Shown here: piece after piece, positions 1 to 64,000 of the stretch | Layout: each line of letters starts with the position of its first letter | Numbering within the stretch: the first letter of the stretch is position 1 | DNA from: Streptomyces sp. I6 | GTDB taxonomy: Bacteria > Actinomycetota > Actinomycetes > Streptomycetales > Streptomycetaceae | Assembly: GCA_003725745.1 (NCBI GenBank) | Contig: RHDP01000001.1 | Coordinates: 1,333,501 to 1,397,500 of the forward strand | DNA length: 64,000 nt | Direction of reading: 5' to 3' | Translations under genes and position numbers: made by a program | The notes under the pieces: model-generated | What the model was told of the DNA's origin: nothing | The model's database searches: none | Seen by the model: only the letters and a program-made list of their open reading frames with translations

Positions 1-26
1 CGATCCTGCCACGGCCCACCGACAGT

Positions 27-52
27 GCCGCCCACGCCCGCCCGTGGGCGGC
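27..52. terminator. GC-rich hairpin at window edge
   Basis: A perfect 10-bp inverted repeat (GCCGCCCACG / CGTGGGCGGC) with a 6-nt loop. It has no T-tract. It could terminate a gene lying left of the window. Its left arm region is repeated about 60 bases further on (88-104), so it may also be part of a short repeat. Confidence 0.35.
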
Positions 53-181
53 GGCGAGGGCCGGCTCAGCGCGAACTGCTCCACCGTGCCGCCCACGCCC
101 GCCGGGCCACGGCCGCCGCCGCGTGACAGGATCGGAGGTCACGGCACGTCTCCCCGATGTCCGCGCCCGAAGGAGAACACC

Positions 182-2461
<2,280 letters not shown>

Positions 2462-2520
2462 GCGTCCGCTCAGGCGGAGGTCCCCGCACACCGCAGACGC
2501 ACGACGATCGGAGCCGGCCC

Positions 2521-3012
2521 ATGGGTGAGCAGACGACGGTGAAGTTCCCGCAGGAGGTCCTCGACGAGTACGCCTCACTCGGCGTCGACCTGCCCGCGCT
2601 GTTCTCGGCGGGGACGCTCGGCAACCGGATGGGCGTGCGGATCGTCGAGGCCTCGGCGGAGCGCGTCGTGGGCACGATGCCGGTCGAGGGCAACACCCAG
2701 CCCTACGGACTGCTGCACGGCGGGGCGTCCGCGGTGCTGGCCGAGACGCTCGGCTCGGTCGGCTCCATGCTGCACGGCGGCAGCTCGAAGATCGCCGTCG
2801 GTGTGGACCTCAACTGCACGCACCACCGGGGGGTGCGCTCCGGACAGGTCACGGGCGTGGCCGCGCCCGTGCACCGGGGCCGCTCCACCGCCACCTACGA
2901 GATCGTGATCACCGACGAGCAGGACAGGCGGGTCTGCACGGCCCGGCTGACCTGCCTGCTGAGGGACGTCCGCCCCCAGGACGCCGGCCACGTCCCGGGG
3001 GCGGCGGGCTGA
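2521..3012 (+). CDS. PaaI-family hotdog thioesterase
   Basis: A 163-residue single-domain hotdog-fold protein. The ATG at 2521 has GGAG eight bases upstream. The stretch NTQPYGLLHGGASAVLAETLGS matches the PaaI/YbdB consensus, in which the HGG turn and the following acidic residue on the central helix make the active site for acyl-CoA hydrolysis. The length is near the family norm of 130-160. It is co-directional with the molybdopterin oxidoreductase and may be co-transcribed with it. The acyl-CoA substrate cannot be told from sequence; housekeeping roles such as phenylacetyl-CoA or 1,4-dihydroxy-2-naphthoyl-CoA hydrolysis are both possible within this family. Confidence 0.9.
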   Translation: MGEQTTVKFPQEVLDEYASLGVDLPALFSAGTLGNRMGVRIVEASAERVVGTMPVEGNTQPYGLLHGGASAVLAETLGSVGSMLHGGSSKIAVGVDLNCTHHRGVRSGQVTGVAAPVHRGRSTATYEIVITDEQDRRVCTARLTCLLRDVRPQDAGHVPGAAG

Positions 3013-3027
3013 CGCGCGGCCGCCGCG

Positions 3028-4986
3028 CTACCCGGCGACCGGCAGGGTGACGCTGCTGACCCCGGCCCGGACGGCCAGCTCCGTCCCGGCCGGGTGGCGC
3101 AGGGTGTGGTCGTGGTCGGTGGAGATCAGCACCACGCCCAGCCGGTGCCCCTTCTCGAAGACGTAGTCCTGGGGCTGCATGGCCCACCGCAGCCGGTACT
3201 CGCGGCCCTCGACGACCCTGCTCTGCCGCTCGATCGAGTGCCGGTTGCGGATGTCCAGCCAGCCACGCGAGACGATCTTGAAGTCGGCGGTCTCGGTGCG
3301 GTGCCGGGTGCGGTAGGCGCATCCGGTGTCCCCGGGGACGCCCTCGCCGTAGCAGACCTGCCGGCTGGTGTCCGTGACCGTGCCGGCCGTCGCCCGGGTG
3401 CCGGTCCCGTAGTCGACCAGCAGCGCGGTCACATACGGTGACGAACCGTCGAGCGAGGCCCGTACCGACAGCTCCGGCACGCCGTTGACCCTGAGGTCGG
3501 CCGGCAGCGGGCCGGTGGTGTACGCGAGCCGGTCGGGCCGGGTGGTGCCCGGGTCCGCGACCAGGTGCTCGGCGGGTACGGTGCGGCCCCGGTCGGTCGC
3601 CGTCTGCCGCACGGGCTTCCCGGGCAGCGGGGCGAGCCCGCCCTCGTTCAGCCACAGCCGGACGTCGCGGGTACCGCGGGCGGGCCAGTCGGACTGCCGC
3701 CGCCAGCTGAAGTCCGACTGCTCGACCTCGACGGGCGGTTCGGCGAGCGCGCCGTTGTCCAGCCCGTACAGCCAGTGGTCGAACCAGAGGTGCAGCTGGT
3801 CGAGCCACTCCTCCATGCGCAGCGGCATCGGGTTGACGTGGCCCGCCTGATGGAGCCACAGCTTCCGCGGGACGCCGTGCTTCTTCAGCGCCTCCCACAG
3901 CTGCCCGAAGTGCCCCGTCCGCACGTTCCAGTCGTTGCCGCCGTGGACCAGGAACACGCCGGCCTTGATCCGGCCGGCGTCGCGGAGGTAGTCCCGCTCC
4001 CGCCAGAAGCCGGTGAAGTCCCCCGTCACCCGGTCCTGTTCGCGGGTGAGCCGGTCGATGACGGGCCGGCAGACCTCCCGGTCGGCGCGGGTGTGCACAT
4101 ACTCGGCCAGGACGTCGGCGTCCTCGCCCTGGTAGCCGCCGGGCGCCACGACACCGCCGCCCGCGCGGTAGTAGTCGTACCAGGACGAGATCCCGGAGAT
4201 CGGCACGATGGCCTTGAGCCCCTCGACCCCCGTCGTGGCGACGGCCGTCGGGAGGGTGCCGTTGTACGAGATGCCCATCATCGCCGTGTCGCCCGTCGAC
4301 CAGGCCGCGCCCACCGGCCTGCCCTCCGGATCCCAGCCGCGGGCGCGGCCGTTCAGCCAGTCGACCGCGGCCTTCGCACCGAGGGTCTCGTTGCGGCCGC
4401 CGGAGGTCGGGCAGCCCGTCGAACCGCCGGTGCCGAGACTGTCGACCTGTGCGACCGCGTAACCGCGCGGGAGGAAGTAGTTGTCCGTGTAGCCGGGCCA
4501 GGGCACCGAAGCGGCCGTCAGCCCGGCGGCTCCCCGCTCCTCGTACGGGGCCACCAGCCCGGGGACCCGCTCGCCGCGCGCGGGCCGGCCTCCCGCGGGC
4601 AGCCCGTCCACGTCCACGTCGACGTCGTGGTACCGGACGTCGTTGCCGCCCGCCCAGTAGGGGCTGGCTTCCACGATGGTGGCGACCTTCAGCCCCGCGT
4701 CGGTCTCCCGGGGGCGCAGGATCCGCATCCGCACCGTGTCCCGCCGGCCGTCGCCGTCGCTGTCCACCTCGGTCTCGACGTCGACCTGCTGGTGGACCGC
4801 GTCGGCGCGGGAGAAGACGGGCTGGGTGCGGTTGCCCACGATGCTCAGCGCCGGTTCGCCGGCAGCCCGGGCCGCCGGTGCGGGCAGCGCCGCCAGCAGC
4901 GACACGGCCAGCAGGGCGGTGCCCCATCCGTACGCCGTCCGAGCACGCGCCGTACGGGCCTTGCCTGTTCGGGTGGGTCTCGCCAT
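3028..4986 (-). CDS. Secreted Xaa-Pro dipeptidyl-peptidase (S15/CocE family)
   Basis: A 652-residue alpha/beta hydrolase with an N-terminal signal peptide: an Arg/Lys-rich n-region, a hydrophobic stretch near residues 20-40 and an Ala-rich cleavage region. It is therefore probably secreted. The start is the ATG at 4986, preceded by GGAGGG at good spacing; the open frame upstream is GC-driven. The nucleophile elbow GISYNG near residue 220, the HGGNDWNV acid region near 390 and the HQAGHVNP histidine near 430 match the S15 Xaa-Pro dipeptidyl-peptidase triad. The C-terminal jelly-roll domain of the X-Pro/CocE group follows. It would remove X-Pro dipeptides from extracellular peptides. It converges on the thioesterase gene with only 15 bases between the two stops, where a short GCGCGG/CCGCGC hairpin could stop both transcripts. 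Confidence 0.9.
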   Translation of the reverse strand: MARPTRTGKARTARARTAYGWGTALLAVSLLAALPAPAARAAGEPALSIVGNRTQPVFSRADAVHQQVDVETEVDSDGDGRRDTVRMRILRPRETDAGLKVATIVEASPYWAGGNDVRYHDVDVDVDGLPAGGRPARGERVPGLVAPYEERGAAGLTAASVPWPGYTDNYFLPRGYAVAQVDSLGTGGSTGCPTSGGRNETLGAKAAVDWLNGRARGWDPEGRPVGAAWSTGDTAMMGISYNGTLPTAVATTGVEGLKAIVPISGISSWYDYYRAGGGVVAPGGYQGEDADVLAEYVHTRADREVCRPVIDRLTREQDRVTGDFTGFWRERDYLRDAGRIKAGVFLVHGGNDWNVRTGHFGQLWEALKKHGVPRKLWLHQAGHVNPMPLRMEEWLDQLHLWFDHWLYGLDNGALAEPPVEVEQSDFSWRRQSDWPARGTRDVRLWLNEGGLAPLPGKPVRQTATDRGRTVPAEHLVADPGTTRPDRLAYTTGPLPADLRVNGVPELSVRASLDGSSPYVTALLVDYGTGTRATAGTVTDTSRQVCYGEGVPGDTGCAYRTRHRTETADFKIVSRGWLDIRNRHSIERQSRVVEGREYRLRWAMQPQDYVFEKGHRLGVVLISTDHDHTLRHPAGTELAVRAGVSSVTLPVAG

Positions 4987-5799
4987 TCGTGCCCTCCAGG
5001 GCCGGGGTTGGTGACGATCTGGGGACGGTCGCGCGGGAGCGCGGTCACATTCCACCCTGTGCGTCCCCGCGGCACCAGACTCAACACCGCTGCCGCCCGG
5101 CCCCGTTGCCTCCTCCGGACCGATTCGCGCCGCCCCGTACCGCCGTTCGGGTGGCGGTGCTCCGGCCGGACCGGACGGACGCACCGTCACCCGCGGCGCG
5201 CCGGACGGAGGCGCGGCCCGGCCGGTGTCCGCCCGCGGCGGTGGACGCCCGGCCGGTGGGCGGACGCCCGGCCGGTGGGCGGGCGGCGGTGCGACGCAGC
5301 GGAGTCCGGACGGGGCGCCGCGGAGGACGGGCCGTGGGAACCGGAACCGCGCCGGCCGTTCGGAGCACGAAGGTGACGGCATCGCCGGACCATCCCGTTT
5401 AAGGCCGGAAAAGGCGGGTTGTTCGCACACGGCTCATCGCCGCCCCGCACGACCGTGAAAAAGGGTCACGAAATGCCGGATTCCCATTCCCGAAGTAGCG
5501 CTCCGTAATGAGCATCCAAAACAAGACAGGGGCGCACCCTCCGGGGCACCGCACGCCGGACCCGGCCCGGCCGGGAACGACTACGGGGAGCAACCACCAC
5601 CGCTGTCATGACCAAAAGGCCGGACAGTCATGCACTCCATGCCGCAAATCCGCTCGGGATAACAAGAGCGTCACAGCCTCAGTCAGACCAGTGCTTTGTT
5701 TCCATTTAGGCCCTTAGAGTCACCGCCAGTCACCGCGCCACCGGATTCCTTGCCAGTAAGGCTCCAGCGCTCGACTCGGCGCTCCATGGAGGAGCAGCC
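4987..5799. other. 813-bp intergenic region upstream of livK
   Basis: No convincing gene is seen. The left part is very GC-rich and only shadow frames run through it. From about 5440 the composition becomes markedly more AT-rich, as expected for regulatory DNA. A TTAGAGT hexamer-like element at 5714-5720 is a plausible -10 for livK, about 80-100 bases before its start. The matching -35 is not clear. The peptidase gene is transcribed away on the minus strand, so this region holds two divergent promoters. Confidence 0.5.
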
Positions 5800-5823
5800 G
5801 TGCCAGGTGAAAGGACCAGATTC

Positions 5824-7056
5824 GTGCGTCAACGTTCGCTCATAGCCATGACCGCTGCTCTTGCCGCGGGGGCACTCACCCTTACCGCCTGTGGCTCGCG
5901 CGACGACAAGGGCGGAGACTCGGCGGCCGGTGGCGACACCACCGTGGTCATCGGTGTCGACGCGCCGCTGACCGGCGACCTCTCCGCGCTGGGTCTCGGC
6001 ATCAAGAACTCCGTGGACCTCGCCGCCAAGCAGGCCAACGAGAAGAAGTACGTCAAGGGCGTCACCTTCAAGATCGAGGCGCTCGACGACCAGGCCCAGC
6101 CGTCGTCGGGCCAGCAGAACGCCACCAAGCTCGTCGCCGACAAGGACGTCCTCGGCGTGGTCGGCCCGCTCAACTCCTCCGTCGCGGAGTCGATGCAGAA
6201 GGTCTTCGACGACGCCAAGCTCGTCCAGGTCTCCCCGGCCAACACCAACCCGGCGCTGACCCAGGGGCCGAACTGGAACACCGGGGACAAGAACCGCCCC
6301 TACAAGGCGTACTTCCGCACCGCCACCACGGACGCCATCCAGGGCCCGTTCGCGGCGCAGTACATCGTCAACAAGGCCAAGAAGACCAAGGCCTTCATCA
6401 TCGACGACAAGAAGACCTACGGAGCGGGCCTCGCCGCGACCTTCAAGGCCGAGTTCGAGAAGCTCGGCGGCAAGGTCGTCGGCACCGACCACGTCAACCC
6501 CGAGGCGAAGGACTTCAGCGCCGTCGCGACCAAGGTCAAGAACTCCGGCGCGGACGTCGTCTACTACGGCGGCGAGTACCCGGCAGGCGGCCCGCTCAGC
6601 AAGCAGATCAAGGACGCGGGCGCCAAGGTCGTCGTCGCGGGCGGCGACGCCCTCTACAGCGCCGAGTACATCAAGCTCGCGGGCGCCGGCTCCGCCGGCG
6701 ACATCGCCACCTCCGTCGGCGCGCCCATCGAGGAGCTCGACTCCGCCAAGGAGTTCCTGGCCAACTACAAGAACGCCAACTACAAGGAGGCGTACGAGGC
6801 CTACGGCGGCTACGCCTACGACTCCACCTGGGCGATCATCGAAGCGATCAAGAAGGTCGTCGAGGACAACGACGGCAAGCTCCCCGAGGACGCCCGCGCC
6901 AAGGTCGTCGAGGCCATGCAGAGCGTCTCCTTCGACGGTGTGACCGGCAAGGTCTCGTTCGACGAGTTCGGCGACACGACCAACAAGCAGCTCACCGTCT
7001 ACACGGTCGAGGGCGGCAAGCACAAGCCCGTCGAGTCCGGAACGTTCACCGGCTGA
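5824..7056 (+). CDS. livK: Branched-chain amino acid ABC transporter, substrate-binding lipoprotein
   Basis: A lipoprotein substrate-binding protein of the Leu/Ile/Val-binding (periplasmic-binding type I) family, 410 residues from the GTG at 5824. An upstream in-frame GTG at 5800 also has a good GAGGAG and would add eight residues, so the exact start is open. The N-terminus has arginines, a hydrophobic stretch and a lipobox LTAC, so the mature protein is anchored outside the membrane by a lipidated cysteine. The body begins VVIGVDAPLTGDLSALGLGIKN, typical of LivK/LivJ. It opens a five-gene operon livKHMGF that ends at a strong terminator at 11939. The Lys- and Asp-rich composition differs from neighbouring proteins but is normal for abundant solute-binding proteins. 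Confidence 0.95.
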   Translation: MRQRSLIAMTAALAAGALTLTACGSRDDKGGDSAAGGDTTVVIGVDAPLTGDLSALGLGIKNSVDLAAKQANEKKYVKGVTFKIEALDDQAQPSSGQQNATKLVADKDVLGVVGPLNSSVAESMQKVFDDAKLVQVSPANTNPALTQGPNWNTGDKNRPYKAYFRTATTDAIQGPFAAQYIVNKAKKTKAFIIDDKKTYGAGLAATFKAEFEKLGGKVVGTDHVNPEAKDFSAVATKVKNSGADVVYYGGEYPAGGPLSKQIKDAGAKVVVAGGDALYSAEYIKLAGAGSAGDIATSVGAPIEELDSAKEFLANYKNANYKEAYEAYGGYAYDSTWAIIEAIKKVVEDNDGKLPEDARAKVVEAMQSVSFDGVTGKVSFDEFGDTTNKQLTVYTVEGGKHKPVESGTFTG

Positions 7057-7155
7057 CCCAGCGAATCCCACTCCGCACACCCCTGGCCGCGCGGGGCGCT
7101 GCACCCAGCGCCCCGCGCGGACTCACACCCGTCCACAGTCTCGGAGGACAATGCG

Positions 7156-8085
7156 GTGAACGAACTGCCGCAGCAGCTGGTCAACGGCCTGCTCCTAGGA
7201 TCCATGTACGGGCTGGTCGCCATTGGCTACACGATGGTCTACGGCATCGTCCAGCTCATCAACTTCGCCCACGGCGAGATCTTCATGACCGGGGGCTTCG
7301 GCGCCCTCAGCGTCTGGCTGATCCTGCCCGGCGGCACCACCATGTGGGTGGCCCTGCCACTCATGATCATCGGCGCCGTCCTCGTCGCCACCACCGTCGC
7401 CATCGGCGCGGAGCGCTTCGCCTACCGGCCCCTCCGCGGCGGCCCCCGGCTGGCCCCCCTGATCACCGCGATCGGGCTCTCCCTGGCCCTTCAGCAGGCG
7501 GTCTGGGCCTGGTACCCGGAAGCCAAGTCCGCGCGCACCTTCCCCCAGCTGTCCGGCGGCCCCTTCCACATCGGCAACGTCACCATCCAGACCGGCGACG
7601 TCTTCCTGCTGATCGCCGCCCCCGTCTGCATGGCCGTCCTGGCCTACTTCGTGAACCGCACCCGCACCGGGCGCGGCATGCAGGCCACCGCCCAGGACCC
7701 CGACACCGCCAAGCTGATGGGCGTCAACACGGACCGCATCATCGTGATCGCCTTCGCCCTCGGCGCCGTGTTCGCCGCGGTCGGAGCAGTCGCCTACGGC
7801 CTCAAGTACGGCATCGTCGACTACAAGATGGGCTTCCTCCTCGGACTCAAGGCCTTCACCGCCGCCGTCCTCGGCGGCATCGGCAACATCTACGGCGCCA
7901 TGATCGGCGGCCTGGTGCTCGGCATCGCCGAGACCATGGCCACCGCCTACATCAACCACATCCCCGGCATGCAGCAGCTCGGCGGCCAGTCCTGGGCCGA
8001 CGTCTGGGCCTTCGTACTCCTCATCCTCGTGCTCCTCTTCCGGCCCCAGGGTCTTCTGGGCGAGCGCGTCGCGGACAGGGCGTGA
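7156..8085 (+). CDS. livH: Branched-chain amino acid ABC transporter permease LivH
   Basis: A 309-residue polytopic membrane protein. It begins with the GTG at 7156, eight bases after a GGAGG. The N-terminal LVNGLLLGSMYGLVAIGYTMVYG and QLINFAHGEIFM segments are the hallmark of LivH permeases. About eight hydrophobic segments are visible, and the conserved loop KAFTAAVLGGIGNIYGAMIGG lies near residue 235, where it contacts the ATPases. The stop overlaps the probable GTG start of livM by four bases, pointing to translational coupling. Confidence 0.96.
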   Translation: MNELPQQLVNGLLLGSMYGLVAIGYTMVYGIVQLINFAHGEIFMTGGFGALSVWLILPGGTTMWVALPLMIIGAVLVATTVAIGAERFAYRPLRGGPRLAPLITAIGLSLALQQAVWAWYPEAKSARTFPQLSGGPFHIGNVTIQTGDVFLLIAAPVCMAVLAYFVNRTRTGRGMQATAQDPDTAKLMGVNTDRIIVIAFALGAVFAAVGAVAYGLKYGIVDYKMGFLLGLKAFTAAVLGGIGNIYGAMIGGLVLGIAETMATAYINHIPGMQQLGGQSWADVWAFVLLILVLLFRPQGLLGERVADRA

Positions 8086-9917
8086 GCACCATGACCACAC
8101 AGACCAGCACCACGGCCCCCGCCGACACCCGCCCGCTGCCCGCGCGCACCGCCCTCATCCCGCTGCCCGAGCGCACGGCACGCGCACTCGCCACCGCCGG
8201 CGGCGCCCTGACGGTACTCAGCGCCTTCCTCGCCTGGACCTGGACGGCCGCCTTCCCCGGAGACCTCACGGTCTACGGCTACCCCGGCGGGCTCCAGTGG
8301 CAGGTGCTCGTGGCCGGTGCCCTCACCACGCTGTTCGCCCTGGCGTCATACGGAGTCAAGGGCACCCGCTGGCTCGCCCCCGCCGGTACCGACGCCGCCC
8401 TGAGGCTCTCCGCCCTCGCGGCCTTCGGCACCGCCTGGTACACCATCGCCGCCATCAGCATCCAGCTCGGCGGCCCGATCAACCTGGAACCCGGCGGCGC
8501 CGTCGCCGGCCTGGCCACCCTCACCGCGCTGGTGGGCGCGTTCGCCCTGCCCTTCGAGCGGCCCGACCTGCACCCCGTCGACCCCGAGGACACCGGCTGG
8601 GACAAGTTCGCCCACCGGCTGGGCAACGGATGGACCGTGTTCCGGGCCACCCTCTCCGCCGGGACTCCGAGCCCCCTGCGCCCCCTGCCGTCGTACCTCG
8701 AGATCCTGATCATCACCGGTGTTCTCGCCCTCGCCCTCGGCGTCTTCACCTACGGCATCGGCACCGAGTACGACGAGCTCTTCATCGGGTTCCTGATCAC
8801 CGCCGGCTTCGGGTTCGCCGCCCTCACCAAGGCCGGGCTGATCGCACGCGCGAGCCAGCTCACCGGCAAGCACCAGAACCTCACCATCGCCGGGGCGTTC
8901 ATCGCGGCGGCCCTCTTCCCCTTCACCCAGAGCGACGACCAGTTCGCCACCATCGGCGTCTACATCCTGATCTTCGCCACCGTCGCCCTGGGGCTGAACA
9001 TCGTGGTCGGCCTCGCCGGCCTCCTCGACCTCGGCTACGTCGCGTTCCTCGGCGTCGGCGCCTACGCCGCCGCCCTCGTGTCCGGCGCCCCGACGTCGCC
9101 GTTCGGCGTCCACTTCCCGTTCTGGGCCGCCATCCTCGTCGGGGCCGGCGCCTCCCTCGTCTTCGGCGTCCTCATCGGCGCCCCGACGCTGCGGCTGCGC
9201 GGCGACTACCTCGCCATCGTCACCCTCGGCTTCGGCGAGATCTTCCGCATCACCGTGATGAACACCGACGGCACCTCCGGGCCCGACATCACCAACGGCT
9301 CCAACGGCATCGCGTCCATCCCGAACCTCAACATCCTCGGGTTCGACTTCGGCGCCGAGCACACCATCGCCGGATTCACCATCGGACGGTTCGCCAACTA
9401 CTTCTTCCTGATGCTCCTGATCATGGCCGTGGTCGTCCTGGTCTTCCGGCGCAGCGGCGACTCCCGCATCGGCCGGGCCTGGGTCGCCATCCGCGAGGAC
9501 GAGACCGCGGCGCTCGCCATGGGCATCAACGGCTTCCGCGTCAAGCTGATCGCCTTCGCCCTCGGCGCCTCGCTCGCCGGTCTCGCCGGCACCGTCCAGG
9601 CACACGTCACCTACACCGTGACGCCCGAGCAGTACCTCTTCGCCTGGCCCGTCCCGCCGAACTCGGCGTTCCTGCTGGCCGCCGTCGTCCTCGGCGGCAT
9701 GGGCACCATGGCCGGCCCGCTCGTGGGCGCCGCCCTGCTCTACCTCATCCCCAACAAGCTCCAGTTCCTCGGCGACTACCAGCTGCTCGCCTTCGGAGTC
9801 GCGCTCATCCTGCTGATGCGCTTCCGCCCCGAGGGCCTCATCCCCAACCGCCGCCGTCAGCTCGAGTTCCACGAGAACGAGGAAGCGCCCGCCACCCTCA
9901 CCAAGGCAGGTGCCTGA
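8082..9917 (+). CDS. livM: Branched-chain amino acid ABC transporter permease LivM
   Basis: A 611-residue permease, much longer than enterobacterial LivM because an N-terminal membrane region of roughly 200 residues precedes the conserved core. The core starts around IFATVALGLNIVVGLAGLLDLGYVAFLGVGAYAAA and contains the GRAWVAIREDETAALAMGIN ATPase-contact loop. The start may be the GTG at 8082, overlapping the livH stop as GTGA, or the ATG nine bases later; both are in frame. The tail is charged and cytoplasmic. It pairs with LivH to form the membrane channel. Confidence 0.94.
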   Translation: MSTMTTQTSTTAPADTRPLPARTALIPLPERTARALATAGGALTVLSAFLAWTWTAAFPGDLTVYGYPGGLQWQVLVAGALTTLFALASYGVKGTRWLAPAGTDAALRLSALAAFGTAWYTIAAISIQLGGPINLEPGGAVAGLATLTALVGAFALPFERPDLHPVDPEDTGWDKFAHRLGNGWTVFRATLSAGTPSPLRPLPSYLEILIITGVLALALGVFTYGIGTEYDELFIGFLITAGFGFAALTKAGLIARASQLTGKHQNLTIAGAFIAAALFPFTQSDDQFATIGVYILIFATVALGLNIVVGLAGLLDLGYVAFLGVGAYAAALVSGAPTSPFGVHFPFWAAILVGAGASLVFGVLIGAPTLRLRGDYLAIVTLGFGEIFRITVMNTDGTSGPDITNGSNGIASIPNLNILGFDFGAEHTIAGFTIGRFANYFFLMLLIMAVVVLVFRRSGDSRIGRAWVAIREDETAALAMGINGFRVKLIAFALGASLAGLAGTVQAHVTYTVTPEQYLFAWPVPPNSAFLLAAVVLGGMGTMAGPLVGAALLYLIPNKLQFLGDYQLLAFGVALILLMRFRPEGLIPNRRRQLEFHENEEAPATLTKAGA

Positions 9918-9919
9918 AC

Positions 9920-11205
9920 ATGACCACCGACACGACCACGAAGGCGACCACGTCCGCTCCCGCGGGTGAGACGGTCCTCGACGCCCGGGGCGTCACGATG
10001 CGGTTCGGCGGCCTCACGGCCGTGCGCTCCGTCGACCTCACCGTCAGAAGCGGCGAGATCGTCGGTCTCATCGGCCCCAACGGAGCCGGCAAGACCACGT
10101 TCTTCAACTGCCTCACCGGTCTCTACATCCCCACCGAGGGCGAGGTCCGGTACAAGGGCACCGTCCTGCCCCCGAAGTCCTTCAAGGTCACCGCGGCCGG
10201 CATCGCCCGTACCTTCCAGAACATCCGTCTCTTCAGCAATATGACAGTGCTGGAGAACGTCCTGGTCGGCCGGCACACCCGGACCAAGGAGGGCCTCTGG
10301 TCCGCCCTGCTGCGCGGCCCCGGCTTCCACAAGGCCGAAGCCGCCTCCCGCAAGAGGGCCATGGAACTCCTCGAGTTCGTCGGCCTCGCCGGCAAGGCCG
10401 AACACCTCGCCCGCAACCTGCCCTACGGCGAGCAGCGCAAGCTGGAGATCGGCCGGGCGCTCGCGAGCGAGCCCGGACTGCTCCTCCTCGACGAGCCCAC
10501 CGCCGGCATGAACCCCCAGGAGACCCGGGCCACCGAGGAACTGGTCTTCGCCATCCGCGACATGGGCATCGCCGTCCTCGTCATCGAGCACGACATGCGC
10601 TTCATCATGAACCTCTGCGACCGGGTCGCCGTGCTCGTCCAGGGCGAGAAGCTCGTCGAGGGCGACAGCCAGACCGTGCAGAGCGACGAACGCGTCATCG
10701 CCGCCTACCTGGGCGAACCCTTCGAGGGCGCGCCCGGCGCGGAGGAGGCCGAGGAGGTCGCCCGGGCCGAGGCCGCCGCCGAATCCACCACGGCGGAACC
10801 GGAGCCGGAGGCCGGCCGAGCCGGGACGGAACCGGAGCCGGAGCCGGAGCCGGCCGACCGGACCGAGCCAACCGCGGACGGCGATCCGAACGGCCAGACG
10901 GACGGCCAGACGGACGGCCAGACGGACGGTGACACGGACAGCCGGACCGACGGCGACACGGACGAAGGTTCGGACGGAGATTCGGACAAGGCCACCGGCG
11001 TGCCCGCCGACCAGGCCGAAGCCGCCGACGCCACCGACGGGGACAGCGGCACCGGCGGCGGCAGTGACGGCGGGGCGGCCGGACCCGACGACGCAGCGGC
11101 CGCCCCCGGGCCGACGCGCCGGAAGCGACCGCCGACGGTGACACCGGAACCGGCACCGGAACCGGCACCGCCCAGGCCTCCGGTACCCGCAAGGAGAACG
11201 ACTGA
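9920..11205 (+). CDS. livG: Branched-chain amino acid ABC transporter ATPase LivG with long acidic tail (frameshift)
   Basis: The ATPase core occupies residues 1 to about 265. It has Walker A GPNGAGKT at 52-59, the FQNIRLF Q-loop, the signature LPYGEQRKLEIGRAL, Walker B LLLLDEPTAGMNP and the switch histidine in VIEHDMRF. An unusual low-complexity tail of about 160 residues follows, rich in Glu, Asp, Pro, Thr and Gly, with a 12-base unit repeated three times at 10891-10926 (GQTD motifs). In the given sequence the frame runs on to 11629, deep inside livF, which is implausible. Adding one base in the C5G3 run at 11103-11110 moves it into a frame ending RKEND-stop at 11203-11205. That gives 428 residues and a TGATG overlap with livF. 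I take this as a single-base loss and give the restored end. Confidence 0.9.
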
Positions 11206-11921
11206 TGACCGCACTTCTCGAGGTCGAGGACCTGCGCATCGCCTACGGCAAGATCGAGGCCGTCAAGGGCATCTCGTTCAAGGTCGAAGCGGGCGAGGTC
11301 GTCACCCTCATCGGCACCAACGGGGCCGGCAAGACCACCACCCTGCGCACGATCTCCGGGCTCCTCAAGCCCGTCGGCGGACAGATCAAGTTCAACGGCA
11401 GGTCGCTGCGCAAGGTCCCCGCCCACCAGATCGTCTCGCTCGGACTCGCCCACTCCCCCGAGGGCCGGCACATCTTCCCGCGCATGACGATCGAGGACAA
11501 CCTCCTCCTCGGCGCCTTCCTCCGCAACGACAAGGAAGGCATCGCCAAGGACGTCCAGCGCGCCTACGATCTCTTCCCCATCCTGGGCGAACGCAGAAAG
11601 CAGGCGGCCGGCACGCTCTCCGGCGGTGAGCAGCAGATGCTCGCCATGGGCCGGGCCCTGATGTCCCGGCCGAAGCTGCTCATGCTCGACGAGCCCTCCA
11701 TGGGGCTCTCACCGATCATGATGCAGAAGATCATGGCGACCATCGCCGAACTCAAGGCCCAGGGCACCACCATCCTGCTCGTGGAGCAGAACGCCCAGGC
11801 CGCGCTCTCCCTGGCCGACCACGGCCACGTCATGGAGATCGGCAAGGTCGTCCTCTCCGGCAGCGGACAGGACCTGCTCCACGACGAGTCCGTCCGCAAG
11901 GCCTACCTCGGCGAGGACTGA
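11205..11921 (+). CDS. livF: Branched-chain amino acid ABC transporter ATPase LivF
   Basis: A 238-residue ATPase of the LivF type. Walker A is GTNGAGKT near residue 37. The signature LSGGEQQMLAMGRALM and Walker B LLMLDEPSMGLSP are both canonical, and VEQNAQAAL supplies the H-loop region, where LivF proteins carry Gln-Asn in place of the usual His. Its ATG overlaps the probable livG stop as TGATG. It forms the heterodimeric motor with LivG. A hairpin terminator begins 18 bases after the stop. Confidence 0.96.
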   Translation: MTALLEVEDLRIAYGKIEAVKGISFKVEAGEVVTLIGTNGAGKTTTLRTISGLLKPVGGQIKFNGRSLRKVPAHQIVSLGLAHSPEGRHIFPRMTIEDNLLLGAFLRNDKEGIAKDVQRAYDLFPILGERRKQAAGTLSGGEQQMLAMGRALMSRPKLLMLDEPSMGLSPIMMQKIMATIAELKAQGTTILLVEQNAQAALSLADHGHVMEIGKVVLSGSGQDLLHDESVRKAYLGED

Positions 11922-11938
11922 CCCGCACCGGGAACACC

Positions 11939-11971
11939 GGAGGCCCGCACCCTGGGGGGGTGCGGGCCTCC
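11939..11971 (+). terminator. Strong hairpin terminator of livKHMGF
   Basis: A perfect 14-bp stem (GGAGGCCCGCACCC pairing with GGGTGCGGGCCTCC) separated by a short G/T loop, 18 bases after the livF stop. There is no U-tract, as is common in Streptomyces. It lies between convergent livF and the ANTAR regulator gene and may serve both. Confidence 0.8.
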
Positions 11972-12065
11972 TCCGTTCACCAGTCCGGCCGCGAGTGACC
12001 GCGGGACCCGTGCCGCGAGTGACCGCGGGCCTCGGGTGCGCGCCGCGCCGGCGACGGCGGGCGGA

Positions 12066-12731
12066 CTACCGCTGGTCCTGGCCCCTGGCGGCCTTCTTCT
12101 CCTCGGCGTCCTCGATGACCGCCTCCGCGACCTGCTGCATCGACAGCCGGCGGTCCATCGACGTCTTCTGGATCCACCGGAACGCGGCCGGCTCGGTCAG
12201 CCCGTACTGCGTCTGCAGAACGCTCTTCGCCCGGTCCACCAGCTTCCGCGTCTCCAGCCGCTGGGCGAGATCCGCGACCTCCTTCTCCAGCGCACGCAGC
12301 TCCGCGAACCGCGACACCGCCATCTCGATCGCCGGCACCACGTCGCTCTTGCTGAACGGCTTCACCAGGTACGCCATCGCCCCGGCGTCCCGCGCGCGCT
12401 CGACGAGATCGCGCTGGGAGAACGCGGTCAGCATCAGGACCGGCGCGATCGACTCCTCCGCGATCTTCTCGGCCGCGGAAATCCCGTCGAGCACCGGCAT
12501 CTTCACGTCGAGGATCACCAGATCCGGCCGTTGCTCGCGGGCGAGCTCCACGGCCCGCTGCCCGTCCCCGGCCTCGCCGACGACCGTGTACCCCTCTTCC
12601 TCGAGCATCTCTTTCAGGTCGAGGCGGATCAGGGCCTCGTCCTCTGCGATGACGACACGGGTCGTCATCGGCGGGACGTGCGACGCGTTGCCGTCGTCGG
12701 CGACGGGCTGGGGCGACTCGGGGGCGGTCAC
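12066..12731 (-). CDS. pdtaR: ANTAR-domain response regulator, PdtaR-like
   Basis: A 221-residue two-domain protein. After a short leader, the receiver domain begins TTRVVIAEDEALIRLDLKEML. The phospho-acceptor Asp is in LVILDVKMP, and the Thr and Lys switch residues are in LMLTAFS and YLVKPFS. A helical linker leads to the ANTAR RNA-binding domain (LETRKLVDRAKSVLQTQYGLTEPAAFRWIQKTSMDRRLSMQQVAEAV). ANTAR regulators bind dual-hexaloop RNA hairpins and prevent termination. The start is a GTG with GAGGAG five bases upstream; an internal ATG at 12668 would give just the two domains. The partner kinase PdtaS is not in this window. The gene converges with livF. Confidence 0.9.
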   Translation of the reverse strand: MTAPESPQPVADDGNASHVPPMTTRVVIAEDEALIRLDLKEMLEEEGYTVVGEAGDGQRAVELAREQRPDLVILDVKMPVLDGISAAEKIAEESIAPVLMLTAFSQRDLVERARDAGAMAYLVKPFSKSDVVPAIEMAVSRFAELRALEKEVADLAQRLETRKLVDRAKSVLQTQYGLTEPAAFRWIQKTSMDRRLSMQQVAEAVIEDAEEKKAARGQDQR

Positions 12732-12831
12732 GGGAGCTCCTCGGTGCGGGGCCGGTGCTGCTGCCCATGAGCCTACCTAGCTGCGGTATGGTGGACGCGC
12801 AGAGGGTCAGGGGAAACCTTCGATTCTGCTA

Positions 12832-12906
12832 GCCCCGGTAGCCCAACTGGCAGCAGGCAATGGATTCAAAACCCATACAGTGTCGGTTCGAATCCGACCC
12901 GGGGCA
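12832..12906 (+). tRNA. tRNA with anticodon CAA (Leu-type), short variable arm
   Basis: A full cloverleaf can be drawn. The acceptor stem GCCCCGG pairs with CCGGGGC. The D-arm has the GG pair in its loop. The anticodon stem is 12860-12864 with 12872-12876 and has an A·C mismatch closing the loop. The loop is TTCAAAA with anticodon CAA at 12867-12869. The variable region is only five bases (12877-12881). The T-arm GTCGG-TTCGAAT-CCGAC is perfect. The discriminator is A and no CCA is encoded. CAA should read UUG Leu codons, but bacterial tRNA-Leu normally carries a long class II variable arm, which is missing. Annotation tools would probably still call it tRNA-Leu. Confidence 0.88.
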
Positions 12907-13010
12907 CTTTTCCTTCACTTCCAAGGTCACCCTCTGATCTCGCAGAAATCACCCGACCTTGTGAAAGGCGCCCCGAGCCCCCTCGCGGCCAGTCCCGGTG
13001 AGCCAATCTC

Positions 13011-13799
13011 GTGCACATGTACGACATCAGCGTGCGCGAGCACGCGCTGGCGCTGGTTGCCGCCGGTCGCAGCCTGAACTCCGTGAGCAAGGAGACGGGG
13101 ATATCCCGTGCCGCCATCCGTGCCTGGCAGGTGCGGATCGAGCCACTCCCCCGTCTGCTCCGCCTGGCGGCCCCCTGCCCGCGATGCCGTACGGAGCCCA
13201 CGGAACCCCGGGATACCGCCGCCTACACCTACCTCCTCGGGCTGTACCTCGGCGACGGATGCATCAGTGCCCACCCGCGCGGCGGCCACCATCTGCGGAT
13301 CGCCTGCGCCGACGCCTGGCCGGGATTGATCGACGCCTGCCGCACGGCGATCACGTCGGTGCGGCCGGAGGACGGGGTGTACATCTTGCAGAAGCAGGGG
13401 TGCGTCATGGTCACGAGCTACGGACGGCACTGGACATGCCTCTTTCCGCAGCACGGCCCCGGCAGGAAGCACCACCGCACGATCGCTCTCGAGGACTGGC
13501 AGCAGCGCATCGTCGATGCTCATCCATGGGAACTCGTGCGAGGGCTTGTCCACTCCGACGGCTGCCGTGTCACCAACTGGACCACCCGCGTCGTCGGGGG
13601 AGAGAGCAAGCGCTACGAGTACCCGCGCTACTTCTTCACCAACACGTCCACCGACATCGTGAAGCTCTTCACCGACACCCTCGACGGGCTCGGAGTGGCA
13701 TGGCGGACACTCCGTCAGAGGCGAGCTGCCGTAACGGTCTCCGTCGCCCGGCGGGAGTCCGTCGCGCTCATGGACGCGCATATCGGCCCCAAGTACTGA
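13011..13799 (+). CDS. HTH and LAGLIDADG-like DNA-binding protein next to tRNA
   Basis: A 262-residue protein. Residues 5-42 look like a transposase/terminase-type helix-turn-helix (LVAAGRSLNSVSKETGISRAAIRAW). A single CPRC knuckle lies at 56-59. Two LAGLIDADG-type motifs follow, YLLGLYLGDGCIS at 74-86 and ELVRGLVHSDGCRV at 174-187. Both keep the acidic residue that binds the catalytic metal in homing endonucleases. The start is the GTG at 13011, eight bases after GGTGAG; an ATG two codons later is possible. It begins 104 bases after the tRNA on the same strand. It could be a free-standing homing endonuclease or a regulator that has kept the fold, as WhiA has. No intron or intein is seen in the neighbours. 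Function unknown. Confidence 0.78.
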   Translation: MHMYDISVREHALALVAAGRSLNSVSKETGISRAAIRAWQVRIEPLPRLLRLAAPCPRCRTEPTEPRDTAAYTYLLGLYLGDGCISAHPRGGHHLRIACADAWPGLIDACRTAITSVRPEDGVYILQKQGCVMVTSYGRHWTCLFPQHGPGRKHHRTIALEDWQQRIVDAHPWELVRGLVHSDGCRVTNWTTRVVGGESKRYEYPRYFFTNTSTDIVKLFTDTLDGLGVAWRTLRQRRAAVTVSVARRESVALMDAHIGPKY

Positions 13800-13987
13800 G
13801 CGGCCCCGGGTACTGAGCGGTCCCGAAGCACGCGATCGGCGGCGACGGGCACCGGGAAACCTGTTCGACGAAGACGCTGTGGCGCCGCAGGACGACGCGA
13901 AGCCGCTCCCTGCCGCCGCCGACCGGAGCGCGTTCCGCGTCCGGCGGGGCGCCGCGTCGCACACCGGGTTGCCGCGGAGCGCCGCCG

Positions 13988-15424
13988 TCAGGTGCGCGGG
14001 ATGTCGTCCTCGCCGATGTGGTGGACGCGTACGAGGTTGGTGGAGCCGGCGACTCCGGGCGGGGAGCCGGCGGTGATGACGACGGTGTCGCCGTGCCGGG
14101 TGCGCCCGATGCGGAGGAGTTCCTCGTCGACCTGGGCGACCATCGCGTCGGTCGATTCGACACGGGGGCCGAGGAAGGTTTCGACACCCCAGGTGAGGCT
14201 GAGCTGGGAGCGGGTGGCGGGGTCGGGGGTGAAGGCGAGCAGCGGGATGGGTGAGCGGTAGCGGGAGAGGCGTCGTACGGTGTCGCCGGACTGGGTGAAG
14301 GCGACGAGGAACCGGGCGCCGAGGAAGTCGCCGATCTCGGCGGCGGCCCGGGCGACGGAACCGGCCTGGGTGCGGGGTTTGCCGCGTTCGGTCAGCGGGG
14401 GGAGGCCCCTGGCGAGGATCTCCTGCTCGGCGGCTTCGACGATGCGGCTCATCGTGCGGACGGTCTCGACGGGGTACTTGCCGACGCTGGTCTCGCCGGA
14501 GAGCATCACCGCGTCGGTGCCGTCGATGACGGCGTTGGCGACATCGGAGGCCTCGGCGCGGGTGGGCCGGGAGTTGTCGACCATCGAGTCGAGCATCTGG
14601 GTGGCGACGATGACGGGCTTGGCATTGCGCCGGGCGAGCGTGATGGCGCGTTTCTGGACGAGGGGGACGCGTTCCAGGGGCATTTCGACGCCGAGGTCGC
14701 CGCGGGCGACCATGATTCCGTCGAAGGCCGCGACGATGCCGTCGATGCCGTCGACGGCCTGGGGTTTCTCGACCTTGGCGATGACGGGGAGGCGGCGTCC
14801 CTCCTCGTCCATGATGCGGTGGACGTCCTCGATGTCGCGTCCGCTGCGGACGAAGGAGAGGGCGATGACGTCGGCGCCGGTCCTGAGGGCCCAGCGGAGG
14901 TCGTCGACGTCCTTGCCGGAGAGGGCGGGGACGGAGACGGCGACTCCGGGGAGGTTGAGGCCCTTGTGGTCGGAGATCACGCCGCCTTCGACGACGGTGG
15001 TGTGGACCCGGGGGCCGTCGACCGCGGTGACTTCCAGCGAGACACGGCCGTCGTCGACGAGGATGCGCTCTCCGGGGGTGACGTCCTCGGCGAGGCCCGG
15101 GTAGGTGGTGCCGCAGATCTCGCGGTCGCCTTCGACGGGTTCGACGGTGATGGTGAATCGGTCACCGTGTTCAAGGAGTACAGGGCCTTCGCGGAATCGT
15201 CCGAGGCGGATCTTCGGGCCCTGAAGGTCGGCCAGGACGCCGACACTGCGGCCGGTTTCGTCCGAGGCCTTGCGGACGTGCCGGTAGCGCTCCTCGTGAT
15301 CGGCGTGGGTGCCGTGGCTGAGGTTCAGGCGGGCGACGTCCATTCCGGCGTCCACGAGTGCCTTGATCTGCTCGTACGAGTCGGTGGAGGGCCCAAGTGT
15401 GCAGACGATCTTTGCTCGGCGCAT
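13988..15424 (-). CDS. pyk: Pyruvate kinase
   Basis: A 478-residue pyruvate kinase, which converts phosphoenolpyruvate and ADP to pyruvate and ATP in glycolysis. The N-terminus MRRAKIVCTLGPSTDSYEQI and the substrate loop DVARLNLSHGTHADHEER are canonical. The active-site signature IAKVEKPQAVDGID contains the catalytic lysine, and MVARGDLGVEMP holds the metal-binding acidic residues. The C-terminal regulatory domain is complete. The length matches single-copy bacterial enzymes. The ATG at 15424 has only a weak ribosome site. It is convergent with the LAGLIDADG gene; the 188 bases between them hold no other gene. Confidence 0.97.
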   Translation of the reverse strand: MRRAKIVCTLGPSTDSYEQIKALVDAGMDVARLNLSHGTHADHEERYRHVRKASDETGRSVGVLADLQGPKIRLGRFREGPVLLEHGDRFTITVEPVEGDREICGTTYPGLAEDVTPGERILVDDGRVSLEVTAVDGPRVHTTVVEGGVISDHKGLNLPGVAVSVPALSGKDVDDLRWALRTGADVIALSFVRSGRDIEDVHRIMDEEGRRLPVIAKVEKPQAVDGIDGIVAAFDGIMVARGDLGVEMPLERVPLVQKRAITLARRNAKPVIVATQMLDSMVDNSRPTRAEASDVANAVIDGTDAVMLSGETSVGKYPVETVRTMSRIVEAAEQEILARGLPPLTERGKPRTQAGSVARAAAEIGDFLGARFLVAFTQSGDTVRRLSRYRSPIPLLAFTPDPATRSQLSLTWGVETFLGPRVESTDAMVAQVDEELLRIGRTRHGDTVVITAGSPPGVAGSTNLVRVHHIGEDDIPRT

Positions 15425-15691
15425 GGCTCGAGCCTATGTCTTACCCGCCGGTAGAGATTTGGCTGGGCATGACGACTCAACGACCTTTCCATGAAGCCTT
15501 TTTGACAAGTATTGAATTGTGCGGGGGGCTGCTCTTCTGAGCATTCGGGCGCGCCCCGGTCGGCGCCGCGGATCCCCTTCCGTCGAGCCGCCCATCGGCC
15601 GGTCTCGGGCACTTTTGCAGGGGGCCGTCCTGCGGCAGACTCTACGCGCGTTGTTCCACGCGCGTAGCACCATCGGGAAGAGGGAGATCAC

Positions 15692-17487
15692 ATGCCGCTC
15701 AATCGCAGGACGTTCCTGGGCCGTTCGGCCGCCGCGGGGCCGGAGCCGCGATCGCGGGCGGCCTTGCCGCCCCCGCCGAGGCCCACGGCCGCCCGGAGCA
15801 GCGGCGGAAGCGGTACTCGTTCACCGTGATGGGGACCACCGATCTGCACGGGAACGTCTTCAACTGGGACTACTTCACCGACCGGGAGTTCGACGACAAG
15901 GCCCACAACGACGTCGGCCTGGCCAAGATCTCCACCTTGGTGAACCAGGTGCGCGAGGAGAAGGGGCGCCGCAACACCCTGCTGATCGACGCCGGTGACA
16001 CGATCCAGGGCACGCAGCTGTCCTACTACTACGCCAAGGTCGACCCCATCACCGCGCACCGCGGGCCCGTGCACCCCATGGCGCGGGCCATGAACGCCAT
16101 CGGATACGACGCGGCCGCACTCGGCAACCACGAGTTCAACTACGGCATCCCGGTGCTGCGCAGGTTCCAGGAGCAGTGCGACTTCCCGCTGCTGGGCGCC
16201 AACGCCCTGGACGCGAGGACCCTGCGGCCGGCGTTCCCGCCGTACAGCATGCACCGGCTGCGCACCCCGCACGGCCGCGATGTGCGGGTGGCGGTGCTGG
16301 GGCTGACGAACCCGGGCATCGCGATCTGGGACAAGGCCCACGTCAGCGGGCAGATGGTCTTCCCGGGACTGGAGGAGCAGGCGGCGAAGTGGGTGCCGAG
16401 GCTCCGCTCGATGGGGGCGGACGTGGTGGTCGTCTCGGCGCACTCGGGTTCGAGTGGCACCTCCTCGTACGGTGACCAGCTTCCGTACGTCGAGAACGCG
16501 GCTGCGCTGGTGGCCGAGCAGGTGCCGGGGATCGACGCGATCCTGGTGGGGCACGCGCACACGGAGATCGCCGAGTACACGGTCGCCAACCGGCAGACGG
16601 GCGCTCCGGTGGTGCTGTCCGAGCCGCTGAAGTGGGGCCAGCGGCTCACGCTGTTCGACTTCGACCTGGTGTGGGAGCGGGGCCGGTGGACGGTGGCGAA
16701 GGTGGGGGCGAAGGTCCTCAACTCCAACACGGTCGCGGAGGACCCGAGGATCACGAGGCTGCTGGGTGACGAGCACGAGAAGGTCGTCGCGTACGTCAAC
16801 CAGGTGATCGGCACGTCCACGGCCGCGATGGCGACGGCCGAGGCCCCGTGGAGGGACGAGCCGATCATCGACCTGATCAACCAGGTGCAGGTGGAGACGG
16901 TACGGGAGGCGCTGGCGGGCGGACAGTGGGCGGCGCTGCCGGTGCTGTCGCAGGCGTCGTGCTTCTCGCGCTCGGCGGCGATCCCGGCGGGCGCGGTGAC
17001 GATCCGGGACGCGGCCGGGCTCTATCCGTTCGAGAACACGCTGGAGGCGCGGCTGATGACCGGCGCCCAGCTGAAGGACTATCTGGAGTACTCGGCGCGG
17101 TACTACGTGCAGACGCCTGCCGGGGCGCCGGTGGACACGGCGAAGCTGACGAACGCCGACGGCATACCGGACTACAACTACGACGCGGTGTCGGGCCTGA
17201 CGTACGAGATCGACATCGCGAGGCCGGCCGGGTCGCGGATCGTGGACCTGTCCTTCGAGGGCGAGCCGATCGATCCGGAGGCGCGGTTCGTGCTGGCGGT
17301 GAACAACTACCGGGCCGCCGGCGGCGGTGCCTTCCCGCATGTCGCCGGGGCCGAGCAGGTGTGGTCGAACTCGGACGAGATCCGCAACACGATCATCCAG
17401 TGGGTGCGGGCGAAGGGGACCGTGGACCCGGCGGCGTTCGCGTCGGTGGGCTGGAGGCTGACCCGGGACGGTGATCCGGTCTTCTGA
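15692..17487 (+). CDS. Tat-exported 5'-nucleotidase/metallophosphoesterase (frameshift in signal peptide)
   Basis: The ATG at 15692 follows GGGAGA and opens a twin-arginine signal (MPLNRRTFLGRSAAAG). The given frame then stops early. One extra G in the GGGG at 15736-15739 restores a clean Ala-rich h-region, the site APAEAHG and a mature enzyme, 598 residues in all. The metallophosphoesterase domain shows the five usual metal/phosphate motifs: TTDLHGN, DAGDTIQGT, ALGNHEFNYG, VVVSAHSG and VGHAHTEI. The 5'-nucleotidase C-terminal domain begins near YPFENTLEARLMTGAQLKD. The family hydrolyses extracellular nucleotides or 2',3'-cyclic nucleotides. It is divergent from pyk. Confidence 0.9.
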
Positions 17488-17721
17488 GGGCTGCCCGTCA
17501 TCCCCGGCGGATCAGCGCGCGGCGTCGGATGCGGTGCACCGCGAGGTAGCGGGCTGGCCCCCTACCGGGTGTGTCCGGGCGATCGGACAATGCCGCGAGG
17601 TGCCGTAGCCGTCGTCGCACGCCCGCCGGGGATTGTGGGTTGGGCATCAGTGCCACGTCGGGCATGGTCCGCCGCGTCAGGCCTGGTCCGCCGCGTCGGG
17701 GCAGGTCCGCCGCGAGGGGTG

Positions 17722-19147
17722 CTAGCACCGCTCCTCGAGCGGGGTGAGCCGGGGCGCCTGGCCGGGGATGCCGGGCTCCTCGCGCCGTTCGAGTCCGAAG
17801 CTGGTGAAGGCGGCGCGGCGGGGCAGCGGGTAGGGCTCTTTGCCGGTGAGGGAGTTGAGGATGGTCGCGCTGCGCCAGGCGGCCAGTCCGAGGTCGGGTG
17901 CGCCCACTCCGTGGGTGTGCCGCTCCGCGTTCTGCACGTACACGGATCCGGTGACCGCGGAGTCCATGACGAGCCGGAAGCGCTCGTCGATGCGGGGCCT
18001 TCCGGAGGCGTCCCGCCGCATGTAGGGGTCGAGGCCGACGAGGAGCCGGTCGAGGGGGCGTTCGCGGTAGCCGGTGGCGAGGACGACGGCGTCGGTGGTG
18101 AGTCGTGTGCGGGCGCCCTGCCGGAGGTGTTCCAGGTGCAGTTCGACCTTGGTGGTGGCGACCCGGCCGGCGGTGCGGACCCGCACACCGGGGGTGAGGA
18201 CGGCGTCGGGCCAGCCGCCGTGCAGGGTGCGCCGGTACAGCTCGTCGTGGATGGCCGCGATGGTGCCGGTGCCGATGCCCTTGTGGAGTTGCCACTGCCG
18301 GGGACGAGGTCGTCCCGTACGGGTTCCGGTAGTGCGTGGAAGTAGCGGACGTAGTCGGGGGTGAAGTGCTCCAGGCCGAGCTTGGAGTACTCCATGGGTG
18401 CGAACGCCTCGGTGCGGGCCAGCCAGTGGACCCGTTCGGCTCCGGCGGGCCGGGCGCGCAGTACGTCGAGGAAGACCTCGGCGCCCGACTGGCCGGAGCC
18501 GATGACGGTGATGTGCCCGGCGGCGAGGAGCCGTTCGCGGTGCTCGAGGTAGTCGGCGGAGTGGATCACGGGGACGCCGGGGGCGTCGGCCAGGGGCTGG
18601 AGCGGTTCGGGCACATGGGGCTCGGTGCCGATGCCGACGACGATGTGCCGGGCGTGGGCTCGGCCCAGTGACTCCACTCCTCCGTGCGGGTCGAGCCGGG
18701 TGAAGTCGACCTCGAACAGGGAGCGTTCCGGGTTCCAGCGGACGGCGTCGACCTGGTGCCCGAAGTGGAGGCCGGGCAGGCGCTCGCTGACCCAGCGGCA
18801 GTAGGCGTCGTACTCGGCGCGCTCGATGTGGAACCGCTCGGCGAAGTAGAAGGGGAAGAGCCGGTCGTGGTCCTTGAGGTAGCCGAGGAACGACCAGGGG
18901 CTGGCGGGGTCGGCGAGGGTGACGAGGTCGGCGAGGAACGGGACTTGGAGGGTGGTGCCGTCGATGAGCAGTCCGGCGTGCCAGTGGAACGCGGGTCGCT
19001 GGTCGTAGAAGGCGGTGGTGGGGCCGTCCGCGGTGCTCCCGGTCCGCAGTCCGTGGGCGAGGGCGGCGAGGGAGAGGTTGAACGGCCCGATGCCGATGCC
19101 GACGAGGTCGTGGGGCTGGTCGGTGCGGGGGGCGGGGTGCCGGTCAT
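17722..19147 (-). CDS. Lysine N6-/ornithine N5-hydroxylase family flavoprotein (two frameshifts)
   Basis: An FAD/NADPH N-hydroxylating monooxygenase of the IucD/DesB type that makes N-hydroxy-amines for siderophores. The FAD motif is LVGIGIGPFNLSLAA. It is followed by FYDQRPAFHWHAGLLIDGTTLQVPFLADLVTL, and the NADPH motif is VIGSGQSGAEVF. The C-terminal ATGYRERPLD and HGVGAPDLGLAAWRSATILNSLTG segments are family-specific. The ATG at 19147 overlaps the decarboxylase stop as ATGA. Two one-base losses break it: the G6 run at 19127-19132 right after the start, and the GGGG at 18300-18303 before RQWQLHKGIGTGTI. Restored length is 475 residues. Together with the upstream decarboxylase it could turn lysine into N-hydroxycadaverine, or act on a similar diamine. 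Confidence 0.88.
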
Positions 19148-20562
19148 CGGGTGCTGTGGCCTTCCACGAGGGCGATGAGGGTGTCGAGGTCGTGCGCGGT
19201 GGTGTGGGGGTTGAGCAGGGTGGCCTTGAGCCAGAGCCTGCCGTCCGCGTGGGCGCGGCCGAGGACGGCGCGGCCGTCGTGCAGGAGCCGGCGGCGCAGG
19301 CCGGCGACGGCGGCGTCGCTCGCGCCGCGGGGCCGGAAGAGGACCGTGGACAGTACGGGTCTGCGGTGGAGTTCCAGGCCGGGGTGTTTGCCGATCAGGT
19401 CGGCGCAGTCCCGGGCGGAGGCGAGAGTGCGGTCGACGAGGTCCGCCAGGCCGTCGCGGCCGAGGGCCCGGAGGGTCACGGCGATCTTGAGGATGTCGGG
19501 CCGGCGGGTCGTCCTCAGCGAGCGGCCGAGGAGGTCGGGCAGCCCGGCCTCGGTGTCGTCGTCGGGGTTCAGGTAGTCCGCGGTGTGGGCGAGCGGTGCG
19601 AGCCGGGCGCTGCCGGGGACGGCGAGGATGCCGGCGGCGACCGGTTGCCAGCCCAGTTTGTGGAGGTCGAGGGTGACGGAGTGGGCGCGGTCCAGACCGC
19701 GCAGCAGGTTCCGGTGGCGGTGGCTGAACAGCAGCGGACCGCCGTAGGCCGCGTCGATGTGCAGTTCGGCGCCGTGGCGTTCGCAGAGGCCCGCGATGCC
19801 GTCGAGCGGGTCGACGAGCCCGGCGTCGGTGGTGCCGGCGGTGGCCGTGACGAGCACGGGGCCGTCGTGCAGGGCGGTGAGGGCGTCGTCGAGGGCGGTG
19901 AGGTCGGTGGTGCCGTCCGGGGCGGGGACGGTGACGGGCTCGGGCAGCCCGAGGAGCCAGGCGGAGCGGCGCACGGAGTGGTGGACGTTCGCGCCGCAGA
20001 CGATCCGGACCGGTCCGTGGTGCTCGCGGGCGAGGAGGACGGCGAGTTGGTTGGCCTCGGTGCCTCCGGTGGTGACCAGGGCGTCGGGGCTCGCGGCTCG
20101 CGGATACACCTCGGCGGCCAGGGCACGGGTCACCTCGGCCTCCAGCGCGGAGGCTGCGGGCGCCTGGTCCCAGGAGTCGAGCGACGGGTTGAGCGCGGAC
20201 GCGGCGAGGTCGGCGGCGACGGCGAGTGCCAGGGGCGGTGTGTGGAGGTGCGCGGCGCAGCGGGGGTCGGCGGGGTCGGCCGCGCCGTACGCGAAGGCCT
20301 CGACGAGGCTGCGGAGCGCTTCCTCGGCGCCGCGGCCGTGGTCGGGGATCACGGGGGTGACGGTCTCCGCCACGGAGCGGCCCATGTGCCGCGGGCCGCC
20401 GGGCGGCAGCGGACCGCCCCGCGCGACGGCCCCCGTGCGGAGTGCGTCCAGGACCACGTCGAGGAGGGGCCTCAGCGCGTCGGGCCCTTCCCTCCCTCCG
20501 GCGAGCGGGGGAAGGTCCCCTCCGGGTCTGCGGCTCGACGTCGGGCGCGGCGGCGTGGTCAT
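19144..20562 (-). CDS. PLP-dependent group II decarboxylase (DesA-like, lysine/diaminobutyrate type)
   Basis: A 472-residue fold-type I PLP enzyme of the aromatic-L-amino-acid/lysine/diaminobutyrate decarboxylase group. The PLP lysine lies in SVTLDLHKLGWQP. The phosphate-binding TTGGTEANQLAVLLARE and the ring-stacking HHSVRRSAWLLG regions are conserved. The N-terminal SMNPSLDSWDQAP-like segment reads ALNPSLDSWDQAPAA, which places it near siderophore decarboxylases such as DesA. The stop overlaps the start of the hydroxylase gene by four bases, so the two are one translational unit. In desferrioxamine-type pathways these two steps give the N-hydroxydiamine monomer. No acyltransferase or NIS synthetase follows here, and I see no iron-box-like repeat upstream. 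Confidence 0.9.
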   Translation of the reverse strand: MTTPPRPTSSRRPGGDLPPLAGGREGPDALRPLLDVVLDALRTGAVARGGPLPPGGPRHMGRSVAETVTPVIPDHGRGAEEALRSLVEAFAYGAADPADPRCAAHLHTPPLALAVAADLAASALNPSLDSWDQAPAASALEAEVTRALAAEVYPRAASPDALVTTGGTEANQLAVLLAREHHGPVRIVCGANVHHSVRRSAWLLGLPEPVTVPAPDGTTDLTALDDALTALHDGPVLVTATAGTTDAGLVDPLDGIAGLCERHGAELHIDAAYGGPLLFSHRHRNLLRGLDRAHSVTLDLHKLGWQPVAAGILAVPGSARLAPLAHTADYLNPDDDTEAGLPDLLGRSLRTTRRPDILKIAVTLRALGRDGLADLVDRTLASARDCADLIGKHPGLELHRRPVLSTVLFRPRGASDAAVAGLRRRLLHDGRAVLGRAHADGRLWLKATLLNPHTTAHDLDTLIALVEGHSTR

Positions 20563-20820
20563 TGCGGGGTCCTCCGGGGCGTCGGCGTCGGCCCTGCGGG
20601 CGCGGAGGGGCCTCCCGCCAGGGTGTACGGGGTCGGGGTGGACTACCCGCAGAGTTCAACGATCCGGACCCGAAAGTGGTACGCGCCCCCGCCGCGGGGC
20701 GGCCGTCGCGCCCGGTGGGTGGGCAGGGGCCCAGCGGGTGGGCAGGGGTCGTGTGGGTGGGCAGGAGCCCAGCGGGCACGAGCGGCCCGGCACAGGACGG
20801 CACGCGTCGGACAGGCACGA

Positions 20821-20954
20821 GCCGGGACGGCACGAACGACCTGGGCACGGCCCCGGGTACAAGCCACCTGAACACAGGAAGCCACCAGCCGGGACAGCAC
20901 GAACGACCTGGGCACGGCCCCGGGTACAAGCCACCTGAACACAGGAAGCCACCA
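20821..20954. repeat. Tandem 67-bp duplication, intergenic
   Basis: Two back-to-back 67-base units (20821-20887 and 20888-20954) differ by one base (GGACGGCACG versus GGACAGCACG). They lie in the 462-base gap between pepN and the decarboxylase gene, whose remaining sequence (20563-20820) is GC-rich with shorter GTGGGCAGG-type repeats and no gene. Confidence 0.9.
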
Positions 20955-21024
20955 GCCGACTGGGCACGGGCGCGCCGCCGCACTCGGCGGCGGCGCACTC
21001 GGCGGCGGCGCCCGGACCTCCGCC

Positions 21025-23513
21025 CTACGCGCCGCGTACCCGAAGTGCCCGGCGCAGGTCGTCCAGCTGGTCGACCAGCTTGCGCCGCATGAGGGGGATC
21101 ATCTCCGAGTCGCGCAGGCATTCCTCACCGAGGCGGAGTGTCTCGGCGTCCACGGCGTGGAGCGGGAAGGCGTGGCGCCCGGCCGCCTCCGCGATCGCGG
21201 GCCCGCGCCGGTCCGCGAGGGCGACGGCCGCCGGATAGAAGCGCGGCACGTACGTGCGGACCAGTTCGGCCTGTTCGGGCTGCCAGAAGCCCTGCGCGGT
21301 GGCGGCGAAGAGGTAGTTGGACAGGTCGTCGGTCTCGAAGAGCCGGGACCACGCTGCCGCCTTGGCCTCCGGGGTGGGCAGCGCGGCTCGGCAGCGGGCC
21401 GCGCCCTCCTGCCCGGTGGCGCTGGGGTCGCGGTCGAGTTCGGCCGCGATCTCGGCGTCGCCGGTGGCGCCGAGGGCGGCGAGCCGGCCGAGGACGCGCC
21501 AGCGCAGCTCGGCGTCGAGGCCGGGTCCCCCGGGCACGCTGCCGTCGGCGAGCCAGTCGTGCAGCCCGTTGGGGTGCGCGGCGGCGTCGATGAAGTGGCG
21601 TACGGCGGTGAGGCGCAGGCCGGGGTGGCTGCCGTCCTCGGTGCGGCGGATGAGGTCGCGGGTGAGGTCGGTGAGCAGGGCGAGCGCGGCCGGGCGGTCC
21701 CCGGGGGTGAGGTAGCGGTCGGCGATCTGGGTGCGGGCGAAGGTCAGGACGCCCTGGACGACGGCGAGGTCGTGCTCGTGCGGGAGGTGGGCGCGGGCGG
21801 TCTCCAGGTAGGCGGCGGGTTCGAGCCCGCCGTCGCGGACCGAGTCGCGGAGGCTGTTCCAGACGACGGCGCGGGTGAGCGGGTCGGGGATGCCGGAGAG
21901 GCCGCGCAGCGCCGGTTCCGCGGACTGCGCGTCGAGCCGGATCTTCGCGTAGCCGAGGTCGCCGTCGTTGAGGACGACGAGGTCGGGGCGGCGGCCGGTG
22001 CGGACGGTGCCGCCCGGGCCCTGGGGGACGTCGACCTCGAAGCGTTCGCGCAGGACGAGCGCGCGGCCGTCGACGGGGTCGCGGTCGTAGGTGCCGACCG
22101 CTATGCGGTGCGGGCGGCTGCCGTCGCGGTCGATGTCGAGGCGCCAGGTGCCGGCTTCGGCGGTGATCCGCGGGTGAGGGTGTCGACGCCGGTGGTGCGC
22201 AGCCAGGCGGCGGCCCAGGTGTGCACGTCGCGGTCGGTGGCCTCGGCGAGGGAGTCGAGGAAGTCCACGAGGGTGGCGTTGCCGAAGCGGTGGCGCGCGA
22301 AGTGGGTGTTGATGCCGGCGAGGAAGTCCTTCTCGCCGAGCCAGGCGACGAGCTGGCGGAGCGCGGAGGCGCCCTTGGCGTAGGAGATCCCGTCGAAGTT
22401 GAGCAGTGCGGAAGCGGTGTCGGGGACCTTGTCCGGGTCGGGGGCCACGGGGTGGGTGGAGGGGCGCTGGTCGGCGTCGTAGCCCCAGGACTTGCGGCCG
22501 ATGCCGAAGTCGGTCCAGGTGTCGGTGAAGCGGGTGGCCTCGGTGAGGGTCTGGTAGCCCATGTACTCGGCGAAGGACTCGTTCAGCCAGATGTCGTCCC
22601 ACCAGCGGAGGGTGACGAGGTCGCCGAACCACATGTGGGCCATCTCGTGGGCGATGACCATGGCGCGGGTCTGGCGTTCGGTGTCGGTGACCGCGGAGCG
22701 GTAGACGAACTCGTCGCGGAAGGTGACGAGGCCGGGGTTCTCCATGGCGCCGGCGTTGAACTCGGGTACGAAGGCCTGGTCGTAGGAGTCGAAGGGGTAG
22801 GGCTCCTCGAACTTCTCGTGGTAGCGGTCGTAGCACTGCCGGGTGATGTCGAGGATCTCGTCGGCGTCCTCGTCGAGGTGGCGGGCGAGGGAGCGGCGGC
22901 AGTGGATGCCGAAGGGCAGGCCGCGGTGCTCGGTGCGGACGGAGTGCCAGGGTCCGGCGGCGACGGCGACGAGGTAGGTGGGGATGCGGGGGGTGGGGGC
23001 GGCGGTCCAGCGGCCGTCGCCGTGGTGGGTGGTGACGCCGTTGGCGAGCACGGTCCAGCCGTCGGGCGCGGTCACCGTCAGTGCGAAGACCGCCTTGAGG
23101 TCGGGCTGGTCGAAGGCGGCGAAGACGCGCTGCACGTCGTCCAGGAAGAGCTGGGTGTAGACGTATGTCTCGCCGTCCGCGGGGTCGGTGAAGCGGTGCA
23201 TGCCCTCGCCGGTGCGGGAGTAGTGCATGGTGGCGTCGATGCGCAGCTCGTGCTCGCCCTCGGTGAGTCCGGTGAGCGGAAGCCGGTTGCCGTCGAGCCG
23301 CTCCGGGTCGAGGTGCCGTCCGTCGAGGGTGGCGGAGCGCAGGGTGGCGGGCTTGAGCTCGACGAAGGTGTCGCCGGCGGCGCGGGCCGTGAACCCGATC
23401 ACGGTGCGCGACTCGAAGGTCTCGCCGGTGGTGAGGTCGAGTTCGACCGAGTAGCGGCGGACGTCCAGGAGCTGGGCTCGGGTCTGCGCTTCGTCGTGTG
23501 TGAGTACGGGCAT
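21025..23513 (-). CDS. pepN: Aminopeptidase N, M1 family (frameshift)
   Basis: A zinc aminopeptidase of the M1 family that trims N-terminal residues from peptides in the cytosol. The exopeptidase motif GAMENPGLV near residue 260 is followed by HEMAHMWFGDLVTLRWWDDIWLNESFAEY, with HExxH and the third zinc ligand Glu 18 residues on. The C-terminal ERAP1-like helical domain (VLNDGDLGYAKIRLD to the end) is complete. In the given sequence the frame breaks after TTGVDTLT. One extra base in the GGG at 22172-22174 joins it to PRITAEAGTWRLDID and gives 829 residues, close to actinobacterial PepN. The ATG at 23513 has a weak ribosome site. Confidence 0.93.
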
Positions 23514-23566
23514 GGGGCCATGCTGCCCGATGGCCCCGGTCCCGTACACGGGGGTATCCGGATCGA

Positions 23567-23902
23567 TCAGCCCTTGCCGGTGGTGCCGGGTGCGTCGGCG
23601 ATCCTCTCGTGGTGGCGGATGACCTCGGCGATGATGAAGTTCAGCAGCTTCTCGGCGAAGCCGGGGTCGAGTCTGGCGCTCTCTGCGAGCTGCCTGAGCC
23701 GGGCGATCTGGCGGGCCTCGCGGGCCGGGTCGGCGGGCGGGAGATGGTGTTCGGCCTTGAGGTGGCCGACCTGCTGGGTGCATTTGAAGCGCTCGGCGAG
23801 CATGTGGACGACGGCCGCGTCGATGTTGTCGATGCTTTCGCGCAGCCTGGTGAGTTCGGCCAGGACGGAGTCGTCGGTGGCGCTCGTCTCGCTGGTGGTC
23901 AT
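23567..23902 (-). CDS. Chorismate mutase, AroQ class
   Basis: A 111-residue all-helical chorismate mutase, which converts chorismate to prephenate on the way to Phe and Tyr. The first helix carries the catalytic Arg in LTRLRESIDNIDAAVVHMLAERF. The loop residues around TQQVGHLKAEHHLPPADPAREARQI include the conserved Lys and the Asp/Arg set, and the last helix ends FIIAEVIRHHERIA. There is no signal peptide, so it is a cytosolic AroQ rather than a secreted form. The start is the ATG at 23902. It lies directly upstream of pepN with a 53-base gap and may be co-transcribed. Confidence 0.92.
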   Translation of the reverse strand: MTTSETSATDDSVLAELTRLRESIDNIDAAVVHMLAERFKCTQQVGHLKAEHHLPPADPAREARQIARLRQLAESARLDPGFAEKLLNFIIAEVIRHHERIADAPGTTGKG

Positions 23903-23980
23903 GGAGTGGGAGCTTACGTCGGCCGTCGGGGTGGCGGTCAGGGCGCTCGGGATCCGGTACCCGGCCGGCTCCGGCCGCCG

Positions 23981-24143
23981 GGGCCGGTGCCGGTCCCCCG
24001 GGCGCACGCCGGGGTCGTACAGCAGGCCGGAGGGGTACCGGGGGCGCACCCGGGGTCGTACAGCAGGCCGGAGCGGTCCCGGGGGCACACCCGGGGTCGT
24101 ACGGGGCCGGTGCCGGTCCCCCGGGCGCACGCCGGAGTCGTAC
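23981..24143. repeat. Array of four ~40-bp units, intergenic
   Basis: Four units of 40-41 bases lie head to tail in an A-B-B-A order (23981-24020, 24021-24061, 24062-24102, 24104-24143). Each ends in GTCGTAC. The two outer units match each other except at one base; the two inner ones differ at three or four positions. The array sits upstream of the chorismate mutase start and downstream of the trypsin gene; 23903-24248 contains no gene. Confidence 0.85.
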
Positions 24144-24248
24144 GGGGTGCCGGAGCGCGGCGGGGAGGAGGCGCGCCACGGGGTGTCCTCCCCGCCGCGT
24201 TCGCGGTTCAGTGCGCTGCCGGTGCGCCGCGAGGGGCGCCCGGCGGGC

Positions 24249-25199
<951 letters not shown>

Positions 25200-25297
25200 T
25201 CAAGGCGCGTCCGGGCGCCGTAGAGTCGGGAGGGTCCGGCCGTCCTCCCGGCCCGGTGGCGGACCGGCCGGGAGAAGCACCCACAGGGGGTTCCGGC

Positions 25298-26197
25298 GTG
25301 GCGAACGGCAGCGAGGTCGTGCACGGCTTCCCGCATCTCGACACGGTGCGGGCCGCGATCACGGCGCTGCACAGGCGGCTCTCGTACGACGGCGTGCGCG
25401 CGTACGGGAGCAGCGTGCCGCCCGCGGACGTCGCCTTCGCCGACGGCGAGGACCTCCACCTGGGGGCGCAGCGGGTGGCCCGTGCGCTGGTCCGTCAGCT
25501 ACGGCTGCCGGATGCCCGGATGATCGTGAGCTTCCGGGAGATGCACCACGCCGCGAGCGTCGAACTCAACGCCGGCCCGGAGTACTTCATCGAACTCAAC
25601 GACCGGTTCCGCCGCCATCGCCGCGACATCGGGGCGGCCCTCGCGCACGAGATCACACATGTGCTGCTGCACCGGCTCGGGCTGGAGTTCCACGGGCTGC
25701 GGGACAACGAGATCCTCACGGACACGGTGACGACGTATCTCGGGGCGGGCTGGCTGCTGCTCGACGCCTACCGCGAGGACGAGGTTTCCAGCCAGAAACT
25801 GGGCTATCTCACCCCGGAGGAATTCGGTTACGTGCTGGCCAAACGCGCACGGGCATTCGGCGAGGACCCGTCGGTCTGGTTCACCAGCCCGCAGGGCTAC
25901 ACGGCGTACACCAAGGGCAGGGACCGGGCACTGCGGGACGGCCGGCAGCCCCCGCTCGCGGCGGCGGGGTGGAACGGGCGGCGCCGCTACGCCCGGGACC
26001 GGCGGTACGCCGTGGACCATCCGGGCTCGGCGCGGCCGGGGCACGGCTCCCCGTACGCCTTCGAGCACGCGCCGGGCGGCGGGCTGCGGGTGTCGTTCCC
26101 CTGCCCCGCCTGCCACCAGCGGATCCGGGTGCCGGTACGGGGCCGGGTGAGGGCGCGGTGCGGACTGTGCCGGACCGTTCTCGAATGCGACACCTGA
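25298..26197 (+). CDS. Unknown protein with HExxH motif and C-terminal zinc knuckles
   Basis: A 299-residue protein of unknown role. The GTG at 25298 follows AGGGGG nine bases upstream; a longer start at 25256 is in frame but has no ribosome site. The middle holds AALAHEITHVLLHRLGL (HExxH) followed by FHGLRDNEILTDTVTTYLGAGWLLLDAY, which fits a small gluzincin-like metalloprotease core with a possible downstream acidic ligand. A WFTSPQGYTAYTK segment follows. The C-terminus carries CPACHQR and CGLCRTV, a zinc ribbon of the MJ0042/rubredoxin-like type. No signal peptide or membrane segment is visible, so it is probably cytoplasmic. An ankyrin/HEAT protein follows 24 bases downstream and may be its partner. 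Confidence 0.8.
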   Translation: MANGSEVVHGFPHLDTVRAAITALHRRLSYDGVRAYGSSVPPADVAFADGEDLHLGAQRVARALVRQLRLPDARMIVSFREMHHAASVELNAGPEYFIELNDRFRRHRRDIGAALAHEITHVLLHRLGLEFHGLRDNEILTDTVTTYLGAGWLLLDAYREDEVSSQKLGYLTPEEFGYVLAKRARAFGEDPSVWFTSPQGYTAYTKGRDRALRDGRQPPLAAAGWNGRRRYARDRRYAVDHPGSARPGHGSPYAFEHAPGGGLRVSFPCPACHQRIRVPVRGRVRARCGLCRTVLECDT

Positions 26198-26221
26198 GGG
26201 GGCTTCCGTAGGGTGCTGTAC

Positions 26222-27757
26222 ATGAGCACCGTGGAGACCGAGGACGTCGGCAGACCGGTCCGCGACCCGGCCGGAGAGCTCTTCGAGGGGCTGTACGGCG
26301 GCGACGCCGACACGGTGGTGCGGGCGCTGCGGGCGGGAGCCCCGGCCGACGCCGCCGACGGGGACGGGCAGACCGCGCTGTACGTCGCCGCTGCCCAGGA
26401 CCGGCCGGTGATGGTGCGCATGCTGCTGGCCGCGGGCGCCGATCCGGACCGGGCGAGTGGTGCCGACGGGGCGGAGCTGCCGCTGTGCGGGGCGGCCCTG
26501 TGGGGCCGCACGGAGGTGGTCCGGGCGCTGCTCGCGGCGGGGGCCCGACCCGATCTCGAGGAGGACGCCGGTGTGCGCGCCCTGACCTGGGCCTGCCGGC
26601 AGGGCCGCGCGGACGCCGTGGAACTGCTGCTGGCGCACGGGGCGGACCCGGATCTGCCCGGCCCCGGGGCGGAACCCCCGCTGGTCACGGCCGCCCGGCG
26701 CGGCTCGCCGGCCAGTGTCCGGGCTCTGCTGCGGCACGGCGCGGCGGCGAAGGAGGACGCGCTCACGGAGGCGCGGCGCTGGCTGGGCGCCGACGTCGAG
26801 GAGGAGCTTCGCCGCACCCTGGCCGAGGGACACCGGGCGGAGCACGGGGACGACTGCCCGGCCCCGGTGGAGACCGTCTCGCGCCGGGTGGAGGAGGACG
26901 GCGGGCTCACCGTGGTCGTCGAGCTGCACCACGACGGCGGCCGGGTCACCGGCGCGGAGCAGCAGACCGGGCACGCGGCCGTGGCGACGCTGCTCGAGGA
27001 GCACCTGGGGCTGCGCACGCCCGCGGACGTGCTGGCCGGGCGCGCCCTGGGCCCCGGGGACCCGGACCGCGACGACTGGACCGAGGCCGTGGCGGTCCTC
27101 CAGCGCCGCGGCGGCGAGGACACCTTCCGCGCGGCGGCCGCGTGGTGCGGGACGGAGGACCCGCTGCGGCAGATGTTCGCCGCCGATGTGCTGGCGGGCC
27201 TGACGGACGACGGGATGCCGGCGAGGGCGGTACCGCTGCTGCGGGAGCTGTCGCGGGAGGCCCGCGACCCCGAGGTGGTCCGGGCGGCGGTGGCGGCGCT
27301 GGGGCAGCAGGCCGACCCGGCCGGGGTGGCGGAGATCCTCCGGCACGCCGGGCACGCGGATCCCGAGGTGCGCTTCGCGGTGGCCGTGGCACTGCACGGA
27401 CTGCTGCCCGCGGACCGCCCGGACGGGCTGGCGGCGGTCATCGGGCTCACCGGGGACCCGGACGACGGGGTCAGGGACTGGGCGACGGCGGTCCTGGCCG
27501 ATGTGGACGAGGACACCCCGGCGATCCGGGACGCCCTCGCCGCCCGCCTGGACGACGCCGTGCCCGACATCGAGGCGGAGGCGGCGCGCGGCCTGGCGAT
27601 GCGTCAGGACGACCGGGCCGTCGGGGCGCTGGCCCGCATCCTGGAGAGCGAGGACCCGGGCGGCTACGCGTACTCCACGGCGGACCAGGCCGTGGAGTAC
27701 GTGGCGGACGAGCGGGTGCGCCGGCGGCTGGAGTCGACGGTACCGAGGTCGAGGTGA
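26222..27757 (+). CDS. Ankyrin-repeat and HEAT-repeat protein
   Basis: A 511-residue solenoid protein. Residues 10-190 contain about five ankyrin repeats (for example DGQTALYVAAAQDRPVMVRMLLAAGADPD and VRALTWACRQGRADAVELLLAHGADPD). A middle segment resembles no domain I know. Residues from about 290 to 490 form HEAT-like repeats (DPEVVRAAVAALGQQADPAGVAEILRHAGHADPEVRFAVAVALHGLL). The ATG at 26222 with TAGGG upstream is the best start. Both repeat types are protein-binding scaffolds, so it probably acts as an adaptor or regulator. It lies directly behind the HExxH protein and is likely co-transcribed. Confidence 0.88.
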   Translation: MSTVETEDVGRPVRDPAGELFEGLYGGDADTVVRALRAGAPADAADGDGQTALYVAAAQDRPVMVRMLLAAGADPDRASGADGAELPLCGAALWGRTEVVRALLAAGARPDLEEDAGVRALTWACRQGRADAVELLLAHGADPDLPGPGAEPPLVTAARRGSPASVRALLRHGAAAKEDALTEARRWLGADVEEELRRTLAEGHRAEHGDDCPAPVETVSRRVEEDGGLTVVVELHHDGGRVTGAEQQTGHAAVATLLEEHLGLRTPADVLAGRALGPGDPDRDDWTEAVAVLQRRGGEDTFRAAAAWCGTEDPLRQMFAADVLAGLTDDGMPARAVPLLRELSREARDPEVVRAAVAALGQQADPAGVAEILRHAGHADPEVRFAVAVALHGLLPADRPDGLAAVIGLTGDPDDGVRDWATAVLADVDEDTPAIRDALAARLDDAVPDIEAEAARGLAMRQDDRAVGALARILESEDPGGYAYSTADQAVEYVADERVRRRLESTVPRSR

Positions 27758-27791
27758 CGGGTGGCCGGGTGACGGTGGCCGGGTGACGGTG

Positions 27792-27865
27792 GGCGGTGGC
27801 TGGTGGGCAGGGTGGCGGTGGCTGGTGGGCAGGGTGGCGGTGGCTGGTGGGCGGTGGGCCGGGGG
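27792..27865. repeat. 22-bp tandem repeat, intergenic
   Basis: Two perfect 22-base copies (27792-27813, 27814-27835) and a third partial, diverged copy fill the gap between the convergent ankyrin and SDR genes. A shorter GGCCGGGTGACGGT duplication lies just before (27760-27790). Confidence 0.85.
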
Positions 27866-27870
27866 ACCGG

Positions 27871-28794
27871 TTACCGCGCCCCGTACACCGGGAGCGGCTC
27901 CGTCCCCTCCGCCAGGAGCTTGCGGGCCGTCTCCCCCGCCTCCGCGGGGGTCCAGCGGGCGCCGCGGTCGGCCGTGGGGCCCCGACGCCAGCCCTCCATC
28001 ACCGTGATGCGGCCGGCCTCCACCTCGAAGACCCGGCCGGTCACGCCCTGCGACGCCGCCGAGCCCAGCCACACCACGAGCGGCGACACGTTCTCCGGCG
28101 CCATCGCGTCGAAGGCTCCCGGGTCCTGCGGCGCCGCCATCGCCGCGGCGAAGGTCCGCTCCGTCATGCGCGTCCGGGCGGCCGGGGCGATCGCGTTGGC
28201 CTGGACGCCGTAGCGGGACAGCTCCGCCGCGGCGACGAGGGTCAGGCCCACCACACCGGCCTTGGCCGCGCTGTAGTTGCCCTGCCCGACCGAGCCCAGC
28301 AGACCGGCGCCGCTGGAGGTGGTGACGACGCGGGCCACCGGGCGGCGCCCCGCCCGCGTCTCGGCCCGCCAGTGCGCCGCCGCGTGCTTCAGCGGCAGGA
28401 AGTGCCCCTTCAGATGGACCCGCACCACGGCGTCCCAGTCGTCCTCGTCGAGGTTGACCAGCATCCGGTCGCGCAGGAACCCCGCGTTGTTGACGAGCGT
28501 GTCGAGCCGCCCGAAGGAGCCGAGTGCCGTCGCCACCAGCGAGGCGGCACCCCCGGACGAGGCCACGTCGCCCGAGTGGGCCACCGCCTCGCCGCCCCGG
28601 GCGCGGATCTCCTCGACGACCCGGTCGGCCGGGCCGTGCCCGCCGGGCGAACCGTCCGGCCCGACGCCCAGATCGTTGACGACGACCCGCGCGCCCTCCG
28701 CCGCGAACGCCAGCGCATGGGCGCGCCCCAGCCCCCGGCCCGCGCCCGTCACGGCCACGACCCGGCCCCGGCAGATCCCGTCATGTGCGTCCAT
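27871..28794 (-). CDS. Short-chain dehydrogenase of the KstR2-type cluster (Rv3548c-like)
   Basis: A 307-residue classical SDR. The cofactor motif is TGAGRGLGRAHA at residues 15-26, NNAG occurs near 100, and the catalytic Ser and YxxxK lie in TTSSGAGLLGSVGQGNYSAAKAG. The C-terminal tail is longer than in minimal SDRs, as in the mycobacterial protein next to its paralogue. The start ATG at 28794 has an excellent AAGGAGGG. It lies one base after the upstream SDR stop (28796), so the two are co-transcribed. In Mycobacterium tuberculosis two SDR genes sit divergent from echA20 in the same order, inside the KstR2 regulon for steroid C/D-ring breakdown. The exact substrate is unknown. Confidence 0.88.
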   Translation of the reverse strand: MDAHDGICRGRVVAVTGAGRGLGRAHALAFAAEGARVVVNDLGVGPDGSPGGHGPADRVVEEIRARGGEAVAHSGDVASSGGAASLVATALGSFGRLDTLVNNAGFLRDRMLVNLDEDDWDAVVRVHLKGHFLPLKHAAAHWRAETRAGRRPVARVVTTSSGAGLLGSVGQGNYSAAKAGVVGLTLVAAAELSRYGVQANAIAPAARTRMTERTFAAAMAAPQDPGAFDAMAPENVSPLVVWLGSAASQGVTGRVFEVEAGRITVMEGWRRGPTADRGARWTPAEAGETARKLLAEGTEPLPVYGAR

Positions 28795-28795
28795 C

Positions 28796-29674
28796 TCAGC
28801 CCTCCTTGTGGTCGGTGGTGCCGGTGGGGGTGCCGGTGGGGGTGCCGGCCGGCACACCGGGTGGAGCCTCCACCGCGCCGGCCGCCCCGGCAGCCGCACC
28901 CCGGTCCGCCGCCGCACCCCGGTCGGCCGTCGCGGCGCCGAGGTACGCGGGGCGCTCCCCTCCCCCGTGGACCAGCAGGGACGCCCCGCTGATGTAGGCG
29001 GCCCGTCCGGACGCGAGGAACACCGCCGCGTCCCCGATCTCGTCCGGCTCCGCGATGCGGCCCAGCGGCACGGTGCGGCCCACCGCCGCGACGCCGTGCT
29101 CGTCGCCGTAGTGGAGGTGCGACAGCTCCGTGCGGACCATGCCGGGCACGATCGTGTTCACCCGCACCTCGGGCGCCCACTCCACCGCCATGGTCCGGGC
29201 CAGGCTCTCCAGCCCCGCCTTGGCCGCCCCGTACGCGGCCGTCCCGGGGGACGGCCGGGTCCCGCTCACACTGCCGACCATCACGACGCATCCGCGCGAC
29301 GCGCGCAGCAGGCCGTGGGCGGCGAGCGAGGCGGTCAGCGGCGCCGTCAGGTTCAGTTCCAGCACTCGCGCGTGCCGCGCCGGGCCGCCGTCCCGCAGCA
29401 GCCGGTACGGTGCGCCTCCCGCGTTGTTGACCAGGACGTCGAGCCGGCCGTGGCGGTGGGCGACCCGGGCGAAGAGGTCCTCGACCGACGCCGGGTCCCT
29501 CAGTTCGACGGGCAGGAACCGGGCCGTGCGGCCGGCCGACACGACGGGCGCGTCCGGTGGCCTGCGGGCGCAGACGACGACGTCCGCCCCGGCCGCCAGG
29601 AACGCCCGTGCGATGCCCGCGCCGACACCGCGGGTTCCGCCGGTGACGACGGCGACCCTCCCGTCCAGCTCCAT
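28796..29674 (-). CDS. Short-chain dehydrogenase of the KstR2-type cluster (Rv3549c-like)
   Basis: A 292-residue SDR with TGGTRGVGAGIA near the N-terminus, NNAGGAPYR, and the catalytic Ser plus Tyr/Lys in VGSVSGTRPSPGTAAYGAAKAG. The core is about 255 residues. The last 35 or so residues are a low-complexity Ala/Gly/Pro/Thr tail made of short repeats (GTPTGTPTGT), which is unlikely to be catalytic. The start is the ATG at 29674. The divergent promoter to echA20 holds a palindromic operator 29-47 bases before this start. It is the first gene of a two-SDR unit. Confidence 0.88.
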   Translation of the reverse strand: MELDGRVAVVTGGTRGVGAGIARAFLAAGADVVVCARRPPDAPVVSAGRTARFLPVELRDPASVEDLFARVAHRHGRLDVLVNNAGGAPYRLLRDGGPARHARVLELNLTAPLTASLAAHGLLRASRGCVVMVGSVSGTRPSPGTAAYGAAKAGLESLARTMAVEWAPEVRVNTIVPGMVRTELSHLHYGDEHGVAAVGRTVPLGRIAEPDEIGDAAVFLASGRAAYISGASLLVHGGGERPAYLGAATADRGAAADRGAAAGAAGAVEAPPGVPAGTPTGTPTGTTDHKEG

Positions 29675-29702
29675 GGGCTGCTACCTTCCTGACGAACAGT
29701 CA

Positions 29703-29721
29703 CCTAACAAACGTTTGGTGG
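29703..29721. promoter_or_regulatory. KstR2-like operator between SDR and echA20
   Basis: The palindrome CCTAACAAACGTTTGGTGG is centred between two divergent genes of the cluster. Its 14-base core (29706-29719) fits the KstR2 consensus AnCAAGnnCTTGnT, which I recall from mycobacterial work, apart from the two inner positions. A second copy lies at 39480-39499. It probably represses both transcripts when bound by the TetR regulator at 37917-38531. Confidence 0.72.
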
Positions 29722-29740
29722 AAAGGTAGCTGATCCGCTG

Positions 29741-30484
29741 ATGGGTGTCTCCACCGCGACCCCGGAGCGGGGCGTGTCCGTCGTGACGGCGGACTTCCCG
29801 CCCGTCAACGCCCTCCCCGTCCAGGGCTGGTACGAGCTCGCCGGCGCCGTGCGCCGCGCGGGCCGGGACCCGGGCGTCCGCTGTGTCGTCCTGGCCGCCG
29901 AGGGCCGGGGCTTCAACGCGGGCGTCGACATCAAGGAACTCCAACGCGACCCCGGGCACGAGGCCCTGATCGGCGCCAACCGGGCCTGCCACGAGGCCTT
30001 CGGGGCCGTCTACGCGTGCGAGGTCCCCGTCGTCGCCGCCGTGCACGGCTTCTGCCTGGGCGGCGGGATCGGCCTCGCGGGGAACGCCGACGCCGTCGTC
30101 GCCTCCGACGACGCCGTCTTCGGGCTGCCGGAGCTGGACCGGGGGGCCCTCGGGGCCGCCACCCACCTCGCCCGTCTCGTCCCCCAGCATCTGATGCGCA
30201 CCCTCTACTACACCTCCCGCACCGTGACGGCCGCCGAACTGCACGCCCACGGCTCGGTGTGGCGGGTCGTCCCGCGCGACGGGCTCCGCGCCGCGGCCCT
30301 GGAGCTGGCGCGCGAGATCGCCGCCAAGGACGGCCGTCTCATCCGGCTGGCCAAGGCGGCCATCAACGGCATCGACCCCGTGGACGTGCACCGCAGCTAC
30401 CGGTACGAGCAGGGCTTCACCTTCGAGGCGGCCCTCGCCGGGACCGCGGACCGCGTCCGGGACACCTTCGGCAAGGAGGCATGA
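29741..30484 (+). CDS. echA20: Enoyl-CoA hydratase/isomerase family protein EchA20-like
   Basis: A 247-residue crotonase-fold protein. The oxyanion-hole segments are GFNAGVDIKEL and GFCLGGGIGLA. The length matches EchA20 of mycobacteria as I recall it. That enzyme hydrolyses the D-ring of a HIP-derived beta-diketone CoA ester during cholesterol breakdown. The annotation rests on the neighbours: ipdA, ipdB and ipdC follow with overlaps or gaps of a few bases, in the same order as in M. tuberculosis. The ATG at 29741 lacks a strong ribosome site and the operator ends 20 bases before it, so the leader must be short. Confidence 0.9.
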   Translation: MGVSTATPERGVSVVTADFPPVNALPVQGWYELAGAVRRAGRDPGVRCVVLAAEGRGFNAGVDIKELQRDPGHEALIGANRACHEAFGAVYACEVPVVAAVHGFCLGGGIGLAGNADAVVASDDAVFGLPELDRGALGAATHLARLVPQHLMRTLYYTSRTVTAAELHAHGSVWRVVPRDGLRAAALELAREIAAKDGRLIRLAKAAINGIDPVDVHRSYRYEQGFTFEAALAGTADRVRDTFGKEA

Positions 30485-30487
30485 CCC

Positions 30488-31339
30488 GTGGTGGACAAGA
30501 CGATGACCGCCGACGACGTCGCGGGACGGCTGCGCAGCGGCATGACCCTCGGCATCGGCGGCTGGGGCTCGCGGCGCAAGCCGATGGCCCTGGTGCGGGC
30601 GCTGCTGCGGTCCGGGGTCACCGATCTGACCGTGGTCTCCTACGGCGGCCCGGACGTGGGGATGCTGTGCGCGGCGGGGCGGGTCCGCAGGATCGTCGCA
30701 CCGTTCGCGACACTCGACTCGGTGCCGCTGGAGCCCCACTTCCGGGCGGCGCGCGAGGCGGGGGCGATCGCGATGACGGAGCTGGACGAGGCCATGTTCA
30801 TGTGGGGGCTGCACGCCGCCGCCAACCGGCTCCCCTTCATGCCCGTGCGGGCCGGACTCGGTTCGGACGTCATGCGGGTCAACCCGGAACTGCGCACGGT
30901 CCGTTCGCCGTACGGCGACGGCGAGGAGTTCGTCGCCGCCCCCGCGCTGCGCCTGGACGCCGCCCTCGTCCACCTCAACCGCGCCGACCGCCTCGGCAAC
31001 GGCCAGTACCTGGGGCCCGACCCCTACTTCGACGACCTCTTCTGCGAGGCGGCCGACGAGGCGTATCTGTCGTGCGAGCGGCTGGTGGAGACGGGCGGGC
31101 TGACCGAGGATGCCGCCCCGCAGACCCTGCTCGTCTCACGGCACAGCGTCACGGGCGTCGTCGAGGCCCCGGGCGGGGCGCACTTCACCTCCTGCGCCCC
31201 CGACCACGCCCGCGACGAGCCCTTCCAGCGGATGTACGCGGCCACGCCCTGGGACGGGTTCGCCGGGCGCTTCCTGTCCGGTCCGGACGAGCACGCCTAC
31301 ACCTCCGCGGTGCGGGCCTGGCACGAGGAGCAGCGGTGA
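30488..31339 (+). CDS. ipdA: CoA-transferase family I alpha subunit, IpdA-like
   Basis: A 283-residue alpha subunit of a class I CoA-transferase-like enzyme. It begins MVDKTMTADDVAGRLRSGMTLGIGGWGSRRKPMALVRALL, with the glycine-rich CoA-binding loop. In the IpdAB enzyme this subunit helps open the steroid C-ring of a CoA thioester by hydrolysis rather than moving CoA. Two adjacent GTG codons (30488, 30491) are possible starts. The stop overlaps the probable ipdB start as GTGA. It lies three bases after echA20. Confidence 0.9.
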   Translation: MVDKTMTADDVAGRLRSGMTLGIGGWGSRRKPMALVRALLRSGVTDLTVVSYGGPDVGMLCAAGRVRRIVAPFATLDSVPLEPHFRAAREAGAIAMTELDEAMFMWGLHAAANRLPFMPVRAGLGSDVMRVNPELRTVRSPYGDGEEFVAAPALRLDAALVHLNRADRLGNGQYLGPDPYFDDLFCEAADEAYLSCERLVETGGLTEDAAPQTLLVSRHSVTGVVEAPGGAHFTSCAPDHARDEPFQRMYAATPWDGFAGRFLSGPDEHAYTSAVRAWHEEQR

Positions 31340-32092
31340 CCGCCGCCCGGTCCCCCGTCCCCCGCCGTCCCGGTCCGAGTACTGCGTGATCGCCTGCGCC
31401 GAGGCATGGCGCGGGGACGGGGAGGTACTGGCAAGCCCCATGGGGCTGATCCCCACGCTCGGGGCCCGCCTCGCCCGGCGCACCTTCTCCCCGATCTCCT
31501 GCTCACCGACGGCGAGGCGCTGCTCGTCGGGCCCGGCGGCGAGGTGGAGGGCTGGCTTCCGTACCGCCGCCACCTCACCATGGTCACCGGCGGCAGACGG
31601 CACGTCATGATGGGCGCGAGCCAGCTCGACCGCCACGGCAACCAGAACATCTCCTGCATCGGCGACTGGGCCCGGCCGGCGCGCCAGCTGCTCGGTGTGC
31701 GCGGCGCACCGGTCAACACGCTCAACCATCCGGTCAGTTACTGGGTTCCCCGGCACTCGCGCAGGGTCTTCGTCGAGCAGGTCGACATGGTCTGCGGCGT
31801 CGGCTACGACCGCTACGACCGCGCGGAGGGAGCGCGCTTCCACCGCATCCCGCGTGTCGTCACGAATCTGGGCGTGTTCGACTTCGAGACGCGGGACCGG
31901 TCGATGCGGCTGTGCTCCCTCCACCCGGGCGTGACCGTGGAGGAGGCCCGGGAGGCGACCGGCTTCCCGCTCACCGTCTCCGGCGGCGGCCCCGTCCCGT
32001 GCACCCGCGAACCCACCGCCGAGGAACTGCGGCTCATCCGCGAGGTACTCGATCCGGACGGCCGGCGCGACCGGGAGGTCGGGGCCCGATGA
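31336..32092 (+). CDS. ipdB: CoA-transferase family I beta subunit, IpdB-like (two frameshifts)
   Basis: The beta subunit that pairs with IpdA to hydrolyse the C-ring of the steroid-derived CoA ester. Recognisable segments are SEYCVIACAEAWRGDGEVLASPMGLIPTLGARLA, then DLLLTDGEALLVGPGG, MVTGGRRHVMMGASQLDRHGNQN and VTNLGVFDFE. These lie in three frames. One base is missing in the C-runs between 31352 and 31371, just after the GTG start, and one in the CCCC at 31489-31492. Restoring both gives 252 residues from the GTG overlapping ipdA to a stop that overlaps the ipdC ATG. The family length and both overlaps support a single intact gene with sequence errors. Confidence 0.87.
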
Positions 32093-33143
32093 GGACGGCG
32101 CTCACCGATCTCACCGGGGTGCGGCACCCCATCGTCCAGACCGGCATGGGCTGGGTGGCGGGACCTCGGCTGGTCTCGGCGGCCGCGAACGCCGGCGCCC
32201 TGGGCGTCCTGGCCTCCGCGACGATGACGCCGGACCGGCTGCGGCAGGCGGTCCGCGAGGTGAAGGCCCGCACTCAGGCGCCGTTCGGGGTCAATCTGCG
32301 GGCCGACGCCGGGGACGCCGGGGAACGGGTGCGGATCATCGTGGACGAGGGCGTACGGGTGGCGTCCTTCGCCCTGGCCCCTCCCGGGAGCTGATCGCGG
32401 AACTCAAGGACGCGGGCGTGGTCGTGATCCCTTCCGTCGGTGCCCGTCGCCACGCCGAGAAGGTCGCCGCCTGGGGCGCGGACGCCGTGATCGTGCAGGG
32501 CGGCGAGGGCGGCGGGCACACGGGGGACGTGGCGACGACCGTGCTGCTGCCGCAGGTGGTGGACGCGGTGGACATCCCCGTGGTCGCGGCGGGCGGCTTC
32601 CACGACGGGCGCGGTCTGGTCGCGGCGCTCGCGTACGGGGCCGCGGGCATCGCCATGGGCACCCGCTTCCTGCTCACCTCCGACTCGGCCGTGCCGGACG
32701 CGGTGAAGAGCCGCTATCTGGAGGCGTCCGTCAGGGACGTCACCGTCACCACCGCCGTCGACGGCCTGCCGCACCGGATGCTCCGCTCCGACCTGGTCGA
32801 GACCCTGGAGCGGGCGGGCCGCGCCCGCTCCCTGCTGCACGCGCTGCGCAGGGCCGCGGGCTTCCGGAAGCTCTCCGGGCAGTCCTGGCGGGAGATGGTC
32901 CGCGACGGCCTCGCGCTGCGGCACGGCAGGGCTCTCTCCTGGAGCCAGGTGCTGCTCGCCGCCAACACCCCGATGCTGCTGCGGGCGGCGATGGTCGAGG
33001 GCCGCACCGACCTCGGCGTGATGGCGTCCGGCCAGGTCGCGGGCGTGATCGAGGACCTGCCGAGCTGCGCCGAACTGGTGGGCCGGGTAATGGCGGAAGC
33101 GGAGGGGGTGCTGCGCGGGCTGGGCCCGGGGGCGACGGGCTGA
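32089..33143 (+). CDS. ipdC: FMN-dependent nitronate monooxygenase-like protein, IpdC (frameshift)
   Basis: A TIM-barrel flavoprotein of the nitronate monooxygenase/2-nitropropane dioxygenase family. Motifs are HPIVQTGMGWVAGPRLVSAAANAGALG at the N-terminus, the GGEGGGHTGDV flavin loop, PVVAAGGFHDGRGLVAAL, and GAAGIAMGTRFLLT. IpdC proteins in steroid clusters act on a ring-derived CoA intermediate and are not true nitronate oxidases. The ATG at 32089 overlaps the ipdB stop as ATGA. The given frame stops at GCTGA near 32392. One extra C in the CCC at 32383-32385 joins APPRELIAELKDAGVVVIPSVGARRH and gives 351 residues. Confidence 0.88.
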
Positions 33144-33300
33144 GCCGCAGGGGCCGGGCGGCATGCGCCGTGGCCCCGCTTGCCGCCTCTGGCCCGCCGC
33201 GCGGGCCCCGGACCGGAAGGCTCCGCGCGGGCCCGGCCGGTTTCCCCGTCCGGGCCGGGACGGCCGTCGCACCACGGCCCCGGGGCGGAACGTCCGGGGC

Positions 33301-34185
33301 ACGGCCCGCGACGGCCTCGTGGGCGACGCTCACGTCGAGCGCGCGGTGGAGTCGCTCTGGCCGCGGCTGACACCGGAAGCGGTCGTCAGCGCCCTGCTGA
33401 CGGACCCTCACACGCCCGCCGGGTGCCTACCGTCGTTCACCAGCGACGAACGCGCCCGGTTGACGCGTTCCCCTGATGCCCCGGAGTCGTGGACCGATGC
33501 CGACGTACCGCTGCCGCACGAGGCGGCGGACCTGGTCGACGGGCCTCCGGAGGCAACGTTCGGGCACGTCGTCGTGGACGAGGCCCAGGAGCTCACCGCC
33601 ATGCAGTGGCGGATGGTGATGCGCCGCTGTCCGGCCAGGTCGATGACGCTGGTGGGCGACTTCGCCCAGGCGGGTCCCGCGACGACGGCGAGCGACTGGT
33701 CCCAGGCACTGGGCCCGCATCTCGGCAGCCGGTTCGCCCTGCACACCCTGGCCGTCGGATATCGCACGACCCGGGAGATCCTGGCGACCACCCACGGCCT
33801 GCTCGCGCGGATCGCCCCCGGTCAGACGCCGAGCCGGTCGATCCGCCACGGCGATGCCCCCCGCAGCCTCACCGCGTGCCCGCGGACACTGGCCGACGCC
33901 TTGGTCGAGGAACTCCGGGCGCAGTCGGCGGCACACCCGGGCGAACTGCGGGCCGTGATCTGCGCGGACGCCCTGGTCGGGGACATGGCGTCCGCGGGTG
34001 TCGAACGGTGGGCACGCCTCGTGCCGGCTTCCGAGGCCCGGGGCCTGGAGTTCGACGCGAGCGTGGTCGTCGACCCGGAGGAGATCGTCGCGGCCCGCCC
34101 CGGCGGCGAGCGGGACCTGTACGCCGCCCTGACGCGTGCCACCAGGAGACTGTGCACGATCGCCGTGGCCGCCCAGCCCGCCTGA
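33301..34185 (+). pseudogene. Relic of HelD-like UvrD/Rep-family ATPase (C-terminal part)
   Basis: About 290 codons that match only the C-terminal part of HelD/UvrD-like ATPases found with RNA polymerase in actinomycetes. Visible are ERAVESLWPRLTPEAVVSALLT, the Walker B/DEAQ motif HVVVDEAQELTAMQWRMVMRRCPARSMTLVGDFAQ, YRTTREI, and the C-terminal EARGLEFDASVVVDPEE with ALTRATRRL. The whole N-terminal half is absent, including Walker A, and the linker between DLVDG and the DEAQ motif is shortened. No good start or ribosome site is seen. It is a decayed copy, not just a frameshift. Confidence 0.75.
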
Positions 34186-34414
34186 CGGCCCGCCGGACCG
34201 CCTCCCCGCCCGGCTTCGAGGCCGGCCCGCACCACGCAGGACATCGGGGAGGGAGGGCGTCGGGGACGCGGGACATGGGGACGCATCACGGGGACGGGGG
34301 CATCGGGAACCCGGCGGGGGCGCGCTGCGGCGGCCGACCCGGCACGGTCCCGGGTGGCTCGCCGCCCCTCGAACGGCCGCCCGGAGCCATGGCTGCGCAG
34401 GCCCCGCACCGCCG

Positions 34415-36160
34415 CTAACGCGCCGCGGCCCTGCCGCCCCTCGCCCCGCCCTGCGGCCGGTCCACGGCGCGTCCGTGCTTCTGCCGTGCGCCGTCCCCGG
34501 CACGTCCGGTGTCGCCGGTACGTCGGGCGTCCCCGGTACGTACGGTGTCACCGCGCCCGGTGTCGCCGCGTCCGGCACCGCCGCGGGCCGCACGCCCGGT
34601 TCCGGCACGCCCGGAGTCGGCTGATCCGCCGCCCTGCTTGCGGCCGACCCGTCCGGTATCGGCGGCGCCCCTCCGCCGGCCCCCGGCCTCGGCGCGCCCG
34701 CCGTCGCCGCGACCGCCGTCGGTACGCCCGCCGGTGTCCTCGCGGACGGCCTCGGCACGGCCTCCGCCGCCCCGCGGACGCCTGCGCTTCGACCGGGACT
34801 TCGCGGCGGGCGGCTGCGGAGCGGGAGGCGCCTCGACCGTCACCGCCACACCCGACGGTTCGCGGGCTCCGGTCAGCCGGGCCAGCTCCTCGTCGCCGGA
34901 CCTGACCGCGACGGTGCGCGGGGAGATTCCGGCGTCCGACATCAGCCGGGTCATCTCGCGCTTCTGGTCCGGCAGGACCAGGGTCACGACGCTGCCCGAC
35001 TCGCCCGCCCTCGCGGTCCGGCCGCCTCGGTGCAGATAGTCCTTGTGGTCCATCGGCGGATCGACGTTCACGACCAGATCCAGATCGTCGACGTGGATGC
35101 CGCGGGCTGCGACGTTGGTGGCCACCAGCGCGCTGACCTGGCCGTTCTTGAACTGGTCGAGGGTGCGGTTGCGCTGCGGCTGGGTCCGGCCGCCGTGCAG
35201 CCCGGCCGCTCGTACGCCACTGGCCAGCAGCCGCTTGACCAGGCGGTCCACGGAGCGCTTGGTGTCGAGGAAGAGGATGACCCGGCCGTCCCGGGCCGCT
35301 ATCCGCACGGTGACCGCCTTCTTGTCCGTCTCGTCGGCGACGTGCAGCACATGGTGCTCCATGGTGGTGACGGCGCCGGCGGACGGATCGACCGAGTGCA
35401 CCACGGGGTCGCTCAGGAAGCCCCGTACCAGCCGGTCGATGTTCCGGTCCAGGGTGGCCGAGAACAGCATGCGCTGCCCACCGGGCTCCACCTGCTTCAG
35501 CAGGGCGGTGACCTGCGGGAGGAAACCCATGTCGGCCATCTGGTCGGCCTCGTCCAGCACCGTGATCGCCACCTCGCCCAGGCGGCAGTCGCCGCGGTCG
35601 ACGAGGTCCTGCAGCCGTCCGGGGGTCGCCACCAGCACCTCGGCGCCGCGCCGCAGGGCACTGGCCTGCTTGGTGATCGACAGTCCTCCGACGACGGTCG
35701 CCAGACGCAGGTTCACCGCGGTCGCGTAGGGGGTGAGGGCGTCCGTCACCTGCTGTGCCAGCTCCCGCGTGGGAACGAGCACCAGGGCGAGGGGAGCCCC
35801 CGGCTCCGCCCGGCGCCCGGCGGTGCGGGCGAGCAGCGCCAGCCCGAAGGCGAGGGTCTTGCCGGAACCGGTACGCCCGCGCCCGAGGAGGTCGCGGCCC
35901 GCGAGCGAGTTCGGCAGCGTCGCGGCCTGGATCGGGAACGGCGCCGTCACGCCCTGCGCGGCGAGGGCCTTCAGCAGCGCCGCCGGCAGGCCGGTCAGCT
36001 CCTCGAAGGCCCGGACGGCGGGCAGGGCGGGGACACGGGGCTCCGGAACGGTGAAGTCCTGCGGGGCCGTCGCCGGGCGGGCGCCGCCGGGCCGCTTCGG
36101 GGCCCGCTTCGCGGTGCGCTCGGCCGGCCGCTTGCGGGCGGGGCGTGCGGAACGAGTCAT
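34415..36160 (-). CDS. DEAD-box RNA helicase (RhlE-like)
   Basis: A 581-residue ATP-dependent RNA helicase. The Q-motif region ends FPIQAATLPNSLAGRDLLGRG. Walker A is RTGSGKT near residue 118, then PTRELAQQ, the VLDEADQMADMGF DEAD box, SATLDRN and the C-terminal VATNVAARGIHVDDLDLVVNVDPP and HRGGRTARAG. After about residue 420 a 160-residue Arg/Gly/Asp-rich tail with GRAGTGR-type repeats probably binds RNA non-specifically. The ATG at 36160 has AGGAAGG upstream. It follows the cold-shock gene on the same strand with a strong hairpin in between, a pairing often seen in Streptomyces and consistent with RNA unwinding in the cold. Confidence 0.93.
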   Translation of the reverse strand: MTRSARPARKRPAERTAKRAPKRPGGARPATAPQDFTVPEPRVPALPAVRAFEELTGLPAALLKALAAQGVTAPFPIQAATLPNSLAGRDLLGRGRTGSGKTLAFGLALLARTAGRRAEPGAPLALVLVPTRELAQQVTDALTPYATAVNLRLATVVGGLSITKQASALRRGAEVLVATPGRLQDLVDRGDCRLGEVAITVLDEADQMADMGFLPQVTALLKQVEPGGQRMLFSATLDRNIDRLVRGFLSDPVVHSVDPSAGAVTTMEHHVLHVADETDKKAVTVRIAARDGRVILFLDTKRSVDRLVKRLLASGVRAAGLHGGRTQPQRNRTLDQFKNGQVSALVATNVAARGIHVDDLDLVVNVDPPMDHKDYLHRGGRTARAGESGSVVTLVLPDQKREMTRLMSDAGISPRTVAVRSGDEELARLTGAREPSGVAVTVEAPPAPQPPAAKSRSKRRRPRGGGGRAEAVREDTGGRTDGGRGDGGRAEAGGRRRGAADTGRVGRKQGGGSADSGRAGTGRAARGGAGRGDTGRGDTVRTGDARRTGDTGRAGDGARQKHGRAVDRPQGGARGGRAAAR

Positions 36161-36192
36161 GGATTGCCTTCCTGGTGCTGGGCACAGCACAA

Positions 36193-36227
36193 GCCGGGGC
36201 CCGCACCGCGAGGGTGCGGGCCCCGGC
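36193..36227 (-). terminator. Hairpin between csp and the DEAD-box helicase
   Basis: A perfect 15-bp stem (GCCGGGGCCCGCACC with its complement) around the loop GCGAG lies 23 bases after the csp stop and 33 bases before the helicase start. It should terminate or attenuate csp transcripts, allowing much more csp than helicase mRNA. Confidence 0.82.
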
Positions 36228-36249
36228 CGCGTGGTACGCGTCCCGAGGG

Positions 36250-36453
36250 TCAGGCGGGGACGATGTTCTCCGCCTGCGGGCCCTTCGGGCCCTGCGTGAC
36301 GTCGAAGGTGACCTTCTGGCCCTCCTGGAGCTCACGGAAGCCCTGGGTGGCGATGTTGGAGTAGTGGGCGAAGACGTCGGCGCCGCCGCCGTCCTGCGCG
36401 ATGAAGCCGAAGCCCTTTTCCGAGTTGAACCACTTCACGGTGCCGGTGGCCAT
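36250..36453 (-). CDS. Cold-shock protein, CspA family
   Basis: A 67-residue single cold-shock domain. RNP1 is KGFGFI, RNP2 is VFAHYS, and the N-terminus [16 protein letters not shown] is canonical. It binds single-stranded nucleic acid and keeps mRNA unstructured. The ATG at 36453 has AGGAG at seven bases; an ATG two codons earlier is less well placed. A promoter-like pair lies about 90-115 bases upstream. Confidence 0.96.
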
Positions 36454-36513
36454 AGTCATTCTCCTGAACAGGTAGGAGGCCCCATCCGGAGATGCCGGTG
36501 AAAACAATAAAAA

Positions 36514-36539
36514 CGCCTGAGGATCATTCCCGTCAGGCG
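36514..36539 (-). terminator. Intrinsic terminator between fadA6 and csp
   Basis: A 7-bp stem (CGCCTGA/TCAGGCG) is followed on the minus strand by TTTTTATTGTTTT, one of the few U-rich terminators in the window. It lies about 150 bases after the fadA6 stop. It should block read-through from the steroid genes into csp. Confidence 0.7.
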
Positions 36540-36540
36540 C

Positions 36541-36569
36541 GCATAAAGTTCATGGGTACCAAACTGCAA
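36541..36569 (-). promoter_or_regulatory. Candidate csp promoter
   Basis: Read on the minus strand: TTGCAG (36569-36564), a 17-base spacer, then TTATGC (36546-36541). This matches a vegetative sigma-70-type promoter. The predicted transcript start falls inside the fadA6 terminator hairpin and leaves a csp leader of about 80 bases. Confidence 0.5.
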
Positions 36570-36691
36570 CCGTCCCAACGTAGCACGCTTCGGCGCGCAC
36601 CCCGGCTCCCCCGCACGGTGTGTCCCGCCGGGGGTGCCCGGGGTGCGGGCCGGTCCCGGCCCCGCGCGGCAGCCCGGACCCGATCCCGGCC

Positions 36692-37849
36692 CTACACCCG
36701 TTCGACGATCGTCACATTCGCCTGCCCGCCGCCCTCGCACATCGTCTGGAGCCCGAACCGTCCTCCCGTGCGCTCCAGTTCGTGCAGCAGCGTCGTCATC
36801 AGCCGGACACCGGTGGCGCCCAGGGGGTGCCCGAGGGCGATGGCGCCGCCGTTGACGTTGACGCGGGCCGGGTCGGCGCCCGTCTCCTTCAGCCAGGCCA
36901 GCACCACCGGGGCGAACGCCTCGTTGATCTCGACGAGGTCGATGTCGCCGATGGTGAGGCCGGTCTTCTTCAGTGCGTGCGCGGTCGCCGGGATCGGCGC
37001 GGAGAGCATCCGTACGGGGTCCTCGCCCCGCACCGAGAGATGGTGCACCCTGGCGCGCGGAGCCAGACCGTGGTCCCGTACGGCCCGTTCGCCCGCGATC
37101 AGCATCGCCGCCGCGCCGTCGGACACCTGGGAGGAGCAGGCGGCGGTGATCGTGCCGCCCTCGACCACGGGCGGCAGGGCGGCCATCCGCTCCAGGGTGG
37201 TGTCGCGGCGCGGGCCCTCGTCCACGGTGACACCGCCGTAGGCGACGGTCTCCCGCGCGAAGCGGCCCTCGTCGGCGGCGCGCACGGCCCGCCGGTGGGA
37301 GGCGAGGGCGTACTCCTCCATCTCCCGCCGGGAGACGCCCCACCTGCGCGCGATGAGTTCGGCGCCGTGGAACTGGTCGACGGGGGCGTCGCCGTACCGG
37401 GCCCGCCAGCCCTCGCTGCCGGCGAAGGGGCCCCCGGCCAGCCCCAGCGGCTCGGCCGCCTGCCGGGAGGCGAACCCTATGGGGACCTGCGACATGTTCT
37501 GCACACCGCCGGCGACGACCAGGTCCTGGGTGCCGGACATCACTCCCTGCGCGGCGAAGTGCACGGCCTGCTGCGACGAGCCGCACTGGCGGTCGACGGT
37601 CACGCCGGGCACCTCCTCGGGCAGCCCCGCGGCCAGCCAGCTCGTCCGGGCGATGTCGCCCGCCTGGGGGCCGACCGTGTCGAGGCAGCCGAACACGACG
37701 TCGTCCACGGCCGCCGGGTCGATCCCGGAGCGGTCGAGCAGGGCCCGCAGGACATGCGCGCCCAGATCGGCGGGGTGCGCGGCCGCGAGCCCGCCCCCGC
37801 GCCGGCCGACCGGGGTACGGACCGCTTCGACGATGAACGCCTCGGCCAT
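36692..37849 (-). CDS. fadA6: Acetyl-CoA acetyltransferase/thiolase, FadA6-like
   Basis: A 385-residue thiolase. The acyl-accepting Cys is in VTVDRQCGSSQQAVHFAAQ near residue 90. The GHP histidine is in NVNGGAIALGHPLGATG, and the second catalytic Cys is in GLQTMCEGGGQ. FadA6 carries out the final thiolysis steps of HIP breakdown in the KstR2 regulon. Together with the TetR regulator and ipdF upstream on the same strand it repeats the mycobacterial order fadA6-kstR2-ipdF. The gap to the regulator is 67 bases. Confidence 0.9.
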   Translation of the reverse strand: MAEAFIVEAVRTPVGRRGGGLAAAHPADLGAHVLRALLDRSGIDPAAVDDVVFGCLDTVGPQAGDIARTSWLAAGLPEEVPGVTVDRQCGSSQQAVHFAAQGVMSGTQDLVVAGGVQNMSQVPIGFASRQAAEPLGLAGGPFAGSEGWRARYGDAPVDQFHGAELIARRWGVSRREMEEYALASHRRAVRAADEGRFARETVAYGGVTVDEGPRRDTTLERMAALPPVVEGGTITAACSSQVSDGAAAMLIAGERAVRDHGLAPRARVHHLSVRGEDPVRMLSAPIPATAHALKKTGLTIGDIDLVEINEAFAPVVLAWLKETGADPARVNVNGGAIALGHPLGATGVRLMTTLLHELERTGGRFGLQTMCEGGGQANVTIVERV

Positions 37850-37916
37850 GTCTGCTCCAGGTTGTCAGGGGCCCGCGGGCTCCGGGTGCGCTCCCGGAAG
37901 TCCGCGGACCCGCGGG

Positions 37917-38531
37917 TCAGTCCCTCACGGCGATGCCGTCCAGGACCATCGACAGGTACTGCCGGGCGATCTCCTCGGGGCTGTGGTGCCCGCCCGGCCG
38001 GTACCAGGACGCCGCGACCCACACCGTGTCGCGGACGAAGCGGTAGGTGAGCCGGACGTCCAGGTCGCCCCGGAACGCGCCGGACGCGGCTCCGCGCTCC
38101 AGCGTCCCGAGCCACGCCTTCTCGAACCGCTGCTGGGAGTCGGCGAGGTAGCGGAAGCGAGGGCGGGCGGAGAGGTGCCGGGACTCCTTCTGGTAGATGG
38201 CGACGGCCGCACGGTGCCGGTCGATCTCCCGGAAGGACTCGGTGACGAGCGCCTCGAGGGTCTCCCTGGGCCCGAGACCGGCGGCGAGGACGGCGTCGTA
38301 TCCCGCCCACAGCTCGTCGAGGAAGGCGGAGAGGATCTCGTCGAGGATCGACTCCTTGGAGTCGAAGTGGTAGTACAGGCTGCCCGCGAGCATCCCCGCC
38401 TCGTCGGCGATCCTGCGGACGGTGGTGGCGTTGTAGCCGTGGGCGGCGAACACCTCGGCGGCCGTGCCGAGCAGTTCGCGGCGCCTCTCGGGCGAAGCAC
38501 TCACCTGGGTCTTCTTCTTGGTCGTGGCCAC
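37917..38531 (-). CDS. kstR2: TetR-family repressor, KstR2-like
   Basis: A 204-residue TetR regulator. The N-terminal basic stretch VATTKKKTQVSASPERRRELL leads into the HTH AAEVFAAHGYNATTVRRIADEAGMLAGSLYYHFDSKESIL. The C-terminal ligand domain is of TetR_C type (KstR2 in mycobacteria responds to HIP-CoA). The start is taken as the GTG at 38531, since the upstream frame is Pro/Gly-rich filler, though no strong ribosome site is present. It sits between fadA6 and ipdF and is the likely reader of the two operators at 29703 and 39480. Confidence 0.88.
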   Translation of the reverse strand: MATTKKKTQVSASPERRRELLGTAAEVFAAHGYNATTVRRIADEAGMLAGSLYYHFDSKESILDEILSAFLDELWAGYDAVLAAGLGPRETLEALVTESFREIDRHRAAVAIYQKESRHLSARPRFRYLADSQQRFEKAWLGTLERGAASGAFRGDLDVRLTYRFVRDTVWVAASWYRPGGHHSPEEIARQYLSMVLDGIAVRD

Positions 38532-38678
38532 GTGTCCATTCTGGTCCCGCCCAAGGCCGCCTGCGGACGTCCGGTCCGGCCAAGGCCCCGGCCCCGGCCC
38601 CGGCCCGGCGGACACGCGTTCGGCCTCGGACGGCTCAGGCGCCTCCGGCACCGCGCACGCCCCCTCCACCCCGCGCCC

Positions 38679-39466
38679 CTACGGATGCCGGGAGCTGACG
38701 GACACGGTCTCGCCGGTCATGTACGAGGAGTACCCGCTGGCGAGGAAGACGATCACGTTGGCGACCTCCCAGGGCTCGGCGTACCGGCCGAACGCCTCGC
38801 GGGCGGTGAGGTCCCTCAGCAGTTCGGCGGACGTGGCCTTCACCAGGTGCGGATGCATCGCGAGACTGGGGGCCACGGCGTTGACGCGGACCCCGAACTC
38901 CGCCGCCTCGACCGCCGCGCACCGGGTGAGGGCCATCACCCCGGCCTTCGCGGCCGCGTAGTGGGCCTGGCCGGCCTGGGCCCGCCAGCCGAGGACGGAG
39001 GCGTTGTTGACGATGACGCCCCGCGGCCGGAGTCGCGGAAGGCGCGCAGCGCGGCCCGGGTACAGCGGAAGGTGCCGTTCAGGGTCACGTCGAGGACGCG
39101 GGACCACTGGTCGTCGGACATGTCGACCAGCGCCGCGGTCCCGCCGAGCCCCGCGTTGTTGACGACGACGTCGGGGCCGCCGTGCAGCCGCTCCGCTTCG
39201 CCGAAGAGGGCCCGCACCTGGGTCTCGTCGGTGACGTCGCAGACCAGTGAGGCGACGGCGTCCGGACCGAACTCGTCAGCGAGCGCCCCCTCCGCCTGCT
39301 CCAGCCGGCGGGCGTGCGCATCGCCGATGAGGACCCGCGCGCCCTCCTCCAGCAGGCGCCGGGCGGTGGCTCCGCCGATCCCGGCCCCGGCCGCCGCGGT
39401 GACGACGGCGGTCCGGCCGGCGAGGAGCGCGTGCCCCGGAACGTACTGAGCCTTGTTGTCCGTCAC
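38679..39466 (-). CDS. ipdF: Short-chain dehydrogenase IpdF-like (frameshift)
   Basis: An SDR acting on a hydroxylated CoA ester of the methylhexahydroindanedione propionate pathway. The cofactor loop is VVTAAAGAGIGGATARRLLEEGARV. Then come VVVNNAGLGG, NNASVLGWRAQAGQAHYAAAKAG with the catalytic Tyr and Lys, and VNAVAPSLAMHPHL. The frame breaks after FRDSGRG; one extra C in the CCCC at 39019-39022 joins VIVNNASVLGW. The restored protein is 262 residues, the family length. The GTG at 39466 has no clear ribosome site and the operator lies 14-33 bases upstream, so the mRNA may be nearly leaderless. Confidence 0.88.
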
Positions 39467-39479
39467 ATCGGCACGTTAA

Positions 39480-39499
39480 CCTACCAAACACTTGTTAGG
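39480..39499. promoter_or_regulatory. KstR2-like operator between ipdF and fadE
   Basis: CCTACCAAACACTTGTTAGG is an imperfect palindrome between two divergent genes. Its reverse complement matches the operator at 29703-29721 at about 16 of 20 positions. The core ACCAAACACTTGTT (39483-39496) differs from the recalled KstR2 consensus at only one defined position. Confidence 0.75.
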
Positions 39500-39515
39500 G
39501 AACCGAGGTGCGCTG

Positions 39516-40667
39516 ATGGACCTGACGCACACGGCGGACGAGGACGCGTTCCGCGCCGAGGCCCGCGCCTGGCTGCGGGCGCACGTCCCGGACCCCCCGC
39601 CGCCCTCGCTCGAGACCGCGGAGGGCTTCGCCGCGCACCGCGCGTGGGAGGCGGAGCTGCATGCCGGCCGCTGGTCGGCGGTGGCGTGGCCGGAGCGGTA
39701 CGGCGGCCGGGGCGCGGACATCTTCCACTGGCTGGTGTTCGAGGAGGAGTACTACGCGGCGGGCGCCCCCGGCCGGGTGTCCCAGAACGGCATCGGCCTG
39801 CTGGCCCCGACCCTGTTCCAGCACGGCACCGAGGAGCAGCGGACCCGGATCCTGCCGCCCATGGCGAGCGGCGAGGTGGTCTGGGCACAGGCCTGGTCCG
39901 AACCGGAGGCCGGCTCGGACCTCGCGTCGCTGCGCTCCCGAGCGGTCCGTACGGCGGGCGGCTGGCTGCTGTCCGGGCAGAAGACGTGGTCGTCGCGGGC
40001 GGCGTTCGCGGACCGGGCGTTCGGCGTCTTCCGCACCGCGCCGGACGAGGAACGGCCCCACCGGGGCCTGACGTATCTGATGTTCGGCCTGAAGGCTCCC
40101 GGCGTCACGGTCCGGCCGATCCGCCGACTGGACGGGAAGCCCGCGTTCGCCGAACTGTTCCTGGACGAGGTGTTCGTCCCCGACGAGGACGTGATCGGCG
40201 AGCCGGGGCAGGGCTGGCGGATCGCCATGTCGACGACGGGCAACGAGCGCGGCCTCATGCTCCGCTCCCCCGGCCGCTATCTGGCCGCGGCACGGCGCCT
40301 GGCGGGACTGTGGCGCGCCACCGCAGACCCGTCCGACACGGCGCTGCGCGACCGTGTCGCGGACGCGGTGATCGGCGCGCGGGCGTACCAGCTCTTCACC
40401 AGCGCGGGTGCCTCGCGCTTCGCGGCGGGCTCGGCGATCGGCGCGGAGTCGAGCCTGAACAAGGTCTTCTGGTCCGAGTACGACATCGCCCTGCACGAGA
40501 CGGCGCTCGATCTGCTGGGGGCGGAGGGCGAACCGGCGGACGGGCCGGGCGGCTGGGCCGAGGGGTACGTCTTCTCCCTGGCCGGACCGATCTACGCGGG
40601 CACCAACGAGATCCAGCGCGACATCATCGCCGAGCGGCTGCTCGGCCTGCCGAAGGGGCGCCGCTGA
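39516..40667 (+). CDS. Acyl-CoA dehydrogenase (FadE30-type)
   Basis: A 383-residue acyl-CoA dehydrogenase. It starts at the ATG at 39516 with GAGGTG six bases upstream. Typical segments are WAQAWSEPEAGSDLASLRSRAVR (FAD/acyl site), GQKTWSSRAAFADRAFGVFRT, and the C-terminal GTNEIQRDIIAERLLGLPKG. It is the first gene on the plus strand side of the second operator, so it should be regulated with ipdF. In mycobacterial KstR2 clusters such enzymes desaturate HIP-derived CoA esters. Which FadE it corresponds to (FadE30 or FadE31) cannot be settled by eye. Confidence 0.88.
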   Translation: MDLTHTADEDAFRAEARAWLRAHVPDPPPPSLETAEGFAAHRAWEAELHAGRWSAVAWPERYGGRGADIFHWLVFEEEYYAAGAPGRVSQNGIGLLAPTLFQHGTEEQRTRILPPMASGEVVWAQAWSEPEAGSDLASLRSRAVRTAGGWLLSGQKTWSSRAAFADRAFGVFRTAPDEERPHRGLTYLMFGLKAPGVTVRPIRRLDGKPAFAELFLDEVFVPDEDVIGEPGQGWRIAMSTTGNERGLMLRSPGRYLAAARRLAGLWRATADPSDTALRDRVADAVIGARAYQLFTSAGASRFAAGSAIGAESSLNKVFWSEYDIALHETALDLLGAEGEPADGPGGWAEGYVFSLAGPIYAGTNEIQRDIIAERLLGLPKGRR

Positions 40668-40851
40668 ACGCGTGCCGCGCGGTCGCGGGCGCGGGCGCGG
40701 CACGACCAGGTTCCGGCCGGCCAGCAGCTCGCGACGCGTCCCGGGCGGCCGCGGTGGTGCGGCCCACCGGGCGCCGGACGGCCCCGGGGCGGCCCACCGC
40801 ACCGCGCGACCGGCCGGACCGTGCGACCGGCCGGGGAGAGGGAGGCGCACC

Positions 40852-41970
40852 GTGAGGTTCCTGCCGACGGACGAACAGCTCGCGTTCACCCGGTCGTTGC
40901 ACACGATGCTGACGGCGGCCGGCGCACCGGCCGCGGCCCGCGCCTGGGCGGCCGGGGACCCCGCAGGGGGACGCGCCGTGTGGGCCGGGCTCGCGGAGGC
41001 GGGAGTGTTCGCGCTGGCCGTGCCGGAGAACCACGGCGGCCTCGGCCCGCTCCCGGCCGAACTGGCCCTCGCGTTCGTGGAGCTGGGGCGCCACGCGGTA
41101 CCGGGTCCGGTGGCCGAGACGGTCGCGGCGGCGGCGCTGCTGACGGCCCTGGGGGACCCGGCACCGGCGGAACGGCTGCTGCCGGGCATCGCGGCGGGCG
41201 AAGTCATGGCCACCCTGCGGCTGCCCGGCACCGGCCCGTACGCCCTGGACGCCGACGCGGCGACGAGCGCGCTGGTGGTGGATGCAGCCGTGCGCGGCCC
41301 CGGCCCGGGGTCGCCCGGCGGCGCGGGTGACGGTGCCGGCGGCGGAGACGGCTCCAGCAAGGGGAACGCGAACGCGAACGCGAAGAACGGAGGCATGGAC
41401 CCGCCCCGTCCCGGGCCGGGTGCGGCCCGCCCGCCGACCCTGCGGATCGCGCCCGGTCACGGCCCGGTCCGGGCGTCGGCGGACCCGGTGCGCCGGCTGT
41501 CCGTGCCGGAGGGGGGCGGTGAGGTGCTGGCCGCCGGCCCCGGCGTGGCGGCAGCGGCGGCCCATGCCGAGGACTGGGCCAGGCTGGCCACCGCCGCCCA
41601 GGCCCTCGGCACCGGGCTGGCACTGCTGGACCGGACCGTGGAGCACGTCGGGCGGCGCGCCCAGTTCGGCGTGCCGATCGGCTCCTTCCAGGCGGTGAAG
41701 CACCGGCTGGCGGACACCCTGATCGCCCTCGAGTTCGCCCGGCCGCTGGTCCTCGGCGCCGCCGTCACCATGGCCCGCGCCGACATCGCCGCGGCGAAGG
41801 TCGCGGCCGGGGAAGCCGCGTACGGTGCCGCCCGTACGGCCCTCCAACTGCACGGCGCGATCGGCTACACCGAGGAGCTGGACCTCGCCCTCTGGCTGCG
41901 CAAGGCACGGCCGCTGCGGGACGCCTGGGGGACGCCCGCGCAGTGCCGGGCGGCCGTCCTGCGGCCGTAG
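40852..41970 (+). CDS. Acyl-CoA dehydrogenase-like subunit (FadE32/33-type) with low-complexity insert
   Basis: A 372-residue protein from the GTG at 40852 (GGGAGG seven bases upstream). It lies 184 bases after the first FadE gene. The N-terminal helical part (LPTDEQLAFTRSLHTMLTAAGAPAAARAW) and the C-terminal QALGTGLALLDRTVEHVGRRAQFGVPIGSFQAVKHRLAD and LQLHGAIGYTEELDLALWLRKARPL are standard. Residues of roughly 145-180 form an inserted Gly/Asp/Asn/Ala-rich stretch (for example GNANANAKNGG) in the beta domain, which looks like a surface loop expansion. Related steroid enzymes are alpha2beta2 heterotetramers made of two such subunits; the pair here could be one. Confidence 0.85.
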   Translation: MRFLPTDEQLAFTRSLHTMLTAAGAPAAARAWAAGDPAGGRAVWAGLAEAGVFALAVPENHGGLGPLPAELALAFVELGRHAVPGPVAETVAAAALLTALGDPAPAERLLPGIAAGEVMATLRLPGTGPYALDADAATSALVVDAAVRGPGPGSPGGAGDGAGGGDGSSKGNANANAKNGGMDPPRPGPGAARPPTLRIAPGHGPVRASADPVRRLSVPEGGGEVLAAGPGVAAAAAHAEDWARLATAAQALGTGLALLDRTVEHVGRRAQFGVPIGSFQAVKHRLADTLIALEFARPLVLGAAVTMARADIAAAKVAAGEAAYGAARTALQLHGAIGYTEELDLALWLRKARPLRDAWGTPAQCRAAVLRP

Positions 41971-42284
41971 GGGCGCGTCGTGGGCGTCCCACCCGTCAGC
42001 GAGCGTCCGGCACACACTCCCCCGTGCCCCTCCGGGAAAGCAGGGTCTGCAAAGTTGAGCGGTACGGAGGTGTCCGCGGGCCCGGCGGGTGGGTGACGCA
42101 GCGTGTCCGTAGCCGTTGGTTGTCGGCATGACGAAAGCCGAACCCCTACAAAAACTGGACCATCCGCCTATTCGGCACATCCGACACCGGTGACGCCTCG
42201 ACGACCCACCCACCGCGGCTGTCGTCCGCTGACGTTGCCGTCAGCGATTGCCGTCAGCCAACCCAGAAGGGCCGGCGACGGGTT
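41971..42284. other. Intergenic region after the fadE genes
   Basis: No gene is seen. Composition falls to more balanced GC from about 42050, marking the entry into an accessory patch. A hairpin (GCTGACG-TTGC-CGTCAGC, 42228-42245) lies 40 bases after the stop of the small minus-strand operon and probably terminates it. Confidence 0.5.
42228..42245 (-). terminator. Hairpin after small-gene operon
   Basis: A 7-bp perfect stem with a 4-base loop, downstream of the DUF7848-like gene. A further CCGTCAGCC repeat follows it. No U-tract. Confidence 0.45.
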
Positions 42285-42515
42285 CTACTCGGCTCGGGTG
42301 ACCTTGGCGTGGTCGATGAAGACCCGTCTGAACAGGTCGTGGCCGGTGCGTCCGGAATGGCGGAGTGCCCAGTCCTGTGCGGCTTCCTGCTCGGCGTGGG
42401 GTCCGGATTCGGCTCCGCAGTTAGCAGCGGTGCAGAACGCCTCGTAGGTGATGCCGCCTTCGGGCGCGTGGCAGATGGTGTGAACGACGTGCCGGTATAC
42501 AGCGCGGGGGCTCAT
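42285..42515 (-). CDS. Small DUF7848-like protein
   Basis: A 76-residue protein of the small Streptomyces group often labelled DUF7848, found near GntR regulators. It begins MSPRAVYRHVVHTICHAPEGGITYEAFC. It has three cysteines and the segment CGAESGPHAEQEAAQDWALRHSGRTGHDLFRRVF. Cysteine spacing (C-x14-C-x5-C) hints at metal binding. Its ATG at 42515 overlaps the stop of the upstream small gene as ATGA. Function is unknown. Identification is by memory of similar proteins and is not certain. Confidence 0.75.
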   Translation of the reverse strand: MSPRAVYRHVVHTICHAPEGGITYEAFCTAANCGAESGPHAEQEAAQDWALRHSGRTGHDLFRRVFIDHAKVTRAE

Positions 42516-42715
42516 TGGTGGCCCTCCGGGTGGCGTCGCATGTAGACGTTGCAGTCGCTGACGGTGGTCATGTCTCCGACCACGCGAGCCCGGTCGCGTA
42601 CGTTGGCCAGCTCCGCGCACCCCGCACAGCCCTCTACGGGTACCGGCTCCAGCTCCAGGCGCAAGGGGAGTTCAACTGGCGGGGTCGAGTACCTGGTCGG
42701 CTCCGTCATGCACAT
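42512..42715 (-). CDS. Small cysteine-containing protein, unknown
   Basis: A protein of about 67 residues (MCMTEPTRYSTPPVELPLRLELEPVPVEGCAGC...). GAGAGG lies five bases before the ATG at 42715; ATG 42709 or GTG 42721 are alternatives. CAGCAEL near the middle and a later CNVYMRRHPEGHQ tail suggest a small zinc-binding fold. It is the first gene of a two-gene unit divergent from the GntR regulator and coupled to the DUF7848-like gene by a four-base overlap. Confidence 0.7.
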   Translation of the reverse strand: MCMTEPTRYSTPPVELPLRLELEPVPVEGCAGCAELANVRDRARVVGDMTTVSDCNVYMRRHPEGHQ

Positions 42716-42740
42716 CGCCACCTCTCGAACATCACATGGC

Positions 42741-42776
42741 CGACCTCTTGACAGGTCGGCGCTCTAGTTCAGTATT
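42741..42776 (+). promoter_or_regulatory. Promoter of the GntR gene with overlapping inverted repeat
   Basis: A perfect -35 TTGACA (42748-42753), a 17-base spacer and AGTATT (42771-42776). The -35 lies in an inverted repeat, CGACCT-6-AGGTCG (42741-42758), that would let a dimeric repressor block it. A second palindrome, CACTAGTG at 42813-42820, lies in the leader. Confidence 0.62.
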
Positions 42777-42864
42777 CGAGTGACCGAAGCACTCCCGCTA
42801 CAGTTCGCAGTGCACTAGTGTGCCCTCACTGACATTACGTCAACTCGACAGAAGGGCAAGCCTT

Positions 42865-43587
42865 ATGCCCAGTCCCAAGACGTTCACGAAGATCGCGGAT
42901 CACTTCCGGGAGCGCATCCTGTCGGGAGAGCTTGAGCCCGGCGCCAAGCTGCCGACGAACCGGGAGATCGCCGGCCAGTGGCAGGCCGCGGCCGCCACGG
43001 TCTCGCGGGCCTTGCAGGCTCTCCAGGTGGAGAACTTCATCCGCACCACCCCCAGGGGTACCTACGTCGTCGACGACCCTCGCTGGACGTTGTCAGCGCG
43101 GGACCGGCTGACCCGGGTCCAGCGGGTGAAGTCGTTCCTGGCCGAGGGCGAGACGAGCCGGGTGACGGCCGCCGAGCTGATCATCCCGCCGCTGTACGTG
43201 GCGGAGATCTTCGATCTGGAGGCCGGGGATCAGGTGGTGCGGCGCGAGTGGCTGGCGGGCCGGGGCAAGACCCGGACCGTGTTCGCGGTGACCTGGTACC
43301 CGGCCCCGTTCGCCGCCCTCGTGGCGGATCTGCTGAACATGGCCCCGGGCCGCAATCACGGACTGTCCACCCGGGTTCTGGAAGCCACCGGGCGCACGAT
43401 CACCCACGCCCGCGACGACATGCACGCCCGCCCCGCCGACGCCCGAGAGGCGAGCGCGCTGGGGCTGCCGGTCGGCTCCCCGGTCCTGGCCGGCGCCCAC
43501 CGCTGGTCGGACGCAGAGGGGATCATCGAGTACGGGGAATGGTGCCTGCCGCCCCGCTTCACCATCGGCTACGATTACCAGCCCTGA
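42865..43587 (+). CDS. GntR-family regulator with UTRA domain
   Basis: A 240-residue HutC/GntR regulator. The winged HTH covers residues 5-75 (FTKIADHFRERILSGELEPGAKLPTNREIAGQWQAAAATVSRALQALQVENFIRTTPRGTYVV). The UTRA effector domain follows from about residue 90 (SRVTAAELIIPPLYVAEIFDLEAGDQVVRREWL) to the end. The ATG at 42865 has GAAGGG upstream. It is divergent from two small genes and shares their promoter region with inverted repeats, so auto-repression is likely. The ligand is unknown. Confidence 0.92.
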   Translation: MPSPKTFTKIADHFRERILSGELEPGAKLPTNREIAGQWQAAAATVSRALQALQVENFIRTTPRGTYVVDDPRWTLSARDRLTRVQRVKSFLAEGETSRVTAAELIIPPLYVAEIFDLEAGDQVVRREWLAGRGKTRTVFAVTWYPAPFAALVADLLNMAPGRNHGLSTRVLEATGRTITHARDDMHARPADAREASALGLPVGSPVLAGAHRWSDAEGIIEYGEWCLPPRFTIGYDYQP

Positions 43588-43604
43588 CCGATCCACACGC
43601 AGCG

Positions 43605-43970
43605 CCCCCGGAAGTCGGCCTGCGACCTTCGGGGACGCCGTCGTGTGGATGTCCGCGACGGTCAGATTGTAGGTCGTCTGGTGCTGTGTGAAGGAGCGGT
43701 TCTGCCGTATCTGGGTGGTCGACTCGTCGTTGCTGAGGAGAGTCATGCCCGGCTTGAGGGCTCCGGCTTCTATCCATTGCTCTTCCGAAGGGCTCCAGAA
43801 CGAGTGGTCGTAGGCTGCCGTGAGCTTGCGCGGGCCGGCGCGGGTGGTAATCGTCGGCTTCAGCTCGTTGAAGCGCTTGTCGTCCTGGGTGATGATCTGG
43901 CGTGTCACCTCTCGGACGGCTGTGCGCCGCGTGGCCGGGTCGGTGGAGACCTCCCACGAGCGGTGACGCT
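43605..43970 (-). pseudogene. Relic of a HINT-domain polymorphic toxin
   Basis: An open stretch reads RSWEVSTDPATRRTAVREVTRQIIT, then LTAAYDHSFWSPSEEQWIEAGALKPGMTLLSND and RSFTQHQTTYNLTVADIHT. This is the second half of a Hedgehog/intein-type (HINT) pretoxin domain as found in Streptomyces Rhs/polymorphic toxins: the His of block F (YDHxFW) and the block G VADxHT are present. It ends abruptly after IHT, where the usual YYVLAG-VHNC end and the toxin domain should come. There is no N-terminal filament part. It is a remnant of a larger gene, cut next to the GntR gene. Confidence 0.72.
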
Positions 43971-44116
43971 ACGGACGCGTACCGTCACCGGGGAAGATGC
44001 CGCGACGCCCGCCCATCATCCGGTCGGGGACGGGGGCAGGCGCCGCGTCTGTTCCGTACGCCTTTGTACGGGACGTCTATGGGGAACCGTCAGCGCGGTC
44101 CGCGGTGTTCGCCGGG

Positions 44117-45568
<1,452 letters not shown>

Positions 45569-45576
<8 letters not shown>

Positions 45577-48500
45577 GGGTCGCCGCCTCCATCATCTTCT
45601 CGGTGGTCTCCCGCTCGGAGAGACCGGCGAGCTCAGCGGCGTCCTTGGCGGCGAGCACGGCCTTGTACGTGGTCGGGATGATCTTGCTGAACCGGTCCGC
45701 GGCGGCGGGCCAGTCGGCGAGGAGCTTCTCGGCCACGGTGGAACCCGTCTCCTCGTGGTGGCGGCGCACGACGTCGTGCAACCACTCCTTGTCGGCGTCG
45801 CTCGGGGTCTCGACGGCGTCGGCGTTGCCGGCGTTGACGTTGTCCTCGTCGAGGTCGACGACGTAGGCGACACCGCCGGACATGCCGGCCGCGAAGTTGC
45901 GCCCCGTCTCACCGAGGACGACGGCGTGGCCGCCGGTCATGTACTCGCAGCCGTGGTCGCCCACGCCCTCGGAGACCACCAGAGCACCGGAGTTGCGGAC
46001 GCAGAAGCGCTCTCCGGTGCGGCCGCGCAGGAACAGCTCGCCGCCGGTGGCGCCGTAGGCGATGGTGTTGCCCGCGATGGTCGAGTACTCGGCCAGGTGG
46101 TCGGCGCCGCGGTCGGGGCGGACGACGATCCGGCCGCCGGAGAGGCCCTTGCCGACGTAGTCGTTGGCGTCGCCCTCCAGGCGCAGCGTGACGCCGCGCG
46201 GCAGGAAGGCGCCGAAGGACTGGCCCGCGGAGCCGGTGAAGGTGATGTCGATGGTGTCGTCGGGCAGGCCGGCGCCGCCGAACTTCCTGGTCACCTCGTG
46301 GCCGAGCATGGTGCCGACGGTCCGGTTGATGTTGCGGATCGCGACCTGGGCGCGGACCGGCTGGGCCTCCTCGGCGGTGGCCGCCGCCAGCGCGTCCGCG
46401 GACAGCTTGATCAGCTCGTTGTCCAGGGCCTTCTCCAGGCCGTGGTCCTGCTCGACGAGCTGGTGGCGGACGGCGCCCTCGGGCAGCTCCGGCACGTGGA
46501 ACAGCGGTGCCAGGTCCAGGCCCTGGGCCTTCCAGTGGTTCACGGCCCGGGTGGTGTCCAGCAGTTCGGCGTGGCCGACGGCCTCGGCGAGTGTGCGGAA
46601 GCCCAGCTCGGCGAGCAGTTCGCGGACCTCCTCGGCGATGAACTCGAAGAAGTTGACGACGAACTCGGCCTTGCCGGTGAAGCGCTCGCGCAGGACGGGG
46701 TTCTGCGTGGCGATGCCGACCGGGCAGGTGTCCAGGTGGCACACGCGCATCATGATGCAGCCGGAGACGACGAGCGGCGCGGTCGCGAAACCGAACTCCT
46801 CGGCGCCGAGGAGCGCGGCGATGACGACGTCGCGGCCGGTCTTCAGCTGGCCGTCGGTCTGCACGACGATGCGGTCGCGGAGGCCGTTGAGCAGCAGCGT
46901 CTGCTGGGTCTCGGCGAGGCCGAGCTCCCAGGGGCCGCCCGCGTGCTTCAGCGAGGTGAGCGGCGAGGCGCCCGTGCCGCCGTCGTGGCCGGAGATCAGG
47001 ACGACGTCCGCGTGGGCCTTGGAGACACCCGCGGCGACCGTGCCGACGCCGACCTCGGACACCAGCTTCACATGGATGCGGGCGGCCGGGTTGGCGTTCT
47101 TGAGGTCGTGGATCAGCTGCGCCAGGTCCTCGATGGAGTAGATGTCGTGGTGCGGCGGCGGGGAGATCAGGCCGACGCCCGGAGTGGAGTGCCGGGTCTT
47201 GGCGACCCACGGGTAGACCTTGGGGCCGGGCAGCTGGCCGCCCTCACCGGGCTTGGCGCCCTGGGCCATCTTGATCTGGATGTCGTCCGCGTTGACCAGG
47301 TACTCGGAGGTCACGCCGAAGCGGCCGGAGGCGACCTGCTTGATGCTGGAGCGGCGCGCCGGGTCGTACAGGCGGTCCGGGTCCTCGCCGCCCTCACCGG
47401 TGTTGGACTTGCCGCCCAGCTGGTTCATGGCGATGGCGAGGGTCTCGTGCGCCTCCTTGGAGATGGAGCCGTACGACATGGCACCGGTGGAGAACCGCTT
47501 GACGATCTCGGCGGCCGGCTCGACCTCGTCGAGGGGGATGGACGCGCGGCCGGACGTGAAGCCGAACAGGCCCCGCAGCGTCATCAGGCGCTCGGACTGC
47601 TCGTTCACCCGGTCCGTGTACTTCTTGAAGATGTCGTACCGCCTGGTGCGCGTGGCGTGCTGCAGGCGGAAGACGGTCTCCGGGTCGAACAGGTGCGGCT
47701 CGCCCTCGCGGCGCCACTGGTACTCGCCGCCGATCTCCAGCGCGCGGTGCGCCGGAGCGATGCCGCTGGCCGGATAGGCCTTGGCGTGCCGGGCAGCGAC
47801 CTCGGCGGCGATCACGTCCAGGCCGGCGCCGCCGATCTTGGTGGCGGTGCCGTCGAAGTACTGGGCGACGAAGGCGTCGTCGAGGCCGACGGCCTCGAAG
47901 ACCTGGGCGCCGCGGTAGGAGGCGACGGTCGAGATGCCCATCTTGGACATGACCTTGAGGACGCCCTTGCCGAGGGCCCTGATCAGGTTGCGGATCGCCT
48001 GCTCGGGGTCCAGGCCCTCGATGAAGGTCCCGGCGCGCAGCAGGTCCTCCACGGACTCCATCGCCAGGTACGGGTTGACCGCGGCGGCGCCGTAGCCGAT
48101 GAGCAGTGCGACGTGGTGCACCTCGCGGACGTCGCCGGCCTCGACCAGCAGGCCCACCTGGGTGCGCTGCTTGGTGCGGATGAGGTGGTGGTGCACGGCG
48201 GAGGTGAGCAGCAGCGACGGGATGGGCGCGTGCTCGGCGTCGGAGTGCCGGTCGGAGAGCACGATCAGCCGGGCGCCGCCCTCGATGGCGGCGTCGGCCT
48301 CGGCGCAGACCTCGTCCAGCCGGGCGGCGAGGGCGTCGCCGCCACCGGAGACCCGGAAGAGGCCGGACAGGGTGACGGCCTTCATGCCGGGCATGTCGCC
48401 GTCGGCGTTGATGTGGATGAGCTTGGCCAGCTCGTCGTTGTCGATCACCGGGAACGGCAGTGTGACCGAGCGGCAGGACGCCGCGGTCGGCTCCAGCAGA

Positions 48501-50158
48501 TTGCCCTGCGGGCCGAGGGAGGAGATCAGCGAGGTGACGAGTTCCTCGCGGATGGCGTCCAGCGGCGGGTTGGTGACCTGCGCGAACAGCTGGGTGAAGT
48601 AGTCGAAGAGCAGGCGCGGGCGCTCGGACAGGGCCGCGATCGGCGAGTCGGTGCCCATGGAGCCGATCGGCTCGGCGCCGGTGCGGGCCATCGGGGCGAG
48701 CAGGACGCGCAGCTCCTCCTCGGTGTAGCCGAAGGTCTGCTGGCGGCGGGTGACCGAGGCGTGGGTGTGGACGATGTGCTCGCGCTCGGGCAGGTCGCCG
48801 AGTTCGATGATCCCGGCGTCGAGCCACTCCTCGTAGGGGTGCTCGGCGGCCAGTGCGGCCTTGATCTCGTCGTCCTCGATGATGCGGTGCTCGGCGGTGT
48901 CGACGAGGAACATCCGGCCGGGCTGGAGGCGGCCCTTGCGGACGACCCTGGCGGGGTCGATGTCCAGGACGCCGACCTCGGAGGAGAGGACGACCAGGCC
49001 GTCGTCGGTGACCCAGTAGCGGCCGGGGCGCAGGCCGTTGCGGTCGAGGACCGCGCCGACCTGGGTGCCGTCGGTGAAGGTGACGCAGGCCGGGCCGTCC
49101 CAGGGCTCCATCATCGTGGAGTGGTACCGGTAGAACGCGCGCCGGGCCGGGTCCATGGAGTCGTGGTTCTCCCACGCCTCGGGGACCATCATCAGCACGC
49201 TGTGGGGCAGTGAGCGGCCGCCGAGGTGCAGCAGCTCCAGGACCTCGTCGAAGGAGGCGGAGTCGGAGGCGTCCGGGGTGCAGACCGGGAAGATCCGCTC
49301 CAGGTCCCTGTCCCCGAACAGCTCGCTGACCAGCTGCGACTCCCGGGCCCGCATCCAGTTGCGGTTGCCCCTGACGGTGTTGATCTCACCGTTGTGCGCC
49401 ACGAAGCGGTACGGGTGGGCGAGCGGCCAGCTCGGGAAGGTGTTGGTGGAGAACCGGGAGTGGACCAGGGCCACGGCGGTGGCGAAGCGGCGGTCCGAGA
49501 GGTCCGGGAAGAAGGGCTCCAGCTGGCCGGTGGTCAGCATGCCCTTGTAGACGACGGTGCGGGCGGAGAGCGACGGGAAGTAGACGCCCGCCTCGCGCTC
49601 GGCGCGCTTGCGCAGCACGAACGCCCTGCGGTCGAGGGCGAGGCCGCTGATCCGGCCTTCCCCGGAGCCTTCGGCCAGGGGGGCGCCCCCGCTCACGAAG
49701 AGCTGGCGGAAGACGGGCATCGTGGAGCGGGCGGTGGCGCCCAGCAGCTCGGGGGCGACGGGGACGTCGCGCCAGCCCAGGACGTCCAGGCCCTCCTCGG
49801 CGGCGATCGTCTCGATCCGTGAGACGGCCTGGTCCTCGGCGCCCTGGGGGATGAAGGCGATGCCGACGGCGTACGAACCGGCCTCGGGCAGCGCGAACCC
49901 GGCGACCTCGCGCAGGAAGGCGTCGGGAACCTGGAGCAGGATGCCCGCGCCGTCGCCCGAGTCGGGCTCGGAGCCGGTGGCACCGCGGTGCTCGAGGTTG
50001 CGCAGAACGGTCAGCGCCTGCTCGACCAGCTCATGGCTGGCAACACCGGTGAGGGTGGCCACGAACCCGACACCGCAGGCGTCGTGTTCGTTACGGGGGT
50101 CGTACATCCCCTGCGGGGCGGGGCGACCGTCCATGGGCGACCAGGCGTCGGAACGCAT
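45569..50158 (-). CDS. gltB: Glutamate synthase large subunit
   Basis: A 1529-residue intact alpha subunit that makes glutamate from glutamine and 2-oxoglutarate. The class II amidotransferase domain starts at Cys28 (HDACGVGF) after a 27-residue propeptide that must be removed. The central and FMN-binding domains follow ([69 protein letters not shown]). A 3Fe-4S cluster is bound by [13 protein letters not shown]. The C-terminal GXGXG beta-helix ends the protein. The ATG at 50158 has GGGAG upstream. A GlnR-like site lies 65-80 bases before the start. Confidence 0.97.
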
Positions 50159-50222
50159 CGGCTCTCCCGTCGTCGTCGTGGCATATGGCGGTGCCGAGGG
50201 ACGACGTTGGCCCTCCGCTGAA

Positions 50223-50238
50223 ATTTCGTGCAGGTTAC
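50223..50238 (-). promoter_or_regulatory. GlnR-like binding half-box upstream of gltB
   Basis: On the minus strand GTAAC-CTGCAC-GAAAT fits the a/b-site pattern GTnAC-n6-GAAAC of the nitrogen regulator GlnR with one mismatch. Only one a/b pair is visible; strong GlnR targets usually have two. It lies in the AT-richer leader of gltB. Confidence 0.5.
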
Positions 50239-50279
50239 ATGATGGAGTGGTTCTCGGGAAGCGGATAACCCATTCCAGC

Positions 50280-51016
50280 ATGCGGACACCGCGCAAGAGA
50301 TTCCCATAACGGCGCGGATAGGGGCGGGTGCGGACAGATCGGCTTGGGATCGGTGTCCACGGACCCGGATACAGAGCAGGCTTCGTTGCCCGCAGCGCGT
50401 GTGGCTCATGCCCGGCGGTTAAGGATTCGAAACCGCCGGGTAACGGCCCATGGTGTGAGGCCAAGGACAAGTGTCGCATCTCACGGCCCGATAGGGCAGC
50501 AGGGCGGCGACGGGAAATAGGTCACAGCCTCCGCAAGGATCTTCCGCGGCCCCGAGAAGGCGGGGGCGTGATCGGCGCGGAGGGGCCGGAGGGGCCTTCC
50601 GGAACGCCGCGGCCTGCCACGGGGCACCCCCTGGCCCGCGGGGCCAGGGACCGCCCCGGGAGGCCAGGGAGGTCAGGGCTCCCCGGGGCCAGGGAGGCCA
50701 GGACGGGCCCGGGGGAGGTGCGGGTACGAGCCTCCCGGGGCCCCGCGACGGGCCTCAGGAGCCCGGGCACGGCCCCCGACCCGCACCTCCGGGTAACACG
50801 GACCCGGCCCCGGCTCCGGGACACGGGGACCGGCGCCGCCGCGGAGCCCGGTCACGGGCCCGGCCCGGGCGGCGGGGCCCCGGGGAGTACCGCCCGGCGA
50901 AGGACCGCCCGCGTACCGGATGCCCGGGTGGTGTGCGGCAGCGCGGCGGGCTGCCGTGCGGCGCTCCGAGCACCGAGCACCGGTGGCCCCTTCAGGCCGC
51001 GGCCCCGCGGCCCCGT
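50280..51016. other. Intergenic region between gltB and the VIT gene
   Basis: No gene is supported. From 50530 on the sequence is almost pure GC with degenerate GGCCAGGGA-type repeats and shadow frames. The last bases form the VIT terminator (50995-51012). Confidence 0.5.
50995..51012 (-). terminator. Hairpin at the end of the VIT gene
   Basis: A perfect 8-bp GC stem (GGCCGCGG/CCGCGGCC) with a minimal loop, five bases downstream of the VIT stop codon. Confidence 0.45.
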
Positions 51017-51745
51017 CTAGACAGCGGCCCCGACCAGGCTTCCGATCCCGTACGTCACGGCCGCGGCGGCACCGCCCAGGGCCAGCTGCCGGAGCCCGCT
51101 CGACCACCAGCCGCGCGCGGTCACCCTGGACACCAGCGCTCCGCAGGCGAACAGCCCCAGCAGCGCCAGCAGCACCGCGGGCCACAGCGACGTGGCACCC
51201 AGGAGATAAGGCAGGACCGGCAGCAGCGCGCCCAGGGCGAACGACCCGAAGGACGAGACGGCGGCGACCGTCGGCGAGGGCAGGTCGTCCGGATCGATGC
51301 CCAGCTCCTCTCGGGCGTGGATCTCCAGCGCCCGCTCCGGGTCCCGGGACAGCTGCACGGCCACTTCGCGGGCGAGCCGGGGCTCGACACCGCGCGCCAC
51401 GTACAGCGCGGCCAGCTCCTCCATCTCGTCGACCGGGTGCTTGTGCAGCTCGCGGCGCTCGACCTCGAGTTCCGCCTGGACGAGTTCGCGCTGCGAGGCG
51501 ACCGAGGTGTACTCGCCGGCGGCCATGGAGAAGGCACCCGCCGCCAGACCGGCGAGACCCGTGATCACCATGGTCTGCGGGGACACGGAGCCCCCCGCGA
51601 CACCGCTCATCAGGGCGAGGTTGGACACCAGCCCGTCCATCGCGCCGAACACCGCGGGGCGAAGCCAGCCGCCGTTGACGTCCCGGTGCGTGTGGTTGTC
51701 GCGGTGCGCCTCGTGAAGCGTCGCCTCGGTCTCGATGATGGACAC
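51017..51745 (-). CDS. VIT1/CCC1-family iron/manganese transporter
   Basis: A 242-residue membrane protein of the CCC1/VIT1 group, which moves Fe2+ or Mn2+ out of the cytosol. The first segment WLRPAVFGAMDGLVSNLALMSGVAGG and the second TMVITGLAGLAAGAFSMAAGEYTSV are characteristic. A charged cytoplasmic helical region with Glu-rich EVERRELHKHPVDEMEELAALY follows, the metal-binding domain in plant VIT1. Three C-terminal membrane helices complete the fold. The GTG at 51745 has GGGGAGAG upstream. It is divergent from the ADP-ribosylglycohydrolase operon. Confidence 0.92.
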   Translation of the reverse strand: MSIIETEATLHEAHRDNHTHRDVNGGWLRPAVFGAMDGLVSNLALMSGVAGGSVSPQTMVITGLAGLAAGAFSMAAGEYTSVASQRELVQAELEVERRELHKHPVDEMEELAALYVARGVEPRLAREVAVQLSRDPERALEIHAREELGIDPDDLPSPTVAAVSSFGSFALGALLPVLPYLLGATSLWPAVLLALLGLFACGALVSRVTARGWWSSGLRQLALGGAAAAVTYGIGSLVGAAV

Positions 51746-51981
51746 GGCTCTCCCCTCGTTCCCGGGGCGGTCCGCGTCCGCGCCCCGCCCCTTTTTCCGC
51801 TCCCGAAAGTACGCGCGATGTAAGGGGCGCGCCAGCAAGGCAGGCTTTACTTACCTGGTCAGGGCGGTGGGCTCCGCCCCTGGGCCGGATGTATGAACCG
51901 GGGTTTCCCGCGCCCGCACCCGCCGTCCCGCGGGGGACAGATCGGGGAACAGGCCCGCAGGGGTGCGTAAGGAGTGGCGCG

Positions 51982-52977
51982 GTGGACTGGACTGCATGCG
52001 ATCGGGCCCGCGGCGCGCTCCTGGGACTGGCCGTGGGCGACGCCCTCGGCGCACCGGCGGAGAACATGCGGCCCTCCGAGATCCGCCGCCGCTGGGGCCG
52101 TATCGAGGGCTTCGTGACCGACAGCCCCGCGGGTACGGACGACACCGAGTACGCGATCTTCTCCGGGCTGCTGCTCGCCCGGCACGGATCGGCGCTCACC
52201 GTGGCGCACGTCGAGAAGGCGTGGCACCACTGGATCGCCGACCTGGACGAGGGCCCGTTCCGGGGGGCCGGCTTCAGCGAGCGGGGCACCCTGGAGAACC
52301 TGCGCCGCGGGCTGGCGGCGCCCATCACCGCGCAGCACCGGCACGCCTGGAGCGACGGGCTCGCCATACGGGCGGCGCCGTTCGGGGTGTTCGCCGCGGG
52401 CTCCCCCGGCGAGGCGGCCCGGCTGGTGGCCGTCGACGGCTGCGTGAGCCACGACGGCGAGGGCATCTACGGCGGGCAGGCGGTGGCGGCGGGGGTGGCC
52501 GCTGCGATGGCGGGGGCCGGTCCGGCGGGTGTGATCGGCGCCGCCCTGTCCGCCGTCCCCCTGGACTCCTGGACGTCGCGCTCCCTGCGCCGGGCGGTCG
52601 TCGCGGCGGAACGCGCGGGAACGGATCCGCTCGGCCGCGAACGGACGGTCCGCTCCGCGGTCGTCGTCGGCGGCTACCCGTGGACCGACCTGGCTCCCGA
52701 GGCGGTCGGACTGGCCTTCGGCGCGTTCGCCGCGGCCCGGGGCGACTTCCGCACCTCGGTGCTGACCGCGGTCAACATGGGCCGCGACGCCGACACCACC
52801 GCGGCGGTCGCGGGTGCGCTGGCCGGAGCGATGTCGGGCGCCTCCGCCATTCCGCCGGACTGGGCCGCCGCGATCGGCCCGGTCCGGGGCAGCTGCCTCC
52901 CCTCCATGCGGGGCTACCACGTCCTCGACATCGCGGACCTGCTCACTCCGTACGACGACACCGAGGCCCCGTCATGA
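51982..52977 (+). CDS. ADP-ribosylglycohydrolase family protein 1
   Basis: A 331-residue DraG/ARH-fold protein. The metal-binding motifs are complete: GLAVGDALGAPAEN near residue 18, GTDDTEYA near 50, and NMGRDADTTAAVAGALAGAMSG near 265. Family members remove ADP-ribose from proteins or split other N- or O-linked ribose adducts using two Mg2+. The GTG at 51982 is seven bases after AAGGAG. It opens a long operon: the stop overlaps the next start as ATGA. The substrate is unknown. Confidence 0.9.
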   Translation: MDWTACDRARGALLGLAVGDALGAPAENMRPSEIRRRWGRIEGFVTDSPAGTDDTEYAIFSGLLLARHGSALTVAHVEKAWHHWIADLDEGPFRGAGFSERGTLENLRRGLAAPITAQHRHAWSDGLAIRAAPFGVFAAGSPGEAARLVAVDGCVSHDGEGIYGGQAVAAGVAAAMAGAGPAGVIGAALSAVPLDSWTSRSLRRAVVAAERAGTDPLGRERTVRSAVVVGGYPWTDLAPEAVGLAFGAFAAARGDFRTSVLTAVNMGRDADTTAAVAGALAGAMSGASAIPPDWAAAIGPVRGSCLPSMRGYHVLDIADLLTPYDDTEAPS

Positions 52978-54943
52978 CCCCCCGCCCGCTCGACTCCACC
53001 ACTGCGGACCAGCCGACTCCCGACGCCCCGGACACGCCGCCGGACCTGGCGGCGGACACCGGGGAGGCCTCGGCCGACGGGCCGGGTGCGGCCGCGCAGC
53101 GCCCGGGGCCGGCCCCGGGCGCGGAGGCACGGCCGGACCAGGGGAAGTCCCCGGACGGGCGGCAACCGCCGGCCCCGGCGGGGGCGGGGGCGGCCGGGAT
53201 GCCCGCGGCGCACGGGCACCGGGCCGAACCCGCGGACGCGGACGCGGACGCCGACGCGGACGCGGACGCCGACGCGGACGCGGACGCCAACACCGGCACC
53301 GGCACCGGCACCAACACCGGCACCAACACCGGCACCGACGCGGACCACGCCGCGCGGAACCGGCCCGCCCCCGGCGGCTCCTCCGCGGCCCCCCGGCCCC
53401 CGGCCGCCCCCGCAGGCCCGGACCCCACCGCGCGGAACCGCCCGGACCGGCCGGAGCCCTCACGCCCGGCGGGGCTGCCGGAGCACGGGGCGGGCCGGGC
53501 ACCACTCCATCCACCGCCCGGCGGCCGGCAGCGCGGTGCGGCGGCGGACGACGGCACGGCCACCGCGCGGACCCGGCGGCCGGACACCCCCGCGCCGGCG
53601 CCGGGGGCCGCGGCCCCGTGTCGGGGTGGGGGTACTCGTGCTGGCCGCACCGGGCGGCGGCACGCCCCGGCGAGGCGGCCGGCGCGCGCACGCGCACCGC
53701 TCCCCGCGCCCGCGACGGATACCGCACACGGATCGAGGGCCTGCTGCTCGGTCTCGCCGCCGGTGACGCCGCCGGGTGGCCGGCGGCGCGGCACCGGGCC
53801 GCGCGGATGCCGGAGTGGACCCGGCGTCTCACCCGCGAACTCGACACCTTCGCCGAGCAGAACGCCACGACCACGCTGCCGGTCCCGATCGCCCTGAACC
53901 AGCCCCCGGAACCGCTGCGCCTCGGCCCGTCCGACGACGCGGAGTGGGCCGCCTTCGCCGCCGAGACGGTCCTCGCCTCCGCGGGTGAGCGGTTCGACGG
54001 CCTGGACCCCGGCCGCCGGGTGCGCACCGCCGTCGACCTCGCCTGGAACGCCCTCGCCGGAAAGATCGCCGCGGCCGAGGCCCGGGCACCGGAGGTCGAG
54101 GCGGCCGTGCCTCCCCTGCGTGCCCGTATCTCCGTACGCGCGGGCCTCGGCAATCTCGCCACCGGACTGCGCCCGCCCGCGACCGGCCACGACAATCCGC
54201 ACTACTTCGACGACGCCGCCTGCGTGCGCGCCGCCGTGCTCGCCGTCGTCCACCCGGGCGACCCACGGGCCGCCGCCGAGCTGGCCGAGTTCGACGCGCG
54301 CTACACCCAGGACGGCGACGGTGTGCACGGCGCCCGCGCCATGGCGGCCGCCGTCGCCGCGGCGCTCGGCGGCGCGACTGCGGACGCGGCCGTCGGCGCC
54401 GCCCTGGCCGAGCTTCCCGAGGCCACCGAGATCGGCCGCAACGCCCGGCACGCCCTGGCGCTCGCCCGCCGCGCGGAGGACGCCTTCTCCCTGGTGCCCC
54501 TGCTGGAGCACCAGATCGTCGACCACGTCTACAGCTACGGCATCGCCGCGGCCGAGACGGTGCCCGTCGCCCTCGCGCTGGTGACGGCGGCACGCGGCCG
54601 GATGGGCGGGGCCCTGCCCGCCGCCGCGTGCCTGTCACGCGTCGCCGACTCCGCGCCCGCCCTCGCCGGAGCGCTGACCGGGGCCCTCGGCGGGGCGCAG
54701 GCCGTGCCCGCGGCCTGGCGGGACGCCTGCCGCACCCTGGCCGGCTGCGCCCTCCCCCGCCTCGCCGGCACGGACCTGGTGGAACTCGCCGGGCTGCTGG
54801 CCCGCGCCATCCGCCTGCCGGACGCCGCCCCGGCCGGGCCGCACACCCCGCCGTCCGCCGCCGTGGCGGCCCCGGTGTCCTCATCCTCGGCCGCCGGTGC
54901 TGCCGCCACCGGAGGAGGTACCGGCCGGACCGCGGGCCCGTAA
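52974..54943 (+). CDS. ADP-ribosylglycohydrolase family protein 2 with disordered N-terminal region (frameshift)
   Basis: The ATG at 52974 overlaps the previous stop. The first 215 or so residues are low-complexity, rich in Pro, Ala, Asp and Thr, with an (Asp-Ala)n run and Thr-Gly/Asn repeats. The DraG-like domain follows (YRTRIEGLLLGLAAGDAAGWPAARH, then LGPSDDAEWAAFAAETVLA). The frame changes between the two parts; one extra C in the CCCC at 53614-53617 joins APVSGWGYSCWPHRA and gives 656 residues. Two metal motifs are altered: TDDT is SDDA, and the C-terminal GGDxDS appears as SRVADS with the first Asp lost. Catalysis may therefore be weak or absent. Confidence 0.82.
53238..53340. repeat. 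Hexamer repeats inside ADP-ribosylglycohydrolase 2
   Basis: About nine GACGC(G/C) hexamers (53238-53290) encode alternating Asp-Ala, followed by CACCGG-type hexamers coding Thr-Gly and Thr-Asn pairs. Codon choice alternates between units. This is a coding minisatellite prone to length change. Confidence 0.88.
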
Positions 54944-55016
54944 CTCGCCTCTCCCGGACCCGAATCCCCGACGCCGCCTGCCTCACCCGCGCCCGCCCCG
55001 GGTGGACAATTCCGGC

Positions 55017-56182
55017 ATGACACTCTCAGCGCACGCGGTCGCCACGCTCGACGACCGGATCACCGGCTCCCTCGTCGGCGCCGCGGTCGGCGACGCGCTC
55101 GGCGGGCCGGTCGAGGGATACACCCCGGAGCAGATCGCGGAGCGCCACGGCGGCCGCGTCCGGGGCGTCGTCGGCCCCTGGCACGGCGGCGACTGGCGCA
55201 CCGCCCGCCCCATCGCGCCGTACCACAAGGGGACGGGCACGTCACCGACGACACCCTGATGACGCACGCCCTCGTCCGCGTCTACGCCGCCGTCCGGGAC
55301 CACCTCGACGCCTACTCCGTCGCCGACCACCTCGTACCGGACCTCGTCTCCACGCCGCGCTGGATCCCCGAGCTGGAGGCCGAGGCCCTGCCGCTTCAGC
55401 GGGTGTTCCTCGCCGAGAAGTGGCTCGCGGCCCGGCTGCACTACGGCCATGTCGACCCGCGCGAGGCCGGCACCGGGAACATCGTCAACTGCGGCGCGGC
55501 CATGTACATGGCCCCGGTCGGGCTGGTCAACGCGGCCAACCCGGCCGCCGCCTACGCGGAGGCCCTGGACGTGGCGGGCGCCCACCAGTCCTCGTACGGG
55601 CGTGAGGCCGCGGGCGTCCTCGCCGCCGCCGTCGCCGCGGCCTGCACACCCGGGGCGAGCCCGGAGTCCGTCATCGAGACCTGCCTGTCGCTCGCCAAGG
55701 ACGGCACCCGCTCGGCGATCGAGGCGGTGGCCGAAGTCGCATCCCGGCACGGCGACTTCGAGCCCGCGCTCCGTCCGCTCAGGGAGGCCGTCGCACCGTT
55801 CGACACCGTCGGGCCCGACTACCGCGCCCCCTCCCTGGCCGCCCGCCGCCCCTCCCGGCTGCACTCCGTCGAGGAACTGCCCGTCGCACTGGGCATGCTG
55901 CTCATCGGCGACGGCGACTACCGCAGGACCGTGCTGGGTTCCGTGAACTACGGCCGGGACTGCGACTCGATCGCCACGATGGCCGGGGCGCTCGCGGGCG
56001 CGCTGCACGGCGAGGGACCGGTCCCGGCCGACTGGGTGAAGACCGTCGCCGAGGCCAGCCGCCTCGACCTGCACGCCCCGGCCAGGACGCTCACGGAGGT
56101 CGCGTACGAGATCTTCGCCCGTGACACCCGGCGCCGCCGGGCGCACGAGGCCGCCTTCGCCGAACTGGCGGACGCCCGGTGA
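55017..56182 (+). CDS. ADP-ribosylglycohydrolase family protein 3 (frameshift)
   Basis: A DraG-fold protein with intact metal motifs: LVGAAVGDALGGPVEGY, VTDDTLMTHALV and NYGRDCDSIATMAGALAGALHG. The frame breaks just before TDDT; one extra G in the GGGG at 55229-55232 gives YHKGDGHVTDDT and 388 residues in all. It starts at the ATG at 55017, 73 bases after gene 2 without a strong ribosome site, and its stop overlaps the GTG of gene 4. Of the four it looks the most like a standard active enzyme. The central insertion TPRWIPELEAEALPLQRVFLAEKWLA is shared with long-form actinobacterial homologues. Confidence 0.87.
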
Positions 56183-57773
56183 GCCTCCGGCTCACCTGGG
56201 TCCAGCCCGAGGACCTGGTCGGCCACGAACTGCGCCAGGCCGCCGAGGACGGCCGGGACGCCTCGGCGGTCGCACACCGCTGGCGGGCGGCGGGCGGCAC
56301 GCCGGCACCCCCGGCCGCGGGCGCCTCACCGCGGCCCGCGCCGCCGCGGCTGCGGACGCTGGCGCTCCGGCTCCTGGACGAACTCGACGCGCTCCCCGCG
56401 CCGTTCGCCGGCCGCGAGCCGACGGGCCTGCCGGCCATCGGGGCGGCGTGCCCCGACTGGCCCGGGCCGCGGCCGCGGGACGTGCCCGGGCGGGCGGGGC
56501 ACGGGACGGACGACCGTACACGGGACATGCCCGGGCGCGGGACGGACGACCCGCCGGAGACCGGACCCGGACGCGGGACGGACGACCCGCCGGAGACCGG
56601 ACCCGGACGCGGGAGGGACGGCCCGCCGGAGCAGCGGCTGCACGCCGCCTGGCTCGGCCGGGCGGCGGGCTGCCTGCTCGGCAAACCCGTGGAGAAGCTC
56701 CCCCTGCACGCCATCCGCGCACTCGCCCGTGCGACCGGCAACTGGCCGCTGTCGACGTGGTTCACCGCGAGGGGCGTGCCTCCCGGGCTGCTGGCCGCCC
56801 ACCCCTGGAACCGCCGCTCGGCCCCCACCTCACTCGCCGAGAACATCGACGGCATGCCCGAGGACGACGACCTCGACTACCCGCTGCTGAACCTGCTCCT
56901 CCTCCAGCGGTACGGACGGGGCTTCGGCACCGCCGACGTCGCCCGGCTCTGGCTGGACGAACTCCCCGCCGGGCGCACGTTCACCGCCGAGCGGGTCGCG
57001 TACCGCAATCTGCTCCAGGGTGTGGAACCGCCGGAGACCGCGACCCGGCACAACCCCTTCCGGGAGTGGATCGGCGCCGCCATCCGCGCCGACGTGCACG
57101 GCTGGACCCACCCCGGCGACCCGGCCGCGGCGGCCGAGCAGGCCCATCGGGACGCGGTGCTCACCCACACCGCGAACGGCGTTTACGGGGCGATGTTCGT
57201 CGCGGCGGCGCTGGCCGTGGCGGCCGGCGGGGCCGCGGACGTACACACATGCCTGCGCGAAGGGCTCCGTGTCGTCCCGCCCCGCTCCCGGCTCGCCGCG
57301 GCCGTCCGCCACGGCATCGCCACCGCCGCCGCGCACGACGACTTCAACACCGTCGTGGACCGGCTGCACTCCGCGTACGGTGCCTACCACTGGGTGCACG
57401 CCGTCCCCAACGCGGCGCTGCTCGCCGCCGCGCTCACCCACGCGGACGGGGACTTCACCGGCAGCATCTGCCGTGCCGTGTCGGGCGGCTGGGACACGGA
57501 CTCCAACGGCGCCACCGCCGGCTCGCTGGCCGGGTTGCTCGCCGGCAGCCCCGGCCGGCTGCCCGAGCGCTGGACCGCCCCCTCAAGAACCGTCTCGCCA
57601 CCACCGTCGGCGGGTTCGACGGTGTCGGCTTCGACACGCTCGCCCGCCTCACGTACGCCCACTCCACCGGCGCCGCCGACGCCACCCGAACCGCCCGCAC
57701 GGCCCGCACGGCCCGCACGGCCCACACGGCCCACACGGCCCACACGGCCCATCGGCAGGATCCGCACGCATGA
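56179..57773 (+). CDS. ADP-ribosylglycohydrolase family protein 4 (frameshift)
   Basis: A 531-residue, strongly diverged member. Residues 1-90 are a helical preamble. A repeated PGRGTDDPPET unit (about residues 115-150) then links to the catalytic fold, where GDALG has become GCLLGKPVEK, TDDT has become EDDDLDYPLL and the third motif is GGWDTDSNGATAGSLAG. The last part needs one extra C in the C5 run at 57578-57582 to read APLKNRLATTVGGFDGVGFDTLA. It ends in (TARTA)/(THA)n repeats. The GTG at 56179 overlaps the previous stop as GTGA. Loss of the first motif Asp suggests a changed metal site or substrate. Confidence 0.83.
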
Positions 57774-58109
57774 CCGGCATCGCCGTGCCCGGCGACCGCA
57801 GCACGGACCGCGTCGCCCCTGCCCCGGGGGCGGCGGCCCGTCGCGGAGAGACCGCGACGGGCGGCAGCCCCGCACCGCCCCGAGGGCCGCCGGTGCCCGA
57901 GGCGACGGCACGGGCACCCACCCCGGCCAACACTCCCCGTCCAGCGCCGCCGCCTCCCCACCTGCCCGCCGTGTCGCACCCGGGCCCGGTACCACCCGGC
58001 CGGCAGGAAGCCGAGGGCACCGCACGCACCGCGGGAGCCCTACGCCCCCCACACCCCCGCGAAGCCGCCGCACCTCGCACGACCCGCAGGAGACTCGCAA
58101 GGAGCCCCC
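57770..58109 (+). pseudogene. Possible ribokinase/PfkB relic
   Basis: The ATG at 57770 overlaps the previous stop as ATGA. The first 33 codons read [20 protein letters not shown] and then [10 protein letters not shown], which resembles the first strand and loop of PfkB sugar kinases (GxTNxDxVxxxxxxPxRGETVTG). After that only Pro/Ala/Arg filler follows, with no GGKGANQA or GAGD motif. It may be the stump of a deleted kinase gene in the operon. The filler holds the ribosome site of the next gene. Confidence 0.4.
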
Positions 58110-59376
58110 ATGCACGACCCCGACACCACCGGTGCCGTCGCCCGCCCGTCCGTCCCGGCCGGCCCGTCCGTCCCGGCCGGTGCGCCCGCCGCGAGCGGGC
58201 CGCTCGCCGGGCTGCGCGTCCTCGACCTGGCCACCCTGTTCGCCGGGCCGCTCGCGGCGACGATGCTCGGCGACTTCGGCGCCGATGTGATCAAGGTCGA
58301 GCACCCCCGCAGACCCGACCCGTCGCGCGGCCACGGCCCGGCAAGGACGGCGTCGGGCTCTGGTGGAAGCTGCTCGGCCGCAACAAGCGGACCATCACGC
58401 TCGACCTGTCCGCCCCGGCGGCCGCGAGACGTTCCTGAGGCTCGCCGCCACCGCGGATGTCGTCATCGAGAACTTCCGCCCCGGCACGCTGGAGCGGTGG
58501 CGGCTGGGCTGGGCGGAGCTGAGCGCCGCCAGCCCCCGGGTGGTGCTGGCCCGGGTCACGGGCTTCGGCCAGTTCGGCCCGTACTGCCACCGGCCCGGTT
58601 TCGGCACCCTCGCCGAGGCCATGAGCGGCTTCGCCGCGCTCACCGGCGAACCGGACGGCCCGCCCACACTGCCGCCCTTCGGACTCGCCGACTCCATCGC
58701 GGCGCTCGCCACCTCCTACGCCGTGATGACCGCGCTCACCGCCCGTGCCGCCACCGGTCGCGGCCAGGTCGTCGACATGGCGATCATCGAGCCCATCCTC
58801 ACCGTGCTGGGGCCGCAGCCCATCTGGTACGACCAGCTCGGCTACGTCCAGCCGCGCACCGGCAACCGCTCACGCAACAACGCCCCCCGCAACACCTACC
58901 GCGCGGTCGACGGCAGCTGGCTCGCCGTCTCCACCTCCGCGCAGTCCGTGGCCGAACGCGTGATGCGGCTCGTCGGCCGTCCGGAGCTGGTGTCCGAGCC
59001 GTGGTTCGCCTCGGGCAGCGGCCGGGCGGAGCACGCCGAGGTGCTCGACGAGGCCGTCGGCGCCTGGATCGCCCGCCACACCAGGGACGAGGTCATCGCC
59101 GCCTTCGACAAGGCCGAGGCCGCGGTCGCCCCCGTCTACGACGTACGGGACGTCATGGCCGACCCCCAGTACCGGGCCCTCGGCAGTGTCACCGAGGTTC
59201 CCGATCCGGAACTCGGGCCCATCCGCATGCAGAACGTCCTCTTCCGCCTGTCCGAGACCCCGGGCGGCATCCGCTGGGCCGGCCGGCCGCACGGAGCGGA
59301 CACCGACGCCGTGCTCGGGGAACTCGGACTCACCCCCGGCAGGATCGCCGCCCTGCGCGCGGAAGGCGCCCTGTGA
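58110..59376 (+). CDS. CaiB/BaiF family III CoA-transferase (two frameshifts)
   Basis: A 422-residue class III CoA-transferase. It begins with AAGGAG and the ATG at 58110, followed by [38 protein letters not shown]. The middle reads [54 protein letters not shown], and the catalytic Asp is in [15 protein letters not shown]. Two one-base losses break the frame: CCC at 58337-58339 and the CCCCGG at 58413-58418. Such enzymes move CoA between carboxylic acids. The stop overlaps the CitE-like gene as GTGA, so its CoA ester product is probably the substrate of that lyase. Confidence 0.88.
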
Positions 59377-60170
59377 CCCCGCTCACCTGGCTGTACGCAC
59401 CCGGCGACCGGCCCGAGGTGGTCGGGAAGGCGCTCTCCTCGGGCGCCGACATCGTGATCGTCGACCTGGAGGACGCGGTCGCGCCGCACCGCAAGGCGTA
59501 CGCCCTCGCGGCCACCGCCGAACTGCTCTCCTCCCCTCAGCCCGTGCCGGTCCACGTCCGCATCCACGCGGAACGGGACATCGCCCCGCTGGCCCGCCTG
59601 CCGGGCCTGGCCGCTCTGCGCATCCCCAAGGTGACACACGCCTCCGACATCCGGGGCCCGGCGAGGCTGGCGCCCGGGAAGGGGCTGTACGCGCTGCTGG
59701 AGTCGGCGGGCGGGGTGGAGCACGCCTTCGCCATCGCGACCGCCGACCCCGCGGTGCGCGGCATCGCGCTCGGCGAGGCGGACCTCCGGGCGGACCTGGG
59801 GGTACGCAACGACACCGGGCTGGACTGGCCGCGCAGCCGCGTCGTCGTCGCCGCCCGCGCCGCGGGGCTGCCCCCGCCGACGCAGTCGGTGTTCCCCGAC
59901 ATCCGCGACCTGGACGGGCTGGCGGCGTCCTGCGCCCACGGCCGCTCCCTGGGGTTCCTCGGCAGGGCCGCCATCCACCCCCGGCAGCTCCCGGTGATCG
60001 AGCGCGCCTACCTTCCCGGCACCGAGGAGGTGGAGGCGGCCGAGGAGATCGTCAAGGCGGCGGCGACGGGCGAGGGCGCCCTGGCCCTCCCCGACGGCCG
60101 CTTCGTGGACGCGGCCGTCGTCGCCGCGGCCCACCGCACGCTCGCCCTCGCCGGCCGCGACGGCTCGTGA
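59373..60170 (+). CDS. HpcH/HpaI (CitE-like) CoA ester lyase
   Basis: A 265-residue TIM-barrel lyase. Motifs are [37 protein letters not shown] (substrate Arg/Lys and metal acid), [15 protein letters not shown] and [14 protein letters not shown]. It belongs to the group with citramalyl-CoA, malyl-CoA and citryl-CoA lyases, which split a hydroxy-diacid CoA ester. It is translationally coupled to the CoA-transferase. Together they could activate and cleave a C4-C6 hydroxy-acid to acetyl- or propionyl-CoA plus an oxo-acid. The exact acid is unknown. Confidence 0.9.
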
Positions 60171-60547
60171 CGCGCCCCGGTCGGGCACCCCGCCCGCCGG
60201 TGCGGACCCGGCGCCCGCGGCTCCGCGGCCGCGGAGCCGCACACGGAGCCGGCGCCCCCGGGACCGGGTGGCGGTTCTCCTTGGCACGACTCCACCGCGC
60301 GGTCCGGCGGGCGGTCCGGCAGGCGGTCACGCACCGCGGCCCCGGTGTCCCGGGGCTCCGGCGTCCCCGGGGTCCCGCACGCGCACGGCCTGCCCACCGC
60401 TGCGGCCCGCTCCGCATGGCGGACCGGCACCGTGGCACGCGCCCGGCCATCGCGCGGCAGAGCCGGAAGGGCGCCGAAGCTCCGGGGCCGCCCGGCCGTG
60501 ACGGCCGGGCGGCCCGGGGCACTCGGTGGGCGGGGCCGGGCTCCCGG
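60171..60547. other. Intergenic region between CoA lyase and lgt (convergent)
   Basis: No gene is seen in these 377 bases; the frames are GC-driven shadows. The right end carries a large hairpin that belongs to lgt. Confidence 0.5.
60486..60514 (-). terminator. Hairpin terminator of lgt
   Basis: A perfect 14-bp stem (GGCCGCCCGGCCGT with ACGGCCGGGCGGCC) separated by one base, so the real loop is opened by the inner pairs. It lies 34 bases after the lgt stop and could serve the convergent CoA lyase gene as well. Confidence 0.75.
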
Positions 60548-61561
60548 TCAGTTCCTGTTCGCGGACCCGGAGTCGGCCGGGTCGCCCTCGGCGTCCTTGC
60601 CCGGTGACAGCGCCCCGGAGCCGGGAGTCCCGCCGGAGGCGGATGCGGAGCCGGGGTCCGCGCCGGCCTCGTCGCCCGGAGTGCCCTCGGCGCCGGCCCC
60701 GTCCTCCTTGCCGCCCTCGTCCTTCTTGCCGTCCGCGCCCTGCCGCACGGCCGCGGGCTCGACGATCTCCTCGCGGCCCGGGCGGAGCCGGGCGGAGACC
60801 ACGATGTAGACCACGGCCAGGACGAAGACCAGCATCGCCGTCCAGACGTTCAGCCGGAGGCCGAGGACGTGGTGCGCCTCGTCGACGCGCATGTACTCGA
60901 TCCAGGCCCGGCCCGCGCAGTACGCGGCGACGTACAGAGCGAACGCCCTGCCGTGGCCGAGCCGGAAGCGGCGGTCCGCCCAGATCACCAGCAGCGCCGT
61001 ACCGACACACCACAGCGACTCGTAGAGGAACGTCGGGTGGTAGAGTCCGGCCTCCCGGTTCACCCCCTCGCTGATCTCGAGGGCCCACGGCAGGTCCGTC
61101 GGCCTGCCGTACAGCTCCTGGTTGAACCAGTTGCCCCAGCGGCCGATCGCCTGTGCGAAGGCGATGGCGGGCGCGATGGCGTCCGCGTACGCGGGCAGCG
61201 GGATGCCCCGGCGGCGGCAGCCGATCCACGCACCGACCGCGCCGAGCGCGATGGCGCCCCAGATGCCGAGGCCGCCCTCCCAGATCTTGAACGCGTCGAC
61301 CCAGTTCCGGCCCTCGCCGAAGTACAGCTGGTAGTCGGTGATCACGTGGTACAGGCGTCCGCCGACGAGGCCGAAGGGGACGGCCCACACGGCGATGTCC
61401 GCCACTGTGCCGGCTTTGCCGCCGCGGGCGATCCAGCGCTTGTTGCCGTACCAGACGGCCACGAAGACACCGATGATGATGCAGAAGGCGTAGCCGCGCA
61501 GCGGAAGCGGTCCGAGGTGGACGACACCGGTGGACGGGCTGGGAATGTAGGCAAGGTCCAT
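60548..61561 (-). CDS. lgt: Prolipoprotein diacylglyceryl transferase
   Basis: A 337-residue integral membrane enzyme that adds diacylglycerol to the lipobox cysteine of prolipoproteins such as LivK. Seven membrane segments are visible. The Lgt signature GRWGNWFNQELYG is near residue 145, and PSPSTGVVHLGPLPLRGYAFCIIIG and the HPTFLYESLW loop are typical. The ATG at 61561 begins MDLAYIPSPSTGV. The last 65 or so residues form an acidic, Gly/Ala/Pro-rich cytoplasmic tail (KKDEGGKEDGAGAEG...), common in Streptomyces Lgt and of no known role. Confidence 0.95.
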   Translation of the reverse strand: MDLAYIPSPSTGVVHLGPLPLRGYAFCIIIGVFVAVWYGNKRWIARGGKAGTVADIAVWAVPFGLVGGRLYHVITDYQLYFGEGRNWVDAFKIWEGGLGIWGAIALGAVGAWIGCRRRGIPLPAYADAIAPAIAFAQAIGRWGNWFNQELYGRPTDLPWALEISEGVNREAGLYHPTFLYESLWCVGTALLVIWADRRFRLGHGRAFALYVAAYCAGRAWIEYMRVDEAHHVLGLRLNVWTAMLVFVLAVVYIVVSARLRPGREEIVEPAAVRQGADGKKDEGGKEDGAGAEGTPGDEAGADPGSASASGGTPGSGALSPGKDAEGDPADSGSANRN

Positions 61562-61963
61562 GGCAGGTCCGACGCTACCCTGCCGGGCCCCGGGCACGGC
61601 AACCGACCGCGCAACGTCTGCATAACAGGCCCGGTCGGCCCGCGCGGGCGCCGTCCGACGAGCCCGCCCGTGACCTGCCCGTGCCCGCGCGGCCGCCGCC
61701 CACGGGCCCGTGTGCACCACCGGGGCCCGCACCCGACCGGCCGACGCCGCCGAACCCCCGGAACGGAGCCACGGAACTCACCGGGACGCGAGGGACGCAC
61801 GGACACGCGGACACGCGGACACGCGGGACGCAAGGGACGCACGGGACGCACGGGCACGCGGGGCCGGTGGGCACGCGCGAGAGCGGACCCGGGGACAGGC
61901 GGACGCGCCCCCGTCCGTTCCCCGGCCGTGCCGCCGCGGAAGGCACGTCCGGACGCGTCCGCG
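61562..61963. other. Intergenic region between lgt and the DsbA-like gene with repeats
   Basis: About 400 bases without a gene. The part 61790-61862 is made of GGACACGCG (three copies in a row) and GGGACGCAC units in an otherwise GC-rich stretch. The lgt promoter must lie here but no clear -10 or -35 is seen. Confidence 0.55.
61790..61862. repeat. Short tandem repeats (9-10 bp units)
   Basis: Runs of GGACACGCG and GGGACGCA(C/A) units, about eight copies in total with small changes. Intergenic minisatellite upstream of lgt. Confidence 0.75.
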
Positions 61964-62791
61964 TCAGGAGGCGGCCGGGCTCGGCTGCCCCGTGCGCCGC
62001 TGCTTGCCCTGGTTGGCCTCGGCGACCCACTTCCGCAGGTTCTCGGGGCTGATCTGCTCGCCGTCCTTCTGCGGGAACACGGACTCGCCGTTGAGGAGCA
62101 CCGTCGGGGTGCCCCGGAAGTTCTTCTCCTCGAAGGCCTGGTCGGACTTCGCCACCCAGGCGTCGTGCCTGCCGGACTCCACGCACTCGGTGAACGCGGG
62201 GGTGACCAGGCCCGGCACCTTGCCCGCCAGTTCGATCAGCCGCTCGTTGTCCCCGAAGGCGTCCTCGGGCTCCGGAGGCTGGTTCTGGTACAGCACGTCG
62301 TGGTACTCCACGAACTTCCCGGCGTCCTGCGCGCACGCGGCGGCGTTCGCCGCCCGGAGCGAGCCGCTGCCGCCCATACCGCCGTCGATGATCGTCGCGA
62401 GGTGGTACCTGACCTTGAGCTGACCCGAGTCGGTCAGCTCGTGGATCGTGTCCCTCATCACGTTCTCGAACTGGGCACAGGCGGGGCAGCGGAAGTCCTC
62501 CCAGACCGTGAGCGTGGACGGCGCGCCGTCGGGGCCCGCGGGAAGCGCGAGCGCGTCCTCGCCCTGGGCTCCGCTCGGGGCGACCACCGGGCCGCCCGCG
62601 GTGGAGCCCTCGTCCTTCCCGCCGCCGCCCGCCGCGATCACGCCGACCACCGCGGCCAGGCCCAGCACGCCGACCACCGCGGCGGACACGATCAGCAGGC
62701 GCCGTCGCTTCTCGCGGTTCTTCTGCATCTCGCGTTCGCGCTTGAGCCGCTCGCGCGCGGCCCGCATTCCGTCTTGGTTGTTCTCGCTCAC
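61964..62791 (-). CDS. Membrane-anchored DsbA-like thiol oxidoreductase
   Basis: A 275-residue protein. A basic, coiled-coil-like N-terminus (GMRAARERLKREREMQKNREKRRRLL) precedes one membrane helix at about residues 34-57, so the thioredoxin domain lies outside the cell. The active site is CPAC in WEDFRCPACAQFENVM, and the cis-Pro loop is GTPTVLLNGE. An inserted helical domain covers the middle, as in DsbA/BdbD. It should form or isomerise disulfides in exported proteins. The start is taken as the GTG at 62791; no clear ribosome site is present. A trp terminator hairpin lies only 15 bases upstream, so the transcript must start very close. Confidence 0.93.
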   Translation of the reverse strand: MSENNQDGMRAARERLKREREMQKNREKRRRLLIVSAAVVGVLGLAAVVGVIAAGGGGKDEGSTAGGPVVAPSGAQGEDALALPAGPDGAPSTLTVWEDFRCPACAQFENVMRDTIHELTDSGQLKVRYHLATIIDGGMGGSGSLRAANAAACAQDAGKFVEYHDVLYQNQPPEPEDAFGDNERLIELAGKVPGLVTPAFTECVESGRHDAWVAKSDQAFEEKNFRGTPTVLLNGESVFPQKDGEQISPENLRKWVAEANQGKQRRTGQPSPAAS

Positions 62792-62805
62792 GACCACAGC
62801 AACGA

Positions 62806-62835
62806 ACCGGGGAGGCGCGCAGGCGCCTCCCCGGT
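62806..62835 (-). terminator. Terminator of the trpBA operon
   Basis: A perfect 13-bp stem (ACCGGGGAGGCGC/GCGCCTCCCCGGT) around GCAG, 71 bases after the trpA stop and just upstream of the DsbA-like start. No U-tract. Confidence 0.78.
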
Positions 62836-62905
62836 CCCATGTCCACCCGTTCGGGTGAGCCGGTCGATCAGATCGCTCGTCGCGCCGGCGGGCGGCCCCC
62901 GCCGG

Positions 62906-63730
62906 TCACCGCTTGCGGACGCCCTCCGCCAGCTCGCCGGCCAGCGCCCGCACCGCCTCGACTCCGGCCTCCCGGTCGCCGGCGTCGAGCAGCCGCTTGA
63001 CGAAGGCCGAGCCGACGATCACACCGTCGGCGAAGCCCGCGACCTCGGCGGCCTGCTCGGCGTTGGAGACGCCCAGCCCGACGCACACCGGGAGGCCCGC
63101 TCGGCCTGCGGCGGTCGCACGGGTGCGCCGCACCAGGTCCTGGGCCTGGGTCCCGACGGACTCACGGGTCCCGGTGACGCCCATCAGCGAGGCGGCGTAG
63201 ACGAAGCCCGAGCCCGCGGCGGTGATCTCGGCGAGCCGCGCGTCCCGGCTGCTGGGCGCCACGACGAACACCGTGGCGAGCCCGTGCCTCCCGGCGTGCT
63301 CGCGCCATGTCGCGGACTCCTGGACCGGCAGGTCCGGCAGGATGCAGCCCGCGCCGCCGGCCTCGGCGAGTTCGGCGGTGAAGCGCTCGACGCCGTACCG
63401 GTCGATCGGGTTCCAGTAGGTCATCACGAGGACCGGTTTACCCGTGGCCGTGTGGGCCTCCCGCACGGTGCGCATCACGTCCGCGATCCTGACGCCGCCG
63501 CGCAGGGCGATGTCGTCGGCGGTCTGGATGACCGGCCCGTCCAGCACCGGGTCGCTGTGCGGCAGGCCCACCTCCACGATGTCGGCGCCGCCGTCGAGGA
63601 CGGCCTTGATCGCCTCGATTCCGCCGTCCACGGTGGGGAAACCTGCCGGGAGGTAGGCGATCAGGGCGGCCCGGTCCTCGGACTTCGCCTGCGCGAGGGT
63701 GTCGTTCAGCAGCCTGATGTTCCCGCTCAC
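62906..63730 (-). CDS. trpA: Tryptophan synthase alpha subunit
   Basis: A 274-residue TIM barrel that cleaves indole-3-glycerol phosphate to indole. Conserved parts are [20 protein letters not shown], the catalytic Glu in [20 protein letters not shown] with the second acid Asp, the [16 protein letters not shown] segment, [10 protein letters not shown], and the phosphate site [31 protein letters not shown]. The GTG at 63730 overlaps the trpB stop as GTGA, so the subunits are coupled. The product passes by tunnel to TrpB. Confidence 0.97.
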
Positions 63731-64000
63731 GTGGCGTCTCCCTCGATCTCCGCGACCTCGCCCGCGGCGTCCGCCGCCACCGAGGCGTCGGTCGCGGCGC
63801 CGCCGTCGGCGTCGTACAGCCCGAAGTAGCGGGCGGCGGTGTCCATGTCCTTGTCGCCCCGGCCGGACAGGCTGACCAGGATCAGCCCGTCCTTGCCGAG
63901 TTCGTGGCCGAGTTCGATCGCGCCGGCCAGGGCGTGCGCGGACTCGATGGCCGGGATGATGCCCTCCGTGCGGGAGAGCAGCCGCAGCGCCTGCATGGCG
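63727..64000 (-). CDS. trpB: Tryptophan synthase beta subunit, 3' part (cut by window edge)
   Basis: The last 90 or so residues of TrpB, continuing beyond the right edge. [46 protein letters not shown] is the conserved C-terminal part, with the GRGDKD segment. A short Ala/Asp/Glu-rich tail ([25 protein letters not shown]) follows. TrpB joins indole to serine using PLP. No judgement can be made about its start or upstream genes. Confidence 0.95.

Follow-up and report, generated by a model that had tools for sequence, protein, structure and literature searches.

Four ADP-ribosylglycohydrolase-family genes in a conserved Streptomyces operon that probably serves the breakdown of an imported ribose-bearing compound

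Bacterial proteins of the ADP-ribosylglycohydrolase (ARH) family are usually read as enzymes that reverse ADP-ribosylation, and Streptomyces coelicolor has been cited as an organism with many such hydrolases. In Streptomyces sp. I6, four genes of this family (PF03747) stand in one row, followed by a class III CoA-transferase (CaiB) and a CitE-like HpcH/HpaI lyase, which raises the question of what task such a set of enzymes might share. We examined this locus within a stretch of 64,000 nucleotides, hereafter the window, and compared it with related loci in other genomes. The observations concern the gene families with their order and overlaps, their all-or-none occurrence, their linkage in different phyla, the purifying selection on them and the state of the metal-site motifs. 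On this basis we consider that the run probably supplies the enzymes of a conserved operon for the catabolism of a ribose-bearing compound brought in from outside, where we infer both the substrate class and the cleavage of a ribosyl bond.

A preliminary description of this DNA listed four ARH genes with CaiB and CitE behind them, an arrangement (Table 1) borne out by profile matches to PF03747, CoA_transf_3 and HpcH_HpaI. Against the PF03747 cut-off of 26.2 bits, ARH1 scored 194.9, ARH2 118, the two pieces of ARH3 36.3 and 112.5, and ARH4 162.2, placing all four above it; the larger piece of CaiB scored 306.2 bits with PF02515, also above its cut-off. The ATGA and GTGA overlaps reported for the run stood in part. 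NTGA overlaps occur at four sites (52974-52977, 56179-56182, 57770-57773 and 59373-59376), the GTGA at 56179 being the junction of ARH3 and ARH4, but the ATGA at 52974 opens the linker ORF and is out of frame with the ARH2 domain (frame 52814-54943), and ARH2 is separated from ARH3 by 73 bp from stop to ATG.

Table 1. Features of the locus in the Streptomyces sp. I6 window.
Feature	Position	Strand	Description and evidence
VIT-family gene	51017..51745	-	left border, outside operon; also borders the site in Streptomyces whether or not the operon is there
ARH1	51982..52977	+	ARH-fold, complete metal-site motifs TDDTE and DADTT; PF03747 3.1e-57; motifs align with DraG 2woe
ARH1/ARH2 linker	52974..53707	+	variable, low-complexity, with repeats; sequence and frame plot
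ARH2	53708..54943	+	divergent ARH-fold without first Asp of C-terminal DxDT metal motif; PF03747 8.2e-34 in ORF 52814-54943
ARH3	55017..56182	+	ARH-fold; PF03747 in both pieces; single-base deletion near 55231
ARH4	56179..57773	+	ARH-fold with N-terminal extension; PF03747 2.7e-47; single-base deletion near 57581
RbsK remnant	57770..58109	+	ribokinase (RbsK/PfkB) remnant; intact ORF at same place in G034; remnant alignment
CaiB	58110..59376	+	class III CoA-transferase; PF02515 in both pieces; single-base deletions near 58334 and 58413
CitE	59373..60170	+	CitE-like acyl-CoA lyase (HpcH/HpaI); PF03328 2.6e-24; GTGA overlap with CaiB
lgt	60548..61561	-	right border, outside operon; PF01790; also borders the site in Streptomyces whether or not the operon is there

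The conserved metal-site motifs previously noted for the first and third genes are present in the sequence. Both motifs (TDD and DxDT/S) are kept in ARH1 (five lineages), ARH3 (six) and ARH4 (five), the first reading DDD instead of TDD in the five lineages compared for ARH4. In ARH2 the second motif is without its first Asp in 5/5 lineages, with VADS replacing DADT in all ten aligned rows (A1). The proteins share their fold family with the known enzymes DraG and ARH3, and TDDTE and DADTT of ARH1 align with the metal motifs of DraG; however, ARH1 scores 70.9 bits with the DraG equivalog TIGR02662, below its cut-off of 337, and the genomic context of the operon is one of carbohydrate catabolism.

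That context includes a ribokinase. A sugar-kinase stump had been guessed at between ARH4 and CaiB, and the guess proved right: in the closest relative, genome G034, an intact 303-codon ribokinase ORF (RbsK) occupies the same place. RbsK has been lost in Streptomyces sp. I6, where 340 bp separate the ATGA at 57770 from the start of CaiB, about 800 bp fewer than the 1143 bp with a full ribokinase in G034. The intact proteins of G034 and of another genome, G224, score 310.4 and 309.8 bits with the ribokinase equivalog TIGR02152, both above its cut-off of 299.65; with a second ribokinase equivalog, NF008353 (cut-off 341 bits), they score 273 and 286.8, both below. Of 102 distinct Streptomyces-type loci, 11 have everything except RbsK. 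A different ribokinase-like gene, scoring below the cut-off, lies elsewhere in all six RbsK-less genomes tested, and also in two of three that keep RbsK. In one genome (G065), RbsK and a protein of about 640 aa share a single 996-aa frame.

The preliminary description had named comparison of gene neighbourhoods as a check, independent scattering of the genes being the outcome against it. The genes instead stay together, with exceptions, both in Streptomyces and across phyla. All seven, in the order ARH1-ARH2-ARH3-ARH4-RbsK-CaiB-CitE, are kept at this spot in 76 of the 102 distinct loci, while in CitE-less Streptomyces no operon gene lies between the VIT-family gene and lgt (7/7 checkable). Among exceptions, G012 keeps CaiB-CitE at the spot without any ARH gene and Streptomyces sp. 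CB01580 (L149) is without ARH3 and ARH4; there are others. Exact, in-frame 4-bp overlaps, counted from 107 loci that include five duplicates, join ARH1 to ARH2 in 81/95 loci, ARH3 to ARH4 in 64/101, ARH4 to RbsK in 87/88, RbsK to CaiB in 69/89 and CaiB to CitE in 102/103. The seven genes are under purifying selection, with median dN/dS of 0.21-0.38 across all of them. Of 80 named Streptomyces-type loci, three have a LacI regulator, two permeases and a solute-binding protein (LacI-PermA-PermB-SBP) immediately upstream; the other 77 do not have them at the locus, the importer sometimes being present elsewhere in the same genome. Streptomyces daqingensis (L159) provides an example of a full operon.

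The same enzyme families recur in further actinobacteria and in rhizobia, where they are preceded by a LacI regulator and an ABC importer of the sugar type; the ARH genes there are frequently linked to CaiB and CitE. The best model for the regulator is RbsR; the importer belongs to the BPD_transp_1 and SBP_bac_1 families, and its best solved chains are sugar-binding proteins. Family f21 has LacI-PermA-PermB-SBP-ARH1-ARH2-ARH3-ARH4-RbsK-CaiB in this order in 9/9 loci of this operon type, with CitE in eight. In family f19, CaiB and CitE are linked in L209, L212 and L213; the stretches read of L210 and L211 hold no CaiB-CitE, CaiB lying elsewhere in both genomes. No CaiB-CitE was found within 25 kb of the Nonomuraea locus (L236). 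The link in f19 is loose, and not all full loci of other families run on into CaiB-CitE. Two further ARH1-ARH2 loci (L217, L218) have a different importer.

Among the rhizobia, the regulator and importer precede ARH3 in all 15 fetched loci, with ARH4 in 13, CaiB in nine and both CaiB and CitE in eight; the other six are without CaiB, and several of the nine CaiB-bearing loci come from close strains. An Agrobacterium locus has a ribokinase downstream, and a genome of 1.3 Mb and 45% GC carries LacI-ABC-ARH3-ARH1-ARH2-CaiB-CitE. ARH3 is the member with the clearest rhizobial relatives, at about 40-45% identity to full-length matches; a phylum sample at E 1e-60 matched in the window's genus only (10/396 genomes), a threshold that does not reach the divergent relatives recovered by other searches. 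A supposed ARH1-ARH2 fusion in rhizobia was rejected, the 700-aa protein consisting of an ARH4-like domain followed by a C-terminal region that weakly matches laminin-G. At a related locus, an ARH protein whose N-terminus appears signal-like by eye adjoins a GH13-like protein. The CaiB subfamily is present in 56 of 57 ARH2-positive genomes against 24 of 288 others, counts that are uncorrected for kinship.

What the CoA genes act on is less readily deduced. None of the listed NCBIfam models reaches its cut-off with CaiB. Aligned with the catalytic Asp of class III CoA-transferases, which we take to be Asp169 of formyl-CoA transferase, is a Glu in CaiB of four lineages, an Asp in YfdE and a Glu in chain 10uh; the change was dropped as a hallmark of this CaiB since another solved chain has it. 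For CitE the best NCBIfam model is the RipC citramalyl-CoA lyase NF038242, at 136.0 bits for the window and 150.3 for G224, below the cut-off of 375, and the best solved-chain matches are 8khl/9nzb. Because the nearest models all fall below cut-off and function assignment by bioinformatics alone is described as unreliable in this lyase family (PMC6689899, in the part available), naming the acid from the lyase sequence was rejected. Nor are CaiB and CitE exclusive to ribosides, since the CaiB subfamily occurs in a second gene set: of 18 loci read from ARH2-negative genomes, 14 have it, without ARH matches, next to one or more genes of the hydantoinase-like, cyclase or MmgE/PrpD kinds.

A pathway can nevertheless be sketched, whose order of steps is our own proposal. 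The regulator would respond to the sugar or the conjugate, and the ribose conjugate would enter the cell through an ABC importer of the CUT1 type. ARH-fold hydrolases, presumably with two Mg ions as in DraG, would cut the ribosyl bond or bonds; ARH3 and ARH4 may form one pair, and ARH1 with the metal-site-deficient ARH2 a second, perhaps an enzyme and its non-catalytic partner. Ribokinase would convert the freed ribose to ribose 5-phosphate and CaiB add CoA to the remaining hydroxy-acid, whose ester the lyase may split into acetyl-CoA or propionyl-CoA and a 2-oxo acid, by analogy with the final reaction of itaconate degradation. A 3-hydroxy dicarboxylate, for example citramalate, malate or 3-hydroxy-3-methylglutarate, would be the likeliest kind of acid. 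That several ARH-fold proteins, one of them metal-site-deficient, act jointly as riboside hydrolases in this undescribed pathway is a tentative proposal, with a chance of being right that we put somewhat short of even. The preliminary description had envisaged a ribosylated small molecule whose acid is degraded through CoA; conserved order, all-or-none presence, a ribokinase above its cut-off and the rhizobial link of ARH with CaiB and CitE support such a pathway, for which a riboside would be the putative substrate.

A search of the open-access literature found neither a description of the operon as a pathway nor a measurement of riboside activity for these ARH enzymes. Known systems resemble it in part. 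In itaconate breakdown (ict-ich-ccl; PA0882, PA0878, PA0883), as with RipC/Ccl and Rv2498c, a CoA transferase and then a CitE-like lyase act in sequence, but the itaconate system includes a hydratase, whereas no itaconyl-CoA hydratase was recognised among the operon genes (inspection by eye, with a Pfam scan for one locus), and the upstream ARH genes and ribokinase have no counterpart there. Escherichia coli yegTUV, under the regulator YegW/GgaR, likewise combines an ARH-family protein, a PfkB-type sugar kinase and a transporter, the functions of the three genes being given as unknown in the available portion of PMC10819704; it differs in its single ARH, nucleoside-type symporter, GntR-type regulator and want of CoA genes. 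SCO2028-SCO2031 of S. coelicolor are presumably ARH1-4 of this locus (SCO2028 as ARH1, SCO2030 as ARH3), because all four are ARH homologues, their tags are consecutive and trpX (SCO2038) is close by; the operon would then cover SCO2028-SCO2033 in S. coelicolor M145. S. violaceoruber NRRL S-981 (L158) has the order ARH1-4-CaiB-CitE-lgt-dsbA-trp. The accessible sections of the literature treat these four solely as ADP-ribosyl hydrolases and mention no operon or pathway.

Might they be just that, removing signals or damage, with the CoA genes merely sharing the transcript? Membership of all four in PF03747 and the intact metal motifs of ARH1, ARH3 and ARH4 would agree, as would the listing of SCO2028-SCO2031 as uncharacterized DraG/ARH homologues in the available text of PMC9411070. 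We nonetheless hold this improbable: in other families they are accompanied by a LacI regulator, an importer of the sugar type and, in many cases, a ribokinase, the association of ARH with CaiB recurs in different phyla in varying arrangements, ARH2 is without one metal-site Asp, and SCO2028 and SCO2030 are reported, in the accessible part of PMC13036486, to be inactive on U-alpha-ADP-ribose. That result covers one such substrate, and other ADP-ribosyl substrates may yet be cleaved. Equally improbable, in our view, is salvage of nucleosides or N-ribosides, the ARH proteins being nucleosidases and CaiB-CitE burning a ring-opened base. Its model would be yegTUV, a predicted ARH and sugar kinase with a nucleoside symporter (PMC10819704, available part), and the hydantoinase-like and cyclase neighbours of the CaiB subfamily are potential ring openers; yet the importer resembles those for sugars in its families and solved chains, and inspection of the ARH operons by eye, with a Pfam scan of one locus, recognised no enzyme that would open a ring.

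The copy in Streptomyces sp. I6 could also be a decaying relic whose function is lost, which we think unlikely, if less so than the two preceding alternatives. RbsK is down to a remnant, the strain's own genome holds no close PermA (best 39%), and relative to G034 there are four single-base deletions (one each in ARH3 and ARH4, two in CaiB), that is, four frameshifts in 6.8 kb where the remainder of the window predicts 1.0 (p ~0.02). All four, however, sit in G/C-rich runs, frame breaks likewise split 5 of 28 other comparable genes of the window, and the assembly has two contigs at 87% completeness, so most of the frameshifts in ARH3, ARH4 and CaiB are probably assembly errors; shared as such breaks are with other genes, we do not accept them as proof of decay. 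Against a relic also stand the low dN/dS between window and G034 (about 0.05 for ARH1, 0.09 for ARH2 and 0.12 for CitE) and the recurrence of RbsK-less, otherwise complete loci.

If the catabolic reading is true for what would be four of the eight listed ARH homologues of S. coelicolor, the interpretation of ADP-ribosylation in that organism would change, as would the search for matching transferases. A good part of bacterial 'ADP-ribosylglycohydrolase' annotations may, on the same tentative footing, denote carbohydrate-degrading enzymes unrelated to ADP-ribosylation. The complete operons of other actinobacteria and rhizobia, with regulator, importer, hydrolases and kinase or CoA steps, make the question directly testable.

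The operon in the window comprises six genes and one remnant on the plus strand, flanked by two minus-strand genes, one of the VIT family and lgt. HMM scans bear out the preliminary description of four ARH-fold proteins in a row followed by a CoA-transferase and a lyase, with PF03747 in four proteins (ARH1 to ARH4), CoA_transf_3 in the fifth (CaiB) and HpcH_HpaI in the sixth (CitE); the kinase stump suspected between the two parts is a remnant of a ribokinase gene (RbsK), 909 bp long in the closest relative found (genome G034, locus L039, lyase 94% identical). The proposed overlaps stand in part: four NTGA junctions were found, but the first leads into a repeat-rich linker ORF, not into the ARH2 domain.

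Coordinates of features in the window and in related loci
Feature	Position	Strand
ARH2 domain frame (window)	52814-54943	+
NTGA overlaps of the operon (window)	52974, 56179, 57770, 59373	
Repeats in ARH1-ARH2 linker (window)	53200-53340	
Insertions in ARH4 linker, versus G034 (window)	56480-56620	
Five genes split between frames, versus G034 (window)	44120-45576, 17728-19124, 21034-23519, 32089-33122, 38682-39466	
ARH1 and ARH2 apparently in one long frame; RbsK, CaiB, CitE directly after (L149)	8522-11227	
Example of ~640-aa protein between RbsK and CaiB (L205)	14048-15961	
ARH4-, ARH1- and ARH2-like genes, two sugar-type importers (by eye), two PfkB kinases (L208, G184)	1878-19505	
Second CaiB cluster (L278, Streptomyces G203)	5483-17222	

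The idea of a riboside/CoA pathway outlasted its own neighbourhood test, since gene order is conserved. We compared 107 loci, 27 from same-genus genomes (the window's own excluded) and 80 named loci, the best 80 of 311 confirmed, which include two records, [Kitasatospora] papulosa and Microtetraspora glauca, filed under other genera; 102 were distinct, judged by the CaiB stretch. Scoring a gene as present if one stretch of >50% identity spanned more than half of the query, the seven-gene set was complete in 76 of the 102; the kinase alone was missing in 11, and 15 had other patterns, several ending at contig borders. The exact order GltB-VIT-ARH1-ARH2-ARH3-ARH4-RbsK-CaiB-CitE-Lgt-DsbA-TrpA-TrpB occurs in 56 of these best 80 named loci. 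Counting in-frame starts with an exact 4-bp overlap, loci not de-duplicated, overlaps join ARH1 to ARH2 in 81/95, ARH2 to ARH3 in 24/101, ARH3 to ARH4 in 64/101 (≤20 bp in 98/101), ARH4 to RbsK in 87/88, RbsK to CaiB in 69/89 and CaiB to CitE in 102/103. A close CitE is missing from 9 of 36 same-genus genomes, a count that leaves out G010, with a partial frameshifted copy; in all seven readable at the locus, the interval from VIT to lgt contains no gene of the seven-gene set (G001, where lgt was not found, and G028, where the contig ends too early, were not readable). Exceptions are G012, where only CaiB and CitE are kept; G023, with importer genes only at the spot; Streptomyces sp. CB01580 (L149), without ARH3 and ARH4; and G014, where an operon without RbsK sits elsewhere, downstream of LacI and an importer, and a lone second ARH1 remains at the old spot between gltB and lgt (L063, L090), possibly a relocation intermediate.

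Relative to G034, the window carries single-base deletions in ARH3 (one), ARH4 (one) and CaiB (two), every one in a G/C-rich run. Elsewhere in the window, 5 of 28 comparable genes are likewise split between frames (33.1 kb compared; eight more G034 genes without a match in the window fall outside this comparison), consistent with an unpolished long-read assembly; the operon has four frameshifts against 1.0 expected (p about 0.02). The dN/dS values of the window copies against G034 are about 0.05 for ARH1, 0.09 for ARH2 and 0.12 for CitE. We read the breaks in ARH3, ARH4 and CaiB mostly as assembly errors, and the ribokinase loss as real.

Fuller operons include a LacI regulator and a sugar-type ABC importer (PermA, PermB, SBP), which lie directly upstream of ARH1 at the same chromosomal place in three named loci (L145, L159, L185). 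In family f21, LacI-PermA-PermB-SBP-ARH1-ARH2-ARH3-ARH4-RbsK-CaiB occurs in order in all nine loci of this operon type, eight with CitE and eight with a ~640-aa protein between RbsK and CaiB, which ends in an FGE/SUMF1 domain after an N-terminal portion of no assigned family. Family f19 has the same ARH part, continued by CaiB-CitE only in L209, L212 and L213; L210 and L211 have CaiB elsewhere in the genome, L202 is truncated, and Nonomuraea gerenzanensis (L236) shows no CaiB-CitE within 25 kb. Other orders are CaiB-CitE-LacI-PermA-PermB-SBP-ARH3-ARH4-ARH1-ARH2 (L219, f38), LacI-PermA-PermB-SBP-ARH3-ARH1-ARH2-CaiB-CitE (L220, from a 1.3-Mb, 45% GC genome) and LacI-PermA-PermB-SBP-ARH3-ARH4-X640-CaiB-CitE (L269, G312); in L263 (G065), RbsK and the 640-aa protein form one 996-aa frame between ARH3-ARH4 and CaiB-CitE. 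The importer genes stand alone, apart from the operon, in four Streptomyces, and a close PermA is missing from the genome that contains the window (best match 39%). The kinase passed one ribokinase equivalog cut-off and missed another.

A tblastn search of plasmids with ARH3 matched 27 records, including 20 from alphaproteobacteria. In the 15 alphaproteobacterial loci read, some from close strains, LacI and importer genes always lie upstream of ARH3; ARH4 is present in 13, and a CoA transferase follows in nine, eight also with a CoA ester lyase. Agrobacterium HAMBI 105 has a ribokinase downstream instead of the transferase, and the Ensifer and Streptomyces transferases share 45% identity over about 390 residues. 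That ARH, CaiB and CitE genes occur linked in each of two phyla, with differing gene orders, is the strongest evidence for a putative shared pathway.

The TDDTE and DADTT motifs of ARH1 align with the DraG metal motifs, and equivalent motifs are retained in ARH3 and ARH4. In ARH2, the second motif is missing its first Asp in all five lineages compared, although ARH1 and ARH2 are equally constrained (median dN/dS 0.21 each). ARH2 follows ARH1 wherever both were found in mapped loci. ARH3-ARH4 occurs without ARH1-ARH2 in rhizobia, G065 and G312, and ARH1-ARH2 without ARH3-ARH4 in L149 and in L217 and L218 (f19; more distant importer), which suggests two pairs; ARH3 also occurs without ARH4 (L220, L237, L258). 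Given this separate occurrence, we propose that the pairs would cut ribosyl bonds of a putative substrate, that the ribokinase would handle the freed sugar, and that CaiB and CitE would handle the acid; the analogy for this last part is the transferase-lyase sequence of itaconate degradation, as presented in excerpts of PMC12290011, PMC12599236 and PMC6689899. A related G184 locus (L208), where a 651-aa ARH protein whose N-terminus looks signal-like by eye adjoins a GH13-like protein and sugar transporters, also fits a carbohydrate role. Judging from gene order, SCO2028-SCO2031 probably correspond to ARH1-ARH4 here. Excerpts of earlier reports class these four (PMC9411070), and SCO2028-2030 (PMC5087735), as uncharacterized DraG/ARH homologues, and describe SCO2028 and SCO2030 as inactive on U-alpha-ADPr (PMC13036486); no description of the operon as a pathway was found in the open-access literature searched.

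Among 345 genomes of the class, ARH2 (cut-off 1e-20) matched in 57 and the CaiB subfamily (1e-140) in 80, with both in 56 (Fisher p 5e-44, kinship not corrected), including G203, where the ARH2 match is weak and CaiB has a second, non-ARH context. Of the 24 genomes with CaiB and without ARH2, 18 were read: two (G065, G312) have ARH3-ARH4 with CaiB-CitE; in 14, CaiB has as a neighbour one or more of the following: a hydantoinase/allantoinase-like amidohydrolase, a 'cyclase' and MmgE/PrpD, frequently accompanied by an FAD flavoprotein and an Asp/Glu racemase-like protein. In the remaining two (G106, G338) neither context is clear. The second cluster, seen at L278 and also at L262, L264, L270, L274 and L277, has an IclR-type regulator (by eye), CaiB, CitE, the cyclase, two MmgE/PrpD, the racemase-like protein, flavoprotein and amidohydrolase. 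Its transporter is of the MFS type, or in some relatives of the Liv-type ABC kind (the latter named by eye). Since CaiB occurs in both ARH and non-ARH contexts, CaiB-CitE looks like a terminal module into which two or more upstream routes feed; this speaks for a shared acid and against a function linked to ADP-ribose.
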